NCBI RefSeq assembly: GCF_019649055.1
Contig: NW_026570543.1
Span: forward strand, 1-50,919
Source: Paramacrobiotus metropolitanus
Taxonomy: Eukaryota; Tardigrada; Eutardigrada; Parachela; Macrobiotidae
Direction: 5' to 3'
DNA length: 50,919 nt
Part shown: positions 1-50,919 of the stretch, one piece after another
How positions within the stretch are numbered: position 1 is the first letter of the stretch
Layout: each line of letters opens with the position of its first letter
Made by a program: the position numbers and the translations under genes
Notes under the pieces: generated by a model
What the model saw: only the letters and a program-made list of their open reading frames with translations
The model's database searches: none
Told to the model about the DNA's origin: nothing

Positions 1-2463
1 TACAGATGCATAGTTATCGCATATTGTATAATATGTAACGGAATAGCGCTATGTATACTCGCATGCATAACTGATATTTTGTGCTCCATGGCGTTGGATA
101 TACATTCACTCCAGCGTACATTAACTTTTAATACTGACATATTTTTAACCGTTAACGCCTAACTGCTTCAAACAGATTAAGCGTCTAATTTAAATGTTAC
201 GCAAAAATTATTCAGTGCCGAAAAAATAATACAATGCGCAAGCAAAACATATGCAATGAAAACCATGATGTTCTTGTGTATCTATCCTGTGCGAGAATTC
301 GGGATATTATAAACATTTCATTCTCGCTGTTCATACTCTGTTGCCTAGCAGAGTTGCAGCAACGATGGTTTGTTATTATTGCTTAGTTTTTTTTGCGGCT
401 AGCATTTCGGCATTTCCGTCTGATAAATTCCATGCGATATGCACATATGTACATGTAACGCCCGCATATTAATTAATACTATAATTAAAGATGCAACAGA
501 GATTTAGTTTTCACAACATACGAGTACTTTCCAACTGTTAATAAATGTGTTCATTATGTTTTCAAAGTAATCATGAATGCTACTCAATAACTGAGGCATC
601 ATCTTTTAATATATAATGCATCCACCATGAAATAAGCCCTCAAGCATCGACTGGGGACTTGTAATTTATTAAAGACAAAACCCATGACTTTTGATTCTAA
701 ATTCAATTGGTAATTTTAACAACCTTTCATGGTGAGAACCTTATGTTTGATTACTGATATCTGTTTTAAAACAACATCGATATACATAGGTAGACGCCAC
801 AGCTGAATTAAATAGATTTTGGTACTATCAGGTTTGTTGTGCATATTGAATACGGATAGCGATGCGACATTGATACCGATTTGCATTCTTTGTGTATTCT
901 GGTTTTATTGGACAATTGAGTTGATATTTGCGCGCAGCTTTCTTACAGACAGTTATTCTCACTAATGCTAAATAAGACTTAACTCGGGTGTTTGATTTTC
1001 TTATGAACGAAAGTATATTTCTTAGAATTGTTACTTATCAAACAAATAAGCGCGCTTCCCTGTTGTTCTGTATCCGTTGTTCTGCGGTTGTTCTAGCATT
1101 CGCTAAACAGGTAAATAGCCATAATCGTCGGCTTCGTTCGTCCATCATACAGATATGACCATGGATTACGGCTTACAAGGTTAATAAACTTCGCGCATTT
1201 CCGTTCGTCTGCGGTATTCCTGTTAAAATTACCTATTTTAGCCAAAAAATCTGCAGAAAAAAATTAATGCAAAATTTGCTGGGAAATACGAATACTTGCG
1301 CGATGACGGCAATTTTGGAAGGGATCTCCGTGCCACCGGGCTGAGCAAAGAATATCGGTGCAGTGTTCTCCCAATAGGTTGCAAAATATATGTTACAAAA
1401 CATGCTTTCTGCCATCATGGCTCTATGTGGGTTTTTCGTGGCTATGTCGTACTCACGGACACGGAGCACGCCCAAAACTGATGGAATGTAATTATGTACC
1501 ATGGAATACGCTGCCTCCTGCCAGATCTGAATAATTTTCGGTCTTACCTCCGCTTTAACTTTCTGGAAGCAGTAAAACACGAATTGCCTGCATAAAAGCG
1601 CAAACCACAGTTGCAACCGGCGCTAACGATTACCGAAAAAGTTTAGTACTAGCACCGTGCGTGACAGTAAAACCGTTGAAGTTTGCTTACTGCACGCGGG
1701 TAGGGAGAAATCAAATCCGTTGTCGCAGGTAACTGAGGTAATGGATTTTCCTGAAAGGCACGTAGAAGTGTAGTTGGCCACTGTCGCAGGCTTTATTCGC
1801 CGGAAAATATTGTTCGATCTTTGCTGTTGAATGTTGATGCAGTGTCAAATTGACCTAGGAGTTCGCCTTTTTTGGTATACGTCCGTGGGATGTACAACTG
1901 CGTATACGTTGGGAAGATGGACGGATGATTTATTGAGTTATTGTCCATTTCGCGATAAACTTTCTGGCCACAAATTGTATTTTGCGCAGAAGCAAACTGG
2001 CAGGGTCCAAGCTACGTTGTCCTTCCGACAGAACTTTAAGGCAAGGCAAATTCGTTGGGAAAATACCGATCGCTTATCTTTGATTGATAGGGTTATATTC
2101 GTACTTCTGGTATTCTCAAGTGGTTCGTGTACGGCCGAAGAAAGTAAACGTTGGCAAACCACAGAGGAAACATGTTTCAGTTGCAAACAGAAGTGACAAA
2201 GTACTTAGTATTTATCATTCACAGATGTACTGGTCAAAACCAGGACAGTTAGTTTAGCGACCGTGCATTTACGGTGCCGGCTATTAATAACAACGCTCCA
2301 CTCTGTAATGTCCGGCAAAAATCCCACACCGTAGTACGTTATCAACTAGCTGCGCTCGCAGAACGTCACAGAAAGATACTGATTAAACAACATCTGCTCA
2401 TTTGGATTTTCGGGTAATATCGTAATACAAACAATACATACAGTCCACGTTTTAATATAGCAC
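1..2463. other. AT-rich stretch with no recognised gene
   Basis: The only open frames are short and overlap on both strands (for example 1233-1616 minus and 1831-2196 plus). None shows a family motif, a convincing exon border or a composition unlike its surroundings. Two open stretches on opposite strands at 1938-2196 are mutual shadows. I see no RNA gene or ordered repeat here. Confidence 0.6.
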
Positions 2464-2517
2464 CAATCAGTTATGTCTAGGTGCCACTAATTAGGTGTCA
2501 CTAATTAGGTGCTACTA
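2464..2517. repeat. Short tandem repeat around CACTAATTAGGTG
   Basis: The motif CACTAATTAGGTG occurs twice and runs on into a degenerate third copy (GCTACT). The leader TCAGTTATGTCTAGGTGC and the first motif recur in the same orientation at 14218-14254. The two sites lie outside the two palindrome clusters of the 3-12.7 kb block, so they may belong to a dispersed repeat or to flanks duplicated together with it. Confidence 0.6.
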
Positions 2518-2518
2518 A

Positions 2519-2959
2519 ATCTCTATATAATAATCGCGTAAGCCTTAATCTTTGTTGAGTCCGTCAGCTCGACGCATTGATCAAACTGCCGTGACTATGT
2601 ATCATTCGATAGCCCTTAAAATGTAAATTAGCCATCACAAATCAGTTTTGAAGAAAAAAAGATAGGTCTGAAAGAAATCTTTCAAAACTTTAACATACAA
2701 GTCTATGGAAAAGCTAAGAACTCACCACTGCTAAACCGACCACCCCATCACTGTCTAAGCAGCACGGCTTTTTGACAGTCGCTGCAGCTGGATGGAACTG
2801 GGTTCCATATTTGATAATATTCCATTGTCTTATTGTATATTTTTCATCGAAATTTAGTTTTGACAAAGAAAATGCAACAAAGAAAGAAGGCAAAATCAGT
2901 AGTGGCGAGTTTTGTAGCACGTTTGTTTTATTTTTTTAAAGACAGTGCGGCCTTGTCTG
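2519..2959. repeat. Left copy of a diverged direct repeat (partner 13203-13445)
   Basis: Both copies begin with CTCTATATAATAATC and share the stretch starting GTAAGCCTTAATCTTTG, followed by a block containing TTTTTGACA, GCTGCAG and GATGGAACT. The left copy carries about 150 bp that the right copy lacks (roughly 2590-2735). On the minus strand the right copy has an open frame of 88 codons; in the left copy that frame is interrupted by a GTGAGT donor-like site near 2729. The repeat may be a duplicated exon of an unrecognised minus-strand gene. Orientation is the same in both copies, so these are not terminal inverted repeats. Confidence 0.6.
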
Positions 2960-3069
2960 GTCAATCTGTCCATATTGACATATTGACGAAGATTAAATGG
3001 GAGCTCGCCTATCATCTCGATTCTACTCCCTTTTTGCGCCGGTCGATATGTCAATATTGACGTATTGAC
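2960..3069. repeat. Left cluster of two 28-bp near-palindromes
   Basis: Two copies, 2960-2987 and 3042-3069, follow the plan GTCAATATGTCAAT plus its reverse complement, each with two or three mismatches. Their starts are 82 bp apart. The same palindrome occurs four times at 12445-12694. The left cluster ends 183 bp from the 3' end of the KDZ-like gene. Such iterated palindromes are typical of binding sites for dimeric proteins, for example a transposase or replication protein; that role is inference. Confidence 0.85.
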
Positions 3070-3593
3070 AAAAAATGACAGCAGATGTTTCCATATAAAG
3101 ACGTATTTATTTAACTGACGTCAGTATAGATGGACAATTTGACCGAGTAACAGGAGAAACTCAAGCAAATCGACAAATTAAAATACTGACTCGGTAGTAA
3201 ACATACATTACTCGATTACCGAGCGAACAACAATTAGCGCATCAAAGCCAGATTAAACTGTAGCGTTTCCTTCGTCGACACAAGATCCGTCATCCCAGGC
3301 ATAACTTCCGGTGGCCAAGTACTGATTTCGTCGATAAATCAGTCTGTTGACGTAGAACACTTGACGATTTCTTGGAATGTGATTTAGAACAGCCTCGAAC
3401 CGACGAAACCAAGAAAATCCTTGCTCGGCGGCACTGGTGTTACATTTTTGCAAGTTGGATGTTTCTCTTTGATTTGCCGTGGGTACACAGTACGGCATTC
3501 GGGACGAATGTGGTTGTTCAAGTGAAACTTGTCAATTACTTTAGCCACTTGCAGCCACATATTATCAAAGGTGGAGAAAACGGGAGCGGCTTT

Positions 3594-6135
3594 GCTTGGT
3601 AAAGAGTAAGATACTGTACCAGTAGCGGTGCATTACATTACTGTTATGGCCTAACTTGATAAACTCATTAAAATTAACATGTCGATATCGTCGTTGCATG
3701 TTTATTGCACTATACTAGCACCATGGTACAATAAAGTATTGTCACTGTTATTAAATTCATAAGACTGAACAATCTTTAATTGCATCATTATCGGTTTTCT
3801 GTATCGGTTTATTCGGTAAGGTAACTCTCGTACAGTACTTTAAAAAAATTACAACCATTTCAAAGTACTGCACATTACATTTAAAGAATACTGCAGTACT
3901 TTCCAGGTGTCTCAGTGCTCAATCGCATGTTTCGGCCTGTTCGGGGATGTTCGGCAAGGTCACATTGGTGCATCACTACTTTGGAAGTATTACAGTACTT
4001 TCAAAGTACTGTCCTACTTTCAAAGTACTGCAGTACTTTCAGGTGCCTCAGTGTAATCGCCTGTTTCGGCCTGTTCGGGGATGTTCGGGAAGGTCTTTGG
4101 TGCATCAGTACTTTGGAAGTATTACAGTACTTTCAAAGCGCATCTCACTCAAAGTACTGCAGTACTTTCCAGGTGCCTCAGTGCTCAATCGCCTGTTTCG
4201 GCCTATTCGGGATGTTCGGGAAGGTCACTTTGGTGCATCAGTACTGGAAGTATTACAGTGCTTTGAAGAGTTGGACGTGGGGGTAATACTTTCACCGTAC
4301 TGATGCACCAAAACCTTCGAGAACATTGAACAGGCCGAAACAGATGACTGGCGAGACACCTGGAATGTACTGTAGTGCTGAAATGAACAATGCTTTTGAT
4401 AGTGCTATAATACTGCCATAGTAATGATGCACCAAAGTGATTGAGACACCTGAAAGTACTGCGGTGCCGAATAAAACAAAGTGCTGCTACGCTTTGAAAA
4501 TACTATAATACTTTGCAGCTAAGTACTAGCTTTTAATGTTTACCATAAACAATCAGTTCGAGTTAGTACTGAATAAATGTGCGATTCATTGGTAGAGTTA
4601 ATCTTTGATAAAAAAACACACAATGAAACCAAATAGAAATACTGTAATTAAGGTAGACTTTTCTCGAGCTGATTGTACCTCGCTTACATTTTTCAGGTAT
4701 AGAACTACTTTCTACCTTAATTTTTTTGGAAAAGAATATGTTTTTAGTTGTAGTGTGGTGGTACTGGAAGATTATAATGTACTGCAGTACTTTTGTAGCA
4801 GGGGCAGTACGGCAAATGCCCCATATACTGTTCGCCTGTTTCGGGATGTTCGGCGGTGTTCGGAAGATCACCTTGAAAATGTATTGGTAGTACTGTATTA
4901 TATTATTTTGAAATAAATACTGCAATATCTGTAGTGCGTAAGTACTTACTGTAAAGTGCTTTCGCCATCGTTCACACCACAAATCGGTCGGTTGAGGTAA
5001 TTCCGACGGCTTTCAAGTTGACTTACAAGGCGCTGCTGCCGATTATACAGTATGCACCTTGGCCCAGTATTAATTTGTGTATAATACGCAGTGCAAGTAT
5101 GGCATTAGCAGTTATTTAGCACCACATTTGTTTTACAGTAGTACTGCTACCCGTAGTACTCATCGTTGTCTTACAACCCTTTTACTAACTCACGGTTTGT
5201 TGGTGTTGTTGCTGTTGTTGCATAAACATACAGCAACTCATACTCATCCTTTTACTAACACACAGTTTGTTAACTCATCGCGACGAAAATTGACTAAGCA
5301 CAAACTGTCTCCAAGCGACTGTTAAAGAAGCATGCGATATCAAAAACCATTATTGTCAGTAAAGTACTGACTAAGTTTTGTAATAGTTAGTATGGGCTTT
5401 ATGGTTGCATGAGTACTGTACTGCCCAATAATGCGCATTCTGGTTCAAATCAGTACTGTAGTTAACTATCAATCTATTAATAACAGTTTAATAAATACAC
5501 TAACTATCTAAGAAAAGCAGCATGTGAATCAGTATGACTGCAGTGCAAACAGTCTGTGTAATCACAAATAAAAAAAATTCGCTGAAAAACAGGAAATATA
5601 CTGTACAGAAATTTCTGTACTATGATACTGACCGAAGTTAATGGCGCCACTGTACTCTAAAATACTTAGTATGCTGCTGCCCCAAACCCCACGTGTACGA
5701 CTGCGGTTGAGTGTAAAACAATGGAAGTTATTGAACTAAGGCTTTAAATTTTAAATTGGTTTATGGGTCAGAGTTTTAGTAATGCAAAGTTATACCCTTA
5801 ATATGCCCCAGTGCTCGAACACGACGTGAATTTTCTCGATGTCGATAAACAACCTGAAAAAATTTAATGAAGCGTAAATACTTGTAAATGCAATTATGCA
5901 AGTACCAGTGGTGCACAAAAATATGAACCATAATGTTCATAAACATGCACCATAATATAAAGGGCATATATGGGCAGAGTAGCAAGCGGCGAAGGGTGAC
6001 GATAGATACTATACTCTGTACAATAACTGACAATTGTGAGGTAAGTAGTGGTCAGGTTCATGGTGCACAAAACATACGGTGCATGCACCAGTGGTGCATA
6101 AATATGCACCGTTGGTACGGATCTTTACTGGTGCC
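3594..6135. mobile_element. 2.5-kb TIR transposon inserted in the KDZ-like gene
   Basis: The flanks carry a direct duplication GCGGCTTT (3586-3593 and 6136-6143), 8 bp long. The two ends are imperfectly inverted: the left end contains GGTAAAGA, then GTACCA, then CGGTGCAT. Read inward on the minus strand, the right end contains AGTAAAGA, GTACCA and CGGTGCAT in the same order. Removing the element and one duplication copy rejoins the host reading frame from KIAQKP into LPFSPP. The interior has no transposase-like frame, so it looks non-autonomous. An 8-bp duplication fits hAT, KDZ/Zisupton and a few other superfamilies; I cannot choose between them. Confidence 0.75.
3812..4460. repeat. Foldback minisatellite built on AGTACT
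   Basis: Three tandem units of about 128-134 bp (3812-4290) each contain GGTGCATCA, CTTTGGAAGTATTACAGTAC, TTTCAAAGTACTGCAGTACT and CGCCTGTTTCGGCCTGTTCG. From about 4290 to 4460 the same words appear in inverse order and orientation (CAGTACGGTG..., TGATGCACCAAA, ACAGGCCGAAACAG, GAGACACCTGGAATGTACTG). The block can therefore fold into a long imperfect hairpin. A further diverged direct unit lies at about 4778-4870. It sits wholly inside the 3594-6135 element. Short open frames across it are a by-product of the period. Confidence 0.85.
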
Positions 6136-7936
6136 GCGGCTTTTGTGCAATTTTCAAACGATTTAGGTTGCACATGTTGTCGTAGACAACAAAAACATTT
6201 TCAAACTCCTCCTGTGGTATCTTTGAATTCTTGATGTGAGCCAATAGCGACGAAATAGCGATCAGAAATGTTTGAGAAGGTGATTCCGACCTGTACGATA
6301 CCATCATAATGTCACTTCCCTGAAACCGGTAAAGTAAATGGGATATAGCTGACCTATATATTGGTGACTGGGATCGTATCTGTCCGTAAGGGCTGTGTAC
6401 CACCAAGTATCCCCTCGAGCGTGGTGCAGAAACAACTTTATCTGAATTCTTCGTTTTATATTCCCCCAGGTTTTTTCGGCATGGTACCACTTCGTCTGCT
6501 GCGTTTGTTTCTTCCATCGGTTTGGATAGGTCTATTGCACCTAGTAATCCTTTGAGCTCTGAAAGATAGAGCACTGATTGTCTAAATTTATAGGCTACGC
6601 TACTACAAAATCTTTAGCAGTCTCACCAGGAATAGCGAAAGCGGTCTGAGCAAACGTAGCTGACAACGTTGCCTTTACTCCAGCAGGGCTTATTTTGCCA
6701 TGCTTTTTGCAGTAGATGGAACCAGGCTCGGGCTGGGCAGTGCAAACCGGAGGTAGAGACAAACTTGAGAACCCGCAATCATATTCTGCAATTCATAAAC
6801 TTCCTTAATTGTGTATAGTGGGAAATTTTAGAACAAAATACCTCTATTAAGGCTGCACAATGAAGAAACGAAATCATCCAGAAGCCGTCCATAATGAGAA
6901 AGTATTTGCACTTATACTCATCACAACGGGCGGTGTGGCAATGTGAAACCCCTCTGCCAATCGGCATGCCTCCAGATAAGGAAGTACCTCGTCAAAGCTG
7001 TTCGCTTGTTGGAATATCGTCTCAATTAAGCTACCTCTGTCGAAGCTCTTCTTCGACTTCATGCCGATAAAAAGCGGTTGACACCCATTTCCTGTCGAAA
7101 TCTAGAAAGATTTTGCTGTCATATGCCTTTCGTGCCCAAATAAAAAGGTGCAGCCAAATTTTTTAGTTACCTTTCTGTTCATAAGTGGCTTCCCATATAA
7201 GGGCAAACGATTCAAACGTGAACCGACCGCTAACCCTGTGAAAGACTTAAACTCAGTTCTCGTAAACCAATGATTGCTAAAGAAGAAAATAGATGTATGT
7301 ATTGCTTACATCGTTCTGACAATGTGCTCCATAAACGACGCGAAAAGTAGCAGTTGGGAGTAATTCGAAGGTACGGCCGACGATAAGGATAAAACTGATA
7401 CCCTCCTCGTAGATATGAACCATATCATATTCAAAATGGAACGGCATCCTCTGCACGTTTTCTGTATCACAACGACATTTCGTGAGGTGCCATCTGCTTC
7501 AAACACCGCGGCCTTTGTTGGCGGCTTATGAGTTGGGAACAAAAGTCGAGGAGCTCCTCGAACCGTTCCGATACTTGCACTTCAAAGGGCAATATTTCAT
7601 GGCTGGCGGGAGAAGAACAGGTGATTCACGCTCGTCATACTCAATGTCGCACAAAGGAAGATATTCCTCGAGAAGACGTTTAAGTCGCACTGGGTCTGTA
7701 GCCAGTTGATCGGAAGAAAGCATATGAATAGCCTAGAGAAGAATGAAAATGCGTTGGTGAACTAAGAGTGAATAAACAACTTCAGTAAATTCTTTCCAAA
7801 ATCAGCTTTTTACCTGGACCAATTCAGTGCGGCAGGAAGGTCGCTCTACAAACGGGACTTTCTTGTAACAGTCGCGGACAAATAAAAAGGCATCAATGCC
7901 AAACTTTGTTGCAAAGGTCAGTCGACTGTCTACCAT

Positions 7937-8476
7937 GTTTTCTCCTGGAAATCTAGTTTAGTAAATAAATATTTAATGAATAACTATCTTGGCTCATTTG
8001 TGGGACATCCGAATCAAAGTGATAAGGCATGTTTGATATCACAAAGCTTCTTACAGCTCAGGTAACTGCGAGTACACATCCTATTACTTTTATTTTACCA
8101 ATACGTGTTTGTTTGCAAGAAAATTTTAAATCGTTGATGAAAAGCGCTTGCTGGTCACTAATGCAGCACTATTAAATGCAGTGACGCATTAGCATTAGTA
8201 AACTCTGGTATCAGTAAATAAAAACCGCAATGGGCAAAAAATTGTACAACACTACTTGGAACGACCATTTTGCACGTTTACTTAGTAATCGCCGGGGCCG
8301 GATATAGTTCCGGTACTGTGCCGCTCTCATCGAAAGTTAACCGGACTCTTGTTTGTTGGAGCTGTTCAGTTTTCGCTTGCTAAACCAAGTGCACATTTGT
8401 TTTCTGGGTATTCTCCACTTTATCAGAAAAATAACTGTAAAAATATTGGTATTTTGGTGCTTCTTTTTCCTCAATC
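7937..8476. promoter_or_regulatory. Shared 540-bp divergent intergenic region
   Basis: This is the gap between the ATG of the minus-strand KDZ-like gene and the ATG of the plus-strand ATPase-like gene. A head-to-head arrangement with so short a gap suggests that one bidirectional promoter region serves both, which is inference. I see no clear TATA pair or repeated operator in it. Confidence 0.4.
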
Positions 8477-11400
8477 ATGAGTGATGTCGGCAAGTTGAAG
8501 CGCTTAGGAATGACGACGCGCAGAGCAGCCAAGCTATTACCGTTGGAGCCAGTTTCAGTGCTTCTTCCTTGCCGGTTTTAAAGCCTCGTGGAAGAAATGC
8601 AGCTAAGAAAAAAGGTCAAAGAAAGATGCCTCAAACAGTCCACCAGCCGCCGCTCCAGCAACTGTGGTAGAATCACTGGACAACATGCAGGATCCCGCGC
8701 GGACTGGCGTTGCTGACGTTTCTCTGGCAAACTCACATTGTCCTGACGAACAAGGTATCCAAGAGCACAATACAACCATGGACTTCCTTGCAGCTCGGGT
8801 AAAATACAGCTGCTTAATGCATTATGATTCACTGATACAATACAATTTTATGGTTTAACAGCGCGGTCGAAAACTGGCAGTTTCTGATGAGTCTTGCCTG
8901 CGGGCTGATGAATCTTCCGAAGAAACGGAATCGGTGCACCAGGTACGTTCAAACAAACTTCTCTAATGTTGAATTGCCGGTGATTGTACGTTTCACTTCT
9001 TTGTGCGTGCGCATAGTTAGCGTACCTGATGTATACTGTATGCTGCCGTAACTAGCATGTTGTTTCACTTTTTGTTCAGAAGTATAATTTTTAGCCAACA
9101 CGCTTCCGGTTTGAGGAAAATTCCGAAGATGTTAAGACATATTATGCTGGAAAATCCGCCGATGGTTCCAAAAAGTCCGTGTACTGCATGGGTATCCTCA
9201 GCATCCTATACCGAATTGTGGAGCACAGATTGGAAGCAGTTGACATTACCGCGGGGAACAGCAATCCGTCATCTGCAAACGCAAAGATCCCAAGCCGACT
9301 AGAGCCAACAACAGTGGCATACGCTGCGCGATGGGAATGGAAAGCTGGTTTGCGTAAAAAGAGCTGGTACGTTTTAATTAAGGAAGAATTTTCGAAAGTG
9401 GCATCGGTCAACTTTAATTTTTTCTTACATTGTATGGTAACCTTGCCACTCATTCTGATTTGTATGCTTTTGCAGTGAATTCCTTGTTCCCGCAGACAAG
9501 AAATTGGAAAAGGTTGCATACGAAAAGCCTTCAGCGACAATGGGAGATCAGTGTGAGACCATTTCTTTCATCTGGAAGGAGTTTAACGCGTGGAAAGAAT
9601 ACATCACGCTGAAACTTGATGCTATTGAACAGTAAGTGTGTTTCTCCTACGGATTATTTATAATAAAATGACGAAAATTATAAAGGCTTGACCACGATTG
9701 TAAGTATAGTAATATGGCTTACTGGACTTCATAAAATCTTTAGACGTATCGCCGAAGATGACACTCTTATCAAATTCCATTGGACTCACATCGGCATTCA
9801 GCGCGAAAACGTGGAGCAAACCAAGGAGGTGTACATCTTCAATTCCGAAACTGCGTTGGTCTGCAACGACAACTCCAGACGTTTCAAGAAAGTGACCTTA
9901 GAGGCAGCCGGATTTTACCCTATCTCAATGAAATCTGAGATGAAAACAGTGGCCCTTTTCAGCAGCAAGAACGCCGGCAAATTCTGCGACCAGATGCTTG
10001 AAAAGCTCGGCCCCGTTAACATGATCACATTTTTTGGATTAATTGGTATCACAGCGTAGCAGTAGCACCAGTCAACTCAATTTAGTTTGATTCATTGTAA
10101 ATACCAAATTTTTTTGTTTCAGGGCACACGAATATGGCTATGAAACCCAGGAACATAAGCCGTGCTGTTGGCCATAAAGTTTATACTCTAGTACTTGTTG
10201 GGAAGTCAAACACCGGGAAAACCATGATTGCTCAACTCGCAGCGGCGACGAAGGCAGTGACAGGAGCGTAGCAGAATCCTTCAACTACAATTCCATTTCC
10301 GTTCATGAATACTGCAAACGTTGTCAAGAGTGTACCATGCCTCTAGTTATCAACGATCCACCGAAGAAGCAGTACAAAGAATACATCGACCTCTCTGTTC
10401 ACATCTATGATGGGCTTCCGCGCAGCAACTCTATTGGCAACTTTATACCATCAGGGTCACCAATTATCTGCATGAACAGCGATTTTCTTGAGTGTTGCGC
10501 CAGCGAGGCAGAATCATGGTAAGTTACAGTTTTGGTGACTTGACTGCTTTAATGCACTGCCAAAAAATTACAGGAATCGGTATCGGTCGCGACTTGTTAT
10601 AATTGCCGTTGATGAACCTTTGAGTTTTCCGGACGAAACTACTGAGCCCATTCACAAAAGTGCAACCCGCTTGTCCTCGCACGTACCGGAACTACTTTAT
10701 TACGACTACGATGAGTTGAAACGGAATTTCGTGCGATATTCGGCCGAAGTAATGGATATGCTACCGAACTGCAAGTCAGACGACAGCCGTATTGCCAGAA
10801 ACCTGGGTTTGCACTACGCCCTGGCTGAGCATGTAAGTACAAGGCCGCCCAATCTGAAACTAATCTCCGGTTGATATTGTTAGCATATAAAAATTGCTTA
10901 AACAGGTATCGAGAATTCTGCTTCCCGGATTTGAGTTCAAGCAATTTACCGAAAAACATATGCGAGAAGTGGCTCTTCCCTCATTCCAGAAATACCAAAC
11001 TTCCAAAGGAATACGCACTTTGGAAATTTCCGCTTTAATCCCCTTGCGTCTGCCAAATGATTTCGCAAATTTCCTGGAACAGCTGCTGGAAACAGTGCTG
11101 CGATATCCCAGTGAAAAAGTAAGTCCAGAAAATCAGACGTCTTTATAACGTGCGTAGCCATTACGCATGTTCATTAATTTGTACGTTTCAATATTTCTAG
11201 TGGTTCGAATGGCTTCAGTTTCGGGTTTCGTATCAAAAACTGGATGCTGTGGCAATTTGGTCAACCGCGTTTTCTTCGTTGGACATTTTCCCATTTGCCC
11301 ATCGTAAAAAAGACATCGCCGATTTTTTGGCCAGCAACAGCGCTTACGGATGCGAGGGTCGCGTTGCATTTTCGATCCCAACAGAGACCGGAGGACGGCG

Positions 11401-12295
11401 ACAGAGAACTGAGCGCGTCATTGTGCTCTATTTCAAAGAGCTACCCGATGAACTAACTCAGAAACTTGTTGTTTTTGGTGCGTATTTTTAAATCTATCTC
11501 AACGAAAGTTTTCTTTTAAATCTACAGTATTCTAGCAACTTTATTTATTTCTTTAATTGCAGATCAGATTGCGCGGGCGACCAGTACGCGGAAGGGTGGG
11601 AAAACACTTGCTGAAGCTGCACTTTCTCGGCTGGCTGCTTCCAGCTCCCGCAACATTCAGGAGCAACAGAAAATGGTTTCACTGGATTTGGCGAAGTTTG
11701 GCAAGGCAGTCAAGAAACCAATAAGTTTGGTCGGACTGAAGAGGTCACTGCATCTTCGTCAGCTGCATCATCACCTAAGGAGTTTGAGTCTTCCAAAGAG
11801 CAAGCGGCATTCGAAACGTGGTATGATGCGCTTGGTAAACAAAATTCCAGCAGCCTTTAGTTGTCCAGAGGAGTTGATTCGAAGCCTCGCGCTAAGTTTT
11901 GGAAAAGCCAGACTGACAACGAAAGAAAGGTACAAAATTATATGAAAAAGAGTGCGACAATTGCACTTTATTCTATATTTTATTCTTAGGTTCTCTTGAA
12001 GCGTTCATTCGATTTAGTAGATGCAGTTCCGATGAAGGATCACCGGTAAGGTTTGCGTTTTTTATCGTGACTAACACAATATCATTTTCACATATTCACA
12101 TTTTACAGCAGACAAAGAAAAGCGGTTCCAGCACTACTGGATGAAACAATTGTTTGCCGCACTAGAATCCGCAAGTTGGCTGCCAAGACCAGCATAAATC
12201 GACTCAGCCAAGACGCCGCTAACCACTGCTCTTTGTTTGCATTGTTCGTTAATGAGACGCGTTTGTGCTTAAAAACACAATTTCAGAACGTGTAA
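8477..12295 (+). CDS. 12-exon P-loop ATPase-like protein of unknown family, frame-broken
   Basis: Exons that join in phase are 8477-8798, 8862-8942, 9095-9366, 9476-9631, 9744-10045, 10123-10518, 10574-10832, 10906-11118, 11201-11477, 11563-11929, 11990-12045 and 12119-12295. The N-terminal exon is Ser/Lys-rich and low in complexity. A Walker A motif, LVGKSNTGKT, lies at 10199-10230. A Walker B-like LVINDPP lies at about 10343, a sensor-like SPIICMNSDF at about 10455, and an Arg-rich RYRSRLVII at about 10578; together these suggest an AAA+/SF3-type ATPase core followed by a long helical tail. Frame jumps occur in exon 1 (twice), after Walker A (10231-10275) and near 11715, and there is an in-frame TAG near 11860. 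I do not recognise the family. Its place next to a transposase-like gene, inside matching palindrome clusters, suggests a mobile-element helicase or ATPase. A decayed host gene is the alternative. Confidence 0.6.
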
Positions 12296-12444
12296 TGGCA
12301 AATTATTAGAATGCTGTTTTAAACTTACTAGGTGCTATAATTTATCATTGCCATCGATGTTTGTTCACAATTAGTAACAGGAGACGGAAAAAATTACGCA
12401 GTTTGCTAACGGTCACGTTTTAATGCCGTGCTAAATCAGAAACT

Positions 12445-12694
12445 GTCAATATGTCAATATTGACATATTGACCTGATGCTTTACCGGTCGGGTTTAGCTG
12501 TGACGTTTCTCAACTTTTGTCAATATGTCAATACTGACATATTGACGGGATTCTACCAGTCCCAGCTGGGTTGCAACATCCCAAGTTTTGTCAATATGTC
12601 AATACTGACAAATTGACACCAAATTAGGTACTCTTAATTATCTTATACTCGGCCTGACTCAAGCAAAGAATACTGTCAATATTGACAAATTGAC
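12445..12694. repeat. Right cluster of four palindromes
   Basis: The first copy (12445-12472) is a perfect 28-bp palindrome: GTCAATATGTCAAT followed by its exact reverse complement. Copies at 12519-12546 and 12590-12617 have one or two changes, and a shortened 20-bp copy lies at 12675-12694. The starts are 74, 71 and 85 bp apart, about seven to eight helical turns. The cluster begins 150 bp beyond the stop of the ATPase-like gene and matches the left cluster at 2960-3069. Confidence 0.9.
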
Positions 12695-15568
12695 ACGGTA
12701 CCGGTAAACTCAAGCGATACGGTGCACGACTTGCTACGAAAGTCACCACTGAGTCTAAGTGAAACAATCTTGCTACAATACTCGCCAAGCCTCGGCAAAA
12801 TGGCCGCGAAGATTCTGCGACTGTGGGATGGTTCCAAGTCTGATTTTAATAACGTACCTGACCCCGCATTGGTTTATTTAGTTCTCGCTCAACTACCATG
12901 TAAGTGCCTTCCCGGGTGGGCGCGATTGCCTTACTTGCAGAACTGCTTGCGATTTAAGGCGCTGCGTTTTCGTTTTCAGTAATGAGGGTGTTCGAGGTCA
13001 AACGGGGCAACTTAAGGTATATTCAAGATTTGCTTCGAAGAACAGCAAGCTTTTTGCTTGGCATGTTACGTGGTGTCTGGATTAAAGAACTGCTCAGGCC
13101 TGATACACATTAATGCAAATCCAGCTTTCTGCACAAGCAAAATCATGTTCGGTTTAAAACGGGTGGGGTGGAATTGGATGTGGGTGGAAGCTCGCTTTCG
13201 CTATCTCTATATAATAATCAGGTAAGCCTTAATCTTTGTTGAGCCCTTCAGCTCGACGCACTGAACATAGGTTCCCCACTGTCTGAAAGCTAACACCTTT
13301 TTGACAATTCCGCTGCAGTTAGATGGAACTTTGCGTTCCATGAAATTTTGCCCGTCAGCTGTACTTGCTGTTTGGACATTTCTCACGAAAATTTGGTACT
13401 TGAAAAAGAAACTAAAACTGGACAAACATGGCCGAGAAGATTCTGCGACTGGGACAAAGGTACCAAAGGACACAGTTGACGATAATATTCTGTGGAAAAT
13501 TTCTCCTTCCCTTAATTTAACTGACTACACAGGTGATATAAGACCTGAAATGCAAACATTTTCCCTCGAAAGCCGACAAATGCTCATCAGCTTTCGACCT
13601 ATTTCTTTAATTCCGGATCAGTCACTAATCAGTTAAAATTCGTGCAGTTGGTGCATAGAGACTGTGTAATTTATTTTTTGGAAGAACTTGATTCTACCTT
13701 CCTGTTTTTTATACTCTCCGGTCTTTCAAGCTGCAAGCTAATTAACAACAGTTTAATAACTCTAAATCCCAGTTTGACCACAACACCACTGCTGCCCTTT
13801 AAAATGCGCCGAGGCCTGTTCCCTTTATATCCCAGTTTAGCAATCAGTATAGATGTACTAATATAGAAGTACACCATTTCTTCTACTGTAAACTGCTAGG
13901 ATATGTGCAGCAACAGATCCGGGAATAAAGCAATGCATCGGAACCTAATGAGAAAATTCACCGCTTTCGGGAGAAACATTTCGTGTTTCAGGTCTAAGTT
14001 TACTTTTGCAGCCAAGGTGCAGTAAGGTACATCAAAGAATCCTATGTTCGGTTCATGAAACGTGTACTATTTAATTAGCAGAGCTGCAGTCATGATATTT
14101 AATTTTATCACTTAATTATCCGTCGTATGATGATTTATCACTTATTATGATTTATCCGTCGTATTATTTATTCCGCGCAATTTGCGCGGGTCAATAGTGT
14201 TTGAATACAGCACACAGTCAGTTATGTCTAGGTGCCACTAATTAGGTGCTACTGAAGTTTGAAACTTTGAATGCAGTACCTTTTTTGCACAATTTTTATT
14301 GGTTGTGATCACAGCCAATCATCGCGATGTTCCCGCACTGGTGAGGAACGCGTCATTTGGTAGTAGAGCGAGTCCCTTCTTTACCGTCGGCGTACAGTGC
14401 ACTAACTGCTGATTTGTCGTGGAATGGCAGCCGCCATAGTCGTCCCTTCGCGTCACCAGCTTGCAGGAGTTTGCAGTGTGCCAACAAGGAAATAATCCCT
14501 TTCTGCGAAATTTCGCTACAAGTAGTTATTCCATATGTGAGTTCCGGATTTTCCCCCTGTCTTCATGCCGAACGCCACTTGTCTACATGTCAACCACCCG
14601 AGGCTACGGTGAAACGTGCTGCAGTCTGAACGGACCATCGTAACGCTGCTTTGCATTAAACTTCAGCGTTGTCCGCTTTGCATGGTGGTTTTCTATGGGC
14701 GGACGCCTGCGACAGGAGCAAATCGTTGTGTGCGGATATTAGCATTTAGCAGCGGAATTGTTTTCTTCACTGTACCGTTACAATCTTACGAAGTACCTTC
14801 CATGGCATCATTGCGCCGTTGGCAAGTTGTGTCTTAGAGCTCCATCGGCAACCATGTTTGTGTACAAGCCCGTGACGTCAATGGGCGACAACAACAACTT
14901 GCCATAACGGCCGTGTCGTGAACGTTGCCGGCAATGGGCTCACATGATTACATTGCCCTATTGTGCCGCGACCGTCGCCGCGAAATTATCTTTCCACCGT
15001 CCGTCCTATCCGTGCAGCCGAAACATGCAGACTACAGAGTCCAGATCGAGAGCCAGAAAAATTAGATTAGCTGGATGAATGCCTATCCTTGTGACATGTC
15101 GACTGCTTATCGATTCCGGCGGTGCGAAATGAAGTCCTAATCTCAAACTGATATACATGTACATACATAGTAATTCTGGTTCTTTTCAATACTTGCATAT
15201 TCTGCATTTGCGAGGTAGACCTCTTAGCCCAGTTTAATTTTGATATACTTCTTCTATTGAAACGTATCTTTGACCAGCTTAACATGACAGTAGAGTACAG
15301 AACTATGAAGTTTGCTTGAATCTGAGAACGGTTATTTGTGTGAGCAACTACCTTCTTAAATGCAATTATCTGGAATTCGAAGTTTGTTTAGCCACCCCGG
15401 TGAAACATTTACTCAGACAAAATTTAAGAGAAAAAAAGCGTCAGGAATCTGTCAAAACATAAGCGGGCCGCAAACCTGAGAAATCCACAAGACAAAACAC
15501 TCGAGCATGCACTCCATTAACAAATCATTTACTGCATGATATCAATCAGTACAAGGCACACCGGATCC
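12695..15568. repeat. Repeat-bearing non-coding region with copies of the left flank
   Basis: 13203-13445 is the right copy of the direct repeat at 2519-2959. A shared word GAAGATTCTGCGACTG occurs at about 12810 and again at about 13436. 14218-14254 repeats the TCAGTTATGTCTAGGTGC motif seen at 2464. Open frames at 14357-14837 (plus) have no recognisable motif or exon borders. Nothing else could be assigned. Confidence 0.5.
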
Positions 15569-18345
15569 TCAAAGGTCACAGCGCAATGCCAGCGCAATGC
15601 GGGATAGTTTCTCAAAGCGCCGATGCTGTCGTCCTTCCGTGCACCACTTCCTGTCGCGGCAATGCGAGGAGGAACGTTGATCGCGGTCTGTATCGTGGAT
15701 AACAGCTACCGAAGAAAAGAGCGCTTGAAGAAATAAGACCTTGTAGTTTCCTAATGATTTACTGACAATTTCCACTTCAGAACATTCAACAGATTTGCTT
15801 ACTCTGCAGACTGCTCTGCGATACAGCTCCTGATTCGCGTCCGCAGCGACCGTCGTCAACCACCCCGAAAGCAAACGTATCTCGTCCTCCCTTCCACCGC
15901 ATCCCACACCGTGGACGCCAATCACACCACATCCCTACCCAGCGACAGACGCGTCTTGACCAAGTCAACGCACAACTGCACATATGTACAAGTGTACAAC
16001 CGACGATCGCCCCGACGCCACAGCAGCTCCTCCAGATCGTAGTCCAGGCGCACACGGCACCGTCCCAGATGGATGTCAGCACACGGCAGATCGCGACTGG
16101 CTGCGAACAGAGTAGGGAGGTGGCGCGGCAACAGGCGGCAGCCCGGCGACACTCCAGTCGAAGAGCCAGTGCACCTCGCAGAAATAACCGGCAATGGAGA
16201 TGGATTCGAAAACTTCCTTACGCCGACCAGATACAGCGCCGTCAGGAAGATCCTAGGAGGACTCACGCCAGACAGTGAAGGAAATCCAACCCCCATCTAT
16301 AAACGTCTCTTCTCGAAGCACTGGCCTCGATCGTGAATGATAACATATTGGGTGAAGGGAGGCAGGCAGCTGAAGAGGGCACCGTGAGGATGTATTCCAG
16401 GTCAGGCAAGTCTCGACTGGCAGCGTCCGTCTCGATGATAACGTTGCTTGTCAAAGTAGGTGACACAAGCACAGCTTTCCATGCCGGGCATACCGCGCAT
16501 CTTGGTTTTGCGTCAGCGTATCACGACAGGCAAGCACTTCCTGCCACTTATCCACTCCAGCACACGGTTCATCCCCCGTCCCGGGTGCAAGTAATCGTAG
16601 GAGCCTCCACTGCGCAAGATCCTCGGAAGACGATCCATCAGGGCCACGATAAAACCTTTAACAATTTTCTGTATCAGTCAGCATGTGATTTGCCTTAACG
16701 ATTTGCCAGATACCCATGAAAAGAAACGGGCACTAACGATCACTGTGAAATGTGGTTAGGTAACCATTGCCTGGTTATCGTACCTGAGCCTTGTCTTCGC
16801 CTTCCGCAGAAGAAACCCTATGCCACCGTGCAGGTCCACAATGAAATGCAACTGTTCATCCGTGACATCGAGAATGATTGGAGACCCGTCGCTGGTTAGC
16901 CTGCATCCTCCTGATAGAGCCCTGCACGAGCCGAGCCGCTCGGCTCGGCTCACAACGCTCGGCGCTCGCGAGCACCTCGAGCGAGCAGGCGTCGTTTTGC
17001 GAATTTGCAGACGAGCTGAGCAATAGAAAAAAAATTACGAACAGAGCCGAGCGAGCAGGATGGTCGGTGCGAGCAATCATGAGCCTACAGGCTGACATTG
17101 TGCGAACTGGAGAAGTTTCTAGTACTAAATTACAATGACCGACCTGAAAACGATCTTAAACCACCGTCACCTTCGCGCTTCGCGCGAGTGATTTAATACC
17201 AACTTTTCTAGACCGGTTGGGACTCGGACTAACTTTTGATATTTTGTACTCGTAGCCAACAAAAACATTATTTGACGGGTTTATAGACCAGTTGAATGCT
17301 TCTAAGAAAGGCGCATTTTAATTTTCGAGCATGCATTCTATTATACGTATTTATTTCAGGCTGGATTACGAAAACTACATCCAGTTGAAAATTAGAAATG
17401 TATTAGCGAAAAAATGGAAAACTGTGATGAAATGGACTACCAGTATGGAGATATAAGTGATTGTCTCTGAACATCAATTACACTTACTGAGTTTTGTGTT
17501 GGTGAAAAGTTTGGTATAATTAATTCGTGCAAAATGTTGATACGTAAATTTTGCCGATCTCTGAGCGAGCCGATTTGCAAATAAAATTACGAGCGAGTTG
17601 ACGAGTCCAAAGAAAAATTGAAAACAGGCGAGTTGAGCGGCGGTTTGGCGCAGCGAGCTGAGCGAAACAGAAGTTAAAAAAGCAGAAACGAGCGAGTTGA
17701 ACGGCACTTTGCTGCTCGTGCAGAACTCTACCTCCTGAGCATTTGCGGCAGCTGTGCCACCAGCGCCGCACAACACCAGCCGACAACGGCACACTGCGCT
17801 TGATGAAGCGTCCCAGTCAACCGATACTCACCATGTGCGCCAGATCCGATAACGTAGATTCCTGCGCAAACTGATGCGTCCACCCGTTGGCTGACACGCG
17901 GTAACGACGGCGGTGCGTGGGGACAAAACCCGACCAAGTGGCGCCACTGTGCTCCAGCCCTGGACGACAGCCACTGTGGAGTGCCCCGACCAATACGATG
18001 AGCTGGGTGCCGGATTCAGCATGGTCCCGGGCCATCAGCGCCACGACCCACCGGGATACTCCCGGCGAAGCACTTCGATGGGGATGGTCTCCCATGACAG
18101 GCCGCCCACGCATATTCCCAGTCCTCGAACTGTATGGGCTTGGTTAGGGAAGGTACGGTGGAATGGAATGAGTTCGGGTCGACGATCTGGGACAGCAGAT
18201 CGATGCACCCTGTCCGCCACATCCACCACACAGCCGTACAGTAGGATCCTACGTACCTTCCACCACTACGCTGATGCCACGGGTCCGAGCCACAAACGTG
18301 ACTGACGACGAAACTGTGCCACCGTCCATACGCGCAACGATACAA
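15569..18345 (-). pseudogene. GC-rich decayed coding region, possibly kelch-like
   Basis: The segment is clearly richer in GC than its neighbours and carries long open stretches on the minus strand, with donor-like ends after LAHM (GTGAGT, about 17834) and after KAKTRLR (about 16783). Pieces in different frames resemble kelch-repeat language: GLGICVGGLSWETIPIEVLR (about 18120), SRWVVALMARDH (about 18055), and ASVCAGIYVIGSGAHG (about 17860). They are out of frame with one another, as in the other broken genes of this window. It is split by the hAT-type insertion at 16915-17730. The kelch reading is weak. Plus-strand frames over the same bases are equally long but motif-free. Confidence 0.3.
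16915..17730. mobile_element. 816-bp non-autonomous hAT-type element
   Basis: The element is flanked by a perfect 8-bp duplication CCTCCTGA (16907-16914 and 17731-17738). Its ends are inverted: the left begins TAGAGCCCTGCACGAGC and the right, read inward on the minus strand, begins TAGAGTTCTGCACGAGC, with two differences in 17 bp. Next to each end are many GAGCGAG/GAGCCGAG-type words, including a short perfect stem GAGCCGAGC-CGCTCGGCTC near 16927. No transposase frame is present. The 8-bp duplication and the TIR length match the hAT superfamily; transposition would need an enzyme supplied from elsewhere. Confidence 0.85.
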
Positions 18346-18420
18346 TTAAATACACGCTACGGTAAAATAGGCAGACGGGTTCCTAATTATCCACAGGATC
18401 GCAGGAATATACTTCATTCC

Positions 18421-18473
18421 CATGATCAATCATGAAAACATGATCAATCATGAAACCCATGATCAATCATGGT
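18421..18473. repeat. Three tandem copies of CATGATCAATCATG
   Basis: CATGATCAATCATG occurs three times, spaced by 3-4 bp. Each copy is close to its own reverse complement (CATGATTGATCATG). It is a tiny local array and no function can be read from it. Confidence 0.8.
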
Positions 18474-21400
18474 GCACAGGGAAAAATATAAGAGCTTGTT
18501 TAAAGATGGTAAAACAGCAGAATCTACAGTGTGATTCTACCAGACAGCATCCACAACTGCACACACAGGACATCGAGCACGCCAGCTGCCAGCAGTGCAA
18601 CAAGTTAGTACGGTTCTTACTCTTACACGATATTGACGTATTAGCGATCTCGCCTCAGAAAAACTGGGAAATCTGGAAACAGGAGATACGGTGTTAAACC
18701 TCCAGATCGCATCACTACGAGATAGTAGATACTGGCTGTCTTTGCTGACTGTCTCGCAGCACAGTGGAACTGAGAATTCCCACTGTACTTACTTAAATCA
18801 GAAATTTCGCTGTCGTTCTTATTGACGTAACCGGCCACCCAAAGTGGCTACGCCGTGCGTCGACTACAGTCTAGTTATAATTATATCTTTTTTTGCTGTA
18901 CGTAGTGCAGTGTTTTCTTAGTTTAGCTGGTTGTTGTTTGTGTTAATTTTGTTTGTTTATTTGACTAAATATTACATGTAAAGATACCAATCAACTGCAA
19001 TCGCCTGCTACAAGAAAAAAGGCACTGTGTTCTGTGAAGGATGTTCCGAATACACGTATTCGGTGTACCTGTTGTTGTGCCTGTACGTGTTCATTAAGAA
19101 TTTTTGTCCCATAAAGGCTATTTGTATTTATTAATTGGCAAATATGAAACACAAGTTCCAGAAAAAAGAAATTTTCTCGTTTTTTTGGCAAATCTACCAG
19201 CTCGCTTGACAAGAATACTGAATACTTAATTGTAACGCAGCGTTTTTTTGCATTGCTTGATACAAAAGACAAAATAAAGGTCACTGATGTCTTCGATTCC
19301 AAGTTATAACTTTCTTACCAGAAAAAAATCTACGTGACCGGAATTTTACGAAGTTCAAAGTGCCTTGTCAGTGGAGGACCACAGAAAGATAAAGCACTAT
19401 AAAGTAGTACACGAACGCAGTTAAGAAAGAACGAACACTGGTAAAGTGGTAATCCAACGAACAATCAAATTGAACCTTGTAAACCACTTGTACAATGCAT
19501 GTACGTCTATATGGTACAGTACTGCATTGCAAAAACGGAAAACCTTATACTGATAGTCTTTTTGTAGTTTTGTTCTTACATGTTACATGCTCAGGTAAAT
19601 GGATAAACAACTGAAATTATTATAATGCCAGAAATTCATTTTATATAAATGTATTTAGCCATCACCATCGGCAGCTACGTTTGTGAGCAGAAAACTAGGA
19701 AAATGTCTAAACACGGCGTCTTTTACGGACAAAATAAAATTATGCTCTGCTTCCTCTCGGTGTGGACTAAAAATCCACATCAAGGGATCAAAAATCATCG
19801 TAAATGTAAAGTAGACACTAGACAGAGGAATGTGCCTCTCCCTCGGCAAAAAGTACACGTCACCGGTATCTAGCAAATTGCAACAGTCGCTCAGTTCAAC
19901 GTTAATATTATTATAAATTTTCATACTGTCCTGCGCGAGACGCTGCTTCGGGCACTATTTTCTGTTTACTGACTACTGTTTAGTGTATTCACGCTGGTCT
20001 TATTCCTTGTACTGGTGGGTTTCAGTGCCGTGGTTCGGAACCATTCCCACGCGCTAGTGCCTAGTTCTTATTAAGCAACGGCGCAAGTACTGCCACCCAA
20101 AGCTATCCCAAAAGGATAGCCCACAAGCGATTGAGACCATTCGACGCATGCAACAAAACTGGCATAATGGTGATGACGTTTAGAAAAATACAGGTACAAG
20201 CTACTCAACCAACGCGAAAATGGCAGGAATCGAAGATATTCTCTGACGTCTCCACTGATCCGCGCTGCGCTTAGATGGATGAACTGGAAATAAGTATTGC
20301 TGTCAGACCAGGCAGACGTCTCAGCCTGTTTTGTTTCAGCCAAAATTTTTCAGTAGTACTACGTACGTATAAATACTTCGATAATTTTTAAGAACGAAAC
20401 CTTGATACTCGTAATTTTAAACAAGCGAGACCTTAATTTTTTAACGGCGGGCGTCTGTACGGATGCGCTTAATCCATCCGGTCTAGTCAATCTTCCGGCA
20501 GTGATAACTTAGGTAATAGTCATCTCACAAACCAACCATACCTGTTGATTCCCAGTTAACAACGTGATACTGGATGCTCTAAGCGACACGTCCATTGCTT
20601 AAAGGGACGAGGATTCGTGAACGTGCCCAAAGCTTTCAAGAATGCAAAGTTTCGTTTTGTTAATTTTATGGACGGCGTGCATTATGTAAAACTGCCTATC
20701 GTCGATACATCAGTACACCTAGTAACTGTTCTCCTCGACCCAGAAAAAGAGAAAAGTTAATAATCCATAACTTCCGGTCTAAATGTTCTAAGCATTTTTG
20801 CCGATGTTTGGCTATCAAGGTTATTATTTGGTTAATAACTGCACCCGCTCACGGTGGAAAGGTGGAAAAATCTCACCAGCTATCACTTCTAACGATTTCG
20901 CCAACGAGCGTTTTTGATAACATATGGCTAGCCTTGTTAAAAGGACACGGAAATTATTGTAATTACCTCGAGATGCAGAGAAATCATATCACAGAAATCG
21001 TATCCCATAATTTTTTATGAAAATAAAAGTTGAACTGGGTGTCTGTAAAAACACCAACAGCAGGGTGTCTTCTTAATTAATCAAAACGGCTGTGCGCCCC
21101 GACTGTCCGGGCGCAAAAACAATCGAATTTTTCTTACATTTCAGGTAAAATTTTGATTTTATTTACTTAGTTTCTTTACTTTCGTTATCTGTTTCCTTGT
21201 TCTATCGCCTTTTCATTGAAAATGTGACTTAAAACATTACAGACTGAGTTTGGCGCCCGATTTGTTTAGCAAAACAGCCCAAATAAAAAATGCAAAGCTT
21301 GAGCCACGATAGATCGTCCTGCTCTCTTGCGCGTTACCGTTTTCATGGCTGCAGCAGTTGAAATTGAATTGCAACTGAGGACTCGTACAATAAAGTTAGC

Positions 21401-22719
21401 ACTTTCCCGATGCTTGTCCAGATTTTCGCTCTCTGCATGGAAAGCGAATCTATATCACCTAACGTTTGGGTCTTTCGTATGTTCTTACCGTCCTTACATC
21501 AGCCAACAATAGAAGCTGCAGCGCATTTGACGATACATGTACCACAAGACACAGCCAACTGTATGCCACGCTTCGCGTTAACATTGGTACAAAACTGCCG
21601 GAGGAAAACGCCACTTGCTGCCGCTTGTTCTGGCCTGCTGACCACTGTCTCTAATTCTGAAACTTTGATACTCGTAGTATACTGATTTTGTAATCTTCTA
21701 GATTAAGTCGTTGACCAAGTAAAATCTCAAACGAAAAGAAAATAGTTGTCCGAAAACAGACGATGTTTCTGCGCCCGGAAATTCGGGGCGCAAAGCCAAA
21801 TAATAAGCGCCCGAACACCGGGGCGCATAGCCAAAATCTATGCGCCCGTTTGTCACGGCGCATTGCAATTACCTTAATTAATAGCAAAAATGTTGCCCGT
21901 AGAAAGCAGGGTGCGAGAAATGGTGGGCCTTTATTGGTGGCTATAAAAAACGGGGGTGAAAATGGGTGGCTATTGTGATTTCCTAAATCGTATCGTATCG
22001 ACGCTATCGGACTAGGTATAGTAGTTGTATTAAACGTAAACCGAATTTCCGTTTATTTGATGTATCGATTTCCGTTTATTTGGCATTTTAATGTATTTGA
22101 TGTATCGCAACAAGAAAAACGGCAGATACAGCACATTAAATTCTTTTCGATAGCTCACGCCCGATTTTGCGCGGCGTTAGTGAAGGATTCGATACTACTC
22201 TAGCAGTTACAAAATCGTTTGTACAGGATTCACATAAGTGCTCTGTACATATAGACACATATTTTCGTCTCAGTAATATAAACTGTAATTCATTGCCAAT
22301 CGATACTGTTATAAATGCATAATTTTGCATTATTAAGAAAATTCTAGACTGCAACTCGAGAAGAGACTCGATTCAACCTGTGAAACTGTGGAAGTATCTC
22401 GATCCATGTTGTAATCAGTTAAGACTACGGGAAACGCGGATTAACGCCTTGCGGATTAGCGCTGATTAACGGATTCCTGGCACACCGGGAAGTTACGTTG
22501 CAGCCTTGCAAAAATGACCAGGGTACCACGATCGCCTAAATAATTTTGTGCAATACAGAAATACTGGCTCATGCCGGTCCGAAATGGTGGAAGCTGTGTT
22601 ATGTCTGGTTTCGCAGTTCTGAGTCTTCCAACCTCTTGCCATACACACGCTGTAAATAACCGTAAAACGGTGGCATTCACCGACAGCCAGAAGTCGATGA
22701 TACCGACATACGATGCCAT
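18474..22719. other. Stretch without a recognised gene
   Basis: Open frames at 19655-19924 (minus, 89 codons) and 20071-20343 (minus, 90 codons) have plausible composition but no motif or clear splice borders, so I leave them uncalled. From about 21080 to 21870 there is a scatter of GCGCCC/GGGCGC words (21090-21115, 21245-21260, 21770-21865). Both outer sides of this scatter carry CTTAATTAAT, near 21072 and 21872. This could be the skeleton of a small TIR element, but I could not define its ends. Confidence 0.45.
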
Positions 22720-22751
22720 GATGCCGATATACGATGCGGCATATCGGCATC
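22720..22751. repeat. Perfect 11-bp inverted repeat hairpin
   Basis: GATGCCGATAT is followed by a 10-nt loop and then by its exact reverse complement. It lies in a run of related CGATGC/CGATAC words from about 22697. It is a possible cruciform, without an assigned role. Confidence 0.7.
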
Positions 22752-23069
22752 TCCGTCAACGACTGTCGCTGGAAATTCAGCGAGGAAACGCTGCTTCCGT
22801 GCGCCCATGCTCGGGACAATGAAAGGAGCGGCCGCATTAAATCAAATTTTGTTATTTCGATAAAATATTTTAAGCTGTGTTGCCACCACGTTTGTGAAGG
22901 AAAAATCAAATGCGGTATTCCTGCTGGTTCTTGCTCGGAAGTGTCCTTTAGTGTGTTAGTGGATAAAACGTATGCCGCCTTTAAATCTGGCACAGTATCT
23001 GCCTGTACATGCCGGCTGATGGATACTCGTATTACAATAATATGTAACGATATTCCTGTCATGTACGCT

Positions 23070-24123
23070 GGCCTGCGCTGAAAGTCTGAATCTGAATCTG
23101 ATTCTGAATGCTAAAAGTCTGAGTCTGAATGCTTAAAGTCTGATTCTGATTACTGGAACTCTGAATCTGAATACCAAAACTCTGAATCCGAATATTAAAA
23201 CTCTGAATCTGAATAATAAAACTCTGAGTCTGGCCGGTGATGACCGATAACAGCTATATAAAAATATTATTAGACGGTGTGATTTCCGAACTACTCTGTA
23301 CTTGTAAACCGCAATACGGCGCCCGGTGGGACTATAAGCTGCCAAGTACCAACAATTAGTTATCGGTTGCTCAAAACACCTTTCCGAACGACTTTATTTA
23401 AGGTTACGTAATACGTTGTGTTTCAGTAGTTTTTTTTCTACCCGTTGAAATGTTTTATATAGATAATCAAAAGTTTGCTTGCGGAAAAAAGTTGAGGTTG
23501 TTCCTGACAACCTGTTACTTTTCTGTGTTCAATATCTGCGCTTTCTCACCAGCAGTCCTACCGGACATGCTAAACCGGTTTAGGCGTAAAACCGTATTCG
23601 GATTCCATTTTTTCCAGTTATTTCAACTGGCATAATTAACTACCCTACATCTTGGAAGACGCCACCTGGGAGTCGATGAGAGATTATTTAAAACGCATGT
23701 TAACTATGACCGGTAAAATACCGAAGAAGCCTTTTAACTTAGTTGTTCTTTTTATTCTGCGAAGCACGCTTCCGGTCTCGGAGGGTGTACGTACACAAGA
23801 GTGTACGTATCAGGAAGGTTTTACTGTAATGTTTTACAGTACTGTATGTACGGTTTACAAGTACTGTACGGTTTACAAGTAGTTCGGAAATCACATCGTC
23901 TAATAATATTTTGGATAGCTGTTATCGGTCATCACCGGCCAGACTCAGAGTTTTATTATTCAGATTCAGAGTTTTAGTATTCGGATTCAGAGTTTTGGTA
24001 TTCAGATTCAGAGTTCCAGTAATTAGAATCAGACTTTAAGCATTCAGACTCAGACTTTTAGCATTCAGAATCAGACTTTTAGCATTCAGAATCAGATTCA
24101 GATTCAGACTTTCAGCGCAGGCC
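23070..24123. mobile_element. 1054-bp foldback (Mutator-like) element
   Basis: A 9-bp duplication ATGTACGCT flanks the element exactly (23061-23069 and 24124-24132). The ends read GGCCTGCGCTGAAAGTCTGA on both strands. The inverted arms are about 224 bp (23070-23293) and 244 bp (23880-24123). Inside, the arms are built of 18-21-bp repeats of the type TCTGAATCTGAATANNAAAAC. The 586-bp centre has no transposase-like frame. Long repeat-built arms with a 9-bp duplication are the hallmark of foldback elements, which are linked to Mutator-like transposases. It is probably non-autonomous. Confidence 0.9.
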
Positions 24124-24132
24124 ATGTACGCT

Positions 24133-24910
24133 CGCTTATGAAGCGGTTGTAAATTGTGTTAAAGCATTTTATCAGCAGCACCCGGCAATTTTCCAGCCCA
24201 GGTCCTTGGAAGTCTTTCCTTTCATATTGACGGCAGATAATGATTGATTACTTTATGGTTGCATATGGTGCGCGAAAAGGTGAGCACTGTCCTTATTTCT
24301 CACGTACGATAATTTAACTTTAAAGGAAATTCATATGGTGCAATACTTACAAACTGAGACTGCAATGATATGTTATAGCTAATTCCAAGCTCCCGAATGG
24401 AATTTTTAGGAAAATACCACAATATTCTACAATTTCAAAGGTAACTGCCAGTAAGTTCTGACGTGGCTAGCTGTAGTGCGGTCGCTAAATCTTAACCGAC
24501 TCGACCCAAAACTTTTAAAAGTATTTTTTCAGTTATCAGAAGGCAACGTTTGCCAAATCAGTTTTCACTTACGACCAGAATAACTAACCTTTTCAACTGT
24601 AACTACCTCTACCGTTTATTCCGATATTAACGTACAACTCCGACTTTTCCGCTAAAGCCAAGTCTGCCAAGATGATTCGGACAGGCTAGCAGATTTTACA
24701 TGACCAAAACTACAGAACTTTGGGTTTTCAAATTCCCACCAGACTGATCAGTCTAATTGGCAATAAACGACTAAGACGGCATTAACAATTTAACATGAAA
24801 CATACAGCAAACTGCGGCACACAGCAAATCCCAAAACAGGGAAAGCCCCTAATCAACACACAGCAAAAACACAGAAACCCAAAACAATTCCATACAAAAA
24901 ATAAAGATCG
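24133..24910. other. Gap without a recognised gene
   Basis: This stretch lies between the foldback element and the 3' end of the U2SURP-like gene. It is AT-rich and has no exon-like segment. It may include the 3' untranslated region of that gene. Confidence 0.5.
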
Positions 24911-28024
<3,114 letters not shown>

Positions 28025-31000
28025 CTAGAAAAATTGTAAATTACATTTTCTAGAGCAAGACAGACACATAAATTGGGCAAAAATTTTGAAAATCACACTG
28101 TCTGACAATCATATTGGCAATCGTACTGTAAACTACACATCATCATCTGGAAATCATCCTGTTAGTATTGGATTAACAGCCGTGGCACGCCGGCATTACC
28201 TGTTTCGGTTTTGCTTCGCTTGCGCATGCGAAATGATCCCGATGAGGCCTTCGTCCGGTAAAGGCCACGTTGTGATCACCAAAAGGATTGCGAGGCATCC
28301 GATGTGGTGCTGTCGGTGCTGCTGCAAGCGGACATTTTATAATTGCTGTCTATTTAAATCTAAAAGTATCGACGTTAATACCAGAATTTGTGTTTGCTTT
28401 CCGCACTGCCAACCGGTAGCAGTCTGATGCCGTCGTCGACTACACGTTCGGTGAATAGCCACCGTCTTTTCCTGGTCTGTATCCACTAGGATGAACGCTG
28501 GCTTACCACCCGGTCCGGATACTGCTTGCACTGAACGGGGCGCGGGTGCGGGCGATGGTGGACCGGGTGTTTCACCTTTGGAGCGATTGGTCAGAAAGGA
28601 CCACACCATGCCGATGGACGGCCGGCGGGATGCCGCTTCCTACGCGTTCAGCAGCGGCGACTGGGTGAGACTGGGTGAGGTGCGCAGTGGATGGTCAGCG
28701 TGACGGGGAGCGGATCTCAGTGGCCGTGGTCACCGTGGGCAAGGGCTTGATCTCACCGGGACCTTACTCGTTTGTTAAGGCGGGTGCTTGGAAGAGTGAC
28801 GAGACACAACTATCTGCAATAAAATGCACATATTCGGTTTGAATTTGAACGCTCAGCATACTTCTAATTTCTAAATTTAAAAAATGTATGCAGTTTGAAA
28901 ATAATTACTTTGTACTATTTGAAATTTTAACAGCAATTCTAACAGTTGTAATTTGATTGTGAACCGTAGATTTGAAATTTGTTTTGAAAATTTAAGAGTG
29001 CTTTTATTTTTTATAAACAAAAAATTCTGTGTCTATAGAAGCCGTAAACTTTTAATTTTAAAATAGCCAGTTTTTATATACACAAGCATATTACACCCGA
29101 GAAAACGAAAATGGGACGCTGGAGAATACCTGGAATGTATTGAGAATTTCCGCGACCGAATAATTCACAGCAGTAGTACAAAATCCCTGAACCGTTAACT
29201 AATAAAATCGTTCTGGTTATCGCGCGCGATCTTCGGCTATGGATGCTGCCTGCAAACTGATTCCGTATGCCAAACAGCTGTGTTGCACCAACTTGCACGT
29301 GTGGAATGTCGTTTCACTCTGTATCTGACAAGAAATTATAAAATCACGATTGCATTTAAATTTCACCTTTCAAAATGGGTAGAACAAACAAAAATTTTCC
29401 AATTTACCAATTTTTAAAATACGAAGAATTCCGTATGCGGGCGGACTAATTCAATTCCGAAATGCTTTCTTTACTGAATTCCAACATAGCTGCACAGCGG
29501 CGAATTACCAAATTTTTCAAACTAGACAGGAAGTTATCCACATCCGTTTTGCACAGAAAACTGTCAACCGTTCATCTGCTTTTTCGTAACAATACATTCA
29601 GTGCGCAAGACCAGTTTCCGTAAAATTCTGTAATTGTTAATTCGTCCTGATTTTCAAACACACCTGTACGGATTTTCTCGAAGGTTTCCGCCACGATAAT
29701 ACACTGGCAAACCGGGCGCGTGCTCTTGGATTTGAGCTGGTGGAGAACTGCCAAATTGCGGGCGGCCGTTTTTACGGATTTGACCGGACGTTGCGTCAAC
29801 ACCGCGGCTGATCTACGCCAGAGTAAAAACATCACCACTAGGCTTGTACAAGTGAATTCTGTTGATTAATAATTTCATTTTAGTATTCAAATTAATTCTA
29901 AGAAACTGGATTTATTTTTACAGAATATTCTGTTTGTTTTAATCGAAGTAACTACCTCATTCAGTAATAAGAGATCAGATTTGTCAATTCAACAAAGTTT
30001 TCTGTCAAGTTTTGATTAAAAGGTCGAAATATCATCCCCAACCTGTTTATTACGATCGGCGAAGGAAACAATGTGCGCTTGCCCGCGAAAAATCCACAAA
30101 TGCCAATGAATTTACCGCGCAGTTCCTGTCGACAGAGTACGCGCCAATGTGCAACCGCAACATGATGATGATCAAGGAGCGCGCAACCTGCGTACATGGG
30201 ACTGGATAGCGGTGAGCAGGGCGCCGTCGTGGGCAGCGAGGGGAGGCCATCGGCAGCCATCCTGGCTCCCGATCAAACGGTTACGGCCAGCTGGACAAGA
30301 GGGTGGATAGCTGCGCAGGGATCATACGGCGAAAGGTTCGCTCAATTTCCATTGGCGATTTCGCAAGATCATACCAACGCTGCGAAATCCAGCGATCGCT
30401 GGTACATGATGAAACGGTCAATTCGCAGGGCAGCGTCGTGCAAAATCTTCTTGATCGTGCAAAACCCAGCACTCTAACCATCAAATTCTGGGTAACTCGG
30501 CTCAGAAAAGCCGTACCAGTATAGCGGCTGCAGACCGTGCGAGTGGCGGGCGTGATGTGCTTGACGAGGCAGACAAGCGTAGGGTATTACAACTCTCTGA
30601 CCAGCTGCATGGATCCAGCGATACAACAACATCTGTGCACGTATCGGGCGACTTGATAACGGCATCATGCATATGACAGGCACTACAGCAGCGCTGTCGA
30701 TCCACGGTGTCCACTTTACAGCGAGTGGAAAACCTCCTCCAACCCTTCCAGTGGCAGCGTCACACCGCTTTCATCGACACTCTACGGCTTTTCGCGTTTC
30801 GACTCACAATCAGCGTCCGACTCTTCGGGCTTCTCAAAAGCAGCTGATGGTCAAACTCATCGGACTGTCTGTGCTTTTCGAACACCTGCGTCTGTAGTGA
30901 CTAGTGAGACGAAGCAAAACACGATTACGCTTTAATACGGCATGTGCTTCAAGAAGAAACATGGTTCAACAACAGCATGTATTTACCACATCTTCATCCC

Positions 31001-32278
31001 ATCATGGCAGCACCTGGCGCCGTCGCACACAGTACATATCCTGACTGAAAATCTTGGCAAATTGCAGCTAGAGATAGGTTCAGCGTCTCGGGCAGCAGCG
31101 ACAATGCAGACTGATTCGTAGTCTAGCACACTGCAGGTTTGCATGACGAAATGGTCCGCGGTAAGGAGTCTGTAAGTATCTTTTCCACCGAATCGCGAAT
31201 CTGTCGGCTGGGAATCCGTTCGCGACGACGCTGCCCGCCTGTTATCAGATCCACCAACAGCGCTCAATTGAATCTCAGCCCTTAAACCAAGGAATCGGTA
31301 TTTCCACAGGAGATTCTGTCCTGCGTGCAGCAGCACCTCGACATCGATTCCAACGCGCGCGCGCTGCTGTTGCGATCAAGGGAGCAGTCAAAGACCTTCC
31401 GTCTGTTTAGGGCATCCGAAATCTACGATCAGACGGGACGCTAGCGTACAGTACAATGTCGCTGACGCTCTGTGACTTCTTCTGGAGGCCCACAATGTGG
31501 CCATATGCTGCAGCACACCGTCCATCTCCACATCCACAACGTTCCACGCATATTATACATGATACATTGCCGTAACAAACTTACAATAGATTACTGGACA
31601 TTCACGAGTTCAACAATCGACGGTTTATCAAAGTCTAAAACGGGATTCAGTGAACCACTGATGCTTTCTTCCCGCAACATCATTAAACTGGAAATAACTC
31701 TTACGGTTTTGCTGCAGCGACCGCACTGTAAGTACTCGTACAATCTCGCCGAACAAGATGCCTGACTCATTCACTACAGGCTGCCTTCATTCAGCGATAG
31801 GCAGGTGCATACAGTGCAGTTACAGGGCAACTGAACGCGCGTGTGTCCTCAAATGTTCGCTATATCCGTTCTTTGATGTAGCCGCATTGGCCAGCGCATT
31901 GCACTCAGCTACGCGTCCTCAAATGCCCGATCTCGGCACATCGACAAATTTATGGCTTTTCTACCGTTTGATCATGTTTTTGAAACAGAAAAAACTTACA
32001 ATTACTAACATTTATACCGTTGAATAAAATAATCTGCCTTAAAACTTTAAATTCACCAATTAATGTGGAACATGTGAATTATCAGCGCCTACAGAACCCT
32101 GCTTACAAATTTAAAGAAAAAGTCAAGAAATAGCAATGCAAAGGCATCAGCACACCTTTAATCAAAATTAAATTAAGGAGTAATTTGAATTTTCTGTAGG
32201 AGTAAGCGTATATCGCTGGGCGCTGCAATTATTATGCATTCATCGACTGCACGGTAGTGATACGATTACGGACAAGGC
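28025..32278. other. Region with weak coding-like fragments, no gene resolved
   Basis: Upstream parts of the U2SURP-like gene should lie here on the minus strand, but no RRM could be identified. A Pro-rich open stretch (28609-28337 minus) and open stretches at 29298-29074 and 29838-29572 (minus) are possible exons without motifs. From 30.0 to 31.5 kb the composition is GC-richer and both strands hold fragments. On the plus strand, one frame near 31320-31440 (reading QEILSCVQQHLDIDSNARAL) looks exon-like. I cannot name a family. Confidence 0.3.
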
Positions 32279-32288
32279 TCCTTGAAGC

Positions 32289-33066
32289 CGCGTCCGATCA
32301 CTTCGGCCGTATACGATCACTTCGGCCAACGCTCATTTCGGCCGAGGCTCACTTCGGCCAACACTCATTTCGGCCACCGCCAGCACATTTAGCCATCTTC
32401 AATTTTTCACGTTTTCCTAGATTTTGTGTTTTCTAGTTTTTGTTGCATTTCCAAATTTTTGTTGTGTTTCCTAGGTTTTCTTAGGTTTTTCTTAGGTATC
32501 TTAGGCTTGCTTGGGTTTTCGTAGTTTCTTAGTTTTTGTAATTATTATTAATTTTTGTTTAGGTTTCCTGGGCTTCTTAGGCTTTCTTAAGGTTCTTTAA
32601 TTTTCTAAATTTGTTTTAAATTGTCTCAGAATTCTTTGGGCTTTCCCAGGTTCTTTTAGTTTTCTGAAATGTTTTTGGAATCATTAACCTTCGCTCTTGT
32701 GACGGTAGGCTCCTTGCAACCGCCTACGGTTTCTTAAATGTCTTTGGGTTGGGCGCATAACAATCGTTTTGAGCCACTTCCGGAGGTTTCCCTCTGTCTG
32801 TTTTGAATTGCTAATCTTTAATAATGATTGTTTTTCTTAGTCCTGTACCATTTTCAATTTTTCCAGGACTGATATCAGTACAAGGTCATTTTCTAACACT
32901 TTCTTGAATTTAAATAGCTGCCAAAGTTACAACGAAGTTAACGTTGTCTACAAATTAAACCAAAATGAGTGTTGCCCGAAATGTACTGTGGCCGAAGTGA
33001 TTGGCCGAAAACTTTAGCCGAAATGAACGCGGCCGAAATGAAAACTGCCGAAGTGATCGGTAGTGA
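32289..33066. mobile_element. 778-bp foldback-type element with TTCGGCC repeats
   Basis: A 10-bp duplication TCCTTGAAGC flanks it (32279-32288 and 33067-33076). The left arm is made of 16-bp steps of TCACTTCGGCC/TCATTTCGGCC plus a variable spacer. The right arm carries the inverse words GGCCGAAGTGA/GGCCGAAATGA. The 14-bp CCGATCACTTCGGC at 32294 is the exact reverse complement of the sequence ending at 33060. The centre (about 32410-32680) is a T-rich run of CTTAGG/CTAGGTTTT words with no coding frame. The size of the duplication again suggests a Mutator-like relation. Confidence 0.75.
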
Positions 33067-33076
33067 TCCTTGAAGC

Positions 33077-33772
33077 ATCCCAGGAATTTCAACATTAAAT
33101 TCATGCGAAAAATCTTGCACCAGGCAAAAATTCCAACTGGTCTCCGTAATTTATGGCCTGCTTTTTTTCGCATTTCCATCTACCAAAAATGCGGACTGTC
33201 TTGTCCTGGTACAAGTGCGCGGCTCGTGCGCCCCTATCCCTGTTCGTGCTTATAGCGCAATATGGAACTCAAGTCAAACTAAACGACGGCCGTTTTCCAG
33301 TTGTCAATGCGTCAGCTAGGACACCGAGAAAGGTTACTTACCCGCATCCACGCCACCTATCACCGCAATGCTGTAGAATACAACCAACAAACACGGATTA
33401 GAAACCGCTATTTGCTGCTCGTACCGAGCTTCTTAAGAATCGTTCTTGCCTCCTTGTCGTTTTACCAGGTTTGGATTATTGTTGTTGTTTCTGCGCAGTC
33501 ACCACAAAACGCCCGATTTGCTTGGCGGATTGACATGCTAACAGCAGCAATGTCTACAGCACTTTGATCATTTCCGGTTCCTCGAAACCATCGCTACTCG
33601 TTAAACGCAATATCATCCATGTACCATCTTTTCTAAAATAATATTTTTTAAAGTTTTACGTAATAACATTGAGCTGCACAGCAATATACTCGTAGACATT
33701 ATTATACGTACAAGGTATGCATCGCACTCCGCGCTCGGCACTACCTTCATGGACGGAGAGTAACATCTCGAC
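33077..33772. other. Gap between foldback element and retrotransposon
   Basis: No recognisable gene is present. Overlapping plus-strand open frames (33070-33567) and a minus-strand one (33801-33613) lack motifs. Confidence 0.5.
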
Positions 33773-33860
33773 ATTATTGTGGTCAAGGTACTACCCAACA
33801 AATTCGGAGTTTATTCAGGGCAATTCATACCAAACAAACGGACGCGAAGCGGTCTACACG
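33773..33860. repeat. Split direct repeat A, outer copy
   Basis: This 88-bp copy begins ATTATTGTGGTCAAGG and ends GGTCTACACG. It matches 34050-34137 throughout by eye and marks the 3' end of the element on the minus strand. Confidence 0.93.
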
Positions 33861-33879
33861 TTAAAACAAAAAAAAAACA

Positions 33880-34049
33880 AAAACAAAAATTTCCTTAACG
33901 TCAGCTTGCAAATGGTCTAATGCGATGGTCTTGACCGCGCTCCCGCTTTATATACAACCCGGCAAGGGAAGCGGGCGCTGGTCAGACAGTGTGGGAGTAG
34001 CCGTCACCTCTTCGACCAATAATAGATAGATTCCCGAGGAATCTTAGCT
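33880..34049. repeat. Split direct repeat B, inner copy
   Basis: This 170-bp copy runs from AAAACAAAAATTTCC to GAATCTTAGCT and abuts the inner A copy. It matches 38402-38571 throughout. In the 5' copy it should include promoter sequence; the segment CTTTATATACAACCC could act as a TATA-type box for the strand opposite to the genes. Confidence 0.93.
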
Positions 34050-34137
34050 ATTATTGTGGTCAAGGTACTACCCAACAAATTCGGAGTTTATTCAGGGCAA
34101 TTCATACCAAACAAACGGACGCGAAGCGGTCTACACG
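34050..34137. repeat. Split direct repeat A, inner copy
   Basis: Same 88-bp sequence as 33773-33860. It lies 65 bp beyond the recombinase stop codon and directly abuts repeat B, as in other split-repeat elements. Confidence 0.93.
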
Positions 34138-34202
34138 CCAAACACACCAAACAAAAACAAAAACAAACACAGAAGGCAAAAGAAACCCATCAAAAGGGAA
34201 AG

Positions 34203-35147
34203 CTACTTAGCGAAGGCTTGTCTCATGGATTCCGCCATGTGAAGGTTAAATTGCTGCCGCTTTTCGAAGTCGGTATCCGTATATGCGTGGACGCAGTCGC
34301 TTCTCCAGTTCCCTTGGCATTTCAGTAGTGCTGTTGGAACATCCATGGTCGCGGCATAGGTTGCGGCGCCGCGGCGAAACGAATGAGTGGAAATGGCATG
34401 GGTGGGATAGCCGGCTGATTGAATTGCTGTTCGTAGTAATTGGTTGAATCTAAAAGCATATAAGGGTTTTACGCAGGCCCCAACCCGGTAACTGAACAGT
34501 GCATCTGTCGGTTTGGCCTTGGAGGCGGCCACCATTGACCGAAGTGCTGCTACCGGACATAAGGGATTAACGGTTAGCCGTGGTAAGGGAATCTCGACCT
34601 TACTTTTCTTAAACCGATTAGTTTTAAGTACGGCAAGTTGCAATGTAGCACCAGTATCGGTGAACTGGATGTCTTTCACACGCAGATGCTTGTTGCTGAG
34701 TGATTTAAAAAGGCATGAACTGCGAGCAAGGGAGAAGAACGCTGTAAGGCATGCCGCCCAAAACGTCTTCCTGTATCTGCTCGGTACGGCATGCAGGTTA
34801 TTTTTAATTATTATTAAATCCGTGGGTAAGATAGGGCGCCGTTTATGTGGGCGCTCTTGGCATTGGCGTTTCACGCCTGCAAGTGCTAGCTTAACCTTGT
34901 AGTGAGAAAGGTTTGGGCCGGCATATCCCCGATAATGATGGAATGAAGTTAAGGATGAGACATAACTAAGGATAGTATTATATTCTAAGTCTTTGCTGAG
35001 GTAAGCTATATAAAGGCTAACAGTGTGCTCCGTTGCTGGACACGCCCGCAATCGAAACGAATGACAGAACGTTTCAAACCGTGCCCACTGGGTTTCCCTG
35101 GTTTTCCAGGAAGATTTCGCCATAGCTGAAAGCTGCAAATTCCTCAA
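34203..35147 (-). CDS. Tyrosine recombinase of the retrotransposon
   Basis: The enzyme would integrate the circular DNA copy by site-specific strand exchange through a covalent phosphotyrosine. The frame has 314 codons. The in-frame ATG at residue 9 (MAKSSWKT, 35123) is a likely alternative start. The SAM-like N-terminal region covers about residues 10-100. Catalytic signatures are Arg142 in SLARSS, a Lys near 175 in LKTNRFKK, His255-x-x-Arg258 in THSFRRGAAT, Trp281 in GNWRSD, and the candidate nucleophile Tyr289 in HAYTDTD. All six positions of a working recombinase appear present. The frame overlaps the end of the RT frame by 74 bp in another register. Confidence 0.92.
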   Translation of the reverse strand: MRNLQLSAMAKSSWKTRETQWARFETFCHSFRLRACPATEHTVSLYIAYLSKDLEYNTILSYVSSLTSFHHYRGYAGPNLSHYKVKLALAGVKRQCQERPHKRRPILPTDLIIIKNNLHAVPSRYRKTFWAACLTAFFSLARSSCLFKSLSNKHLRVKDIQFTDTGATLQLAVLKTNRFKKSKVEIPLPRLTVNPLCPVAALRSMVAASKAKPTDALFSYRVGACVKPLYAFRFNQLLRTAIQSAGYPTHAISTHSFRRGAATYAATMDVPTALLKCQGNWRSDCVHAYTDTDFEKRQQFNLHMAESMRQAFAK

Positions 35148-36963
35148 TTTCCTTTCCAGTTTGTGTGTTAGGGTAACTAAAACGAAAATTGTTCGGTAAT
35201 TTATCGCCTGGAAAAGGCCTTTGCCAATCGCTTAGAAATTTATTGGTGTATGATTCACTCTGGGATAACCGACTCAATGAGTCAGCTAGCACGTTGGTCA
35301 CACCGGCTGCATGTATTGCTTGCCAGCGGAAGTTATGCCGAATGCTGCATTTAAGTACAGCTTTCAGCCATTTCAGCGCTTCTAAATTTTTGGTTGTACC
35401 ACGATTTAAGAAGGCGACCGTCTGAGTGTTATCAGATTGAACAATGACTTTCTGGTTGGCCAACTGCTCGGCAAAAATTAGTAGTGGTAGGCATGACGCG
35501 ATTAATTCTAAAAAATTAATATTGCGTTTAAGCTGTGCACTGACCACTGGCGTTGGCACCCAGTTGGAGTGAAACCCGGCTGGTGCCTTGACTGAGACAT
35601 CCCAGCGACCTGCTATCCAGGTACCGGCGTAAACTGCGCCAAATCCTTGAAAGGATGCATCGGTTGCGATATAAGCAACACTGCGAGGCTGGCTCATGGG
35701 TGTAGAAATAATGCCATTCAGTGAGCCGGCAAAAGTTTTCCACCACTCCAGTTCGCTTAACATTAACTGACTTACTCGGACACGATGAGTGGAAAGTTTT
35801 AGTTTTGACAAAATATCAATAAAAATGCGCGTGAAAGTCCTGGCTCCGTAGATCACTTTAGACGCAAATGACATGTGTCCAGTAATAATTTGGAGTTCCT
35901 TCTTGGTAACTTTATTACGCGCAGAAATTGTGTCGCATAATTTGAAAAGCGAAATTAGTTTCTCTACAGGTAATTCTAACCGGCCCAGCAATGAATCGAC
36001 CACGATACCAAGAAAGGTCACTCGTTGCGCGGGGCCTATTATTTTATCCCATTTTACCATGAAACCCAGAGAACATAAAAGAGAAATTAATTCGTTTTGG
36101 GCGCATAAGCAAATTTCATAAGTTTCCCCAATTACTATAAAATCGTCTAAATAAGCGACGATAGCGAATTTACGGCGCCGCATCATGCGGCAGATGGCCG
36201 TTGAAATTTTATGAAAAATTGATGGAGCGTTTGAAAGCCCAAAACAAAGAAAGTTATCTACATAAAAACTCTCCGATTCGTTTGGGAACTGCCAGCGGAA
36301 ACCTTGGAGTTGACGATGCTCCGGTTTGACTGGAACCCAGCGGTATGCAGACTTGATGTCTATCACCGCGTAAAAACAACCAGAACTGCTTAGCCTAATT
36401 ACATCTTCGAGAGACTGAAATGAGAATGCTTCGGCATCAATAAAGGAGTTAACGCTGCAGTGAAGAGGGCGACTGCAATCTGTGATAGGGCGCAAGGCTG
36501 TGCTGCCTTTCTTTGAAACCGCACCGATGGCATTAATTCGCAACGGTTTATGACTTTGTTTTGATAGTCTACCCGTTGCCAATTCTTCGGAGAAAAGACG
36601 GTCTAGAAAGGGTTTTGCCTCAGGAGATAGGGCGCTCTTGTAATTTGTACAGTCCGCCGGCGGCACTGAGTGAATATCCGGCACGAGAGAGAAACCCTGA
36701 GCGAGTCCAGTTAGCAAAAATAGGCTATCTGGGTGGTCTACTTCAAGCTCTCTTGACCAGTTTTCAATGCTGCGAGTAAGAGAGGAGCGCAAAATCAGAT
36801 CGGCGTCAAGAGATAGAGAAACGTTATCAAAAACAACATAATTAGGCGCAGGTGTTTGCGGTGAGGCTTTAGTGTGAACCGTTCCCGCGGTTTCGCTGAT
36901 TGCCGGCAGTGCAACTGCTTGCTGGGTGGCCTTCGCTGCCACAGTGCCCACAGATATGTGCAA
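35074..36963 (-). CDS. Reverse transcriptase-RNase H polyprotein
   Basis: The 629-codon frame copies element RNA to DNA and degrades the RNA strand. RT motifs are LRPITDCSRPL (about residue 158), motif A YAVIDIKSAYRWVPV with Asp202, motif B GLSNAPSIFHK (about 242), and motif C AYLDDFIVIG with Asp273-Asp274. RNase H follows: ATDAS with Asp434, FLELIA with Glu487, QSDNTQTVAFLNRG with Asp511, and ADSLSR with Asp561. No protease or integrase domain is seen, as expected for this order. The first ATG lies inside the gag frame (95-bp overlap, different register), so translation probably needs frameshifting, reinitiation or a spliced message. No methyltransferase domain follows RNase H. Confidence 0.95.
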   Translation of the reverse strand: MHISVGTVAAKATQQAVALPAISETAGTVHTKASPQTPAPNYVVFDNVSLSLDADLILRSSLTRSIENWSRELEVDHPDSLFLLTGLAQGFSLVPDIHSVPPADCTNYKSALSPEAKPFLDRLFSEELATGRLSKQSHKPLRINAIGAVSKKGSTALRPITDCSRPLHCSVNSFIDAEAFSFQSLEDVIRLSSSGCFYAVIDIKSAYRWVPVKPEHRQLQGFRWQFPNESESFYVDNFLCFGLSNAPSIFHKISTAICRMMRRRKFAIVAYLDDFIVIGETYEICLCAQNELISLLCSLGFMVKWDKIIGPAQRVTFLGIVVDSLLGRLELPVEKLISLFKLCDTISARNKVTKKELQIITGHMSFASKVIYGARTFTRIFIDILSKLKLSTHRVRVSQLMLSELEWWKTFAGSLNGIISTPMSQPRSVAYIATDASFQGFGAVYAGTWIAGRWDVSVKAPAGFHSNWVPTPVVSAQLKRNINFLELIASCLPLLIFAEQLANQKVIVQSDNTQTVAFLNRGTTKNLEALKWLKAVLKCSIRHNFRWQAIHAAGVTNVLADSLSRLSQSESYTNKFLSDWQRPFPGDKLPNNFRFSYPNTQTGKEIEEFAAFSYGEIFLENQGNPVGTV

Positions 36964-38095
36964 ACCCGGTGCAGATATTGGCGTTACATTTATTCTCTTG
37001 CCAGAAGAAACAACAGGAAAAGCGATAGCGCCGCTGCCCGTTTTGCTGGCTTTTGTAACTGTTGCCGTACCCGCGAAAAAGCTGCGCTTTTTTGCCTGTT
37101 TTAATGACAGTTAGAGCAGGCCGGCGGTTGCGTGCGTAAAAATGCTTATCACATAACAGTGCGCGTTTATGAGTATCGCATAAATCGAATTTCTCATAAT
37201 TCGCGTTAAATCGAAATTCGTCGTCAAAAGCCAAAACTGATTCGTCGGTGTAGTCCCGATGGCGCACGACAAGAAATTCAATGTATTCAAGGTAAACTTC
37301 AAGCGCATTCTGATATTTGCCCGTTACCGTTTGCGCTAGGCGCACGGCGGTTCTAAGGCTGTATATCAAGAAGTCATCAAAAGTCAACTGCGTTGCATCC
37401 GGTTTTACACGTTTGCCCTTTTCATTTAAAATTTTCGCCGCTTGCTTGTGTGGCAGAGGAAGTTTCCGAGCCACACTAGCAAGCTTGGCTACTGACTGTG
37501 AGCGGGAACGAACGGATGACTTTGAACTACGAGATTGGTTACTGTTTGACCTACCTCCACTGGTGTTGGATTCGCTGCGTTGTTGATTGCGGCTGGGACG
37601 GTAGCGTCGACGGGAACTGTTGCGCGATGAGTTGCTAGCCGCCCGGTCGGTGTTGTTGGCCTTGCGTTGGTCGATGACACTACGCAGATCGCCGGTGTTG
37701 GCGCGCTGCTGCCGTGGCCCAATAAACAACTGCACTTCCATGCGGTCGGCGTCCATGGTGATGAACTTCAGATTAGACGGGAAATCCTGACACAGGGCCA
37801 GTCGACGCAATTTTTTGACGGTGGCAAATCCGGCATTGAGGATTTCGTTGACCGATTGTTCAGCAAGCTGCAGTGTTTCCCCGAGGATGGTAACGGAATC
37901 AGGATCGGGAGTTGGTTCTTCCACCACTGAAGGAGACCGGTCGTGAGAGCCCTGTGAATTCTCCATACCGTAATGATCGTACAGTCGAATCAGCATATCA
38001 TTCTTGGTGCCGGAGTCATCCACTTCTTGGCCGCGACAATGGTCCATCAGCTCTTCTTTAGTGAGTTTCTTAAGGGCAGTCTTGCTTGGGGCCAT
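36869..38095 (-). CDS. Gag-like nucleic-acid-binding protein with N-terminal SAP-like motif
   Basis: This is the presumed structural protein that packages element RNA. I start it at 38095 because ATCGCCATGGCC is a strong eukaryotic start context. An upstream in-frame ATG at 38131 would add a 12-residue hydrophobic leader. Residues about 5-45 read KKLTKEELMDHC...DSGTKNDMLIRLYDHY, a SAP-like helix-extension-helix pattern. A basic Ser/Arg/Gln-rich stretch lies at about 165-215. The C-terminus has two clustered Cys/His motifs: CFFWQENKCNANICTGFAH, then CGHCGSEGHPASSC (a CX2CX4HX4C knuckle) near residues 361-395. Such double motifs are common in gag proteins of DIRS-order elements. It is about 408 residues long. 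Confidence 0.85.
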   Translation of the reverse strand: MAPSKTALKKLTKEELMDHCRGQEVDDSGTKNDMLIRLYDHYGMENSQGSHDRSPSVVEEPTPDPDSVTILGETLQLAEQSVNEILNAGFATVKKLRRLALCQDFPSNLKFITMDADRMEVQLFIGPRQQRANTGDLRSVIDQRKANNTDRAASNSSRNSSRRRYRPSRNQQRSESNTSGGRSNSNQSRSSKSSVRSRSQSVAKLASVARKLPLPHKQAAKILNEKGKRVKPDATQLTFDDFLIYSLRTAVRLAQTVTGKYQNALEVYLEYIEFLVVRHRDYTDESVLAFDDEFRFNANYEKFDLCDTHKRALLCDKHFYARNRRPALTVIKTGKKAQLFRGYGNSYKSQQNGQRRYRFSCCFFWQENKCNANICTGFAHICGHCGSEGHPASSCTAGNQRNRGNGSH

Positions 38096-38401
38096 GGCGA
38101 TATTAATCAACCAAAATAAAAACAAATGCAAGCAAAAAGTAACTGTACTGTGTAAGCAAAAGCTTATGACAGTGCTTCAAAATTTATATCAATTCAACTA
38201 ATTGATGAAACCAAAAACTTATCTGTCTCTAACCATCTATAAGATAGTACAAGAGAACGATAATAGGAGTTATTCAAAAAGTTGTACGGAGAACGGGAAA
38301 ACGTTAAAGGTCACACAGTGCGTACACTGCACTAACAAGATCACAAATATAACGCTGCGGAATCAAAGTGTCCGTGGACTATTTGATTGTGGCAGCAGTT
38401 C

Positions 38402-38571
38402 AAAACAAAAATTTCCTTAACGTCAGCTTGCAAATGGTCTAATGCGATGGTCTTGACCGCGCTCCCGCTTTATATACAACCCGGCAAGGGAAGCGGGCGC
38501 TGGTCAGACAGTGTGGGAGTAGCCGTCACCTCTTCGACCAATAATAGATAGATTCCCGAGGAATCTTAGCT
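38402..38571. repeat. Split direct repeat B, 5'-terminal copy
   Basis: This is the solitary B copy at the 5' end of the element on the minus strand. It lies 306 bp upstream of the gag ATG at 38095. Confidence 0.93.
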
Positions 38572-39488
38572 GTTTATTCTTGCTCCTATGCCTACAAGTT
38601 ACTTTTACAGTTTTATCATTATACAAGCCGTGCATTTCTGATTTTTCTCTGTAATATTGCCCTAATTGCCCAATCCGTGGTAACTCCGTTCTTTTACGCG
38701 TAAGAATGTAGCGCCAACAGCTTAAAAACGACACTGTATTACTCCATTTCCTGTACTTAAGAACCCGTCGAAATGTCTTCTGTCCGAAGTATTCTAAAAA
38801 ATGACAATTCAGAAGGCACGCCTATATAAATTAAAAGTATTTTTTCAGAACTAAATTTAATTTAAACTGACCAAGCGTTGACTCTGTTCACTGCGGCAAG
38901 CACAATTGTACAGATCTACCTTTTGCGAACAGAAGAAATTGTCAAACAATAAGAAGGCGCGTTTCAACGTCGGCTAAAACGTCAACGAACAAATTAAGAG
39001 GAAACATCACATTTGCTATCGGATGGATGACTATCGAATGCGGACGTATCCGCAAGCGCCATTCATTAGGTAGCGTTAGGAATGGTCATTTATAAGCCCC
39101 ATTCACTTACCGGTATTCAGCGTAAAGCCAGCGATACCCGGATGGAGCAAAAGTGCTAGTCCACCGGCGACTAACGTGAGGTGTTGCCACTATCGCGATT
39201 TTCAGAATGAACATTTTCGAAATACAGTGTCAATTTCTGTTGGTTTATTCTGATGTGAGTTTAGGTATGATACATTATTTTTACATGATGAACTTTCAAC
39301 AAGTTATTTCTGTACAGTTTTGATTTGCTGGCGGAGAGCGATCTGCTGCAGATCACTGAAGTGATCTACGTGGCGGAGAACGGTCTGATAAGGATTTGCT
39401 CGGCAACGGAATAATTCCTTTCCGCCCGCCGTTGTTCCTCCTGCCCCATTCCACACGTGTTGCTGCTTCGCTCTTATCGTCCGCCAAA
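38572..39488. other. Gap between retrotransposon and UPF1-CH gene
   Basis: No gene is resolved. The GC-richer end (about 39340-39488) may be 5' untranslated or promoter sequence of the following gene. Open frames on both strands at 39304-39541 are mutual shadows without motifs. Confidence 0.5.
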
Positions 39489-42400
39489 ATGACCTCGCGG
39501 AGGCCACAGTGTGGGTACGTGGGTGTAATCGAGCATATCAATCATATCGATCGTCGATTGACTGTACAGATTGCAGGAACATGCTGGCTCACTTAATTTC
39601 TTAATTAAACACATTTTAACGACAGCCGTGATTTTGTACAGCTACTGTGGAATCACAGGCCAGGAATACCTAATATTATGTGAAGAGGCTGCGTGTGGAA
39701 AGTACTTCTGCAACGGCAACCGTGACAATCTGACGCGCAGGTACTCGTACGCTTGACTGTTGTTGGAAAATTTCCAAAATTCTAATTCTATGTGAAGTAC
39801 AGTGTGATCTCGACTTTGTCTGAAAATATTTCAGTGAGAAATTAGATGGAACAAAAATACCGATGCATTTTGGGTTACAAAATTAATGTGATTTGTACGG
39901 TTGCCGGCAGCTGGAACTTAGATTCGGCGTGTGGATTATTGAATTTTTTTTAAATTATTCAATAACTACGGATATCTGTCTACTAATACTATTATTATTA
40001 TTATAAATGTATAAAAATTTAGAAATCAGTAAACTAGTTTAATCTGGATAACGATAAAATTATTATTCAAAATTAAAGTTTTACGTAAAAGTCATGTCAT
40101 TGTAGTTAAAAATCAAATGCTCAATTCAGCAGGTAAAATTACTCGATTAACTTTTTTCTGCAACTAAAACCTTAATTCTGGGATAATAATTTAAATCTTA
40201 TTTGATTTTAATAGGAGCTGGCAGCGCGTTCTCAGATGATGTGATGTGTGATTTCCAAAATAATTTATTTGCAGCCATGTGCTAACGCACATTGCAACCA
40301 CTCACCATGCGGCAATTTCGTTTTACTACGGATGCGCTACGGGCCCGGCGTCCAACCCTAGCACTGCCGGCGCGCAAACCGGCCGTTTCCGACCGAAATG
40401 TGATGGGTGCGGCTCACGGGAGATCTTTGATCTGGGATACGATGGTCGTGAGGATCTTTGTATTCCGGAGCTCGTCACCTGCCGTGAGCATGCCGGTGCG
40501 GGGGCGAAGAACCACTGGAAGCCATACGTGGAGGCTGTCCAGACGATAAAGACACGATCGAGACGACCGGAAGATCTCACTCATTACCGCCTGACGGCCG
40601 ATTTGGTCAAAGTTTCGGACGGCCGAATCCAGAAAGATTGGCCCGCGAAGATGTGGGAATCGCGGATCCCGTGCTCCAATTGCGCCATTTAGAAATCTTC
40701 TGGAGCCGTTTTCCGCAGGGCAATAAAACGGAGTTCCGTGCGTGGATGGTGAGCTGTCGTTTCTGCAGTTCTGGTTTCGAAAAAAAATTTAAAAATAATA
40801 CTACTGTAATAAAAAATTGCATGTAGTTGAAGAAAAAGGAGGACGGCGCCCTCGCTCCGGAAAAGGCTCGCGTGTCGGATGCTGAGCAGCAGGAGGAACT
40901 TTCTCTTCCTGGAATTCCATCAATTTCTTCCGACGAGCGGGAGTCCTCGTTTGAAGAGCTGCCGACTCCGTCCCGTTCCGTTTCACGTGCAGCCGATGGC
41001 AATCAAGCAGGTAAACAACCGGTTGATGAGTAAAGTTCTAGATCTCCGTGACCAACGGCTACTTCAGCTATAGCTTGTTGTTGCTTACTCTGTAATTGTG
41101 TGCTCATGCGTTCCGTAAGTAAAACATAAATACGGTGACTATAAAATATAAAATGAACACGTTAGTTAGAAAATATTAATGAAAAGAAATTATAGCAGCC
41201 GCAATAAAATTATAATATTCTATCTAGTATTAGTAGTATTACATAGGTTTATTTGATGGATAACGGCCGAACGAGAGCGCATGCTTATTAACGGCTGTAA
41301 AAAGTCATGGCATTTATTATACGGTAAAAACTATTATCTATTATACGCTCAACTTTTAGGTCAAATGCAAAGATGCCAAGTATTGAAAAAGTAAAAATAC
41401 ATTCATAACCGATGCAGTTTGGTATTGCCCATCTCACCAGAATTTGGGATATGTTGTTTAAATACTGAAATTATGTTTTCGGCTACCGGTAGAGCATTAC
41501 AACGTTGTGTAGTCAGGAAAAAAGCTGAAAATGTCGGTTTGATTACGCAGGTGCGGGAGGAACTCCGGTAACTGGTCCCAGCCGCGCGCCCACAAAACAG
41601 ACGGTTATTGTCTCTCTGGAGATGGAATCCTTATCATCCAGTCCCGTGGCGCAGCGCCGGAAAGCAGCCCCACGCGCGGGTACCAGCAGAACGGCATCCG
41701 GTGTGCTGCGGGGCGCCACGGCCAACCAAAAACGTCGCCGAGTGTTAGATGACTCCGCCCTTACCCTTCTAAACAGTCGTGAAGGCAGCGAGAACTCCAA
41801 CCGGCGTGCTGCAGGTCAGCGTGGTCGTCGTCGGCGTGGCTGGAAGTCGTGCGTACGGGGATGATGCGAACCAAACTCTGACTGTTTCTGTTCGGTTGCA
41901 GTGGTTTCGCCGATGGATGAGTTTCAGTTCGGTGGGCGATTGGTCGGTGTGGTACGCTTGAAGAACGGGGCCACGGACGACGCTGCGCTAGATGGACATA
42001 GCGAAAAGATGAAAGCTGAAGACCATCAGCCGAAGATTTCCATCACTGTAACCCGTAACGGCATCCACATTTTCGAAGATCCTGGCGAGGTAGGTGTGGT
42101 GTTTAATGCGTCGGGTGTTTCGTTGCCGGGTTTTTCCGCGGCCATGTCATCAGCTGATCCTTTTCAATTGAAAACAAAAGATTTTTAATGAAATAATAGT
42201 AATACAATAGGTATATCGTTCATCTTCAGAAATATTTCGTATTGTATTTATATTGCATTGTATTTAATGTATTGGTAAATGGTATGTTACTTGCTTAATT
42301 TCTTCATCGAAAGTACTTGAATAACAATATTAAAAAAATTAAAAAATACACGACCAAAATCTAACCATTAAAATGGGAAATAAAGCTTTTACTCGTATTT

Positions 42401-43831
42401 CGTCTCAAATGCTGGAAGCCAGATTGACCTCAAAATAATTTGACTGGAAGCTTAAAGTGTGAGGAGCCTGAAATTATGAATCCAGATCTACTAGTATGTA
42501 CAGTGGAGATACGTTAACGTGCATATGTATTTTGCTTCGTTTATGCTATGTCAAATGTGTATGAATTACTGTATAAATTGCTGATGGGTAGAATAACTTT
42601 AATAATAATAAATATAACATCTTCACGATTGTTTGACGTTGTAGATGGAGGCATTTACACACCCGGGACCGGAAATCAGACGCATCTGGCGCGATAAGGC
42701 CAGCTTACATTCGTTTGGCTACGTGTGCGGCAACCAGTTTTATGTTATCAAAACTGCTAAATCAGTAAGCTGTCGTTTTTGCTAATTTTATTGTGTTTTG
42801 GTTTGAGTTTTGTGTTCAAAGTCGGACAGTGTCGTTGGTGCCATTCACCGTTTGCTGCCGTCTGCCTTTCTCGGGACGCAAAACGTGGTCCAAGCGGGTC
42901 AACATGCAAACGCCGGCAATCCGGTTGCCATGGCCAACGAAAATGTTCAGGTGAAAGCAAATGGCGCCACAGTTTTCGCGGTCAGTGTGTGTGGTGACGC
43001 CGTTTCTTTGGTAGGACGGGTCGGTGCGCGGCGTATCTGGTACACCGCCGTCTCGCGTTTCTTCTCAGCCTAACGAGACATTGGGCAGTGTAGAGGACGA
43101 GGAAACGGGAAATGAGTTGGGGGCAGACGATGTATGGCAGGACGAGGACGACGTCGGAAGCGCTGACCAGACACCGTCCTCTCAGCTCAGTTCGGCTGGG
43201 TAAACATTACCACACGCCCGCCTCTGATGACGCCCTTGGTACGCCGGTTCGCGATTTTAAGGAGCAACGCCGTGTGGAGGAAATGACTCCTCGGTCATAT
43301 AAAGCCTTCATTGATAACGTCCCGACCCGCGCCGCTGATCGAGCACACTTTTCTCCTCCGCGTAAATTCGCGGTGGTGAAGCTGCAGCGAAAAATCGCGT
43401 ACGTACTCTGTAGTGGCACTAAAATTATTTTCTAGTTTCTAAGCCTTTCTCCGTCGTATTCTGTCGCTGCTCTTTTCTTGTCCCACCGGCTGCTCCATGA
43501 AATCACCAGTTAATTGTGTTTGTGTTTGTAGCTGGCGTTTCGCGAATTCGAGCCGCTAAATGGGTACACTTACCAAAGCGTACACGGCTGGGATAAAACG
43601 TACGAGATCGTTAATCTAATTAAACATTGCAATATATTTTTTGTTTACATTTCCTTTATTCTTAGCATGAAGAGAGGGCTTACGCGCCGTCGATATGAGA
43701 TGCGCCCACATCGCAAATACAAGCGGGCACGCGCGTCCACTCCGCTAGAAGCTTCCTGGTGGTTTAGCTTCCGCATGGTTCCTCTCCTGTACGCCTGCAT
43801 CTTCAAGCACATCATGACGCGGGGCTATTAG
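39489..43831 (+). CDS. UPF1-type CH zinc domain joined to a PTB-like domain, multi-exon
   Basis: The first exons, 39489-39514, 39642-39740 and the exon from 40275, join in phase. They encode a UPF1 CH-domain pattern: PQCGYCGITG, LILC, CGKYFCNGN, TRSHVLTHI, then KCDGCGSREIFDLGY and LVTCREHA. In UPF1 this three-zinc module binds UPF2. After a single-base frame jump (about 40620-40690) a helix LQLRHLEIFWSRFPQ resembles the segment after the UPF1 CH domain. Phase-matched exons follow: to 40748, 40827-41010 and 41551-41814 (Ser-rich, disordered), then 41902-42089, 42645-42764 and 42822-43010. These last three give a PTB/PID-like fold: FQFGGRLVGVVRLKNG, ISITVTRNGIHIFED, EIRRIWRDKASLHSFGYVCG, KSSDSVVGAIHRLLPSAF. 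The exon from 43069 is acidic and reaches TAA at 43201 (frame jump or missed intron). A tail, ending with an Arg-rich exon, stops at 43831. No helicase motifs are present. Confidence 0.55.
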
Positions 43832-44589
43832 TATTTTGTAACCATTTTTTCCTTTTATTGAGAAGAGATAATTTAAGTTGTCTTAATTACTTCAGTTTTT
43901 GATTGTCAAGCGTTTGATTTTATGCGTAATTTATTTCTGCTGTCGGAGGAATATTTATGTGTTTAGTGCTTTTATTAGAATGTATCGCCTGTAATGAATA
44001 CGTCTTCTGGTTGATTAACCAGCATTAATAATTTTTTTCATCCGAGTTGTGAATGAACCTTCTTTCACCGTTTTTCTGATATGAGTAGCGTTAGTGTTAC
44101 ATGAAAATCGAATTAAATGCAAGCGTGCATTGCGTAAGAACTTGGTGAAGACCCGAAATCTCGATGACAGAACTGTTTCGGAAACGGTAAGATCTGCTAT
44201 CACTACGATCGTGAATTTAACCTATTCGTTGGTTTGTAAAGCACGGTTGTAAAGCCGGAGTACGTATGACGCTATCCAGAATACTTCTATGCGCAGTCGA
44301 TGACTATTATCTTTAGTCACATCATTTAAAAGTTACTGTAATCTTCTAATGATTTGAATTGCATATATACAGTGGCACCACCGGTTAAAACAGTTAAATA
44401 TGTAGACAACCGAAAAGTAACCTATCGCATTTTTAGTTGTCAAATTAGTGCTTTCTACGGAACTGATTCGCACAACCTTTTACAACAATGCACAAATACA
44501 CAAACACTGTAATGAATAAAATCGATCGGGAGAAACTGTATTTTAAGCGGTGGTATAGTTAGCATTTAGCAGGGATTTCTCAGTATTAA

Positions 44590-47079
44590 GTACGTACTGT
44601 GTAAGCACTGCACGCACTTGCTTCCACTCCGTATCCGAACGGGACTGTTATTTTTAAGCAACGCGACAACAAGCTGCCAAGGCCGAATTCAGCGGGCACA
44701 TCGTTTTTGCATTTTATCGCAACCGGGATCTCAAATCGTTGGTTTGCACAGTTTTATTCCACTTCTACGGTCCAGTGTTGTGAAGCCACGGAGCTGCGCG
44801 ATGTTGTCATTTTGAGTGACCACAGTTTTATGAAGAAGGTGCTTCGACTTTTCTTCTGTCGTTATCCTCGTCCATTTAGCAGAATCGGTGAATTTTATTG
44901 TAGGAATGGACATATCTTCCGAATTTGCCTCGAATACATGTCGTTAGAGTAAGTTGCGCTACGCGCGGTTATACTCCGAAGATATACTGTAGTATATTTT
45001 TCGTAAAAAGAATTTTTTCGGCATTAACTGATGGCAGCAAAGTAAACTGTGTTAACATACTCTGTAACTACGGTGTTTGGAGACTTGGAGTATGGCATGT
45101 TTCACTCTTATACAAGCATTGACATTTAGTCCTTGTTAGAATATGATATCGTTAATTTTTTTGGTATTACAACTACTTGAACAATTCTTTCGTAGGGCAC
45201 CGCTTTAAATCGAGCTGACCTGCGTTCGGTCACACTGAACACATGTAAAATGTGCGTGATTATCGGTTCACCGAGTTCCGGTGCTCAAATGCAGAATGTC
45301 GATAATGCGCTCATCGATAAACGCTCATCGGTAATTCTGGCTACTCTCAATGTGCGCGCCATGAGATTTTCCGAAGAAGAGGCCGCAAATCGTAAATAAT
45401 ACTGAACAGCTTCTGTTTTTTAAGAAACATTGGCGACAAGAAAGTGTCATAATATCTGTCTTTTCTGATTTACAGCCGCGAGGGAAGGCGAAAGCATGTA
45501 CCAACAAAGAATTTCACTGAAGACGCGAGCCCGGCAAACTGGTTATGAAGTGCCGCTTATAACCGATATTCGTGAGTAGTCCTATCTGTACTGCCGATTA
45601 TAATATTACTGTGTCAGGCTGATATGCCAAATAGTAGATTATTAAAGTTTCGGGTTCGTTTGACATATTATTTGTTGGCCGGCTAATGGGAAGAGAAGAG
45701 TTTAGGGAAGTCGGTCCGTAGGTGCACAAAATTTTTAAACAGTCGAAAGGACGCAACGACGGGTCTGTAGTAACGACTCCTGTTGAACGAGCCGCATCGC
45801 GCATAAACAGAAGCCCCTTTACTGAACAAAGGTACCTATGTAGGTACAGTCATTACAAGTGGACCGAATAATTGTCATCAGATCTGTACAAATAAAACAA
45901 CTATGTCAAACGAAGCCAATGAAGGGCTTCCGCTGATTTTATTGAACAACAAAGCGGAAGTCGTTCCTGTCGGAGATTCAGAATCGATGCTCTTTAAATA
46001 TGTATCTATCTGCAATGTATTTTTAATCAATCTTTTTAAGATCTGTGTTGCTTTTTCTATCAGAGAGGCTTCTCTAAGTTTCTAGCGTTTTCTTTAATGG
46101 TACCAGAGCATTAAACTAGACTACGTGGTGCGTAGGTAATTAAACTACTGTAAACTGTACTCGTTTGTACAGTACTTTTAATCTAGTAAACGCTTCCTCA
46201 GAAACTTCCAAATTTCAGTGACTCCTGTATTTCATTATCTTTTGGCTTTTCTTTTGTTTTTTTTACATTAAAATTTGCTTGATCCTGTCATTTCCAATGC
46301 CCGTGGCCGAAAAATATACGTTTTTACTAGTGCGGGATACCAATGCGCAGTTTCTGGATGAGGATGACGATGACCTTCCGGGACGGAGTTTTACATGACA
46401 CAGCCTTATGCTTGCGGACGGTGCTTTTCTGGCATTCTGCTGGATTTATTGATGATAAAGCCATTTTTTAACCCTGTTATCGTCAACGTCTTCCGCACCA
46501 TGATTTTCGGTGGGGCATCGCTGGAACTGGAAAAATTCTTGCCGAGGAGCCGGTAAATTTTTGATGCAAATACCGTCTTTTTGTTTTTTCTCGCATGTTT
46601 ATGTCCATACGGGGTGTATTACTGTTATAATCGTTTTATCTATAGGTATGATCGACGGCGCCAATATTTCCAAACCCGCAATGGTGAAAAATTAAGTTAT
46701 AGTAAACCAGTTTTCAATTTCTTCCGGGCCGTATCGGTGCATGCGGTAAGAATACGACTGCATCAGTGACATCGCCCAGAAATAAAATTATCTTAATTTC
46801 ATGAATTCGCTTGTTTGATCATAGGAGTCGGCGTATGGCGGTTTATTTATCGATGCACTGGTAACATTTAGCTGATTATGTCTGGGTGTCTACCGGAAGG
46901 TGGACCCGGCAGATGACAGCTCGAGAGCAGCGAAGCGTTTTGTTATTTGCAATCCACCGGAAGATTTCATTCTTGATCCCACCGACATGATCTACAGTTT
47001 GGATCGTTCGGATTTTAATGAACAACCAATAAGAGATCCCTCTCTTGGGCTAGCGGCTTTCTTAAGCTCAAAAGGGTAA
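44590..47079 (+). pseudogene. Slo (BK-type) potassium channel, C-terminal half only, frame-broken
   Basis: BK/Slo channels are tetrameric K+ channels with a cytosolic Ca2+-sensing gating ring (RCK1, RCK2). Only the region from the RCK2 start onward is seen. A first exon (about 44590-44948) has SFIPLLRSSVVKP and TELRDVVILSDHSFMKK in different frames. The phase-matched exons that follow are 45196-45391 (GTALNRADLRSVTLNTCKMCV, NVDNALIDKRSSVILATLNVRA), 45476-45571 (GYEVPLITDI) and 46331-46552 (LRDTNAQFLDEDDDDLPG, then FYMTQPYACGRCFSG, VFRTMIFGGASLELE). Exons 46646-46745 and 46825-47079 end with GGLFIDAL, LCLGVYRKVD and RFVICNPPEDFILDPTDMIY. The acidic QFLDEDDDD matches the Slo1 calcium bowl. The acidic run is kept, but a frame jump follows it and an in-frame TGA lies at 46873. 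Membrane segments and RCK1 are absent upstream. It is therefore a truncated copy or an incomplete assembly. Confidence 0.85.
45903..46001 (+). CDS. Possible extra exon inside the Slo-like gene
   Basis: An ATG-led stretch MSNEANEGLPLILLNNKAEV... runs 33 codons to a GTATCT donor-like site. It sits inside the long intron between the 45476-45571 and 46331-46552 exons, which join in phase without it. It could be an alternative exon or chance. Confidence 0.2.
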
Positions 47080-47396
47080 TCACTTTGAGGTTTTCAACTG
47101 CTACTGTGTAAGCACTAACCAATTTCCAAACTTGTTCTGTGTTCTTTTCGTCTGCATCTTCATATAAGCAATTCAACAGCGAAAAAGCAAAGGCAAAGCA
47201 AAGGCAAAGCAATTCAACAGCGAAAAAGTGTGCTACGATTTCAAACTGCCCTTTAACATAATACGAGTTCAATTTCGTCTGCGCATTTGCGGGGAACATT
47301 TAAAGAGAATACTGAGAAAAAAGTTTTGCCAAGATAGAACACAATCACAATTTCGTACCTCGAAATGCAAAAACAGTTACGACACGCTGGTGCTAC

Positions 47397-48865
47397 TCAT
47401 AAATTATGAGCCATCAAATCATCGACTCCATTCCCGTTCCGGCTCCCATGTCGATTCCACGGCGGCGAGTGCGCCGATCGCAGCGGACTATTCCGATGTG
47501 ACCGCCAATGCGAGCTGGCCGATGAGGAGAAGCGCAGCTGCACGGGCGCCGACGCCGGTGGTTCGTCCTCATCGTCAGATCCACTGCACGACACTTCCCG
47601 CTCATACGTGTCCACCTCATCTAGCGAAAGATGCGTACCGTCTTCCACAAACGAACCGAACCGCGACGGACTGCTCAGTCGCTTTACCAATGACCATGAC
47701 TTACTCGGGACTATTGGCATACTCCCGCAGCTTCTTTAATTCTTTGGCTGTCTCCCGTCGTCCCACCTCTTCCAACTCATCGGGTGACAGCAGTTTGCGC
47801 GGTCGCGGCGGAAAGAGTTTATTAATAATTTTAAATCTCCGGAAATTACACCCACTGTGGATGACCATATCAAACGCGGCGGCGGCGCAAATCAACGCCA
47901 TGCCGATCGGTTCAGTCGTCACGCTGAAGTACATAATCAACGCGCCCACAATCTGCAACTTCCACTGCATAATATTCAATTCATTGTCTCCGGACTGCGA
48001 ATCCCGCCGAAGCGATAAATGAGCATGAAGGTGATGGTTGAGACGATGATAATGTATGCCACGACATAATTGCGATGATCGTAAATTGTCTCCCGAAAAT
48101 TCTTCCACAACGTCTAGAGAAAATAAATCACCAACCAGAAACGAGATCCCCGCCGCTTTCCGCGGAATCATCCGGCTGATTAAAAACACCGCCAGCAACA
48201 ATGAACCTACCAAGGCAATACTGATCCCGGAAGAATAATGAAAAATGTATTGCGGCTCATTCGTCGCGCAAAGAACAGCAGACAGGCGCCCGTCAAAAAA
48301 GCCAGGAAACGATACGGATCCACGGGGACAATCTTCAAGGTGAGCACGTACGGTTTATTTGTATCCACGCCCAGACAGGTCGATGTAAAAGGTTCAGACG
48401 AATGCTGCGATCCCGCCAGGGCAGCAGCGCGAACCAGCGTCATGCGCATTGCACTGTTTTTCCACTTCTTCGGAGGACGCTCCACGGTACAGATCTTCAA
48501 TCCACGGCTTCATCTTCAATGCCCAGCTTAAAGTAGGCACTGTAGAACAACGACTGCATGGTGCGACGTGTGCCGGGCCAGCAGAAGATTCTCAGCATGC
48601 GCATCGGCGCGGCCATCACCGGGAAAGGCGAGTTCTGCATGGACATCCACTGGACATTGCCGTTGTTGGACGACCACGGCGAACCCTTGCTGGATGAGGC
48701 GGAAAGCTTTTCTGCGTTCGCGGAATGATACCTTGCGCAGAGAAGTGTCAGGTTTTCAAAGACTGTGCCGTATGTGCGGATATCATGAAATTCTGCAAGA
48801 CTCGCCTGGGTAACCGTTGTTCGTGTTCGCTTATCTGAAACCAATGCGAAGAACGCCACTATCAT
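47397..48865 (-). CDS. NEMP1/TMEM194-like nuclear envelope membrane protein, frame-broken
   Basis: NEMP proteins are multi-pass inner nuclear membrane proteins that support envelope stiffness and fertility in animals. The frame opens at 48865 with a hydrophobic signal-like start (MIVAFFALV). A luminal piece reads RIFCWPGTRRTMQSLFYSAYFKLGIEDE (about 48596-48510), matching the FCYP...W region. The first membrane segment, DPYRFLAFLTGACLLFFARRMSRN (about 48320-48250), leads into FHYSSGISIALVGSLLLAVFLISRMIPRKAA. Further segments are MQWKLQIVGALIMYFSVTTEP (about 47970-47910) and the cytosolic LLSPDELEEVGRRETAKELKKLREYANSPE (about 47790-47705). The tail has WSLVKRLSSPSRFGSFVEDGTHLSLDEVDTYERE, then acidic and Ser-rich sequence, with the stop at 47397. 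Frame changes occur near 48500, 48240 and 47705. It is convergent with Slo, 318 bp apart. Confidence 0.82.
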
Positions 48866-50477
48866 ATAACTGCTCCGTAAAGAACCGTGAAGTAAGCTAG
48901 GGAATTTCCATCATGTTGACGTCTGAACGAAAACGATTCGCTGCCGAGGAGTGTGCAGCGACCTTAGATGGGAACTTTCATTAATCTTGGAAGAGTTAAG
49001 CACTTCGGTACTTCATTTGCAAAAATCTTTTTAAAATGTCTTTACTACCAAAAAAAAATTGACCACCACACAAATTTTGCAAACTCAATGGCAACTGACA
49101 AAACGAGAAAATTACAAGTCATAATCAGTCTACCCTTCTCTGATGGCATCAGTATAAATTGCCGCTCGTAGGGCGGGTGGCAGTAATCCAAAAGCAAATG
49201 CTCGGGCCCGTCACCCGCGTGCAGTGCGTGGGTTCATTTTCGTTTTTCAAATCGGTTTAGAGTTTTGGGTTTTCACTGAATTCGTTTTTCTGTTTTAATA
49301 TAATTTGAAGAATAAGCTAGCTGTCATCTTTTCTCCGGCGTCTGATTTCGGTTCAGTTTTAGCTGTAATGATTTCCAGTTTCAGGTCTTCACGCGCACCG
49401 ACAAGGCCGCGGGTGGATCGTTTTGCTGGCGGATGGCTCATATTAAATCTTCGTCGGTTTAGTTTATTAAATTAAAATGGTTTTTAAATGGCGCTTCATG
49501 TAGCGTTTTTAAATATAAAAGTATACGATACTTATCCAAGTGAGCCCTTAATTAAAGCTAATAACAACTTATAATTAGTATGCGCTTTTCCGGCAATGCT
49601 TATAATTTGCGTCCGCCGTCCGAGTCCGCATATGAGTTTTTAAATCACAATAATGATATTCATATATTCTGGGGCGACTATTGATTAGTATTAAGTATTA
49701 AGTACACGTGTTTCATGTTTGTACAAAATAAATGGTGGAACCTATACTTCATTAAAAGCAGTGTTTATATATGTAGTCAAAAAATCTGAAAACCTAAAAT
49801 CAACGTTATTTTGCAGTAGGATTTAGACGTGCATACATGCGCAAAGACCTACTCTAGAGTAAGTACCGTATCTGTATAATATTTTTTTTGTTAACGTTGT
49901 ACTTATAGCAGTTTATTACTGCAATGCACCTGCACTTATTATCTCGTACCGTAATATCTCGTGTAAGTACTTACGCGAGATTATTAGTATTTAACCAATG
50001 TATCTAAGCTCCACTAAAATTAATGACATTAAAGATGTGCCGTCGTTTACAAGAATAATTATATAGATATGACAGACAATGTGAGACAGTACGTCTACGA
50101 CGTATAGTATGATACTGCGGGTATGTGATGATTCATTTCCAAGCACAAATCAGTCCAACTGTGCCAAGGTAGGCCAAATTTGGCACAAAATTGAAAAAAA
50201 ATGTTTGGAGGCTGTTTCAGATTCACCAAGCCTCGTGGTCGTGGTCTAGGTATTTTTCTAGATTGAAAAAAGAATCGTTTTGGCATCACCTTCATTCATT
50301 CTGCTGCACACCACGAGTTTTCTGTTACCGGGCTCTCTGATTTGCTGCTTAAAACGTTCACAAAATTGTATGGTAAGGTTATTGTAATGTTGATGCTCGC
50401 ACCGGCTTTCAATTGTGTCGCATTGCAGCAAGCCATACAAAAGTACAAACACTCACTTTCCATTCTACCTTGTGCAG
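48866..50477. other. AT-rich stretch without a recognised gene
   Basis: No motif-bearing frame was found. The longest frames (49-67 codons) are not flanked by consensus splice sites. The region upstream of 48865 probably contains the NEMP-like promoter. Confidence 0.5.
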
Positions 50478-50621
50478 CCGGATGTTAATGCGTGGGTTGC
50501 TCGCCGGGAAGACGTCGCTGTTTCCGGTTTCCCGAAACCAGGTATTGGGGACATTGAAAGTGCAGTGAACAAGCAGTTAGCAGTGTTACAGCATTATTGC
50601 GGACCTACGCTCAACGCATAG
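50478..50621 (+). CDS. Possible terminal exon, product unknown
   Basis: A good acceptor (TACCTTGTGCAG) precedes a 47-codon frame starting PDVNAWVARREDVAVSGFPK and ending at a TAG at 50619. Composition is protein-like. No upstream exon could be linked and I do not recognise the family. It could be chance. Confidence 0.3.
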   Translation, partial: PDVNAWVARREDVAVSGFPKPGIGDIESAVNKQLAVLQHYCGPTLNA

Positions 50622-50919
50622 AAGTAATCGCAGTGAGATATTTTTCTAGCTTTTATTTGCATGATAAACTACAGATCAGATTAAGGGTTTTAAAAAGTTA
50701 TCAGTTTCAGAGTACGGTATATTGTACATTTATACTGCTACTACTGCGCTGAGAATTTAATTAGTTTCTAAGGTGTTATCTGCAGTAGCAAACGGTTTAC
50801 GTAGCGTGAGTAGTGTGGCAGTTGCTGATGCCACAGAACTGGCGCCACTAATTAATTATAACTGTGCTTAAAATTAAACGGTCCTTAGTACTGCAAGAAG
50901 ATCACGACGTACTGATATT
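50622..50919. other. End of window, nothing seen
   Basis: AT-rich sequence without coding signal. The word GGCGCCACTAATTAAT near 50830 weakly recalls the CACTAATTAGG motif at 2.5 and 14.2 kb. Confidence 0.5.

Follow-up and report, generated by a model that had tools for sequence, protein, structure and literature searches.

A KDZ-like transposase gene and a P-loop ATPase gene, pointing away from each other between clusters of the same palindrome, raise the question whether they form a mobile element and, if so, what an ATPase would do in it. The window, the whole stretch of DNA that was analyzed, comprises 50,919 nucleotides of contig NW_026570543.1 from the tardigrade Paramacrobiotus metropolitanus (RefSeq assembly GCF_019649055.1). 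We consider it probable that the locus carries a cut-and-paste transposon of the KDZ (Kyakuja-Dileera-Zisupton) superfamily with a divergently oriented transposase and a dedicated ATPase, in which the ATPase assists the transposase and an element-coded protein sits on the palindromes. Its ends, 8-bp target site duplications (TSDs), several copies and matches to empty sites have been seen directly, as has the recurrence of the divergent gene pair across the genome.

Limits and Copies of the Element

The element in the window, termed element A, extends from position 2897 to 12793 (9897 bp, including a nested insertion). Its terminal inverted repeats (TIRs) are imperfect, the left one being CAGTAGTGGCGAGTTTTGTAGCA (2897..2919, plus strand) and the right one GAGGCTTGGCGAGTATTGTAGCA (12771..12793, minus strand), with a second occurrence of the right inner motif about 40 bp further inward. 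They are flanked by a perfect 8-bp duplication, GGCAAAAT, at 2889..2896 and 12794..12801. Two Helitron-like repeats (2519 and 13203) were considered and rejected as borders, since both lie outside the TSD-flanked TIRs. A counterpart on contig C84 (7362 bp) has a TSD identical to that of the window copy, which is longer mainly because of a nested insertion of about 2.5 kb (3594..6135, approximate limits). This insertion, missing from the C84 copy, lies within the transposase coding region and is bordered by the 8-bp repeat GCGGCTTT (3586-3593 and 6136-6143). The window copy is decayed, and the coding remnants are likewise decayed in C84 and in copies E and F.

The first 18 bases of the left TIR recur exactly at C8, C132, C84 and C525, and with one mismatch at C19:623761; at two mismatches, the genome search returned 33 matches vs 12 in a reversed control, many of them thus by chance. 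For the right TIR, exact 18-base matches were found at C58, C19:247586, C13 (two), C131, C525 (two) and C84, with 15 matches at up to two mismatches vs 4 in the reversed control. A TIR match at C5:517663, which has a different inner motif and no palindrome, was dropped as likely due to chance. C131, whose ends lie 9.3 kb apart, was rejected as a full-length copy, its interior being mostly a nested insertion with no match to the ATPase or to KDZ.

Ends and palindromes were read for two families, that of element A (family 1) and a sister family (family 2). Among the six facing end pairs read in the genome, five (A, C, E, F and G) have perfect 8-bp TSDs. The sixth, on C525, is without a matching duplication; this contig bears three family-1 ends, and it is rearranged, since the flanks of its facing pair (2168-2436) differ and TGTGTCCT is found, in inverted orientation, outside the left-type end of this pair and outside the third end. 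Copies B (C8/C132) and D (C73/C249) have a single end each in the DNA examined and hence no TSD assignment. Only A and its C84 counterpart were read as two-ended copies with both genes, E retaining an ATPase fragment only and F transposase remnants only. A trypsin-like reading frame, noticed by eye, adjoins one copy of the element and would be in keeping with an animal genome.

Matches to empty sites were also detected. Among 84 candidates for site F, 36 of the 40 scored matches to the joined flanks cross the junction, in alignments that include small length differences not located within the alignment, while for site E one paralogous match (74%) spans the junction. The sequence-only reading had inferred a mobile element without having found ends or a target duplication. 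Both are present, and with TSDs in five of six facing end pairs and matches to empty sites, the window copy is supported as a real mobile element.

Palindromes at Both Ends

The 28-bp palindrome is built from four copies of the hexamer GTCAAT, a direct pair facing an inverted pair, and its arrays are located just inside both element ends. The left array contains two sites (2960..2987 and 3042..3069) and the right array three (12445..12472, which is perfect, 12519..12546 and 12590..12617), full sites in the window being counted at 0 to 2 mismatches. The fourth right-hand site proposed from the sequence-only reading (12674..12694) is incomplete, with three of the four hexamers. At up to two mismatches, the half-site has 11 matches in the window vs 0.59 expected, and none of 100 shuffles reached 11.

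The palindrome is not scattered over the genome. It occurs at 21 places at up to three mismatches (none for the reversed control), and when the pattern is generalized, 40 of 41 sites (up to two mismatches) fall in copies of element A's family or of its sister. One palindrome, at C32:928580, had no TIR within the 4 kb read around it, and on C525 two palindrome-like sites have three hexamers apiece. In A, C and E, arrays are present at both ends, with 2 to 6 sites per end. The outer ends of the sister family are the same as those of element A, and its hexamers read GTCATT. From family 1 to family 2, the inner TIR motif changes along with the hexamer: GTCAAT is replaced by GTCATT and TAGCA by GGCCCA, while the outer TIR is unchanged. 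Such a pattern would be expected for two sequence-specific proteins of the element. The palindromes are best read as putative binding sites of an element-coded protein, the choice of the protein being our inference.

Transposase and ATPase

The transposase gene, on the minus strand, is composed of several exons within approximately 3256..7980, including 3256-3605 and 6131-6562 with others further upstream, and it is broken by the nested insertion. Its assignment as KDZ-like is backed by open reading frames with weak matches to the Pfam KDZ domain (PF18758), obtained for A after its exons in the C84 copy had been joined (E 1.0e-4) and for F with assembled pieces (E 1.4e-4), both at about 22 bits and under the gathering score of 26.6. 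By eye, the stretches YDNMC, NNHIRPEC and AEQ look conserved in the A transposase, and the F transposase has a weak zf-C3Hc3H match (E 0.028). A search of a set of 5.8 billion proteins with the A transposase returned 240 candidates, none of which passed.

The ATPase gene, on the plus strand, also has several exons (8600..12230, approximate outer limits, best supported from 9098 to 11476) and encodes the Walker A motif GKSNTGKT. The exon bearing the P-loop is frameshifted in the window copy and open in C84, which in turn has frame breaks elsewhere. Over 373 columns, the A and E ATPases are 46% identical, with synonymous sites saturated (pS 0.75, pN 0.31, 277 codons), values which point to apparent purifying selection across a deep divergence. 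Across the ATPases of A, E and a diverged sequence from C420, NTGK of Walker A and a Y-x-G stretch are invariant. A Walker-B-like Asp is aligned in A and C420 and missing from E, and a motif-C-like Asn follows I-C after one residue in A and three in C420, so that the columns are not aligned. SF3 helicases are defined by closely spaced motifs that follow the order A, B, B', C. The protein is thus described as a P-loop ATPase that appears partly SF3-like, by motifs only. The earlier label "AAA+/SF3-like" holds at this level and does not extend to profiles, since no SF3-family match was significant (Parvo_NS1, E 0.083). Against bacterial transposition ATPases, TniB remained under the cut-off (E 0.04) and IstB was not among the matches listed.

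Pieces of the ATPase matched nothing over threshold in Pfam, NCBIfam or PHROGs; against the 5.8 billion proteins, residues 60-480 of the A protein yielded 2999 candidates and the C420 protein 1292, with none passing; ATPase profiles confirmed none of 171 pattern stretches in viral contigs and none of 136 in bacterial and archaeal genome contigs; and PDB sequence searches gave two matches each, at chance level. In the libraries searched, this ATPase family is without recognized relatives outside this genome. The picture given by the first ATPase query, with only two loci besides alleles, was discarded as a sensitivity limit, which the diverged C420 sequence revealed.

Genome-Wide Pairing

Neither gene is single-copy: after merging, 53 KDZ and 35 ATPase loci were counted, the latter including the window and C84 copies. 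A KDZ locus lies within 12 kb of 23 of the 35 ATPase loci, vs 0.27 expected, and all 23 pairs are divergent. The divergent layout first described for the window is that of the other pairs as well. The pairing persists (20 of 32 ATPase loci) once the query-source locus is set aside together with the window and C84 copies. Within the same distance, no ATPase was detected for 30 of the 53 KDZ loci and no KDZ gene for 12 of the 35 ATPase loci; the ATPase may be dispensable or may have escaped detection.

Proposed Mechanism and Alternatives

In the proposed cut-and-paste mechanism, the transposase would recognize the terminal repeat through the conserved GGCGAGTWTTG and the inner motif, of which the right end has a second copy. 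A protein of the element, most likely an oligomer of the ATPase, would occupy the four-hexamer palindrome arrays inside both ends, help to pair or remodel these ends and license the transposase, by analogy with IstB, TnsC or MuB and their bacterial transposases. The target or assembly control evoked in the sequence-only reading would be a putative role of this ATPase. A stronger version, which we put forward tentatively as somewhat less likely than not, is that of a eukaryotic KDZ lineage with an obligate, self-encoded SF3-like ATPase that assembles on the quadripartite palindromes of either end; this two-component machinery would have arisen independently of those in Tn7, Mu and IS21, and its palindrome and TIR specificities would co-evolve with the two proteins.

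It is conceivable, though rather unlikely, that the palindromes serve as subterminal repeats bound by the transposase, the ATPase being, like the TET/JBP genes of fungal KDZ elements, a passenger or an anti-silencing accessory. Accessory genes are described in KDZ elements (PMC12730594), no ATPase was detected at the 30 unpaired KDZ loci, and the zf-C3Hc3H match in F could be a DNA-binding part. However, neither a divergent layout kept in every pair nor apparent purifying selection across a deep divergence is what one would expect of a passenger.

We regard as improbable that the palindromes are origin-like sites unwound by an SF3-helicase ATPase, the element being copied replicatively before or during its movement and the ATPase not regulating the transposase. 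The partly SF3-like motif order and the arrangement of two direct hexamers facing two inverted ones, which resembles polyomavirus origins, are consistent with such a scenario, but arrays at both ends speak for end recognition more than for a single origin, cut-and-paste ordinarily gives rise to 8-bp TSDs and deletion derivatives, and motif C is unaligned among the ATPases, whose helicase activity is putative. Finally, two unrelated neighboring or domesticated host genes with palindromes arising by chance could be imagined from the window alone, where both genes are multi-exonic and host-gene-like; this is hardly credible, as it is contradicted by the TIRs, TSDs and empty-site matches, by the excess of divergent pairs over expectation and by the near confinement of the palindromes to copies of the element.

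Relation to Known Systems

A dedicated ATPase is required by several bacterial transposons, and the IS21 genes are in tandem. IS21 (IstA with the AAA+ ATPase IstB), Tn7 (TnsC) and Mu (MuB) couple a transposase to its own ATPase, as here, but none matches the present ATPase over threshold, and the tandem IS21 genes differ from the divergent genes and palindromic arrays found here. Some eukaryotic transposons also have a second, non-ATPase protein. En/Spm (TNPA/TNPD), PIF/Harbinger and MuDR resemble the present element in encoding a second protein, which in the case of TNPA attaches to arrayed short subterminal repeats; none of these second proteins is known to be an ATPase, and the transposases are of other superfamilies. 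Small DNA viruses have SF3 helicases of approximately similar motif order and origins with four short motifs facing each other, while the ATPase described here is linked to a transposase and its palindromes to transposon ends. To our knowledge, no eukaryotic cut-and-paste transposon depends on a dedicated ATPase.

The transposase of element A weakly matches PF18758, the domain of KDZ transposases. For Zisupton and one Dileera element, 8-bp TSDs are reported (PMC12730594), and, like these, the elements described here have TIRs and 8-bp TSDs. The nematode Zisupton transposase gene is multi-exonic (PMC9297572), as in element A. In contrast, two Kyakuja families have 7-bp TSDs and no TIRs (PMC12730594). 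The second, divergent ATPase gene distinguishes the present element from the KDZ elements of these two articles, whose text does not contain the word "ATPase", and no KDZ-ATPase pair was found in the literature searched, which excluded the original Zisupton and KDZ descriptions. The "new kind of mobile element" first suggested is more fittingly seen as a two-component variant, new within the KDZ superfamily. A regulatory logic like that of IS21, Tn7 and Mu (PMC11208146) is likely for the present element. KolobokP, likewise a DNA transposon of eukaryotes that carries a second enzyme gene, pairs a DDD/E transposase with a His-Me finger nuclease (PMC9587614); it differs by its transposase superfamily and by carrying a nuclease instead of an ATPase.

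Collectively, a transposase of a known family with an ATPase partner, divergent as in the other copies, may be the counterpart of bacterial transposons which need an ATPase to move. The concerted change of TIR motif and palindrome would offer a direct handle on which protein reads which site. A KDZ lineage keeping an ATPase gene beside its transposase, in one fixed layout and across deep divergence, would represent ATPase-assisted transposition in eukaryotes by an ATPase family without recognized relatives in the libraries searched.

Element ends and target-site duplications

The two divergent genes of the window belong to a transposon with terminal inverted repeats (TIRs) and 8-bp target-site duplications (TSDs), in which the gene pair is recurrent and to which subterminal palindromes are nearly confined. 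The TIRs, CAGTAGTGGCGAGTTTTGTAGCA at one end and GAGGCTTGGCGAGTATTGTAGCA at the opposite end, emerged when the sequences just outside the palindrome arrays were compared between loci. The window element (element A) spans 2897–12793 and is flanked on both sides by GGCAAAAT; its 7362-bp counterpart on contig C84 of the same assembly has the identical TSD. Mobile-element status, which the sequence-only reading had proposed having seen neither ends nor TSD, is supported by these TIRs and TSDs.

Perfect 8-bp TSDs were present in five of the six facing end pairs read: those of A, of element C (C19:621 kb, 2686 bp; CCAATGTC), of element E (C58:65 kb, 65304–69368, locus L036, 4065 bp; TTATTCCC), of element F (C19:248 kb, 7079 bp; ATTGTTTT) and of element G (C131:99 kb, 98592–107864, 9273 bp, nested insertion included; TATGCCGG). 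The exception is C525, whose facing ends have differing flanks, with TGTGTCCT inverted elsewhere, so this copy is rearranged. At C525:2168–3001 (L038), three family-1 ends lie in opposed orientations, two of them with TGTGTCCT inverted outside, as in a rearranged small copy. A single end was observed for each of B, D, C13, C58:764 kb and C75. A candidate end on C5 was rejected as a likely chance match. G itself is a small family-2 element with a nested insertion of ~8.4 kb that has 120-bp inverted ends and tandem repeats.

Element F sits in a dispersed repeat. When its flanks, joined with one TSD copy taken out, were used as query, 36 of 40 scored matches (84 candidates) crossed the junction. 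Of the other four, two are the flanks of F itself and two are partial. Many of the alignments across the junction exceed the query by up to ~30 bp, and the extra bases may fall at the junction or elsewhere. For E, one partial, paralogous match (74%), ~35 kb away, spans the junction. The reading frame into which E is inserted resembles, by eye, the beginning of a gene for a secreted trypsin-like protein.

Two families and their palindromes

The copies fall into two sister families with nearly identical outer TIRs. The inner TIR motif is TAGCA in family 1 (A, B, C, D, C525), with a one-base variant in D, and GGCCCA in family 2 (E, F, G, C58:764 kb, C75, C13); the palindrome hexamers are GTCAAT in family 1 and GTCATT in family 2. 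Hexamer and inner TIR motif change together between the families. A second copy of the right-type TIR motif, joined to the inner motif of the family or to a variant of it, lies ~40 bp inward in A, C, E and F. In family 2 the gene pair appears flipped relative to the ends, still divergent, to judge from the ATPase in E and the transposase in F, each read there without its partner.

Each palindrome consists of four hexamers, two direct facing two inverted. The half-site GTCAATATGTCAAT has 11 matches in the window (≤2 mismatches) against 0.59 expected, a count reached by none of 100 shuffles. Five complete 28-bp palindromes start at 2960, 3042, 12445, 12519 and 12590, and a sixth, with three of the four hexamers, at 12674. 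Arrays in A, C and E contain 2 to 6 palindromes per end, spaced 71 to 123 bp; only one of six is complete in the right array of E, the remainder having three hexamers, as do both sites of C525. Across the assembly (169.8 Mb, 533 contigs), the 28-bp palindrome occurs at 21 places (≤3 mismatches; 0 for the reversed pattern), corresponding to four loci and a second copy of three of these. The generalised four-hexamer pattern occurs at 52 places with ≤3 mismatches (12 in the reversed control). With ≤2 mismatches, 40 of 41 belong to copies of these elements, counting haplotype copies and those seen at a single end; the one outlier, C32:928580, showed no TIR within the 4 kb read.

Haplotypes and nested insertion

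C84 matches window positions 1–18000 at 97.7–98.7% outside two interruptions, one of ~2.5 kb and a smaller one at 16914–17731, and is most simply read as the other haplotype of the locus. C8/C132 (98.5% over 23 kb) and C73/C249 (97.7% over 8 kb) look like haplotype pairs too. The ~2.5-kb interruption (about 3594–6135) is a nested insertion, flanked on both sides by the 8-bp repeat GCGGCTTT, that is found in the window copy only and breaks its transposase gene. It has internal repeats at ~130 bp spacing and probably represents a non-autonomous DNA transposon from a different family. All elements in which coding sequence was read show some decay of their coding remnants, and present activity is therefore not claimed.

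Elsewhere in the window, a retrotransposon (34203–38131, minus strand) encodes a reverse transcriptase (RVT_1, E 2e-16), a tyrosine-recombinase ORF (Phage_integrase, E 1e-5, just under the cut-off) and an upstream ORF with no Pfam match, zinc-knuckle-like by eye; it resembles a DIRS/Ngaro-type element. A 65-bp direct repeat (91%; 2519–2583 and 13203–13267) starts with ATCTCTATATAATAATC and resembles Helitron 5' ends; a short GC-rich hairpin accompanies it near 14170.

Transposase and ATPase

The minus-strand transposase of A, assembled from the exons of its C84 copy, matches Pfam KDZ with E 1e-4 and 22.6 bits, below the gathering score of 26.6, and that of F with E 1.4e-4. Searches with both proteins gave 53 merged KDZ loci.

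The plus-strand gene encodes the Walker A motif GKSNTGKT. Its product had no above-threshold match in Pfam, NCBIfam, PHROGs, PDB sequences, viral and prokaryotic contigs or a large protein set; outside Pfam and PDB, most of what was searched is of prokaryotic or viral origin, so the lack of a match is little guide to eukaryotes. The ATPase of A aligns with that of E over 373 columns at 46% identity. Six matching stretches picked by hand, 277 codons in all and a choice biased towards conserved parts, give a pS of 0.75 (saturated) and a pN of 0.31, a contrast that points to purifying selection.

As genome query, the A ATPase matches only itself, its C84 copy and C58; that of E adds C24 and a weak match on C420 (E 0.06), chosen for reading because of a KDZ hit ~3 kb away on the opposite strand. 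The C420 sequence proved to be a diverged ATPase, which as query returned 44 matches (E up to 0.1). The three queries yielded 35 merged loci. All three proteins share the Walker A core NTGK and a Y-x-G stretch without variation, a Walker-B-like Asp is aligned between A and C420 only, and a motif-C-like Asn is unaligned.

Recurrence of the gene pair

The divergent gene pair described at one locus by the sequence-only reading recurs: 23 of the 35 ATPase loci lie ≤12 kb from a KDZ locus, against 0.27 expected under random uniform placement (binomial P ~1.6e-40), the limit having been chosen after the list was seen, with the nearest same-contig exclusion at ~77 kb (C121). All 23 pairs are divergent. 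Both copies of the window locus are among them, perhaps with further haplotype pairs, which lowers the number of independent insertions; once the window, C84 and C420 are left out, 20 of 32 ATPase loci are paired. In these searches, whose locus counts are lower bounds, 30 of 53 KDZ and 12 of 35 ATPase loci were partnerless.

KDZ elements with TET/JBP cargo and their TSD lengths (PMC12730594), Zisupton of nematodes (PMC9297572) and IstB of IS21 (PMC11208146) have been described. Among the titles and abstract openings listed by literature searches, none describes a KDZ transposon with an ATPase.

Possible roles of the two proteins

The ATPase has about an even chance of being the protein that reads the palindromes; that the transposase itself binds these sites is possible, if somewhat less probable, and a host factor seems unlikely. 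A role of the origin/helicase type is a live rival. In the most likely reading, the transposase would recognise the TIRs and cut, and the ATPase, probably oligomeric, would sit on the four-hexamer sites and may assist the assembly or licensing of the transpososome.
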